Source: a virus
IMG/VR virus record: IMGVR_UViG_3300030103_004662
Location: 21,476-48,286 of that record
Reading direction: 5' to 3' (one strand)
Length of the DNA stretch: 26,811 nucleotides
The translations under genes were made by a program, and so were the position numbers. A model generated the notes under the pieces. That model was not told where the DNA came from, did not search any database, and saw only the letters and a program-made list of their open reading frames with translations. Below are positions 1 through 26,811 of this stretch, in pieces (positions within the stretch are counted from its first letter, which is position 1; each line of letters begins with the position of its first letter).

Positions 1-1
1 C

Positions 2-598
2 GGTGAGCGTGGACACAACGCTCGCACCTGCCCAGCCAAAAAGCAACATCGCAAAGATTGCGATGCGATGCGAGGCTTGGCTCACCGAGTTCTGGCTGCG
101 TGCCTCAAGAAGGCTGGCATCGTGCCTGGTGCTTTGATGCGCCAGCGACAGTGGAATTGGAAAGCCAACGACTACGAACAAACGATGTGCATGGTCATCG
201 GCATTGACTGGGACCGAGTTGCGGAGCCTGGTTACGATACTCCCCAAGGTTTGCCTCGCAACCTAGACCGCTGGTTCAAGGGTCCTATGATTCGAGTGCG
301 GGCTCCTAACGGGGATGAAGGCTTGATGCGTCTTCCGCAAAACATCCAACAGCAAAGCTGGTACGGCTACTACGAGAACGAGGATGAAAGCTGGGGGCTA
401 GTCAGCGGTGTTGTTGGTGGCAACCTCAACAAGGACAGCGGCTGGATGGGCGATAACGTTACGCTCCTCAGCCCCGAAGCTGAGGGTGTCTATATGTACG
501 GACACCGGGCTGACAAGGGTGACCGCATTGCTGACCCCGAGCTTCAGCCGGAGATTGATAAGCTTGTCAATCAAGTCAGCCAGTACCGAGGCTACTAA
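2..598 (+). CDS. Hypothetical protein, 5'-truncated, with half a zinc knuckle
   Basis: The frame is open to the left edge, so the gene starts outside the window. The first in-frame ATG (68) has no ribosome binding site and is probably internal. The first visible residues, GERGHNARTCPAK, match the H-x4-C half of a CCHC zinc knuckle; the first two cysteines would lie upstream. The remainder (about 175 residues) is rich in Trp, Gly and Asp, with no family I recognise and no signal peptide or membrane segment. Codons are strongly biased to C/G endings (AAC, GAC, CGC, AAG), unlike the AT-rich small genes downstream but like the genes at 6679 and 7882, which suggests high expression. A nucleic-acid-binding role is a guess from the knuckle alone. 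Confidence 0.8.
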   Translation, partial: GERGHNARTCPAKKQHRKDCDAMRGLAHRVLAACLKKAGIVPGALMRQRQWNWKANDYEQTMCMVIGIDWDRVAEPGYDTPQGLPRNLDRWFKGPMIRVRAPNGDEGLMRLPQNIQQQSWYGYYENEDESWGLVSGVVGGNLNKDSGWMGDNVTLLSPEAEGVYMYGHRADKGDRIADPELQPEIDKLVNQVSQYRGY

Positions 599-599
599 G

Positions 600-785
600 A
601 TGCAGGATAAAATCGATTTCACTTCTCACATTTTTGAACAACTGACTACGACTCTAGTGGCTTTGCACGAACTACTTAGTGATGTTACAAGTCGTAGTGA
701 CCTGATGGCTCAGGAGCTTATCGAGCAACAGGAGCGCATTACCAGACTGGAGGGGCAGCTAAATGAAAAAGATAATCCACGTTAA
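600..785 (+). CDS. Small coiled-coil-like hypothetical protein
   Basis: A 61-residue protein starting at an ATG one base after the previous stop, so probably translationally coupled to it. A longer version starting at 408 would run in another frame through the upstream gene and is rejected. The C-terminal half has heptad-like spacing of Leu and Ile among Glu, Gln and Arg (AQELIEQQERITRLEGQ), consistent with a short coiled coil and oligomerisation. Its 3' end overlaps the next start by 23 bases. No family is recognised. Confidence 0.7.
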   Translation: MQDKIDFTSHIFEQLTTTLVALHELLSDVTSRSDLMAQELIEQQERITRLEGQLNEKDNPR

Positions 786-1023
786 CCAGCACGTCATCAA
801 ACGCAACACCAAAAACGGCACTGATGAGCCAGTTTTGACGGTAAAAACATATAAAGAAAATAATTATGCCCACGAGGCTATAATCAAAACAAAAGATGGT
901 GTAGAATTAGGTAGGGTCATCTATAGTCCGCACAAACCACTGAGTTGTGGAGCGAGAGTGTGGATTGAGATGGACACCGACACTACTGATGTTGATTTGA
1001 TTGTGAGGGAAAATGCAGAGTGA
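763..1023 (+). CDS. Conserved phage-type small hypothetical protein
   Basis: An 86-residue protein starting MKKIIHVNQHVIKRN, with a YSPHKPLSCGARVWIE motif in its C-terminal half. From memory, proteins of this pattern recur as unnamed small proteins in phages and plasmids, but I cannot name a family. It looks like a compact all-beta soluble domain, with no membrane segment. It overlaps the genes on both sides (23 and 11 bases), so it sits inside one translationally coupled run ending with the methyltransferase. Function unknown. Confidence 0.75.
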   Translation: MKKIIHVNQHVIKRNTKNGTDEPVLTVKTYKENNYAHEAIIKTKDGVELGRVIYSPHKPLSCGARVWIEMDTDTTDVDLIVRENAE

Positions 1024-1759
1024 ACTAAGGCACGCAGATTGCTTAGAGTACCTGAACACCTTAGAAGATTCTTCTGTAGACCTCGTGGTCGTTGACCCTC
1101 CCTATTTTGAGATTATAAAAGATACCTGGGACAACCAGTGGGATTCAGAAACAGCTTATTTAGAGTGGTGCCATGCTTGGACTGCTGAGTGCTTCCGAGT
1201 TCTTAAGCCTGGTGGCTGTTTTTATGTATGGGGCACCACCAAGACTGATACGTTCTTGAAATATAAACTCGGGGTACTTAATAATATTCCCGATGCAACT
1301 TATCAGAACTGGATTATCTGGGCGTATGATTGGGGCGGACGAACAAAGAAGAAGTTCCCTCGAAAGCACGAAGACCTCTTGATGTATTCAAAGGGCAAAG
1401 ATTTTCCTTTCTATGCGGACGATATCCGGGTACCTTACAAGATGGCTAAGAGTGTGCGCAAGGGAGCAGAACTTAATGCGCTAGGTAAGATTCCTACTGA
1501 TGTGTGGACTAAGAACAACCACACTACCAGCAAAGAGTATGCCGGATGGCACCCCACCCAGAAACCTATCGCTTTATTAGAAAGAATTATAAAAGCACAT
1601 ACACAACCTGGAGAAGTTGTGTTAGACTGTTTCAACGGGTCAGGCTCCACGATGATTGCTGCCCACAATACGGGACGTTCTTTCTTGGGGTGTGAGTTCG
1701 ATAAAGAATATTATGATAAGTCGCTTGAGCGGCTTGAGAACCTAACCAAAACTTGTTAG
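1013..1759 (+). CDS. DNA methyltransferase (N6-adenine or N4-cytosine, beta class)
   Basis: A 248-residue site-specific DNA methyltransferase of the N6_N4_Mtase family, transferring a methyl group from S-adenosylmethionine to an exocyclic amino group in DNA. The catalytic motif DPPY is at residues 28-31 and the AdoMet-binding motif FNGSGST at 207-213; this order (motif IV before motif I) defines the beta class. A conserved WHPTQKP precedes motif I. DPPY fits adenine slightly better than cytosine. The start overlaps the preceding stop and follows GAGGGAAA. No partner restriction enzyme is adjacent, so it is an orphan enzyme, probably for self-protection against host restriction or for regulation. 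Length is typical of the family; the target site cannot be read from sequence. Confidence 0.93.
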   Translation: MQSELRHADCLEYLNTLEDSSVDLVVVDPPYFEIIKDTWDNQWDSETAYLEWCHAWTAECFRVLKPGGCFYVWGTTKTDTFLKYKLGVLNNIPDATYQNWIIWAYDWGGRTKKKFPRKHEDLLMYSKGKDFPFYADDIRVPYKMAKSVRKGAELNALGKIPTDVWTKNNHTTSKEYAGWHPTQKPIALLERIIKAHTQPGEVVLDCFNGSGSTMIAAHNTGRSFLGCEFDKEYYDKSLERLENLTKTC

Positions 1760-1773
1760 CAAAGGAGAAAACA

Positions 1774-1956
1774 ATGACTAACAACAAAGTTTTAGAGAAG
1801 TGGGCAGAGCTTCGCAATATTGTGGAGAGCCTCACAGAAGATATCACCAAAAACGCATCAGGCAATAAGGCTGCTGGCACTCGTGCCCGCAAAGGTTTGC
1901 GCACCCTCAAAGGGGCAGCGGCTGACCTGGTTAAGTTGACCCTTGGAAAGGAATAA
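1774..1956 (+). CDS. Histone H1-like (Hc1-type) DNA-binding protein
   Basis: A 60-residue basic, helical protein. The start at 1774 is set by AAAGGAG seven bases upstream; the in-frame ATG at 1753 lies before the previous stop and is less likely. The core GNKAAGTRARKGLRTLK resembles the conserved block of bacterial histone H1-like proteins (Hc1 family: small helical protein with GN.AAGTR.RK..Q.LK). The long Lys/Ala/Pro tail of chlamydial Hc1 is absent. The expected role is non-specific DNA binding or compaction of phage or host DNA. The match is by remembered pattern over about 35 residues. The gene follows the methyltransferase in the same operon. Confidence 0.7.
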   Translation: MTNNKVLEKWAELRNIVESLTEDITKNASGNKAAGTRARKGLRTLKGAAADLVKLTLGKE

Positions 1957-1957
1957 C

Positions 1958-2284
1958 ATGAAGCTTCATCTATGCTGGGCTGAAAAGTACGAAGTTATTC
2001 GAGAGTATCCCCCGGTTGAGATTGATTCTGAGAAGTTTCCGGAACTAGAACTGGAACTTTTGGACGTGTACAACGCCCAGAGTCACCAAGAGCAGCAGCA
2101 AGCTCTGGACAACTTGGAGCACAAAATGCACCAAACAGAGGTAGGGGAACGGGGAGAGACCATTTTTGAGATGGTTGAGCCCTATAGTCATGACTTGTAC
2201 AAAGAGTCTGTGGTCTATCCTCTTTCTGAGGAAGAGGGTGGCTTTAAAATGTTTGAAAAGGAGGAAGAAGATGGACGCAACTAA
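1958..2284 (+). CDS. Acidic hypothetical protein
   Basis: A 108-residue, strongly acidic protein. The start is placed at 1958 because GGAAAGGA ends five bases before it; the in-frame ATG at 1943 lies within the previous coding sequence. It is rich in Glu and Gln with a Glu-rich C-terminus, no membrane segment and no recognised domain. The stop overlaps the start of the next gene by 14 bases. Small acidic phage proteins are often DNA mimics or host-enzyme inhibitors, but nothing here shows that specifically. Confidence 0.72.
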   Translation: MKLHLCWAEKYEVIREYPPVEIDSEKFPELELELLDVYNAQSHQEQQQALDNLEHKMHQTEVGERGETIFEMVEPYSHDLYKESVVYPLSEEEGGFKMFEKEEEDGRN

Positions 2285-2795
2285 GAGCTTTGTGACAGTC
2301 TATAGTGTAACACCAGCGGAAGCGGAAGATTTTGAGTTTTCCTTTACTGTGGACGACTCCGACTTGCTCTCAGAGCTTGTACCCGACGCTGATGATTGGG
2401 GGAAACTTGCCTGGGGCATCGAATTAGAAGAATATGAATATAGCTCTACACAACAACAACTTCATCTTACCTTGGAAACAAAGTGGGAGAGCCCCGTTGA
2501 GTGGCTGAGGAATGCCAGCCTGGGAGCGGTATGTTTCGAAAATAAACTTATTACGATGAGCACGATTCAGCAAGATGAAACTGTAGTGCAAGGTGTAGCC
2601 GTTATGGATGGCGATGTTCTGCAAAACAAAGAAATCTGGGCAATGACCTCAGAAGAAGTAGGGAAATATTACGACGACGACGATTTAGAGTATGAATTAG
2701 ATAACCTGGATAATCAAATCTGGGATAGCATTGGAAACTTTCGCAATGTTTGCGAACAATTTTACCTAGGAAAAGGAAACGAAGACAATGACTAG
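2271..2795 (+). CDS. Acidic hypothetical protein
   Basis: A 174-residue protein starting at 2271 after AAAAGGAGGAAG, one of the best ribosome binding sites in this run. A longer reading from 2166 would overlap the previous gene by more than 100 bases and is rejected. The protein is very acidic, with an Asp run (YYDDDDLEYELDNLDN) near residues 140-155 and predicted mixed alpha/beta content. No family is recognised. It ends in an 8-base overlap with the prolyl isomerase gene, so the two are probably co-translated. Confidence 0.75.
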   Translation: MDATKSFVTVYSVTPAEAEDFEFSFTVDDSDLLSELVPDADDWGKLAWGIELEEYEYSSTQQQLHLTLETKWESPVEWLRNASLGAVCFENKLITMSTIQQDETVVQGVAVMDGDVLQNKEIWAMTSEEVGKYYDDDDLEYELDNLDNQIWDSIGNFRNVCEQFYLGKGNEDND

Positions 2796-3264
2796 CATTT
2801 CAACAACAAACTCCCCCACCTTGACGCTTCACTATCAGGGAACACTGGAGGACGGCGAAGAATTTGATAGCTCTTACGAGCGCAATGAACCCATCACGGT
2901 CACACTTGGAAACGGACAGCTTCTACCAGCGTTTGAATCAAGTGTGAGCACAATGGAACAAGGGGAGACTAAAACTTTTACTCTCACTCCGGAACAAGCT
3001 TATGGAGACCGCAACCCAGACGCTAAAACAGTGCTGTCCAAGGGCGTTCTGCCTCCTGAAGTTGACACATCAGACGGAGCCAAAATCCCTCTTCAATCTC
3101 GGGATGGAAGAAACTGGCTGGGGATTGTGACCGAAACTCAAGATGATGAAATCCACCTGGACCTTAATCACCCGTTAGCTGGCAAGACCCTGACTTTTAA
3201 GGTCGAGGTATTGAGTCGCACAGATGCGACGACAGACGAGTTGACAGAGGATGCAGAGGAATAA
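2788..3264 (+). CDS. slyD: SlyD-type FKBP peptidyl-prolyl cis-trans isomerase
   Basis: A 158-residue FKBP-type prolyl isomerase and chaperone of the SlyD subfamily, catalysing cis-trans isomerisation of X-Pro bonds in folding proteins. It begins with the FKBP strand LTLHYQGTLEDGEEFDSS, has the PAFESSV and EQAYGDRNPD stretches that flank the inserted chaperone flap, and ends with NHPLAGKTLTF, the SlyD hallmark. The His/Cys-rich metal-binding tail of E. coli SlyD is missing; the tail here is a short acidic sequence. The role is cytoplasmic folding assistance. A phage-borne copy is unusual; it could fold phage proteins or substitute for a host SlyD needed in infection. Confidence 0.93.
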   Translation: MTSISTTNSPTLTLHYQGTLEDGEEFDSSYERNEPITVTLGNGQLLPAFESSVSTMEQGETKTFTLTPEQAYGDRNPDAKTVLSKGVLPPEVDTSDGAKIPLQSRDGRNWLGIVTETQDDEIHLDLNHPLAGKTLTFKVEVLSRTDATTDELTEDAEE

Positions 3265-3396
3265 ATGACTCCCCGAATATTCACAGCCAAAATATTATTT
3301 TTCCTGGCTAAGGTATTCCAAGGCAGGGGGATGCTCATTGGACAATGGTTCCAAAACAAGGGCATCCTCCTGCTGGCGGGGAGCAAACGTGATTAG
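3265..3396 (+). CDS. 43-residue hydrophobic/basic microprotein
   Basis: The ORF starts at the ATG directly abutting the previous TAA, with AGAGGA four bases upstream. The product has two hydrophobic stretches (AKILFFLAKVF and GILLLAG) separated and followed by basic residues, so it could be a small membrane-associated or amphipathic peptide. Its stop overlaps the next start by eight bases, consistent with a coupled chain. No homologue is recognised, and coding status is less certain than for its neighbours. Confidence 0.5.
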   Translation: MTPRIFTAKILFFLAKVFQGRGMLIGQWFQNKGILLLAGSKRD

Positions 3397-3673
3397 TTTA
3401 CTTTTAGCCAGTTATATCACCACCCATAATGGCTATGCGAACAGACCACTTACCCATAGTCAGGTCCGTCGAAAGTCTCACCAAATCGTACAAATGTTGA
3501 AACGCCAAGACCCAAAAGTTCTACGTTCAGTCATGTATTATATGGGATGGGTTCCCAAGCTTGAATACAAGCGACAGAAATGTAAAAAGAATATTAAGTT
3601 AAAGACTGACCCTGTTGATGATATACTAATGGACGCTGCTGGATTCCCCAGTTCAGGACCAAGGAGTAGATAA
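3389..3673 (+). CDS. Basic hypothetical protein, GTG start
   Basis: A 94-residue basic protein. I choose GTG at 3389 because GGGGAG lies five bases upstream; an ATG at 3338 in the same frame lies inside the preceding small gene and has no ribosome binding site. The centre (about residues 20-60) is rich in Arg, Lys and Gln (SQVRRKSHQIVQMLKRQ) and could bind nucleic acid. A short hydrophobic N-terminus (MISLLLASY) is present but too short for a clear signal peptide. It sits directly before the nuclease-like gene at 3675. Function unknown. Confidence 0.65.
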   Translation: MISLLLASYITTHNGYANRPLTHSQVRRKSHQIVQMLKRQDPKVLRSVMYYMGWVPKLEYKRQKCKKNIKLKTDPVDDILMDAAGFPSSGPRSR

Positions 3674-3674
3674 A

Positions 3675-4427
3675 GTGGCACGTGCAAAGAAGAAAACTCC
3701 AGCCGAGAGAAAAAAAGAACAAGAAGTATTGCAGAGGAAAATGTTTGACCTCAGGCAACCAGTGTGGCCTGCGTGTCACCCAAAAGCTGGACAATTAGTG
3801 CCGAATAATGGACCGTTTGATGCTAATATTCTCGTAAATGGTCACGACTGTCGAATTGAACTTAAGTCAGTTGGGACTAATCAGACAGATTATTTTTACA
3901 GCAACAAAGGATATGGCAAGAACTTTGATACCTGGCTCTATTACCGACAAGCTTGGATATTGTCAACCCACGCCCCAGGCAAGAGCACGACTCCCGAAGA
4001 CAATCATTATGTTATTTTTCGCAAGCCACAACTGAAGAATATGTATGATATGTGGGACGACGTTGCTGTTAGTATGGGAGAAGAGCCTCTAAAACCTCCT
4101 CGGTGGCAGCTATTGAGTGAAGGTATGGAGGATGAATATGCTCGCTGGAGACACAAGTGGGAGCACGAGGGTGGAACGGCAGCGGCAAACGGCACCCAGG
4201 CAATGGCTCACATCAGGAATTTATTAGACACTTATGTTCCCGCAGCGCAATGGGCTAATTGCCCGGAACTCGTAACCGGTTACGACTATGTGGTGGAAAA
4301 GGGCACAAAAATTGATATCCGCCTGAGGCGAGCGTTTGCCGAGTATAACGCTGTGCGTATTAGACCTTATACCCGAGACCTTGTGGAAGCCATTGAGCGA
4401 TATATCACCTTATATGGAAGTTTATAA
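3675..4427 (+). CDS. Possible PD-(D/E)xK nuclease-like protein
   Basis: A 250-residue protein starting at GTG after AAGGAG (spacing eight). The N-terminal 25 residues are Lys/Glu-rich and probably helical. Residues 47-64 read PFDANILVNGHDCRIELK, an Asp, a 12-residue gap and a Glu-x-Lys, arranged as in PD-(D/E)xK nucleases; FDTWLYYRQAWIL follows. That fold appears in phage resolvases, recombination nucleases and restriction enzymes, but the match rests on three residues plus context, so it is tentative. The C-terminal half (residues 120-250) has no recognised domain. The next gene starts two bases after the stop. Confidence 0.75.
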   Translation: MARAKKKTPAERKKEQEVLQRKMFDLRQPVWPACHPKAGQLVPNNGPFDANILVNGHDCRIELKSVGTNQTDYFYSNKGYGKNFDTWLYYRQAWILSTHAPGKSTTPEDNHYVIFRKPQLKNMYDMWDDVAVSMGEEPLKPPRWQLLSEGMEDEYARWRHKWEHEGGTAAANGTQAMAHIRNLLDTYVPAAQWANCPELVTGYDYVVEKGTKIDIRLRRAFAEYNAVRIRPYTRDLVEAIERYITLYGSL

Positions 4428-4429
4428 TA

Positions 4430-4867
4430 ATGAAAAAGATTAACCTATTTGACGTCATTACTCCCGTAGGCATTGTATCATCTGTTCTACTACTTTTGAT
4501 GTTTGCATCTGGTTGTTCGATGAAGTTCTATAAGAACTCACCGGAGGATGTGCGCAAGTGTTGTGAGCGAGTGAATGCCCATGTCGAGGAAATGGCGAAG
4601 TTTAACCGTTACTGTAAGGTAGCAGTATTTTTAGCTAACAGTGAGAACACTAAAGCCGTTGGGGCGGGTGTCCGCAAAGGAGCGAGAGATGCCGTAAAGG
4701 TATGCAAATTTGTGTTTGGTGTAGAGACAGACCAAGAACTTATCAGCGCTGGCGACCAACAAGAGTATTACCGAGTGCGCTCCTATATTATAACAGAGCC
4801 CGACCCTAACGGATTTTGGATACGACCTAATTGCGACCCTGCCGAAATCCATTGTGAAGAATTTTAG
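4430..4867 (+). CDS. Predicted lipoprotein
   Basis: A 145-residue exported protein. Residues 1-30 have a short basic start, a hydrophobic core (VGIVSSVLLLLMFASG) and a lipobox-like ASGC at about 26-29, so the mature protein should be acylated at that cysteine and held in the membrane. The mature part has several more cysteines (KCCERV, YCKVAV, VCKFVF, NCDP, HCEEF), unusual for a cytoplasmic phage protein and consistent with disulfides outside the cytoplasm. Phage lipoproteins commonly serve as outer spanins or superinfection-exclusion proteins; this one is longer than a typical Rz1 and has no obvious inner spanin beside it. Function is open. Confidence 0.8.
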   Translation: MKKINLFDVITPVGIVSSVLLLLMFASGCSMKFYKNSPEDVRKCCERVNAHVEEMAKFNRYCKVAVFLANSENTKAVGAGVRKGARDAVKVCKFVFGVETDQELISAGDQQEYYRVRSYIITEPDPNGFWIRPNCDPAEIHCEEF

Positions 4868-4882
4868 AAAAGGAAAATGTAA

Positions 4883-5290
4883 ATGAAACAAGGTGATAAA
4901 GTCACTATGAAGTCCAATACCCTGATTATGGGATTCCACCGAGGAGGAGCTTATTTCCGCATTGCGAAGCGAGGCACTCCTAAGTTGGCTTCTCGCCGAG
5001 CAGGCACTTTTAGTCGAAACAAATACCATATTAATAACGGTGTCACCGACTATACCTTTAGGCAAAGAGGTGCCCATCATAGGGAAATACAGTGCTACGG
5101 AGAACAGCGGTTTGAACCTGGTGACTTGATTGGAGAAGTCATGGATGTACAAGATACTCATATCGATATTGTTATCGATTCGAGCACTTTTAGTGAACCA
5201 GTTGACGTCCCTTTCCGAATCGTTACAGGTATTGAGCTTGATAAGAATGCTAAAGATGCTTTTGCGGTCCTGTTAGAATCTGAAGATTAG
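4883..5290 (+). CDS. Hypothetical protein with beta-barrel-like repeats
   Basis: A 135-residue protein with AAGGA upstream of its ATG. It opens with MKQGDKVTM and later has RFEPGDLIGEVMDVQDTHID, both resembling the first strand of SH3-like barrels (G-D-x-V/I), so it may hold two small barrels. The N-terminal half is basic (RIAKRGTPKLASRRAG) and the C-terminal half acidic. No enzyme motif or membrane segment is visible. It may be related to the small GD-V proteins clustered at 9444-10840, but this is pattern-level similarity only. Confidence 0.72.
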   Translation: MKQGDKVTMKSNTLIMGFHRGGAYFRIAKRGTPKLASRRAGTFSRNKYHINNGVTDYTFRQRGAHHREIQCYGEQRFEPGDLIGEVMDVQDTHIDIVIDSSTFSEPVDVPFRIVTGIELDKNAKDAFAVLLESED

Positions 5291-5293
5291 AAT

Positions 5294-5428
5294 ATGGATT
5301 ACCTTTTGGATGTAGTAGCAACCATTGTAGTAGCCTTTGCTGCTGGCATGGTCCTTCATCGGGTGCTGTGGAAGTTCTTTGATTACGTCCTAGATAAATT
5401 AGAAGACTGGGAACAAGAGGATAGATAA
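5294..5428 (+). CDS. 44-residue single-span membrane microprotein
   Basis: The ATG at 5294 lies three bases after the previous stop and the stop is one base before the next ATG. Residues 5-22 form a hydrophobic span (LDVVATIVVAFAAGMVL), followed by an amphipathic tail that is first basic (HRVLWKFF) then acidic (LDKLEDWEQEDR). This suggests an inner-membrane microprotein. The tight spacing and clean hydrophobic pattern support real coding. Function unknown; holin, regulator and exclusion factor are all possible. Confidence 0.6.
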   Translation: MDYLLDVVATIVVAFAAGMVLHRVLWKFFDYVLDKLEDWEQEDR

Positions 5429-5429
5429 T

Positions 5430-5798
5430 ATGAATGGATTATATCATAAAGAGATTGGCTTCCCCAACGTCAAGTTGCCCGAGGGAACCTATGAAATAAA
5501 AAAGTATTCTCAACACGCACTGAGAGCCGCACAAGACGATAGATATGGGGAAGCTAAAACCTTACCCACTACTATTGATATGGCACAGGCAGACTTGTTC
5601 GAGATTGAGGTAGAAAATAATAAAGTTATCAAAGCAGCAGTAAGAACAAACTACGATGATAGATTAGATTTAATAGTTGTGTTTATGCCTGAGACTCCTG
5701 ACAACTTTGTAAAGACTGTCTGGTTCAATGAGAAAACGGACAGACATAGAACACTCCAGCACTGGAGATACGATATTCCTCCTCGGAGTGACTTCTGA
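5430..5798 (+). CDS. Hypothetical protein
   Basis: A 122-residue soluble protein in the coupled run, starting one base after the preceding stop; its own stop overlaps the next start (TGATG). Sequence around GTYEIKKYSQHALRAAQDDR and NYDDRLDLIVVFMPE suggests an alpha/beta or all-beta domain with many charged residues. Several phage proteins that handle small DNA-related substrates have similar openings, but I cannot place it in a family. No membrane segment or metal motif is visible. Confidence 0.72.
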   Translation: MNGLYHKEIGFPNVKLPEGTYEIKKYSQHALRAAQDDRYGEAKTLPTTIDMAQADLFEIEVENNKVIKAAVRTNYDDRLDLIVVFMPETPDNFVKTVWFNEKTDRHRTLQHWRYDIPPRSDF

Positions 5799-5890
5799 TG
5801 ATTGATTGGGATAGTGTAGTGGAAGCATTTGCCGTTATTAGTATTGCCTTGTCCATCGTGGCAATGGTTTACGGTTTGGCAATGTTGTAA
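5798..5890 (+). CDS. 30-residue membrane microprotein
   Basis: The ATG shares bases with the previous TGA (TGATG), the usual sign of translational coupling. After MIDWDS the product is a single hydrophobic helix (residues 7-30) that ends at the stop codon. The next gene starts three bases later. Although very short, the position, coupling and clean transmembrane pattern support expression. Function unknown. Confidence 0.5.
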   Translation: MIDWDSVVEAFAVISIALSIVAMVYGLAML

Positions 5891-5893
5891 GTT

Positions 5894-6364
5894 ATGCCTG
5901 CGGCTTACTATGATGATGATGGCAACTGGGTAAAGCAATGCACCAAGTGTAAAGAGGTGCTGCCAGTTGAAGAGTATTATCGGCACGCTCCCGGTGCATC
6001 CAAAGATGGTTTGCAGCCAAGATGTCGGGAGTGTATTTTAGCTAAGCATCGAGAACAAAACCGAAGGCGCAACAAAAAAAGAAAACAAAAGACCTACAAA
6101 TTAACCAACAAACAAGTTGCCTGGATAAAGGAACAGAAAGGAAAACTCAGTATAAGAAAAACAGCTAAAGAGTTCAGCAATAAGTTCTGGGCTATAAAGG
6201 TAAACCCATCTACAGTACAAAGGATATTTGCTGGCAAGATACATAGCGATGCAGGGGAAGCTGATACAGTTTCTATTTATGATTTGCTAGAGGGTGCCAG
6301 CCAGTTCAGTGGTTCAGTAGAAGAGTATATTGACTCGACAGATACTAAGAAAGTGAAGTATTAA
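5894..6364 (+). CDS. Zinc-ribbon and helix-turn-helix DNA-binding protein
   Basis: A 156-residue protein with two parts. Residues 16-47 hold a four-cysteine zinc site (C16-x2-C19 and C44-x2-C47) with the intervening pattern Y-x3-A-x5-DGLQPRC, common in front of phage HNH endonucleases. Residues 52-70 are strongly basic. Residues 71-115 look like a helix-turn-helix (SIRKTAKEF then NPSTVQRIFAGK), as in homing-endonuclease-associated DNA-binding modules. The catalytic HNH residues are absent, so this is either a DNA-binding protein or the DNA-binding remnant of a homing nuclease. It ends the first gene run; a 314-base gap follows. Confidence 0.8.
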   Translation: MPAAYYDDDGNWVKQCTKCKEVLPVEEYYRHAPGASKDGLQPRCRECILAKHREQNRRRNKKRKQKTYKLTNKQVAWIKEQKGKLSIRKTAKEFSNKFWAIKVNPSTVQRIFAGKIHSDAGEADTVSIYDLLEGASQFSGSVEEYIDSTDTKKVKY

Positions 6365-6627
6365 AACGTGTTGCAAAGCAATGTTGCATAGTTTGCTCAC
6401 AACACTGCAAAAGATGCACAGTTCTGTAAGCTCTTGCTTTGCCTGTTTATCTTTGTTTAGATGTAAAGATTTATAAGCTAAAACAGGATGTTATAGGATT
6501 GGCTGCTATTGGCAGCTTTTGGTGCTGATTGTCTCAGTGTCTCAAATACATATATGATGGACAAACGTCAAGGGGAAATAAAAAGCAGGCAAACCCAAAT
6601 AAAAGTGAAGAAAAACGCATTTAAAAG
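6365..6627 (+). other. Intergenic region with weak hairpin, upstream of a strong promoter
   Basis: No convincing gene here; two tiny ORFs (20 and 25 codons, from 6414 and 6554) lack ribosome binding sites. A hairpin GCTGC / GCAGC (6502-6506 and 6512-6516) followed by TTTT could be a weak terminator for the upstream run. Near 6371-6390 there are short TTGCAA/TTGCA inverted repeats. The last 60 bases are A-rich, a possible UP element for the promoter at 6628. Confidence 0.5.
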
Positions 6628-6655
6628 TTGACACATACCCTATCCGTGATAATAT
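6628..6655 (+). promoter_or_regulatory. Sigma70-type promoter, extended -10 (P1)
   Basis: TTGACA at 6628-6633, 16 bases, then TAATAT at 6650-6655 preceded by TG-A (extended -10). It drives the MoxR-type ATPase gene through a short leader with GGGAGAGA before the ATG at 6679. It is one of six near-identical promoters in the window with the pattern TTGACN-13 bases-TG-R then TAATAT or a close variant. Confidence 0.85.
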
Positions 6656-6678
6656 ACAGTTGAGAGGGAGAGACAACA

Positions 6679-7719
6679 ATGTCAGTAGACTTCAAAACTT
6701 TCGTGAGCCTAGCACCAGCAGTGAGTGCTGCTCGCCTTCCGGTTCTTCTCCGTGGTCGCCACGGTATCGGCAAGAGCCAAGTTGTTTATCAGTTGGCAGC
6801 TAATGCCAGCTTGCCAGTGGTTGAGCGTCGGGCTAGCCAGATGACCGAGGGTGACTTGGTTGGTCTGCCTAGTGTCGATGGCAATCGCACCAGCTTCAAC
6901 CCACCTGACTGGTTCAAACAAGCTTGCGAAGAGCCTGTCTGCTTGTTCCTTGATGAGGTTGACCGAGCTACCTTGGAAGTTCGCCAAGGGATTTTCGAAC
7001 TGACCGACAGCCGAAAGCTGAATGGTCACCACCTTCATCCTGATACCATCATCTTCGCTGCCGTCAACGGCGGGGAACATGGGGAAAACTACCAAGTCAA
7101 TGAGATGGACCCTGCCGAGCTTGACCGCTGGTCAGTCTGGGACATCGAGCCTACGGTTGAAGACTGGTTGGCTTGGGCTAAGAACAATGTTGACGGTCTC
7201 ATCTGGGACTTCATCAACCAGAACCGGGCTCACCTTGAGCACAACGGTGACATCGAACCTAACAAGCGTTACCCCAGCCGTCGTAGCTGGGACCGGCTTG
7301 ACAAGGTGCTCAAGCAGGCTGATGCTCTGGAAGCCAGCCCCATGATGTTCAACCTGGCTCAAAGCTTCGTCGGCTTCGAGGCTGCTGTCGCTCTCAACGA
7401 CTACGCCAAGAACTACGAGCGGGTCGTGACGGTTGAGCAACTCCTCAACGGGGAGCGAGTTGAAGCTCTGGCTGCAATGTCTCTCAACGAGCACTGCGCA
7501 ATGATTGAAAAGCTTGAAGCTGAAGAGATTTGCAAAGCAGAGTTCTCTGAGGAGCACGTCAAGAATCTGGCGGAATACTTCGTCACGCTGCCCAGCGAGG
7601 CTGCGATGAAGCTCTGGAGCGTAATCTCCCAAGCCGGTGTCCAAGAAAACGTGGTGAAGTTCCACGGTGCCAATGACGGCGCTGTCGGCAGCCACCTCTC
7701 GAAAATCCTGGGAGCCTAA
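6679..7719 (+). CDS. MoxR-type AAA+ ATPase
   Basis: A 346-residue AAA+ ATPase of the MoxR type, expected to act as a hexameric ATP-driven chaperone or remodeller with a vWA partner. Walker A is GRHGIGKS (26-33), Walker B CLFLDE (88-93), sensor 1 the Asn of AAVN (130), and a candidate arginine finger sits in ELDRW (150). The GDLVGLPSVDG stretch after the first strand is typical of MoxR. The C-terminal 150 residues are helical and less conserved. The partner is the gene at 7882, which has its own copy of the same promoter. Codons are biased toward C/G endings, unlike many neighbours, consistent with high expression. The target is unknown. Confidence 0.93.
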   Translation: MSVDFKTFVSLAPAVSAARLPVLLRGRHGIGKSQVVYQLAANASLPVVERRASQMTEGDLVGLPSVDGNRTSFNPPDWFKQACEEPVCLFLDEVDRATLEVRQGIFELTDSRKLNGHHLHPDTIIFAAVNGGEHGENYQVNEMDPAELDRWSVWDIEPTVEDWLAWAKNNVDGLIWDFINQNRAHLEHNGDIEPNKRYPSRRSWDRLDKVLKQADALEASPMMFNLAQSFVGFEAAVALNDYAKNYERVVTVEQLLNGERVEALAAMSLNEHCAMIEKLEAEEICKAEFSEEHVKNLAEYFVTLPSEAAMKLWSVISQAGVQENVVKFHGANDGAVGSHLSKILGA

Positions 7720-7750
7720 CTCTCTCTCAACCCTGCTCTCAGGTGACAAG

Positions 7751-7776
7751 CCCAGCCTAGTGCTGGGTTTTGTTTT
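7751..7776 (+). terminator. Rho-independent terminator
   Basis: A 6-bp stem CCCAGC / GCTGGG (7751-7756 and 7762-7767) with a 5-base loop, followed by TTTTGTTTT. It lies 31 bases after the ATPase stop and upstream of the promoter at 7834, so the ATPase and its partner are separate transcription units. Confidence 0.88.
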
Positions 7777-7833
7777 GTCTACACTAGGGGAGAACTAAAC
7801 TAATATACTGAAAAAGCGGGAATAAATAAAAAG

Positions 7834-7861
7834 TTGACAGACTACCATACCGTGGTAATAT
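7834..7861 (+). promoter_or_regulatory. Sigma70-type promoter, extended -10 (P2)
   Basis: TTGACA at 7834-7839, 16 bases, TAATAT at 7856-7861 with TG-G just before it; A-rich upstream (AATAAATAAAAAG). It drives the gene at 7882. CCGTG-R-TAATATAC is shared almost exactly with P1. Confidence 0.87.
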
Positions 7862-7881
7862 ACTAGTGAGGGAGAGATACA

Positions 7882-9096
7882 GTGAGTTTTGACCTGAAAC
7901 TACACGCTTACCGCTTGCTTATGGATGAGCCGTTCTTTGCGGCTTTGAGCCGTAAGATTGAAAAGCGTGCTGACCGCAGCATTCCGACTGCTGGTGTCCG
8001 GGTATGTCCTGAGACTGCACAGTTTGAAATGTATTATAATCCAGAGTTCTTTGAGAGTCTGCCTGAAGAGCAGGTGCGTGGAGTACTCAAGCATGAGTTC
8101 TACCACCTCATCTTCGAGCACGTCACCAGCCGTAAACCTGAGGGCGTCAACTTCAAGGTCTGGAACATCTGCGCTGACCTGGCTATCAACAGCCACTTGG
8201 TTGGCGAACTGCCTGAGATGGCTTGTATGCCAGGTGTCGGTCCTTTCGAAGACTTGCCCTTAGGGATGTCAGCCGAGTGGTACTTAGCTAACTTCCCAGA
8301 GCGTCCAGAGAATGAAGACTCTGAGAGCGGTGACGGCGAAGGTGGTGAGGGTGAGCCTGGTGATGGTCAGCCTGGTCAAGGTGGAGAGCCTGGCAGCTTT
8401 GATGACCACTCCGGTTGGGATGACGCTGGTCAAAGCCCTGAGCAGCAAGCAGCTAATCAGATGGCTAAAGAGCGACTCAAGCAAGCCATGAAGGATGCTG
8501 CGCAAGAAGCCAGCCAGTCTGCCAAGGGCTGGGGCTCAATGTCTGGGGAAGTAAAGAAAGATATTCTAAAACGACTAGAGAGTAAAGTAGACTGGCGTAA
8601 AGTGCTTCGCTACTTCATCAAGACCAGCCAGCGTGCTAGCCGTCGCTCTAGTGTGAAGCGTATCAATAAGCGGTATGCCTACATCCATCCCGGCAAGAAG
8701 GTTCAGCGCCAGGCAAAGATTGCCATCGCTATCGACCAGTCAGGTAGTGTGGATGATGAGATGCTGTCAGCCTTCTTCGGAGAACTCAACGGGCTCGCTA
8801 AGTTTGCTGAGTTCACGGTAGTACCCTTCGATACTGAGGTGGCTGAGGATAAGGTCTACGTCTGGAAGAAAGGACAGAACAAAGCTGCTGAACGTGTTAG
8901 CTGCGGCGGTACCTGCTTTGATGCTCCTACGGAATATGTCAACAAGCGTGGGGATTTTGACGGCGTTATTATCTTGACGGATATGGAAGCTCCGAAGCCC
9001 AAGGCTTGCAAAGCCCAGCGGATGTGGATGACCGATGAGCGTGGTGCCAGCCGTCCCTACTTCAAAACCAATGAGAAGGTTATCCAAATCGACTAA
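7882..9096 (+). CDS. VWA-like protein with metallopeptidase-type domain (DUF2201)
   Basis: A 404-residue partner of the MoxR ATPase. It starts at GTG after GAGGGAGAGA. Residues 1-145 form the DUF2201-type predicted metallopeptidase domain with HEFYH (71-75), an HExxH-like zinc motif, and nearby WNICADLAIN. Residues about 147-185 are a Gly/Glu/Asp linker of low complexity. The C-terminal part is a von Willebrand A domain with DQSGS, the MIDAS motif, and later GGTCFD and LTDME positions that complete the metal site. The MoxR/vWA pairing is widespread in bacteria, where it inserts metals or remodels complexes. Its presence in a phage points to takeover of a host complex, but the target is unknown. 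HExxH catalysis is predicted, not shown. Confidence 0.9.
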   Translation: MSFDLKLHAYRLLMDEPFFAALSRKIEKRADRSIPTAGVRVCPETAQFEMYYNPEFFESLPEEQVRGVLKHEFYHLIFEHVTSRKPEGVNFKVWNICADLAINSHLVGELPEMACMPGVGPFEDLPLGMSAEWYLANFPERPENEDSESGDGEGGEGEPGDGQPGQGGEPGSFDDHSGWDDAGQSPEQQAANQMAKERLKQAMKDAAQEASQSAKGWGSMSGEVKKDILKRLESKVDWRKVLRYFIKTSQRASRRSSVKRINKRYAYIHPGKKVQRQAKIAIAIDQSGSVDDEMLSAFFGELNGLAKFAEFTVVPFDTEVAEDKVYVWKKGQNKAAERVSCGGTCFDAPTEYVNKRGDFDGVIILTDMEAPKPKACKAQRMWMTDERGASRPYFKTNEKVIQID

Positions 9097-9123
9097 CGCA
9101 TTTTGCGGGAAAGAAATAAAAGA

Positions 9124-9303
9124 ATGCAAAACCTAACAGAGAGAATAGCAGCATATGAATGTGGAGAACTAACTGAAGAGCAAACCATTCAGCTATTTCA
9201 AGAACTGTGTGACAGCCGTCTCATCCTAGAACTGCAAGGTCACTACGGTAGATTGGCTTTCCAGCTTTGGGAAGCTGGTTTGATAACTCTTGACAGCGAT
9301 TGA
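9124..9303 (+). CDS. Small phage protein with LQGHYGR motif
   Basis: A 59-residue protein. The ATG at 9124 is preferred over the TTG at 9103, although its ribosome binding site is weak (GGGAAAG). Sequence LTERIAAYECGELTEEQTIQLFQEL then LQGHYGRLAFQLWEAGLI matches a small helical family frequent in phages (I recall DUF7417-type proteins with YGR then a Gly-Leu-Ile end). Function unknown. The last bases of the gene contain a promoter. Confidence 0.8.
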   Translation: MQNLTERIAAYECGELTEEQTIQLFQELCDSRLILELQGHYGRLAFQLWEAGLITLDSD

Positions 9304-9318
9304 CTGCTGTGTTACAAT
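9290..9318 (+). promoter_or_regulatory. Near-consensus sigma70 promoter
   Basis: TTGACA (9290-9295), a 17-base spacer and TACAAT (9313-9318) with TG-T before it. It is closer to the sigma70 consensus than the other promoters here and lies over the stop codon of the preceding gene. Transcription would begin in the G-run at about 9321-9326, giving a GC-rich leader before the gene at 9444. Confidence 0.85.
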
Positions 9319-9400
9319 AAGGGGGGAGCCCCCTCCCCTCCCCTAAGGTTAGTCCCATGGTGGGGAACCCCCCCTGGGGGTGTCCTAAGGACGTGTTAAA
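9319..9400 (+). other. GC-rich non-coding leader with G/C-run inverted repeats
   Basis: The 140-base gap between the genes at 9124 and 9444 contains a sharply GC-rich block. It has a GGGGGG run (9321-9326), CCCCC and CCCC runs that could pair with it (9329-9342), a CCCCCCC-T-GGGGG block (9368-9380) and a GTCC-TAA-GGAC hairpin (9382-9392). CCTAAGG occurs twice (9342, 9384). There is no T-run, so it is not an intrinsic terminator. It could be a structured 5' leader or a small RNA, given the strong promoter just upstream. Confidence 0.5.
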
Positions 9401-9443
9401 CGGATGCCCAAATTTTCTAGATTTTAAGTTTTAGGAAAACAGA

Positions 9444-9665
9444 ATGATAAAACCAGGAGATATTGTTTTTCAAAAGCGTAAAGGTGGTTTGATGAATAAC
9501 CAGCCTTTAACCTCTCGTCTTGGACTAGTTATTAAAGAACACAACGAGAAAGGAGCGGTACCGCAGTTCTATGTCCAGTTCAATCAAGAGACTCCTAAAT
9601 GGTATTATCAGCATGACCTCAAAAAAATCCAATTCAATAAAAGAAAAGAGAACAAAAATGTTTAA
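9444..9665 (+). CDS. Small SH3-like barrel protein
   Basis: A 73-residue protein with AGGA seven bases upstream. It opens MIKPGDIVFQKRKGG, then LGLVIKEH and a C-terminal FYVQFNQETPKWYYQHDLKKI, the strand order expected of a small SH3-like barrel (GD-x-V, then G-x-V, then W and a final strand). It is the first of five such genes up to 10840. Such phage proteins are usually annotated hypothetical; they may bind nucleic acid or partner proteins. Its end overlaps the next gene by eight bases. Confidence 0.72.
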   Translation: MIKPGDIVFQKRKGGLMNNQPLTSRLGLVIKEHNEKGAVPQFYVQFNQETPKWYYQHDLKKIQFNKRKENKNV

Positions 9666-9924
9666 TATCAACAATATCAAAACCAACGTTCCTGAAATCG
9701 ATGAAGAGAACAAGAACCTTTTCTTAGCTACAGAGTTCTTACAACGCTGCGGTAATCACCCAGGGCTCACAATGCACGAGTTTTATAACGTAGTCTATGC
9801 AGACAATCCAGACATCACTGACGAACGCTATGATGAGCTTTTGACAGCCGCCATTGCTATCGAGACCATGATGAATGTCCAAGAACTAATCGATGAGAAG
9901 CTCGGTGAGCCCACAGTCCATTGA
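9658..9924 (+). CDS. Helical hypothetical protein
   Basis: An 88-residue protein; the start at 9658 follows a weak AAGAGAA and overlaps the previous stop. A longer version from 9571 would run out of frame through the previous gene. The centre is FLQRCGNHPGLTMHEFYNVVYADNPDITDERYDELLTAAI (given in parts: the NHPGLTMHEFYN and NPDITDERYDEL pieces recur in helical phage proteins). It is probably all-alpha with no enzymatic motif. Function unknown; it shares an operon with the small barrel proteins. Confidence 0.7.
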   Translation: MFNINNIKTNVPEIDEENKNLFLATEFLQRCGNHPGLTMHEFYNVVYADNPDITDERYDELLTAAIAIETMMNVQELIDEKLGEPTVH

Positions 9925-10148
9925 CACTTGGGGTTGGTGACTTAGTAGTTATCAGTGATGAGTGCGACATAAAGTACTTTGGCGGCAAGACTGCTATCGT
10001 CATCAAGAATGTAGGGCACGATGCTACCGACCATTCATACGGACAGTATTACCAGCTTCAGTTCGCCAATGGCAAGCATCACATCTTCACGCAGCGTGAG
10101 ATAATACTTCTATCAAAGGCAGGAAGAAAAAATAATGAAAATAGGTGA
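9921..10148 (+). CDS. Small SH3-like barrel protein, TTG start
   Basis: A 75-residue protein. The only possible start after the in-frame stop at 9906 is TTG at 9921, which overlaps the preceding TGA (TTGA), so translation is probably coupled. LGVGDLVVISDE, KTAIVIKNVG and YYQLQFANGKHHIFTQREI give the same barrel pattern as its neighbours. The unusual start codon and weak ribosome binding site suggest low or coupled expression. It overlaps the next start by 14 bases. Confidence 0.68.
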   Translation: MTLGVGDLVVISDECDIKYFGGKTAIVIKNVGHDATDHSYGQYYQLQFANGKHHIFTQREIILLSKAGRKNNENR

Positions 10149-10335
10149 CCTAGTAGAGTTCTCTTACGGCAGAGTAGGCGGACAAATAGATGGAATAGGT
10201 ATTCTAGCCGAGGTAGGTTTATGTGGTAAACATAAAGTGCTGTTTATGGGTAAGGGATACTGGGTGCCGGAAGACTTTGTGAAAGTGATTTCAATGGTAC
10301 GAAAGTCAACTGTAAATGACGATATACTTAATTAA
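10135..10335 (+). CDS. Small SH3-like barrel protein
   Basis: A 66-residue protein starting within the previous gene after GGAAG. MKIGDLVEFSYGRVGG, GIGILAEVGLCGKHKVLF and GYWVPEDFVKVI form an SH3-like barrel pattern ending in a W-V-P-x-D-x-V strand, common in small phage proteins. No cysteine pair or catalytic motif. A 90-base gap follows, in which I see no clear promoter or terminator. Confidence 0.7.
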   Translation: MKIGDLVEFSYGRVGGQIDGIGILAEVGLCGKHKVLFMGKGYWVPEDFVKVISMVRKSTVNDDILN

Positions 10336-10425
10336 AAAGCAGACAGAGGCAGTAAAAAAGCGGGAACCCTTTTGGAGTCTTCTCAGCCTTGGGGAGGTCT
10401 TGTCAACGTTTGGGCATAGTACATA

Positions 10426-10626
10426 ATGTTTCAGAAGGGTGACTTCATTGTCGAGTATGACCGCAGCGACCGCACGGGCGACGTGAGGTTTGGAGTGGTA
10501 ATGAATGTAGAGCCGGGAATGTACGATATACTGGTACTTGATGTAATGTTCGCTACGGAAAGATTATATACTTTTGCCAGCCGTTGCCAGCATTATGAGG
10601 AGTGGTTAGATGAAAACGGTTTTTAG
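10426..10626 (+). CDS. Small SH3-like barrel protein
   Basis: A 66-residue protein whose ATG lacks a visible ribosome binding site, so initiation may depend on an unseen feature. MFQKGDFIVEYDRSDR, RFGVVMNVEPGMYDILVLD and RLYTFASRCQHYEEWL fit the barrel pattern of its neighbours, with a short helix at the end. The following gene starts inside it, 17 bases before its stop. Function unknown. Confidence 0.65.
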   Translation: MFQKGDFIVEYDRSDRTGDVRFGVVMNVEPGMYDILVLDVMFATERLYTFASRCQHYEEWLDENGF

Positions 10627-10840
10627 GATTGGCGACCTTGTAAAGTTTAAAGAAGATTCATGGTGGCTGCAACGTGCTGCCAACTTTCGAAAGCGTTACA
10701 GCAGTGACAGCTTAGTTCTCGTGGTTGACGACCTTGTAGAAAGTGAACAATTTTTTTACGGCGTTGTCTGCGGTGGTGACGGCGAAGCACATTTGTGGAG
10801 TCACGACCAATTTGATTTGGTGCAGTCTGCCGGCAAGTGA
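10610..10840 (+). CDS. Small SH3-like barrel protein
   Basis: A 76-residue protein with GAGGAG seven bases upstream, overlapping the previous gene by 17 bases. FRIGDLVKFKEDSWW opens the barrel, LVLVVDDLVES forms the middle strands and HLWSHDQFDLVQ the end. It is the last of the GD-V cluster. Coupled translation with the previous gene is likely. Confidence 0.7.
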   Translation: MKTVFRIGDLVKFKEDSWWLQRAANFRKRYSSDSLVLVVDDLVESEQFFYGVVCGGDGEAHLWSHDQFDLVQSAGK

Positions 10841-10860
10841 AAAAAATTTCAAGAAAAAAT

Positions 10861-10888
10861 TTGCGAGATTTTGAAACTGTGCTATACT
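10861..10888 (+). promoter_or_regulatory. Sigma70-type promoter, extended -10
   Basis: TTGCGA (10861-10866), 16 bases, TATACT (10883-10888) with TG-C directly before it. An A-rich tract lies just upstream. It precedes the nuclease-like gene at 10918, whose ribosome binding site is GAGGA. The -10 is better than the -35 and the sequence differs from the P1-P6 family. Confidence 0.7.
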
Positions 10889-10917
10889 GCTTTAGATAAT
10901 AAATCGAGGAACAGCCA

Positions 10918-11475
10918 ATGACAACACTGAAAGATATTTCACTTGAAGTAATCAATGAGTCTGTTGCTTTGGGTGCTCATGCTAAGGCACGTCAAGATTT
11001 TAGTGCCATTGGTCAACGGGTATTGGATAGGCTGAGCAGCAAACAACGCTCTGAGTTCTTTGGGGCGTTTTTAGAGGCAGCTTTCGCTGAGTGTATTGCC
11101 GATGAGCACGGCTATGAGTCTAGGCAGCCTGATAACGACCGTGAGCCTGATTTAAACTTTCTAAACGGTCACACGATGGAAATCAAAAATACTTCGACTG
11201 ACACGGGTTGGCGTGGTGGTAAATATTCCAAGCGACCCGGTGATTATATTTTAGTTTCCTATGATAAAGATGAGCACAACGTTTTTGTCGCACTGGCATC
11301 TTTGACTGAAGAAGATTGGCAGCGACCAACATCAAACAATTATTATGGCACTACGTTTACCGCTTCCGACTTGCGTCGGGTTATCAACGAGGGTCGTGGA
11401 AAAATTATTTTGGGCGGGTTTCGCTACGGTCCTAGGAATGGAAAACCTTATCTGCGCCGAGCGGCTGCATTCTAG
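10918..11475 (+). CDS. PD-(D/E)xK restriction-endonuclease-like protein
   Basis: A 185-residue protein. The N-terminal half is helical and includes GAFLEAAFAECIADEHGYES, the helix that usually precedes the active site in this fold. The core is EPDLNFLNGHTMEIKN: Asp78, nine residues, Glu88-x-Lys90, the PD-(D/E)xK signature. GGKYSKRPGDYILVSYD follows as the next strand. The architecture and size resemble type II restriction enzymes, but no methyltransferase is next to it. It could degrade host DNA or act in phage DNA processing. It has its own promoter. The fold call is fairly secure, the role is not. Confidence 0.8.
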   Translation: MTTLKDISLEVINESVALGAHAKARQDFSAIGQRVLDRLSSKQRSEFFGAFLEAAFAECIADEHGYESRQPDNDREPDLNFLNGHTMEIKNTSTDTGWRGGKYSKRPGDYILVSYDKDEHNVFVALASLTEEDWQRPTSNNYYGTTFTASDLRRVINEGRGKIILGGFRYGPRNGKPYLRRAAAF

Positions 11476-11490
11476 GAAGAGTGATGATAT

Positions 11491-11637
11491 ATGAATTTGA
11501 CTAGTATCTTGTTAGAGGTTGGGATATATGGTGTGGCTTGGACTTTTATTAGTTTCGGTTTAACATTACTTTTAGCTGCTGCTTTTTTCGGTATTAGAGA
11601 AGAAAAAAATTTGGAGAAAAATCAAGATGTTTTATAA
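11491..11637 (+). CDS. 48-residue single-span membrane microprotein
   Basis: The ATG lies 15 bases after the previous stop with AGGAAGAG upstream. Residues 10-33 form one long hydrophobic helix (GIYGVAWTFISFGLTLLLAA), followed by a charged tail (GIREEKNLEKNQDVL). The next gene starts inside it, 10 bases before its stop. It belongs with the exported protein and the pilin-like protein that follow, so this may be a small envelope-directed unit. Function unknown. Confidence 0.6.
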   Translation: MNLTSILLEVGIYGVAWTFISFGLTLLLAAAFFGIREEKNLEKNQDVL

Positions 11638-11974
11638 GTCATTGTTTTTACTAGTATTTGGCAATTTGTTCAATCAAGCCTATCAAATGCAAAACATTAC
11701 TTGCCCTAAGTGGGTGCCCGGCACCAATGAAATCCTGCCCCGAGGAGTAACCCTTTCTCCGGAGTTGGAGTTACGCAACAGGGTTCGATGTTATTGTGAG
11801 GTTGTCATGCCGCAAGAGCGGGGATGTATTGCCAACAATGTTCCAAGAAATCTATGCAAGGCACGCACGGCTGCTTGGGTGGAGGATAATCTTATGCTGC
11901 GAAATAATCACATCCAAGTCCAAACGCCGGTTCGGCTACCGCATCGGGATAGAATGATAAATGTCGAACCGTAG
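11627..11974 (+). CDS. Predicted secreted cysteine-containing protein
   Basis: A 115-residue protein with a signal-peptide-like N-terminus (basic start, hydrophobic LFLLVFGNLF, possible cleavage near AYQ-MQN at residue 20). The mature part has cysteines at CPKW, RCYCEV, RGCIAN and NLCKAR, five in about 65 residues, consistent with disulfides in the periplasm. It starts inside the preceding membrane microprotein gene and overlaps the pilin-like gene by 14 bases, so the three are probably translated together. No family is recognised. Confidence 0.68.
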   Translation: MFYKSLFLLVFGNLFNQAYQMQNITCPKWVPGTNEILPRGVTLSPELELRNRVRCYCEVVMPQERGCIANNVPRNLCKARTAAWVEDNLMLRNNHIQVQTPVRLPHRDRMINVEP

Positions 11975-12365
11975 AGGTATGACGCTCATTCTAGTTTTGG
12001 TAATGGCTGCTCTTATTGGTATGAGTGCAATGTTATTATTTTCTACCGCCAATATGGAAACGATGATAGCCGGCAACATTCGGCGTATGAACCAAGCAAA
12101 AATTTCGGCGGCGAGTGGGCTCAATCATTTCGCTGCCCTAAACTTAGATTACAACACACTTAGAGGGCAGGCTGGCGGTCTGCAAACTTTGCAGATTCTT
12201 CCCGTGACTCGTTTGTCGGACAGAACATCCTACGAGGTAAAGGTGCATTTCTCTCCCACTCTAAGTGCAAGACAGTATCTGGTCGAAAGTATTGGTTACT
12301 ATACCAAGGGAGAAAAGATTTTAGCTACCCATCCGATAAAAGCCCTTTTTGAAGGAGCGCAATAA
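11961..12365 (+). CDS. Type IV pilin-like (PilX-type) protein
   Basis: A 134-residue protein with a classic prepilin start: RRG then MTLILVLVMAALIGMSAMLL, a short basic leader ending in Gly6 and a long hydrophobic helix. Residues 31-58 (METMIAGNIRRMNQAK then SAASGL) match the PilX N-terminal family, minor pilins of type IV pili. Glu5 of mature major pilins is replaced by Leu. Prepilin peptidase of the host would be needed to process it. A phage-coded minor-pilin mimic could enter or poison the host pilus and block other pilus-dependent phages; this is inference. No pilus assembly genes are nearby. Confidence 0.8.
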   Translation: MSNRRGMTLILVLVMAALIGMSAMLLFSTANMETMIAGNIRRMNQAKISAASGLNHFAALNLDYNTLRGQAGGLQTLQILPVTRLSDRTSYEVKVHFSPTLSARQYLVESIGYYTKGEKILATHPIKALFEGAQ

Positions 12366-12401
12366 AAAACAAAACTATTTATTGTTACGGCGGAGATTTT
12401 T

Positions 12402-12533
12402 ATGATTACGAAAACTGTTGTTTGGAAAAAGATTCAACAATCCCTCAAAGAAGTGGAACGGTCAAAAAGGTTCACGGAAGATATTATGAAGCGCATCAAG
12501 GAAATTCCTCAAAATGAAAATAAAACTAAGTGA
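12402..12533 (+). CDS. 43-residue basic helical protein
   Basis: The ATG follows CGGAG by seven bases. The product is almost entirely charged and helical (WKKIQQSLKEVERSKRF). Its last 20 bases overlap the first leader-bearing gene at 12514. It is too short to classify but its ribosome binding site and coupling support expression. It lacks the MKxxx leader of the following genes. Confidence 0.55.
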   Translation: MITKTVVWKKIQQSLKEVERSKRFTEDIMKRIKEIPQNENKTK

Positions 12534-12717
12534 ATTAAAAAAAGTTGTTAGACGAGTAGTCAACGAAGCAGCTAAAGAAGGTTCTATACAGAAGATTTAC
12601 CGGCGCTCCTTTTCTCGAATGATTGATAAGGCATCTACGGGCGGTAATAAGAATACCCCACCATTTACAGAGAAAGCACCCCGACCTGGAGATTCAGGTC
12701 CGCCGGGGGACAAGTAA
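12514..12717 (+). CDS. Small basic protein with capsid-targeting-like leader
   Basis: A 67-residue protein beginning MKIKLSELKKVVRRVVNEAAK, an amphipathic helix ending in V-N-E-A, similar to the L/I-x-E|A/G cleavage site of T4-type prohead protease. The rest is basic, then Pro/Gly-rich (PRPGDSGPPGDK). It could be an internal head protein or scaffold piece. It abuts the next gene (TAA-ATG). The leader similarity to five other genes in the cassette is the main evidence; no database family is recognised. Confidence 0.68.
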   Translation: MKIKLSELKKVVRRVVNEAAKEGSIQKIYRRSFSRMIDKASTGGNKNTPPFTEKAPRPGDSGPPGDK

Positions 12718-13533
12718 ATGCTTCGAGAGTGGCGGGCTTTTCTGAATGAAGAAATAAAAAAAGTATATGTTCATGGCTATGTGAAACCAGAGAGTGCGTT
12801 CCATACACTTACAGAGTGGAAAGAATTTGTTGAGCGCATCTTAGAGTTTCAAAAAGAGGGACACTATGTTAGTCACTCTCATGGCGAAATCGTTGGTCCT
12901 AGAGAGCTTACTTCATTAATAGATGAATTTTACGGCTTCCAGATAAATGTTGATGTTCGTCGTTACGACTTGTTGACACAGAAGAATGTCTTGGACCATA
13001 TAGAAGATTTCAGTAATCATAGGTTCTGGTCTTTAGAGAATGAATTCTCTCAGTATTTCGAAAATATGGATGAACTTCGTTTTGCTTACTTTTATTCTCG
13101 GGGAGATTTAGAACCCTATGTGTTGATAGATGATGCTTTTACTGAGCAGATTTATGGTTCGATTTATAACCCAAAAGTTTTATATCACTATACTCACCCA
13201 GAAGGGGTTGAGAGAATCCAAAGAGCTATTGAATCAGGAGACCCATTTGACATTTCTGCATATACTGTTGCTCAACGTGATTTCTTTAGAGCCAAATCCA
13301 ATATGATTATGGAGTTTGAAGGAAATGTAAGAGCGGGTTTTCGCAGCGATGTAAAATCTTATTCTGTCAGTAACGGAAGAAAATGCGTAAACCTCCATAG
13401 GATGGGTTATCCTGGCACCAAGGACAATCTCTGTACTGATTTAGAGAACGATTGCAATGGAGAGCTTAAGACTTCCTTGTGGAATGAATTTATAGTTACT
13501 CCCATTAAAATATTAGATGTTAGTGAAAAATGA
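12718..13533 (+). CDS. Candidate ADP-ribosyltransferase with capsid-targeting-like leader
   Basis: A 271-residue protein. It opens MLREWRAFLNEE, a short form of the leader shared by this cassette, with L-N-E|E as a possible prohead-protease site. Residues 15-150 are unclassified. The C-terminal 120 residues have an ADP-ribosyltransferase pattern: VLYHYT (His157-Tyr-Thr) as the first strand, FDISAYT (Ser180) followed by a phenylalanine-rich strand and IMEFEG, and LWNEFIV (Glu257) near the end, matching the H-Y-E order. The reaction would be transfer of ADP-ribose from NAD+ to a host protein or nucleic acid. Fold-level evidence only; the glutamate is in the right place but unproven. It overlaps the next gene (ATGA). 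Confidence 0.68.
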   Translation: MLREWRAFLNEEIKKVYVHGYVKPESAFHTLTEWKEFVERILEFQKEGHYVSHSHGEIVGPRELTSLIDEFYGFQINVDVRRYDLLTQKNVLDHIEDFSNHRFWSLENEFSQYFENMDELRFAYFYSRGDLEPYVLIDDAFTEQIYGSIYNPKVLYHYTHPEGVERIQRAIESGDPFDISAYTVAQRDFFRAKSNMIMEFEGNVRAGFRSDVKSYSVSNGRKCVNLHRMGYPGTKDNLCTDLENDCNGELKTSLWNEFIVTPIKILDVSEK

Positions 13534-13979
13534 AACTGATTCTTGAAAGCTGGCGAAAATTCCTTGCCGAAGAAGATGTAAAATACTCAGGCATATTAAA
13601 GATGGGTCTTCCTCCCGAAGCTTTATCGCAGGTTCAGGCTGTGCAAACAATGTTGCCTGAAGAAGCTATTGATTTATCAGAAAAAGACTTACATATTACA
13701 TTAATTCACCAGGATATCCTAAAACCATTTGCAGAGATTATTAAAAATATTGACTTGCCAGAGCCTCCTCCAGTGGTTATAGAGGACGCTGTATGGGAAA
13801 GAGAATCTATGGGAAAAAAGTCTTGGGCTCTAAGGTTAGAAAACCAAGAAGATTATAAAGACTATGTGAAACAAGTAATGGAACTTCTGGGCAGTCCTAA
13901 CACTTCTCCCGAACCCGAACGAGTTTTTCATATTAGTGTAGCTAATCTGACAGGTAATCCTTACGATTCAGTAAGGTAA
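13530..13979 (+). CDS. 2H phosphoesterase with capsid-targeting-like leader
   Basis: A 149-residue protein. Residues 1-15 are the leader MKLILESWRKFLAEE, whose FLAE|E resembles the T4 CTS end FIAE|A. The body has two H-x-T/S motifs, LHITLIH (His55, Thr57) and FHISVAN (His134, Ser136), placed about 80 residues apart, which is the signature of the 2H phosphoesterase family (cyclic phosphodiesterases, LigT, and phage Acb1). These enzymes act on 2',3'-cyclic or cyclic oligonucleotide bonds. Cleaving host cyclic-nucleotide immune signals, as T4 Acb1 does, is one possibility; RNA end processing or ADP-ribose cyclic phosphate hydrolysis are others. It is coupled to the ADP-ribosyltransferase-like gene by ATGA. 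Confidence 0.82.
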   Translation: MKLILESWRKFLAEEDVKYSGILKMGLPPEALSQVQAVQTMLPEEAIDLSEKDLHITLIHQDILKPFAEIIKNIDLPEPPPVVIEDAVWERESMGKKSWALRLENQEDYKDYVKQVMELLGSPNTSPEPERVFHISVANLTGNPYDSVR

Positions 13980-14002
13980 TATTCTTAGGAACTATGTAAG
14001 AT

Positions 14003-15091
14003 ATGAAGCTTATAATGGAACAATGGCGAAAGTTCTTGAAAGAAGGCATCAGCGATGTCGTCTATCACTATACTAGCGGACTTGAAAAGGGTGCCAGGAT
14101 TCTTGAAGATAATAAGTTTCTAGCGTCCGGCGGATTTACCAAAGACGTTGAGTCTGAATTAGGTAAAGGTAAACTTTATTATTTTTCTACCGCAAGAACC
14201 CCAGCCAATGCTTACACAGGAAACTACCCACAGGGTGTTATCTTCAAATTGGATGGTCGTGCTTTGGGGCAGAAATATAAAGGGGTCCCACTAGACTATT
14301 GGGCAACCTCAAAACGTTCTTCTAAGAAAGCAGCCAACCCTGACCCTGGCGAGACAGAAGGCTTTGAAGCAGAAGACAGAATACTTTTAGACGAGCCTTA
14401 TATCGAGGATGCCGACAGATACATTGACGAAATACATTTTGCTATTCCTTTGTATCGGTTTGAGAAAGGAATGTTTGATGACGAGCCAAAAAGAAAAGCA
14501 GGCAGTTCCATAGAAGCATATACGATGAAAGGTCTTAGAGATGGCGTCGCTATAGCGGAACAAAGAAACATCCCTTACTACATCCACATTGATAAACAAA
14601 CCTTTCCCTTTGTTGAGGTTGGAAAGAAGAAGGCGCTTACAAGCTTGGCTGCGTTTATGGAAGAAGTAGAAAAGTCTGGTGTCACGGTTAATGAACCTCG
14701 TGACCAAGCGTCTGTCTATACGAGCAGAAAAGGAGCAGAGTTTGGGGAGGACGAAGTATTCCTGTATGTTCAGGCTGCCCAAGATATCCTAGCTGGTAAA
14801 GAGCGATTTGAAGGAGCCAACGTGAAAGACAAAGTTGGATATAAAGAAGAATCTGAACGTAAGCGAGAGGCTGCTGAAATATTTAGAGCACTGACACAAG
14901 GCAGACCTACTCCTGCCGGTCGTTACTATAGAAGTATTGATAATAGCCTTCATAATGTAAGTTCTAATCCAAAAGCTCGTAAGACCCTAGAGATGCTCGC
15001 ATCACTTATGCGGAGCACAAAGAAAAAGACACTAAAAGATTTTGAAGCCTATTTAAATCAGGTTTACAAACAAAACCACGGAAACGAATAA
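14003..15091 (+). CDS. Candidate ADP-ribosyltransferase with capsid-targeting-like leader
   Basis: A 362-residue protein. Residues 1-15 (MKLIMEQWRKFLKEG) are the leader, with L-K-E|G as an ideal prohead-protease site. The next 130 residues fit an ADP-ribosyltransferase: VVYHYTSG (His22-Tyr-Thr), LYYFSTART (Ser62-Thr), GVIFKLDGRAL and EAEDRIL (Glu122 or Glu124). Position and order suit the H-Y-E clade. Residues 190-362 are an unclassified, mostly helical extension. By analogy with T4 Alt, which is packaged by its CTS and modifies host RNA polymerase at entry, this protein may be delivered with the DNA. The similarity is of architecture, not sequence. Confidence 0.72.
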   Translation: MKLIMEQWRKFLKEGISDVVYHYTSGLEKGARILEDNKFLASGGFTKDVESELGKGKLYYFSTARTPANAYTGNYPQGVIFKLDGRALGQKYKGVPLDYWATSKRSSKKAANPDPGETEGFEAEDRILLDEPYIEDADRYIDEIHFAIPLYRFEKGMFDDEPKRKAGSSIEAYTMKGLRDGVAIAEQRNIPYYIHIDKQTFPFVEVGKKKALTSLAAFMEEVEKSGVTVNEPRDQASVYTSRKGAEFGEDEVFLYVQAAQDILAGKERFEGANVKDKVGYKEESERKREAAEIFRALTQGRPTPAGRYYRSIDNSLHNVSSNPKARKTLEMLASLMRSTKKKTLKDFEAYLNQVYKQNHGNE

Positions 15092-15358
15092 ATGAAAATC
15101 ACACGAACACAACTTAGAGAAATGGTTCAGGAGCAGATTAGGCAAATGACCGAAGCTGATGACTCATTCTCTAAGGCTGGTGAAGAAATAGAAAAGAAAG
15201 GCACAGAAGGTGTCTTTACTGCTAAGGCTAAGAAGCGTGGGATGAGTGCTCAAGAGTTTGCTAAAAAAGTTCTAGCAAATACCGATGAATATGATACAAA
15301 AACAGTGCGCCAGGCAGCTTTTGCAAAGGGTGCTAAAACAGTGGCGGATAAAAAATGA
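15092..15358 (+). CDS. Small helical protein with capsid-targeting-like leader
   Basis: An 88-residue, Lys/Ala-rich helical protein starting directly after the previous stop. The leader reads MKITRTQLREMVQEQIRQM then TEADD, so M-T-E|A is a possible cleavage site. Many marine phage proteins begin with an MKIT..QLR..I.EE pattern of this kind. It resembles a small internal head protein. Its stop overlaps the next gene by four bases. Confidence 0.7.
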   Translation: MKITRTQLREMVQEQIRQMTEADDSFSKAGEEIEKKGTEGVFTAKAKKRGMSAQEFAKKVLANTDEYDTKTVRQAAFAKGAKTVADKK

Positions 15359-15657
15359 AAGTAACCAAAGACCTATTGAGGCAATTGATAAAAGAAGAAC
15401 TCGAAGAAGCCATTGGAATGGAAAGAGATTTCATAGGCAAAGAAGGAGCCAGAGTTGGCTGGAACACTTTACAGAAAGTTATAAAAACAACCGCTAGCGG
15501 CAGAGAAAAAGTTGACTATGTGCGTATGCCTATGGAAGGTGAGATAATTGAAGTAGTTATCGATAGAACCTCAATTGAGCCAGGTTTTGCAATGGTCGCC
15601 GTTGAAGGCGAGCGGGACCCGATAATGGTTCCCCTTACAGATTTAGACCTTCTCTAA
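15355..15657 (+). CDS. Small protein with capsid-targeting-like leader and beta-rich body
   Basis: A 100-residue protein with the leader MKVTKDLLRQLIKEELEEA. After it, residues 30-100 are predicted mostly beta (VDYVRMPMEGEIIEVVIDR, then FAMVAVEGE and IMVPLTDL), a small barrel-like domain. It completes the leader-bearing cassette and shares ATGA overlap with the previous gene. No family is recognised. Confidence 0.7.
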   Translation: MKVTKDLLRQLIKEELEEAIGMERDFIGKEGARVGWNTLQKVIKTTASGREKVDYVRMPMEGEIIEVVIDRTSIEPGFAMVAVEGERDPIMVPLTDLDLL

Positions 15658-15685
15658 ACTTCTCTAAGAAACTACTTATTTTACT

Positions 15686-16879
15686 ATGAGTATTTTCCGA
15701 GAACATAAGACAATAGCAGACCGAGCTTCTAGCGATAGAAGCCGTCATCGTCAAAAGATTGAAGAAGCAATCAAAGACAGCATCAAAGATGTTGTAGCCG
15801 AAGAAAGTATTATCGGTCAAAACGGAAACAAGAAAATCCGGATTCCCGTCAAAGGAATAAAGGAACATAGATTCCTTTACGGCTCAAACGAAAAAAATAA
15901 ACAGGTTGGTTCTGCACAAGGTAAAGATGTAAAAAAAGGTCAACGTATTGGTCACCGACGCAAACCGCAAAAACAACAAGGAGATGGAGACAAGGCAGGC
16001 AATAAACCTGGCGAAGAGATGTACGAAATAGAAATGTCTCTAGAAGAGTTAGCTGGGTATTTGTTTAGCGACTTGAATCTTCCAGAACTTGAAAAGAAAA
16101 ACTTCAAGTTTACGACCCAAGAAAAAATGAAACGTAAAGGAAAGAGACCTTATGGTATTCGTCCTCGATTATCAAAAAAAGAAACAATTAAACAAAAGAT
16201 AAGAAGAAAAAAAGCCGCTATCAAAGCTGGTTCTTATGACCCAGAGAGCGGGGAAAGATTTACATTTCACGAAAGCGATTTGCGTTACAAACACATAGCC
16301 CCAGTTATCAAAGAGAATACCGCTGCTGTAGTTTTCTTTGTAATGGATGTATCGGGCTCTATGACTAAATCTAAAAAGTTTCTAGCCCGTAGTTTCTTTT
16401 TTCTTTTGTATCAATTTCTTAACCACAAGTATTCTTCTATTGACGTAGTGTTTGTTTCTCATACTGCTGAAGCTAACGAAGTCAACGAGGAGCAATTTTT
16501 TACTCAGGTTCCTAATGGTGGTACACTAGTTTCAACCGGTTTAGAAAAAGTTGAAGAAATAATAGAAAAAAGATATCATCCCAATAATTGGAATATCTAT
16601 ACATTTTATTGTGGTGATGGCGATAACTGGTCTATTGACAATAAAACCGCCTTGGAGGCTTTCCGTAGACTCAAGGAAATAAACCAAGTAATGTGTTATA
16701 CGGAAATTGGAAAACTACATCGTTATGATGAGTATTCTTTATTCGGAACAACTCCACCATCTAAAAGGTTGTGGGACTGGACAAAATTAATTGAAGATAA
16801 GAATTTCAAAAGAATAAGGCTTGAAAAAAATGATGACATTTGGAAAGCTTTTAAGAAACTCTTCGGAGGTAGGACATAA
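15686..16879 (+). CDS. yeaH: DUF444 (YeaH/YhbH) vWA-type protein
   Basis: A 397-residue protein of the YeaH/YhbH family, close to the usual length. The N-terminus (FREHKTIADRASSDRSRHRQ) and the YEIEMSLEELAGYLFSDLNL stretch are typical. Residues 221-225 read DVSGS, a vWA MIDAS motif. In E. coli the homologue forms an operon with the PrkA kinase YeaG and acts in nitrogen-starvation and stress responses; in Bacillus YhbH and PrkA are linked to sporulation. Here it is followed directly by spoVR and prkA, so the full three-gene module is present. It overlaps spoVR by one base. No clear ribosome binding site is seen before the ATG. Confidence 0.95.
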   Translation: MSIFREHKTIADRASSDRSRHRQKIEEAIKDSIKDVVAEESIIGQNGNKKIRIPVKGIKEHRFLYGSNEKNKQVGSAQGKDVKKGQRIGHRRKPQKQQGDGDKAGNKPGEEMYEIEMSLEELAGYLFSDLNLPELEKKNFKFTTQEKMKRKGKRPYGIRPRLSKKETIKQKIRRKKAAIKAGSYDPESGERFTFHESDLRYKHIAPVIKENTAAVVFFVMDVSGSMTKSKKFLARSFFFLLYQFLNHKYSSIDVVFVSHTAEANEVNEEQFFTQVPNGGTLVSTGLEKVEEIIEKRYHPNNWNIYTFYCGDGDNWSIDNKTALEAFRRLKEINQVMCYTEIGKLHRYDEYSLFGTTPPSKRLWDWTKLIEDKNFKRIRLEKNDDIWKAFKKLFGGRT

Positions 16880-18198
16880 TGGCAGATTGGTCAATGGAAG
16901 AGCTTCAAAGCTGGGATAACAAAATTTGTACTCTGGGAGAGGGTTTGGGACTTGATTGGTATCCTATAGAGTATGAGATATGTGATTACAAAGAAATGAT
17001 AGGTCATATGGCTTATACGGGTCTCCCTACTCATTATCGTCACTGGTCATATGGAAAATCATTTGATAGAATCCAGACAGAATATAATCTGGGTATGACC
17101 GGATTGCCTTATGAGATGATTATTAATTCAAACCCCAGTATATCCTATCTTATGACCGAGAACCCAATGCCTACCCATATTTTAACCATGGCTCATTGCG
17201 TAGGACACAGTGACTTCTTCAAGAACAATAGAATGTTTTCAGAAACAGGCGCAGATACTGCTATCGATAGATTTAAGGCTGCGGCTAAACGAGTAAAGAA
17301 ATATATGGAAGACCCAAATATTGGAGTAGAGAAGGTTGAAAAAATTCTTGATGCGTGCCACAGTATTAAGTATCAAGTGCCCCGCACTCCTGGGATAAAA
17401 CGCCGAAGTCACAAAGAGCTTAAAAAGTATTATACCAAGTTGATGATTGAAGATGAGTCTGGTCGTTGGGCAAACAAATTTGATATTAATAAAATTCCTT
17501 TAGAGCCGGATACTAATCTTTTAGGGTTTCTGGCTACGCACAACAAAATGCTTCAGGACTGGGAAAGAGACCTTATTCATATTGTAGAAAAAGAATCGCT
17601 TTATTTCATACCTCAGGCGTGTACCAAAATTATGAACGAAGGTTGGGCTTGTATGATACACGAAAAAATAGTTCACGCCTTGGGGTTATCTGACGAATAT
17701 ATTCTGTCCTTTATTAGACTACACAACCAAGTGGTCAGACCTCATCTTGGGCGTATCAATCCTTATCATTTGGGATTTACTATTTTCAAATACATTGAAA
17801 AGCATATGGGATTTGCTGAGTGTTTGCGAGTTAGGGAAACCCATAGTGATGAAACTTTTATCAAAACCTATCTGAACGAAGATTTATGTAAAGAACTGAA
17901 TTTATTTACCTATTCTTTCCATAATCGGGAGGGTTATAATAAAATAACTGAAGTTTCTTCCGAAGATACCTGGAGAACCATAAGGGATGACCTAATTAAA
18001 AGTGTAGGGCTTAATAGTGTCCCTGTTGTTATGGTCAAAGAGCTAACCCCCGAAGGGGTTCTGGTTTTAGAACATGAGCACGATGGCAGAGACCTAGAGT
18101 TATCACAGGCAAACAAAGTGTTTGAACACATTAACGACTTGTGGTACGGTGAGGTAAGATTCACTACAGTTATAGAAGATGAAAAATGGGAGTTCTGA
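16879..18198 (+). CDS. spoVR: SpoVR family protein
   Basis: A 439-residue protein of the SpoVR family (YcgB in E. coli), near normal length. Family features include the FFKNNRMFSETGA region after MAHCVGHSDF and NEGWACMIHEKI, the conserved Asn-Glu-Gly-Trp block. Biochemical activity is not established; in Bacillus it affects spore cortex formation and in enteric bacteria it belongs to the same stress regulon as YeaG/YeaH. Translation is coupled to the DUF444 gene (one-base overlap) and ends two bases before the prkA start. A perfect hairpin inside the gene (18043-18058) is coding and not a terminator. Confidence 0.94.
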   Translation: MADWSMEELQSWDNKICTLGEGLGLDWYPIEYEICDYKEMIGHMAYTGLPTHYRHWSYGKSFDRIQTEYNLGMTGLPYEMIINSNPSISYLMTENPMPTHILTMAHCVGHSDFFKNNRMFSETGADTAIDRFKAAAKRVKKYMEDPNIGVEKVEKILDACHSIKYQVPRTPGIKRRSHKELKKYYTKLMIEDESGRWANKFDINKIPLEPDTNLLGFLATHNKMLQDWERDLIHIVEKESLYFIPQACTKIMNEGWACMIHEKIVHALGLSDEYILSFIRLHNQVVRPHLGRINPYHLGFTIFKYIEKHMGFAECLRVRETHSDETFIKTYLNEDLCKELNLFTYSFHNREGYNKITEVSSEDTWRTIRDDLIKSVGLNSVPVVMVKELTPEGVLVLEHEHDGRDLELSQANKVFEHINDLWYGEVRFTTVIEDEKWEF

Positions 18199-18199
18199 A

Positions 18200-20140
18200 A
18201 TGACTAAAAACAAATCTGATAAATTTCTTAAGTTAGTTGGAAAACATCAAGACCAAAAGAAAGAAGAAAAGTTTCACGGTACACTAAAAAAGTATTTAGA
18301 AATTTTAGAAGCCAATAGTGATGCTCCTAAACTCGCTCACAAACGCCTCTACGATATTATTAGTTCTCACGGGATAACCCGTATGGAAGATTCTGACCCT
18401 CGTTGTAATAAGATATTCAATGGGGAGGAATTGCGTACCTATGACTACTTTCAAAGTAAGTTTTTTGGAATGGAAAGGTCATTAGCTAAGATAATGAGAT
18501 TCCTTCGCTCAGCATCACTAAAAGGCGAAGAGAGTCGTCAAGTGTTACTTCTGTTGGGTCCTGTCGGTGCTGGGAAGTCTGCTCTTTTAGAACACATCAA
18601 AGGTGCTTTAGAAGAATGTGAACCAATGTATCATATCGAGGGTTGTCCTATCCACGAGGAGCCTCTTCATCTGGTGCCTCGCTCTCTGCGAGCGGAGTTC
18701 CAAAAAATATACGGAATCCGAATAGAAGGTGATTTATGCCCGGTGTGTCGTTACCGCCTTCAAGAAGAATATAATAATGATTACACCGCTATGCCGATTA
18801 CTCAGTCATCTTTCTCTGTTCGTGGTCGGCGTGGTGTTGGCGTAGTTCCACCAATGGATGCTAATAGTCAAGACGTAACGATTTTAATTGGAAGTGAGGA
18901 TATTTCTAAGTTAGATATGTACTCAGAGGACGACCCACGAGTTCTGTCGTTAAATGGTGCCTTCAATGTTGGTAATCGTGGTATTGTTGAGTTTGTTGAG
19001 GTGTTCAAGAATGAGATTGAGTTCCTTCATACAATGATTACAGCCACCCAAGAGAAGGCAGTTCCCTCCCCTGGTAAGGGTCCGATGATTTACTTTGATG
19101 GTGTCATTTTGGCACACTGTAATGAAGCAGAGTGGAATAAATTCAAATCAGAAAATACGAATGAAGCTATTCTTGACCGCATCGTTAGGGTTAATGTTCC
19201 TTACAGTCTTGAAGTATCACAAGAGATGAAAATTTACAATAAACTCTTAGGACTTTCAGACTTTGATGGGCACGTTGCTCCCCACACCTTAGAAGTGGCT
19301 GCAATGTTTGCTGTACTGAGTCGGCTTCACCCCTCTAATAAGGTTGACCCTCTGACTAAGATGAAACTATATGATGGAAAAGATGTTATAGAGAAGGGCA
19401 CTGTTAAAAAGATTGACATTAACGACCTTCGAGATGAAGCTAGGGATGAAGGAATGACCGGAATATCTACTCGCTTTATTATGAAGGCTATTGATGCAGC
19501 ACTATCAGACAGCGAAAAAAATATGGTGACTCCCATATCGATTCGAGATGCTCTAATAAAACAAGTAAAAGACCAAATCGTTGTAGAAGACGACAGAAAT
19601 AGGTTTTTAGACTTCTTAGGAAAAACACTTCATGAAGAATACCTCAATATTCTGGAGAAAGAGATAACAAAGGCTTTTGTTTCAGCCTACGATGAACAAG
19701 CAGAGGCTTTGTTCAACAATTATCTTGACCATGCAGAGGCATATGTGAATATGTCAACAGTTAAGGATAGCGTTACTAACGAAGAAATCCATCCAGACGA
19801 ATCCTTTATGGCTTCAATAGAGGAACAGATTGGCATAACTGGAACTGCCAGAGAAAATTTCCGAGTTGATATTACTGCCTTTATGTTTTCTAAACTTAGA
19901 CGAGGGGAAAAAGTCAATTGGCAATCTTATGCACCTCTGAAAGAAGCCATTGAGTCTAAGTTAACTTCTTCAGTAAAACAGATTTCTCGTATTGTAACCA
20001 AATCTAAAAGCAGAGATAAAAAACAACAAGGCAAGTACAACGAAATGGTAAGTACGCTTATAAAAGAATATGGATATAATGAAAACTCGGCTGAAGAAGT
20101 TATTAAATTTGCTGCCAATAACTTATGGCGTGATAGTTAG
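18200..20140 (+). CDS. prkA: PrkA family serine kinase / AAA+ protein
   Basis: A 646-residue PrkA/YeaG family protein, full length for the family. The start at 18200 (GGGAG eight bases upstream) is preferred over 18179, which lies inside spoVR. Walker A is GPVGAGKS (120-127). A CP-x-HEEPLHL stretch followed by LCPVCRYRL is the cysteine-bearing insertion typical of PrkA. The C-terminal region is the PrkA-specific helical domain. PrkA has AAA+ and kinase-like or protease-like activities reported in different bacteria. Together with DUF444 and SpoVR it makes an unusual complete phage copy of a host stress/sporulation module. Confidence 0.95.
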   Translation: MTKNKSDKFLKLVGKHQDQKKEEKFHGTLKKYLEILEANSDAPKLAHKRLYDIISSHGITRMEDSDPRCNKIFNGEELRTYDYFQSKFFGMERSLAKIMRFLRSASLKGEESRQVLLLLGPVGAGKSALLEHIKGALEECEPMYHIEGCPIHEEPLHLVPRSLRAEFQKIYGIRIEGDLCPVCRYRLQEEYNNDYTAMPITQSSFSVRGRRGVGVVPPMDANSQDVTILIGSEDISKLDMYSEDDPRVLSLNGAFNVGNRGIVEFVEVFKNEIEFLHTMITATQEKAVPSPGKGPMIYFDGVILAHCNEAEWNKFKSENTNEAILDRIVRVNVPYSLEVSQEMKIYNKLLGLSDFDGHVAPHTLEVAAMFAVLSRLHPSNKVDPLTKMKLYDGKDVIEKGTVKKIDINDLRDEARDEGMTGISTRFIMKAIDAALSDSEKNMVTPISIRDALIKQVKDQIVVEDDRNRFLDFLGKTLHEEYLNILEKEITKAFVSAYDEQAEALFNNYLDHAEAYVNMSTVKDSVTNEEIHPDESFMASIEEQIGITGTARENFRVDITAFMFSKLRRGEKVNWQSYAPLKEAIESKLTSSVKQISRIVTKSKSRDKKQQGKYNEMVSTLIKEYGYNENSAEEVIKFAANNLWRDS

Positions 20141-20148
20141 CCGGACAA

Positions 20149-21126
20149 ATGATTGAGATAGAGAAAAAACTGGTGGTCCTGCGACAACTCGTGGGAAACA
20201 CTCCCGTAATTAAGTTATATTGTAACATAGACGGCAAAGATGTTCAGATATTAGCAAAATATGAAGCCGGTAACTTCTCTGGAAGCATTAAAGACCGAAT
20301 GGCACTACAAATTTTAGAGAATGCTTATAGAATAGAGCATCTAAAGTCTGGTGATACGATTGTAGAGGCTACATCCGGCAATACAGGGATTGCTTTTGCG
20401 GCAATGGGGGCGTTCTTAGGACATCCAGTACAAATCTATATGCCAAGTTGGCTTTCTAGTGAAAGAAAACGGCTCTTAAAGTTCTATGGTGCCAAATTAT
20501 ATGAAATAAGCGCCAAAAAAGGTGGTTTTTCAAAATGTATTGAGTTAGCTGACAAAAAAAGTAAAAAAAATCGCTATTTTGGACCAAAACAGTTTAACAA
20601 TACTTGGAATGTGATGGCTCACGTCAATTCAACCGCTCCGGAGCTTGAAAAAGCACTAATAAAACACAAATTAGGTATTTTGAACGCCTTTATCACTGGA
20701 ATGGGCACCGGGGGAACTATTATGGGCTTTTATCATTACTTTTCGCAAAAAAATAATGATTTTAAGGCTTTTCCCATACTACCTGTGTCCAATGAGGACG
20801 GAAAACACCAAATTGAAGGCATTGGAGACAGTTTTATACCAAATATTGTGGATTTACAAGCACTTAGCCCTATTTTACGGGTAAACGATGCGGATGCTAT
20901 AAATATTGCAAGACAAATCAACAAGTTAGGCTTGTCAGTAGGAATATCATCGGGAGCAAACGTTTTTGGGGCTATTGTCAAAGCCGAAGAAGCTGATGAG
21001 GCTAGTAACGTTGGGACCATACTATGTGATGGTAATAAAAAGTATCTTTCTACATCTTTGACCTCAAACACACGTTATAACTTATCACGGGACATAAAAA
21101 TACTAGACTTCGAAATATTTTCTTGA
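20149..21126 (+). CDS. cysK: Cysteine synthase (O-acetylserine sulfhydrylase) family
   Basis: A 325-residue PLP-dependent enzyme of the beta-substituting family, making cysteine from O-acetylserine and sulfide. Visible motifs: GNTP (16-19), SGSIKDR with the PLP lysine (Lys48), TSGNTG phosphate/substrate loop, GMGTGGTIMG, EGIGDSFIP, SGIS-type loop GISSGAN and a final DGNKKYLST. The catalytic set looks intact, so it should be active. CysK and CysM cannot be separated with certainty, and cystathionine-beta-synthase-like enzymes are related. It lies eight bases after prkA. A metabolic gene in a phage suggests support for sulfur amino-acid supply or iron-sulfur or redox needs in infection. Confidence 0.92.
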   Translation: MIEIEKKLVVLRQLVGNTPVIKLYCNIDGKDVQILAKYEAGNFSGSIKDRMALQILENAYRIEHLKSGDTIVEATSGNTGIAFAAMGAFLGHPVQIYMPSWLSSERKRLLKFYGAKLYEISAKKGGFSKCIELADKKSKKNRYFGPKQFNNTWNVMAHVNSTAPELEKALIKHKLGILNAFITGMGTGGTIMGFYHYFSQKNNDFKAFPILPVSNEDGKHQIEGIGDSFIPNIVDLQALSPILRVNDADAINIARQINKLGLSVGISSGANVFGAIVKAEEADEASNVGTILCDGNKKYLSTSLTSNTRYNLSRDIKILDFEIFS

Positions 21127-21150
21127 CGGATAAAAAATTGGTGGTAATAT
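21123..21150 (+). promoter_or_regulatory. Sigma70-type promoter, extended -10 (P6)
   Basis: TTGACG (21123-21128), 16 bases, TAATAT (21145-21150) with TG-G before it; TAATATACT as in P2 and P4. The -35 overlaps the stop codon of the cysteine synthase gene. The next ATG is only seven bases after the -10, so the transcript is predicted to start at or next to that ATG. Confidence 0.85.
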
Positions 21151-21156
21151 ACTAAA

Positions 21157-21465
21157 ATGGAAAACCAAATGGAAGATTATCCGACACAGGCTATGAAGCC
21201 TGGTACTTTTATTAGGGCAAACCGTTTAGATAGATTAGGGATTGTGACAGATGCTTTTTATGGCGAAAGAGACGCAGACAATCAACCCATTATTGTTTAC
21301 ACTATTTTACTTCTGCCAAAAAATAATCACCTTAGTTCTTCAAGAGAAGAAGAAGGATATTTTTTGACTAACGAGTTTGAATATGAAGTAACAGGATATT
21401 TGATGCTAAAACCTGTAAATATGAAAGAACTTAACATGAAACTCAAAGGAGGATTATTTATATGA
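21157..21465 (+). CDS. Small SH3-like barrel protein, predicted leaderless
   Basis: A 102-residue protein. KPGTFIRANRLDRLGIVTDAF is the same opening pattern as the small barrel proteins (G-x-F/V, then G-I-V), followed by a longer loop and VYTILLLPK. The only ATG choices are 21157 and 21169 and neither has a Shine-Dalgarno sequence; the promoter P6 would start transcription at about 21157, so a leaderless mRNA is likely. The stop overlaps the phosphomannomutase start by four bases. Confidence 0.7.
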   Translation: MENQMEDYPTQAMKPGTFIRANRLDRLGIVTDAFYGERDADNQPIIVYTILLLPKNNHLSSSREEEGYFLTNEFEYEVTGYLMLKPVNMKELNMKLKGGLFI

Positions 21466-22229
21466 AGTTCAAACCCTCAGCACTTTTGTTTGATATGGAC
21501 GGTACTCTTACTGACCCTCGGCAACTTATAACTCCGGAGGTTGTTTCGTGTTTACGACAAATTCCTAAATCTATCAAGCTTCATTTGGTTACTGGTTCTG
21601 ATATGGCAAAGATAGAAGAACAGATTCCTTTTAATCTATTATTGGAACTTTTTGATACCGTATACGCTTGCAATGGCACTAAGGTATATAACTGCAATTT
21701 AGATATGGATGATGAAACTAAAGCAATTGAGCCAGAATTGATTCACAAGGTCAGTATGAAGGATTTTTATTCAGAATCTGACCTTAATCATATTATAAAC
21801 GTTTTATTGAAAACAGCCGCAGAAACGCATACTAAAATTAAGACGGGAACTTTTGTTGAGTGGCGAGAAAGCCAAATAAACTTTTCGATAATCGGAAGAA
21901 ACTGCACCTCCGAACAAAGAAGTGATTACATCCGATGGGATAACAAAAGTGGAGAAAGAAAGAAGATAGTTGCAGACCTTCGAAACCATTTTCAAGGGTG
22001 GGGATTATCGTTTAGACTGGGTGGTCAAATATCAATTGATATTACCCGAGACGGCTGGGATAAGAGTTATGCATTTAAAAATATGACAGAAACACCTGAC
22101 CAGTGTGTATTTTTTGGAGATAAAATCTGCCCAGATGGAAATGACTTAGACATCGCTATGAAAAGTGCACGTTATCATAATGTCTCAAGTCCTGCCGACT
22201 TCATTTTACAGATGCAAGAGTATTTATGA
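21462..22229 (+). CDS. Eukaryotic-type phosphomannomutase (HAD superfamily)
   Basis: A 255-residue enzyme resembling the PMM2/SEC53 family, which interconverts mannose 6-phosphate and mannose 1-phosphate (first committed step toward GDP-mannose). The HAD motif DMDGT has Asp11 and Asp13. Family-specific blocks are FVEWRESQINFSIIGRNC, then ADLRNHFQGWGLSFRLGGQI, IDITRDGWDKSYAF, and FFGDKICPDGNDLDI, in the right order and length. This family is unlike the usual bacterial ManB/AlgC mutases. The start follows AAAGGAGG. Phage use could be sugar modification of DNA, capsid or host surface, but no partner gene is visible here. Confidence 0.88.
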   Translation: MKFKPSALLFDMDGTLTDPRQLITPEVVSCLRQIPKSIKLHLVTGSDMAKIEEQIPFNLLLELFDTVYACNGTKVYNCNLDMDDETKAIEPELIHKVSMKDFYSESDLNHIINVLLKTAAETHTKIKTGTFVEWRESQINFSIIGRNCTSEQRSDYIRWDNKSGERKKIVADLRNHFQGWGLSFRLGGQISIDITRDGWDKSYAFKNMTETPDQCVFFGDKICPDGNDLDIAMKSARYHNVSSPADFILQMQEYL

Positions 22230-22232
22230 TAT

Positions 22233-22451
22233 ATGGTAACTCTTACTCTACTGGTTGGTATTCTGTTAGCCCTGCTTTTGCCTGGTGGAACTTTGATGCT
22301 CATCGTGTGGCTGCGCTCAAAGCACGCAGAGAAGCAGCGAGAGTTGTTGAAGAAGATAAACGACAAAAGAAAATTGACTCTGCAAAAATTGCAGAAGGAA
22401 CAATATCGATATATGCGTAGCAAAAAAACAAATAAAAAAGTTGACAAGTAG
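22233..22451 (+). CDS. Single-span membrane protein with basic tail
   Basis: A 72-residue protein with one hydrophobic segment (VTLTLLVGILLALLLPGGTL and onward to about residue 25) followed by a long Lys/Arg/Gln-rich helix. An alternative frame, 22226-22420, encodes 64 residues and begins in an ATGA overlap with the phosphomannomutase stop. I favour the 22233 frame because it gives a coherent membrane helix plus charged tail. The 3' end overlaps the -35 of the next promoter. Confidence 0.55.
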   Translation: MVTLTLLVGILLALLLPGGTLMLIVWLRSKHAEKQRELLKKINDKRKLTLQKLQKEQYRYMRSKKTNKKVDK

Positions 22452-22468
22452 TATATCGGTGGTATCTT
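22441..22468 (+). promoter_or_regulatory. Sigma70-type promoter, extended -10 (P3)
   Basis: TTGACA (22441-22446), 16 bases, TATCTT (22463-22468) with TG-G before it, preceded by AATAAAAAAG. It drives the gene at 22493 through AAGGAGAGAG. Spacing and the TG-G element match P1, P2 and P4-P6; the -10 is the most divergent of the six. Confidence 0.8.
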
Positions 22469-22492
22469 AGGTAGTAAGATAAGGAGAGAGCG

Positions 22493-22678
22493 ATGAACTG
22501 CTTTCAAATTGAAGTCCGTGGCGTAACCTTTACAATCTGGGCACCTACCATTCAGGATGCCCTAGAAACCTTCATGATTGATATGGAGTTCTATGAGGTT
22601 CCTAAAGATGCTGTTTCTTTTAACAGTTCTGATACTCAGGAAGAACTTATCTTCCCAGCAGAATGTGGCGGTTTTTAA
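22493..22678 (+). CDS. Small hypothetical protein
   Basis: A 61-residue protein behind promoter P3 and AAGGAGAGAG. IEVRGVTFTIWAPTIQDALETFM suggests a small alpha/beta fold, possibly the start of a host-modifying or regulatory mini-protein. No motif identifies it. It stands in its own promoter-driven unit, so it is probably an early gene. Confidence 0.68.
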   Translation: MNCFQIEVRGVTFTIWAPTIQDALETFMIDMEFYEVPKDAVSFNSSDTQEELIFPAECGGF

Positions 22679-22690
22679 TACATTATTTTC

Positions 22691-22718
22691 TTGACTTCCT
22701 TTGTTCTTGTGATAATAT
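22691..22718 (+). promoter_or_regulatory. Sigma70-type promoter, extended -10 (P4)
   Basis: TTGACT (22691-22696), 16 bases, TAATAT (22713-22718) with TG-A before it; drives the gene at 22740 via AAGGGAGAGAG. An ATG-TAA start-stop pair sits right at the expected transcript start (22722-22727). Confidence 0.86.
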
Positions 22719-22739
22719 ACTAATGTAAGGGAGAGAGAT

Positions 22740-23213
22740 ATGAAGCGTGAAGCTGCTATCAAAAAGATTCGCAATCGTGCCAAAGCTGTCAAGCGTGAGG
22801 TTAATATTGAACAGAATGACTATCACAACAATGGTCAGGTCAAAGTCTATGTTCACTTTGAAGGCTCCAACCAGCTTATTTCATTCTGGACCAACAGTGA
22901 TGGGACAATCAGTTCTCCTCACGTCAAGCGCCAAGGTGATGAGTCCGACCCTCACACGGACTACTTCCCCGGTTGCTTTTATGACAACATTACGCAAGCA
23001 CTCAACTCGATTGCTCCGCTGCCTCCCAAGTACCCGGTTGGCTCGCTAGTCCGATTCAAGGATAATAAGCGCAACAACCGTTGGAAGTTGGCAGGCAAGG
23101 TTGCCTTGGTAATCCAAGCCGAAGCCGGCGGTAACTACAAGGTTCAGTATGATGGTAGCGAAGACCGCTACAATCCCTTCTACTCCCAGCGTGACCTTGA
23201 GATGATTTCATAA
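22740..23213 (+). CDS. Two-domain small protein: unnamed phage domain plus SH3-like barrel
   Basis: A 157-residue protein with a strong leader. Residues 1-25 are basic and helical. Residues 30-95 (HFEGSNQLISFWTNSDG, then GDESDPHTDYFPGCFYDNIT) resemble small domains found attached to large phage polyvalent proteins (SDxxTDY...G.F.DN..QA). Residues 98-157 are an SH3-like barrel (YPVGSLVRFKDNKR, GKVALVIQAEAGGNYKVQYDG, ending in QRDLEMI). It joins the barrel type of the 9444-10840 cluster to a second domain. Function unknown, but the strong promoter and C/G-rich codons indicate high expression. Confidence 0.72.
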   Translation: MKREAAIKKIRNRAKAVKREVNIEQNDYHNNGQVKVYVHFEGSNQLISFWTNSDGTISSPHVKRQGDESDPHTDYFPGCFYDNITQALNSIAPLPPKYPVGSLVRFKDNKRNNRWKLAGKVALVIQAEAGGNYKVQYDGSEDRYNPFYSQRDLEMIS

Positions 23214-23218
23214 AAAAC

Positions 23219-23246
23219 TTGACACCTCTCAAGTCCGTGATAATAT
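23219..23246 (+). promoter_or_regulatory. Sigma70-type promoter, extended -10 (P5)
   Basis: TTGACA (23219-23224), 16 bases, TAATAT (23241-23246), with CCGTG-A as in P1. It drives the gene at 23266 through AAGGAGAGAG. Confidence 0.87.
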
Positions 23247-23265
23247 AAGACATAAGGAGAGAGCA

Positions 23266-23580
23266 ATGGCTATCGCAAATCCCGAAGTAGAGTTTCACCT
23301 TCAAGATTTTATTGGCGACTGTGTTGCAATGCTCAGCGAGCATTACGAGTCTAAGTTTTCCAATCTTGAGGTTCCTCAAGTCAAAGTCAAAGAGGGTGGC
23401 AAATATTACAAAGTCTTCAAGGAGCAGGGCGAATACAACAAACACGTTTGGTTCTTCGTTAGCAAAGAAGACGGTTTGATTTGGAAACCCGCTTCTTGGA
23501 AGGCTCCTGCTCGCAACTTCCCTCGTGGAAATATTCTTGAAGACAAAGCAAAAGACGTCATTGGCGTCTACGGAATCTAA
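23266..23580 (+). CDS. Small phage protein with ASWKAPARNFPRGNI motif
   Basis: A 104-residue soluble protein. The second half (HVWFFVSKEDGLIWKPAS then WKAPARNFPRGNI) is a pattern I recall from unnamed phage proteins in several phage groups, where W-x-A-P-A-x-x-x-R-G-N-I is strongly conserved. The N-terminal half is helical. It has its own promoter P5 and clear ribosome binding site. Function unknown. Confidence 0.75.
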   Translation: MAIANPEVEFHLQDFIGDCVAMLSEHYESKFSNLEVPQVKVKEGGKYYKVFKEQGEYNKHVWFFVSKEDGLIWKPASWKAPARNFPRGNILEDKAKDVIGVYGI

Positions 23581-23592
23581 GGGGGCTTTACG

Positions 23593-23679
23593 ATGACAAA
23601 CTGGATGGAACCTTTGATGTTTTTGGCTGGTGTTGCAACAGGAATGTTGGTTGTCTCAGTTATGATTTTAGTAGGATAA
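23593..23679 (+). CDS. 28-residue membrane microprotein
   Basis: MTNWMEP followed by a single hydrophobic helix of about 20 residues (LMFLAGVATGMLVVSVMILV). The ATG has only a weak GGGGGC upstream and is 12 bases after the previous stop. Similar tiny single-span ORFs occur at 5294, 5798 and 11491. Coding is plausible but not certain. Confidence 0.45.
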   Translation: MTNWMEPLMFLAGVATGMLVVSVMILVG

Positions 23680-23710
23680 TAATATGAAAAAGAAATACAC
23701 CCGGCGAAGA

Positions 23711-23877
23711 TAAGCGTTAGGGGTAAACCCGACCGATTTGGCAGGAAGCACAAAGAGCCAGCGTCCCTACCTCCAGTAACCACATACCTTTGAAGAGTTG
23801 CGTGTGGAAAACGGGTTGTAGGGTCAGATACAAAGGACACAGGAGTCCCAGACGTACTTGGGCGAAAACTCTTCAAC
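23711..23877 (+). ncRNA. Candidate structured RNA upstream of the tRNA cluster
   Basis: No protein gene fits this stretch apart from a 9-codon ORF ending just before it. It holds a perfect 10-bp stem (23790-23799 with 23867-23876) that encloses two nested elements: GTGT/ACAC (23802-23805 with 23837-23840) around a TTGTA/TACAA hairpin (23816-23833), and a CCCA/TGGG hairpin (23847-23862). This is a consistent three-way junction. The 5' half has TAGGG/CCCTA (23718-23722 with 23765-23769) around TGGC/GCCA (23739-23760). It ends four bases before tRNA-Val. I cannot match it to a named RNA family. Confidence 0.5.
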
Positions 23878-23880
23878 TAT

Positions 23881-23955
23881 GCGCTTGTAGCTCAGTGGTA
23901 GAGCGTTGCCTTTACACGGCAGGGGTCGTAGGTTCAAACCCTACCGAGCGCACCA
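23881..23955 (+). tRNA. tRNA-Val (UAC)
   Basis: A complete cloverleaf: acceptor GCGCTTG with CGAGCGC (one T-G pair), D-stem GCTC/GAGC, anticodon stem with loop TTTACAC giving anticodon UAC, T-arm with GGTTCAAACC, discriminator A and encoded CCA. It should read GUA valine codons. Confidence 0.93.
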
Positions 23956-23958
23956 AAT

Positions 23959-24035
<77 letters not shown>

Positions 24036-24057
24036 AAGGGTTTTTATTGGAGGATAT

Positions 24058-24558
24058 ATGACGCCCGAACAAAAGTTTCAAGACTTGTATAAACAAATGT
24101 GGGATTTATGCCAAGAGAATAATTGGGGTGACCCTTTTTCTTATGCTCGTGCTAAAGAGATTTATGCAACGTGTGCGCTAGGGCATCAAATGCCAGGACC
24201 ACACATGTATGCTGGGGCTGATGGGATTAACCAAGATGGGCAACCAGTAGAATATAAATCTACTACCGGAAATAATTGTAAGGGCTCTTATACTGGCATT
24301 TCTGTTCAAAAAACCTGGCAAGAACAGGAAAAATATCTTGTTACAGAAAAGATTGGCAAGTATCCCGAACACTATTATAATCGCTTTGAGGATGGTAAAC
24401 TAGCAGAAAGCTGGAAGATGCCAGGTAAGAAAGTTTTAGAAATCTTGCTGAGCAAGTTACGAACCAAATACGATACTGTTTTATCCAAGAAGGACCCTCG
24501 TTTGGCAGCCGATATTACTTGGGGGGAAATCCAAGAACACGGTGAACAAGTACTATAA
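24058..24558 (+). CDS. PD-(D/E)xK nuclease-like protein
   Basis: A 166-residue protein. The start at 24058 is fixed by GGAGG four bases upstream; a longer frame beginning at 24001 lies inside tRNA-Arg. The core YAGADGINQDGQPVEYKST has Asp55, nine residues, Glu65-x-Lys67, the order of a PD-(D/E)xK nuclease active site. The N-terminus is helical. It lies between the tRNA pairs. It may be a free-standing or homing-type nuclease associated with tRNA genes, but I recognise no exact family. Confidence 0.75.
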   Translation: MTPEQKFQDLYKQMWDLCQENNWGDPFSYARAKEIYATCALGHQMPGPHMYAGADGINQDGQPVEYKSTTGNNCKGSYTGISVQKTWQEQEKYLVTEKIGKYPEHYYNRFEDGKLAESWKMPGKKVLEILLSKLRTKYDTVLSKKDPRLAADITWGEIQEHGEQVL

Positions 24559-24596
24559 GGCGTGATAAAATGTATCGTCACCAAAGGAGAAAACGA

Positions 24597-25181
24597 ATGG
24601 AAACAGAAATTGAAAAGAAAGAGCGTCTGACAGTAAAAGGTTTGATGTACACACAGGGAAACAATGATGAGTGTTATACTCCTGCCTACGGAGTAGAACC
24701 AATCCTAGAATACATTCCAGAAGGCGCAGTTGTGTGGTGCCCATTCGATGACAAGACTAGTGAGTTTGTCAAGCAAATATCTAAAACACATAGCGTTGTA
24801 TCCTCCCATATCAATGAAGGTAAGGATTTTTTTGAATACGAACCCGAGGAGTGGGACGTAATTATTTCTAATCCTCCTTTTACTAATAAGCGCAAGTTCT
24901 TTGAGAGGGCACTGTCCTTCGGCAAACCGTTCGCTCTCATTATGACAAACACTTGGCTCAACGATTCTGCTCCCAAGCAGTTGTTCGAAAATAAAGACTT
25001 GCAGCTTCTGATGTTTGATAAGCGTATGAAGTTTGTTTCCCCAGATGGCAGAGATAATAACAAGATTACATTTAGTAGCAGTTATTATTGTTGGAACTTT
25101 CTTCCTAAGCAGATTATTATGAAAAAACTTAATATTCCAAAAAAGGCTAAAAGTGTTAAAGCTTCTACGAAAAATCCCTAG
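24597..25181 (+). CDS. Methyltransferase-like protein with NPPF motif
   Basis: A 194-residue protein; the start at 24597 (AAAGGAG upstream) is better than 24570. NDECYTPAYGVEPIL, VVWCPFDDKTSEFV and DVIISNPPFTNK form the pattern of a family of small phage adenine-methylase-like proteins; NPPF is motif IV. The usual AdoMet glycine motif is replaced by the WCPFDD strand, so it may be a degenerate or specialised enzyme. Its 3' end overlaps the TilS-like gene by 29 bases. Adenine methylation of DNA or tRNA is plausible. Confidence 0.78.
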   Translation: METEIEKKERLTVKGLMYTQGNNDECYTPAYGVEPILEYIPEGAVVWCPFDDKTSEFVKQISKTHSVVSSHINEGKDFFEYEPEEWDVIISNPPFTNKRKFFERALSFGKPFALIMTNTWLNDSAPKQLFENKDLQLLMFDKRMKFVSPDGRDNNKITFSSSYYCWNFLPKQIIMKKLNIPKKAKSVKASTKNP

Positions 25182-25755
25182 AGAAGTAGGAGTCGCTGTC
25201 AGTGGCGGACCAGACTCTATGGCTATTTTAGATTTCCTAAGCAACAACCACAACGTGACGGCTTGTTATTTTGACCACGGTACAGACTTTGGCAGGAAGT
25301 GTAAAAGGTTTGTAAAGAGTTTTTGCGATAAAAAAGATATTCCTCTTGTTATTGGAATCAACTATAATTCTTGTCCGCCCGAAAAATCGCTCGAAGAACA
25401 TTGGCGTGATGAGCGATACAAGTTCTTCCACAGTTTCAATATGCCTATTGTTTCCGGTCATAACTTAGACGATGTAATAGAGTGGTATTTGTTCTCTTCT
25501 ATGCACGGAAAAAGTAAAGTTATCCCCTACAATAATAAAAACGTTATTAGACCATTCATCTCTACTTCTAAACGTTCGCTGGAAGACTGGTGTGTTAGGA
25601 AGGAAGTTCCATTCCTCACTGACCCAGCAAACGCAGACAGAAAGTTTATGAGAAGCATTATCAGGCACGACATTATGCCTCACGCTCGGCTGGTAAATCC
25701 GGGCATGGAAAAAACATTTAAGAAACTTGTAGAAAAGGAGTATAATAACATTTGA
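25153..25755 (+). CDS. tilS: tRNA(Ile)-lysidine synthase-like protein, short form
   Basis: A 200-residue N-type ATP-pyrophosphatase domain of the TilS type. The PP-loop is SGGPDSMA (about residues 18-25), followed by CYFDHGTDF, GHNLDDVIEWYL, and RSIIRHDIMP, which match the conserved TilS blocks (GHxxDDxxET and N/SxIRHxIxP). TilS makes lysidine at C34 of tRNA-Ile(CAU) so that it reads AUA instead of AUG. Cellular TilS is usually about twice as long; the tRNA-binding C-terminal domains are missing here. It lies 11 bases before a CAU tRNA, its likely substrate. Confidence 0.86.
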   Translation: MLKLLRKIPREVGVAVSGGPDSMAILDFLSNNHNVTACYFDHGTDFGRKCKRFVKSFCDKKDIPLVIGINYNSCPPEKSLEEHWRDERYKFFHSFNMPIVSGHNLDDVIEWYLFSSMHGKSKVIPYNNKNVIRPFISTSKRSLEDWCVRKEVPFLTDPANADRKFMRSIIRHDIMPHARLVNPGMEKTFKKLVEKEYNNI

Positions 25756-25766
25756 AAGGACCCTGT

Positions 25767-25843
25767 GGGGGATTAGCTCAATTGGTTAGAGCAATCGACT
25801 CATAATCGATAGGTTCAGAGTTCGAGTCTCTGGTCCCCTACCA
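25767..25843 (+). tRNA. tRNA with CAU anticodon, probably Ile2
   Basis: Complete cloverleaf with loop CTCATAA (anticodon CAU) and encoded CCA. The anticodon stem-loop TCGACTCATAATCGA resembles bacterial tRNA-Ile2 (core CGA-loop-TCG) rather than elongator tRNA-Met (TCA-loop-TGA). Acceptor stem GGGGGAT pairs with GTCCCCT with a G-T pair at the end. Its place directly after a tilS-like gene supports Ile2 modified by TilS to read AUA. Confidence 0.9.
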
Positions 25844-25844
25844 C

Positions 25845-25920
25845 GCCCGAATAGCTCAATTGGCAGAGCAGCGGTTTTGTAAACCGAAGGTTGCGGGTTC
25901 AATTCCTGCTTTGGGCACCA
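25845..25920 (+). tRNA. tRNA-Thr (UGU)
   Basis: Acceptor GCCCGAA with TTTGGGC, D-stem GCTC/GAGC, anticodon loop TTTGTAA giving UGU, discriminator A and encoded CCA. Reads ACA. Confidence 0.92.
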
Positions 25921-25923
25921 CAA

Positions 25924-25998
25924 GCGGCTATCGTATAATGGTTATTACCTCAGGTTTCCAACCTGATGACCTCAGTTCGATTCTGAGTAGCCGCTCCA
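25924..25998 (+). tRNA. tRNA-Gly (UCC)
   Basis: Perfect 7-bp acceptor (GCGGCTA with TAGCCGC), D-region TCGTATAATGGTTATTAC typical of glycine tRNA, loop TTTCCAA giving UCC, discriminator T and encoded CCA. Reads GGA. Confidence 0.93.
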
Positions 25999-25999
25999 T

Positions 26000-26087
26000 G
26001 GAAGAGTGTCCGAGTGGTCGATGGTGAGGCACTAGAAATGCCTTGTACAGCGATGTACCGTGGGTTCGAATCCCACCTCTTCCTCCA
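26000..26087 (+). tRNA. Class II tRNA-Ser-like, anticodon AGA
   Basis: An 88-base class II tRNA. Acceptor GGAAGAG with CTCTTCC, anticodon stem AGGCA/TGCCT closing a CTAGAAA loop (anticodon AGA), a long variable arm built on GTAC/GTAC (26045-26058) and T-arm GTGGG/CCCAC, then encoded CCA. The discriminator is T, not the usual G of bacterial serine tRNAs. A34 is rare in bacterial serine tRNAs, which use GGA or UGA. Confidence 0.85.
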
Positions 26088-26113
26088 GCCTCGCCTTCGG
26101 GCGGGGCTTTTTT
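26088..26113 (+). terminator. Rho-independent terminator with UUCG loop
   Basis: An 8-bp GC stem (GCCTCGCC with GGCGGGGC) with TTCG tetraloop, followed by six T residues (26108-26113). It closes the tRNA/TilS transcript immediately after tRNA-Ser. Confidence 0.95.
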
Positions 26114-26172
26114 ATTATAAGGCAGCTATATAGTATTGGTTCCAATCAAGTATATCCTGGGAGGATTTATAA

Positions 26173-26559
26173 ATGGCTGTAGCTATTACTCAAATAGGTG
26201 GACCTTTTGGCAGTATTATTGTTCGAGATACAGATTGCAACAACTCTGCTACTACTATTGCAAGCCCAACCACAGGCAGCATAATACAAATAGCTATTGA
26301 CAATCCTAACACCACGGCTGTATATTATAAGATGGCTGACACTGGCTCTCCAGTAGTTGGCACGACAGCAGCAGACCTTGTTGTTAGAGCTAGGGCAGCC
26401 TCAGTAGCTGGTCAACACGTTCGAACAACCGTACAGTTTGGTTTTCAAGAGATGCCTTTCAGCACGGGATTTAGTAGTTGGTGTGTAACAACCGCAGCAG
26501 AAGCAGGCAATACTTCGCCCGCCCTGAAGGTCTCAGCGTCTTATACTATTGGCGGCTAA
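26173..26559 (+). CDS. Probable virion or decoration protein
   Basis: A 128-residue protein with GGGAGG upstream of its ATG. It is rich in Gly, Ala, Ser and Thr with many short beta stretches (GSIIVRDTD, SIIQIAIDN, ADLVVRARA, VRTTVQFGF) and few charged residues. This composition is typical of phage head decoration or tail-surface beta-sandwich proteins, but there is no specific motif. It is the first gene after the terminator at 26088 and is followed by a long leader and a similar-looking partial gene. Confidence 0.7.
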   Translation: MAVAITQIGGPFGSIIVRDTDCNNSATTIASPTTGSIIQIAIDNPNTTAVYYKMADTGSPVVGTTAADLVVRARAASVAGQHVRTTVQFGFQEMPFSTGFSSWCVTTAAEAGNTSPALKVSASYTIGG

Positions 26560-26580
26560 AATAAAAGAAAATATTTCGTG

Positions 26581-26608
26581 AATAAGATACGATTTTGTTC
26601 GTCTTATT
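26581..26608 (+). repeat. Hairpin in the gap after the virion-like gene
   Basis: AATAAGA (26581-26587) pairs with TCTTATT (26602-26608), and CGA (26590-26592) with TCG (26599-26601). It lies 22 bases after the stop at 26559 and could protect the 3' end of the mRNA. It lacks a T-run. Confidence 0.55.
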
Positions 26609-26693
26609 GATGCTCCCCAGACTAACTAAGGTGAGTACTCAAAACAGTTATAAAAATGTTTTGTTTTAATGTTACCCAAAATAGTTACAACAG

Positions 26694-26716
26694 AGGGGTT
26701 TACAAACACAACCCCT
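26694..26716 (+). repeat. Hairpin upstream of the last gene
   Basis: AGGGGTT (26694-26700) pairs perfectly with AACCCCT (26710-26716), loop nine bases. It lies 40 bases before the ATG at 26756 and could be a leader element or the foot of a weak terminator; no T-run follows. Confidence 0.55.
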
Positions 26717-26755
26717 GGTCTAATGAATTAGGATTTTCTTTAGGAGGAAAATATT

Positions 26756-26811
26756 ATGCCTAATCAAGCAATAGTCTCAGCCACTAATAATGGCTTAGTC
26801 CTACAAAAGTT
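26756..26811 (+). CDS. Hypothetical protein, 3'-truncated
   Basis: The ATG at 26756 follows AGGAGG with good spacing. The visible 18 residues (MPNQAIVSATNNGLVLQK) are uncharged and beta-like, similar in style to the preceding virion-like protein. The gene runs off the window. Confidence 0.65.
   Translation, partial: MPNQAIVSATNNGLVLQK

Follow-up and report, generated by a model that had tools for sequence, protein, structure and literature searches.

Two classes of shared N-terminal leader resembling capsid-targeting propeptides in a gene cassette of an uncultivated phage

The T4 capsid-targeting sequence has long been known and is carried by a few proteins of T-even phages. In T4 ipII and ipIII, the N-terminus reads MKTYQEFIAEA. 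The cleavage motif of the gp21 prohead protease is L/I-X-E, and ten residues of IPIII are enough for targeting (PMC9026906). The internal-protein cargo of T4 includes an ADP-ribosyltransferase (ART) and anti-restriction proteins (PMC9026906, PMC12373910). Ejection proteins of phiKZ and SPN3US carry S/A-X-E propeptides that are cut after the Glu by a diverged gp21 protease (PMC9026906, PMC7411985), and a foreign protein that bears the 30 N-terminal residues of P1 DarB is sent into the capsid (PMC9024508). ARTs and other effectors have also been predicted to be packaged and injected polyvalent proteins by Iyer, Aravind and colleagues (PMC9503650).

Here, we analysed a 26,811-nucleotide stretch of viral DNA (the window; positions 21,476 to 48,286 of the 48-kb IMG/VR record IMGVR_UViG_3300030103_004662), in which six neighbouring genes encode proteins with leaders of this kind. 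No DNA similarity to phage isolates was found. In our judgement the leaders are very probably capsid-targeting propeptides that are cut by a prohead protease and serve to pack and inject effectors, with packaging and cleavage both inferred.

The cassette and its two leader classes

Six open reading frames occupy positions 12514-15657 of the + strand (Table 1). A preliminary description of this DNA had proposed that six neighbouring genes share a short leader ending in a glutamate site. The genes and their quoted N-termini were all recovered, but the leaders fall into two classes rather than one. Class A, MK-L-[LIM]-[LM]-E-x-W-R-x-[FY]-L-x-E, comprises MLREWRAFLNEE (gene 12718), MKLILESWRKFLAEE (13530) and MKLIMEQWRKFLKEG (14003), and class B, which is MKITK..LR.IIKEE-like, comprises MKIKLSELKKVVRRVVNEA (12514), MKITRTQLREMVQEQIRQMTEA (15092) and MKVTKDLLRQLIKEELEEA (15355). 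The ending is a strict L/I-x-E in four of the six leaders, V-N-E in gene 12514 and M-T-E in gene 15092.

Table 1. Genes of the cassette, named in the text by their first position; a slash follows the Glu of each leader
Gene	Length (aa)	Coordinates	Strand	Leader class	Leader	Leader coordinates	Other features
1	67	12514..12717	+	B-like	MKIKLSELKKVVRRVVNE/A	12514-12567	basic GGNKNTPPF tail
2	271	12718..13533	+	A	MLREWRAFLNE/E	12718-12750	
3	149	13530..13979	+	A	MKLILESWRKFLAE/E	13530-13571	2H-phosphoesterase-like body
4	362	14003..15091	+	A	MKLIMEQWRKFLKE/G	14003-14044	ADP-ribosyltransferase-like body
5	88	15092..15358	+	B	MKITRTQLREMVQEQIRQMTE/A	15092-15154	phrog_20603 domain; P3 = M
6	100	15355..15657	+	B	MKVTKDLLRQLIKE/E	15355-15396	

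The leader of gene 12514, which has V instead of L/I at P3, is preserved in shape in its orthologues from three relatives, and orthologues of gene 15355 carry MKITKALLRTIIKEELQ and MKITKSLLRTIIKEEIE. In four orthologues of gene 12718, W5, F8, E11 and E12 are invariant while the remaining leader positions drift. The gene 12718 body has YHYT and LWNEFIV motifs and no assigned fold; no relative was found in the PDB or among phage isolates, and its AF2 model (pLDDT 41) is too low in confidence to use. The bodies of the three class A proteins are mutually unrelated by BLASTP.

The resemblance among leaders exceeds chance. In the 48-kb record, three N-termini carry the class A motif, where internal positions predict 0.0; in three relatives the counts are 5, 6 and 7, with 0.06-0.25 expected. 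Likewise, those relatives contain 108, 62 and 88 N-terminally similar protein pairs, compared with 7-17 for internal and 3-11 for shuffled segments. An unsupervised search also returned other shared N-termini (MKVGDLV...; MDELxLAxLL... in one contig), which belong to small barrel-like families and were rejected as leaders. A tblastn search with the bare leader gave no match, the query probably being too short, and a literature search for the leader strings found no mention.

Shared 5' ends could in principle be a mere DNA or RNA element for recombination or translation that helps accessory genes to be swapped, the peptide itself having no role. Some codons of class A leaders are indeed biased, with the first Glu encoded by GAA in 139 of 141 cases and Arg by CGA. 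However, other class A codons vary freely (AAT or AAC for Asn, six codons for Arg), and unlike leader types of different phages share their protein ending. Moreover, the leaders of genes 13530 and 14003 are identical at 11 of 14 residues, yet only four of the nine same-residue codons agree and five differ, and their likeness is thus kept at the protein level. We regard a purely nucleic-acid role as highly improbable.

Leaders and bodies across viruses

Class A leaders occur in at least 119 IMG/VR stretches, and a search of 257 Gb of cellular genomes gave a single match, on a contig that is itself phage; class A leaders are confined to phages. The 131 class A proteins among the matches listed represent 75 unrelated body families, including Nudix proteins, kinases, zeta-like proteins, GNAT, methyltransferase and HAD proteins and others, which bears out the initial proposal that shared leaders precede unrelated bodies. 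In 58 leaders that were not chosen by the search pattern, conservation reaches 2.0 bits at the Glu and is approximately 0.5 from two residues later, falling to background just past the Glu. Conversely, one body can follow several leaders: the zeta-like kinase has one leader in the window's record and another in a different contig. One leader on 75 body families among the matches listed, together with one body behind several leaders, supports the swapping of cargo by recombination behind a conserved leader.

The gene 14003 body has ART-type residues (H22, S62, R65 and E122-x-E124), and H22, S62 and E122-x-E124, corresponding to the three-part ART active site (H/R ... S/Y ... ExE), are invariant in 21 and in 17 sequences. 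In its AF2 model (pLDDT 78), the leader forms a helix at residues 2-13 and the body opens with a strand at residues 19-25. The model matched no PDB fold, its BFVD matches lack ART annotation and the protein gave no match to Pfam ART; one relative weakly matches Tox-ART-HYD1 (E 0.016). As neither a profile nor a fold search linked it to a known ART, we call the protein only ART-like. Gene 13530 encodes two H-x-T/S motifs, H55-x-T57 and H134-x-S136, and is called only 2H-like because this motif match is not accompanied by a profile match (no Pfam match to known 2H families and no PDB profile match). In the cultured Alishewanella phage Slickus01, where at least ten proteins bear an MKIDxLYESLLEE leader, one leader protein matches Pfam ART-PolyVal.

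The class B assignment is less secure than that of class A. Class B leaders often offer several candidate Glu sites without a sharp end, and their genes lie amid terminase, portal, protease and capsid genes in contig G004 and adjoin the scaffold gene in G005 and G001. These features would suit a variant of the propeptide explanation in which class A alone is a capsid-targeting propeptide and class B is something different, such as a structural helix retained on head-core or neck proteins. This variant competes for the class B half only, and we consider it unlikely, though not negligible: class B precedes unrelated families (14 families for 16 proteins in G005, 8 for 9 in G001 and 8 for 8 in G004), it contains I-x-E, and the two classes adjoin in a single cassette.

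Prohead protease, cleavage site and virion evidence

No S77 prohead protease was matched in the window's record, but this record is a fragment without head genes, and the control search was silent too. Lack of a prohead protease was part of what would have refuted the preliminary description; checked in the relatives, this condition did not apply, S77 being present in all three that are 170 kb or longer, among them a collinear one of 190 kb. S77 was detected in T4 as a positive control and in 11 of the 12 contigs of 120 kb or more that had been selected by their leaders, compared with four of nine random contigs (p=0.03). Leader-bearing contigs of 122.7 kb and 127 kb, perhaps fragments, lack S77. 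S77 also occurs without a genuine leader excess, in Mel-JY01 and three random contigs, and by itself is no predictor of leaders. Lu11 has a shared MKIQLAVA leader without Glu, and S77 was not detected there.

The ART-like family carries different leaders in different phages, and in S77 phages nearly all of them end in L/I-x-E, one contig locus having a leader without this ending. S77 is present in five isolates whose ART-like protein bears a leader, and the leader is missing in five phages with the ART-like body, in none of which S77 was detected. In addition, the major capsid proteins of the relatives contain an LL-[RK]-E site (LLRE/T, LLKE/Q and LLRE/S) that aligns with LLRE/S of T4 gp24.

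The leader might instead be an uncut helix that docks its protein to another phage or host structure, such as the tail, the membrane, a replication compartment or a chaperone. Both leader classes resemble amphipathic helices, the modelled leader helix of the 14003 protein is set apart from its body, and no cleavage has been observed. Nevertheless, docking alone leaves unexplained why conservation stops at the Glu of L/I-x-E, why the leader types of S77 phages converge on this ending and why the leader is absent where S77 is undetected. We therefore think an uncut docking helix improbable.

Of 18 such leaders in the jumbo phage Atu_ph07, 12 lie inside clusters of virion-protein genes (p=3.5e-6) defined by published mass spectrometry, which identified 131 virion proteins (PMC6102473). 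This support is at the cluster level only, and the leaders, of the form M[KR]W.QL.E in gp53-gp63, largely make up one tandem paralogous array. In cyanophage syn9, no such leaders were found among 15 genes examined in the first 50 kb. Two of three relatives show an enrichment of leader genes near the terminase-major capsid protein region, and the third does so only when treated as circular (p 0.01-0.04). In the relatives of the window, no T4 late promoter, TATAAATA, was seen before leader genes; Slickus01 has this promoter before head genes but not before the cassette itself. The compared phages are kin, so p values overstate their independence. Against the propeptide explanation, neither presence in a virion nor cutting has been shown for any single protein, and P3 departs from L/I, being V or M, in two of the six leaders.

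Proposed delivery and comparison with known systems

Of the predictions of a T4-like capsid-targeting reading that could be computed, most held (S77 in relatives, many bodies, the Glu boundary and the capsid protein site), with packaging and cutting remaining inferences. By this mechanism, the short N-terminal helix would bind the prohead core late in infection and bring its protein inside. The S77 protease would then cut after the Glu of L/I-x-E, as inferred from the motif and the protease, and free the mature protein in the head. Packed proteins would be ejected with the DNA and may act immediately on the next host, like T4 Alt and IPI-III, and the cargo would be renewed by recombination behind the conserved leader. 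ART-like, 2H-like, Nudix, kinase and zeta-like cargo would suit early host takeover or counter-defence. A broader proposal, to which we give slightly less than even weight, is that two exchangeable packaging tags give uncultivated marine T4-like phages a general system for protein delivery, with class A for dozens of host-directed enzymes and class B for core-associated proteins, and that new cargo is recruited simply by tag gain.

If the new leaders act like those of T4, sequence alone would suffice to list the injected effectors of uncultivated phages; the 131 class A proteins among the matches listed would already provide 75 families of candidate effectors, the majority lacking a Pfam name. 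The leaders would also be new tags to load foreign proteins into phage heads and would permit a direct test of how commonly phages rely on pre-loaded enzymes to counter bacterial defences.

To our knowledge, no short leader common to many small enzymes has been described in phiKZ or SPN3US, whose motif differs from the window leaders at P3. P1 DarB is a single large protein, in contrast to the cassette in the window. For polyvalent proteins, the prediction rests on domain content and gene neighbourhoods, with no use of a separable leader seen in the passages searched. IPI, IPII, IPIII and Alt of T4 have an N-terminal propeptide (approximately 10 residues, ending FIAE/A) and likewise show unrelated bodies behind one leader; their S77 protease has a counterpart in the relatives of the window's record. 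The leaders described here differ from those of T4 in their new sequences (W-R-x-F/Y-L-x-E and KITK..IIKEE), in the many more body families behind them and in the uncultivated marine phages that carry them, and their cutting is inferred.

Two leader classes in the cassette

The window covers bases 21476-48286 of a virus record 48,286 bases long. The cassette at 12514-15657 consists of six consecutive genes, and ORF reading confirmed all six genes named in the preliminary description and placed them in order on the + strand. The single leader (a short shared N-terminal tag) attributed to all six was borne out only in part: the shared leaders are real but form two classes, each on three genes, namely class A (MK-L-[LIM]-[LM]-E-x-W-R-x-[FY]-L-x-E type) and class B (MKITK..LR.IIKEE-like). 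In the AF2 model of the 14003 protein (mean pLDDT 78), the leader is predicted as a separate helix (residues 2-13, low confidence) and the body opens with a strand (19-25).

Larger IMG/VR contigs were retrieved with the 2H-like (13530) and ART-like (ADP-ribosyltransferase-like, 14003) proteins as queries. One of them, G005, is collinear with the record (32 kb aligned at 75.9% identity, across G005:57413-105847). The class A motif occurs at 3 N-termini in the record and at 5, 6 and 7 in its three large relatives, with 0.0-0.25 expected from internal positions. The whole-proteome comparison of N-termini proposed in the preliminary description, performed unsupervised, yielded 108, 62 and 88 similar first-18-residue pairs in G005, G001 and G004, in excess of 7-17 at internal positions and 3-11 after shuffling. 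Part of this excess is supplied by a small barrel-like MKVGDLV... family, unrelated to the leaders and left out of the leader-group listing. This large family is scattered across the record and relatives and looks like a shared leader when N-termini are compared.

Leaders, ART-like protein starts and other features (/, predicted cut after Glu; window positions unless stated)
Feature	Position	Strand	Leader or remark
Gene 12514	12514 (start)	+	Class B, MKIKLSELKKVVRRVVNE/A
Gene 12718	12718 (start)	+	Class A, MLREWRAFLNE/E
Gene 13530	13530 (start)	+	Class A, MKLILESWRKFLAE/E
Gene 14003	14003 (start)	+	Class A, ART-like, MKLIMEQWRKFLKE/G
Gene 15092	15092 (start)	+	Class B, MKITRTQLREMVQEQIRQMTE/A
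Gene 15355	15355 (start)	+	Class B, MKVTKDLLRQLIKE/E
Class B-like leaders outside cassette	4514-5440, 6459-6926 (record)
ART-like, Slickus01			MKIDSLYESLLEE/G
ART-like, Vibrio K566			MKKFNEFANELAE/A
ART-like, LR756508			MQKLQDLLFE/A
ART-like, Mel-JY01			MIKLKSLLQE/I
ART-like, Salicola SCTP-2			MNLNE/S
ART-like, contig L209			MKYLKIFEQFLNE/G
ART-like, contig L216			MKDLIKILNE/E
Second Slickus01 leader	93328-96895 (Slickus01)		MVGTTKKLFSKVTVTNKDRTAPFFF; on three proteins whose bodies differ, without a Glu site
Atu_ph07 tandem array, genes 53-62 (about ten genes)	39484-49507 (Atu_ph07)		M[KR]W.QL.E, YRG motif; within virion-protein cluster
AAA_5 (MoxR-like) ATPase gene adjoining DUF2201 VWA/metallopeptidase gene	6679-9096
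Pilin-like N-terminus	11961-12365		MSNRRGMTLILVLVMAALIGMSAM...; just upstream of cassette, conserved in relatives; no Pfam match
DUF444 (YeaH-like), SpoVR and PrkA kinase genes	15686-20140		Immediately downstream of cassette; order conserved in relatives' loci L018, L022, L025
Pyridoxal-phosphate enzyme (cysteine synthase-like) gene	20149-21123		In phage

Exchange of leaders between bodies

Leaders are exchanged between bodies. Searched with a degenerate class A nucleotide pattern, IMG/VR contains at least 119 matching stretches. The matches listed include 150 distinct class A ORFs, and the 131 complete ones fall into 75 body families, which upholds the earlier proposal of a shared leader on unrelated bodies. 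A minority of these bodies have Pfam names, including NUDIX, AAA_33, Pkinase, Zeta_toxin, NT5C, GNAT, C-5 cytosine methylase, tRNA_lig_CPD, HAD and Peptidase_M23. The leader ends sharply at the Glu. This was measured on 58 leaders that fell outside the search pattern and had to match no further than the residue following the Trp: information stays high as far as W+4, is 2.0 bits at the Glu (W+6) and then drops to 1.2 (W+7) and ~0.5 (W+8 onward). The distribution is phage-only, as a search of bacterial and archaeal genomes (257 Gb) gave one match, PBSV01000031.1, which is filed under an Opitutia MAG and shares its phage cassette with G004. Because this contig belongs to a phage and closely resembles G004, either the bin is contaminated or the match hints at a host.

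Conversely, one body can carry many leaders. The ART-like family, with invariant residues H22, S62, R65, E122 and E124, starts differently in each phage (see the table), and in the Dickeya JA29 group and Salmonella phage Sen-NF it lacks a leader and begins at the body. A zeta-like kinase is a second such body, with differing leaders in the record and contig G028.

Association with the S77 prohead protease

The prohead protease gene that the preliminary description had named as a check was found in relatives: an S77 (T4 gp21-type) protease is encoded in G005 (190,528 bases), G001 (171,926 bases) and G004 (191,359 bases), and none was found in five relative contigs below 125 kb. The G005 gene lies at 15 kb, ~42 kb outside the region matched by the record. 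The relatives possess a T4-like head module with capsid proteins homologous to gp23 (E ~1e-26). Their major capsid proteins contain LLRE/T (G005), LLKE/Q (G001) and LLRE/S (G004), aligned with the cleavage site LLRE/S of gp24. L-x-E also occurs near the N-terminus of the three S77 proteases. The T4 protease gp21 cleaves on the C-terminal side of the Glu in L/I-X-E, and a ten-residue N-terminal segment of IPIII suffices for packaging (PMC9026906). A moderate enrichment of leader genes within 15 kb of terminase-to-capsid was found in G001 (p 0.015) and G004 (p 0.043), and in G005 only with the contig taken as circular (p 0.012).

S77 accompanies the leader among ART-like phages, being present in 9/10 with a leader vs 0/5 leaderless (p=0.002), the latter closely related to each other. 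It was detected in Slickus01, K566, LR756508, Mel-JY01, SCTP-2, L209 and L215; searches did not find it in JA29, Sen-NF, Lu11, leaderless L210, L212 and L213, or the leader-bearing 127-kb contig L206. In Pseudomonas phage Lu11, the ART-like protein has an MKIQLAVA leader without Glu, common to GNAT-like and other bodies, which is perhaps read by a different protease.

Is the association a product of choosing by body? Chosen only by class A leader, 11/12 contigs of at least 120 kb have S77, vs 4/9 random contigs in this size range, selected through short, arbitrary DNA words (Fisher p=0.03). The nine were screened unsupervised for N-termini shared by unrelated bodies. No group of three or more appeared in the five without S77. 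Among the four with S77, G028 has MLSFKQYLNEE, MKSFKSYIKE, MKAFKQYMHEE and MKSFKKFVAES, which resemble the T4 leader MKTYQEFIAEA, and G030 has no group; candidates in G055 (mainly a small barrel-like family) and G031 (Asn-rich ends) were rejected. S77 thus seems necessary for leaders but is insufficient.

Virion gene clusters and possible cargo roles

Agrobacterium phage Atu_ph07, which has S77, carries most of its leaders in virion gene clusters. Its array leaders include MKWNDLNE/A and MRWEQLTE/S, on YRG-motif bodies that are presumably ART-like; a Pfam search of two array proteins gave no name. Its published virion proteome comprises 131 proteins, mostly from three gene clusters (PMC6102473). 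CDS numbering agrees with that published at gp125, gp132, gp198, gp204, gp215 and gp288. Of these leaders, 12 of the 18 proteins with M[KR][WLF]xxLxE genome-wide lie in these clusters (p=3.5e-6, at the level of clusters, not of single detected proteins). Most of the 12 belong to one paralogous array, so independent events are fewer than the p value implies.

We consider class A very probably a capsid-targeting propeptide and regard the same assignment for class B as reasonably probable. Binding of the leader to the prohead core, its cutting and cargo ejection are inferred for both, as is cargo action in the host. A literature search found nothing resembling the new leaders, although its reach excluded the majority of subscription journals and almost all preprints.

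What might the cargo do? A Slickus01 leader protein matches Pfam ART-PolyVal above the cut-off. For the 14003 protein neither Pfam ART families nor PDB folds gave a match, and the ART-like label rests on motif alone. The same holds for the 2H-like label of the 13530 protein, which is based on a pair of H-x-T/S motifs that are conserved across three sequences. The 12718 protein gave no usable structure model. Early host takeover or counter-defence is the likely role, an inference by analogy with the head-packaged ARTs and Nudix enzymes proposed for myoviruses (PMC9503650) and with T4 IPI-III, which inhibit GmrSD restriction enzymes (PMC12373910).
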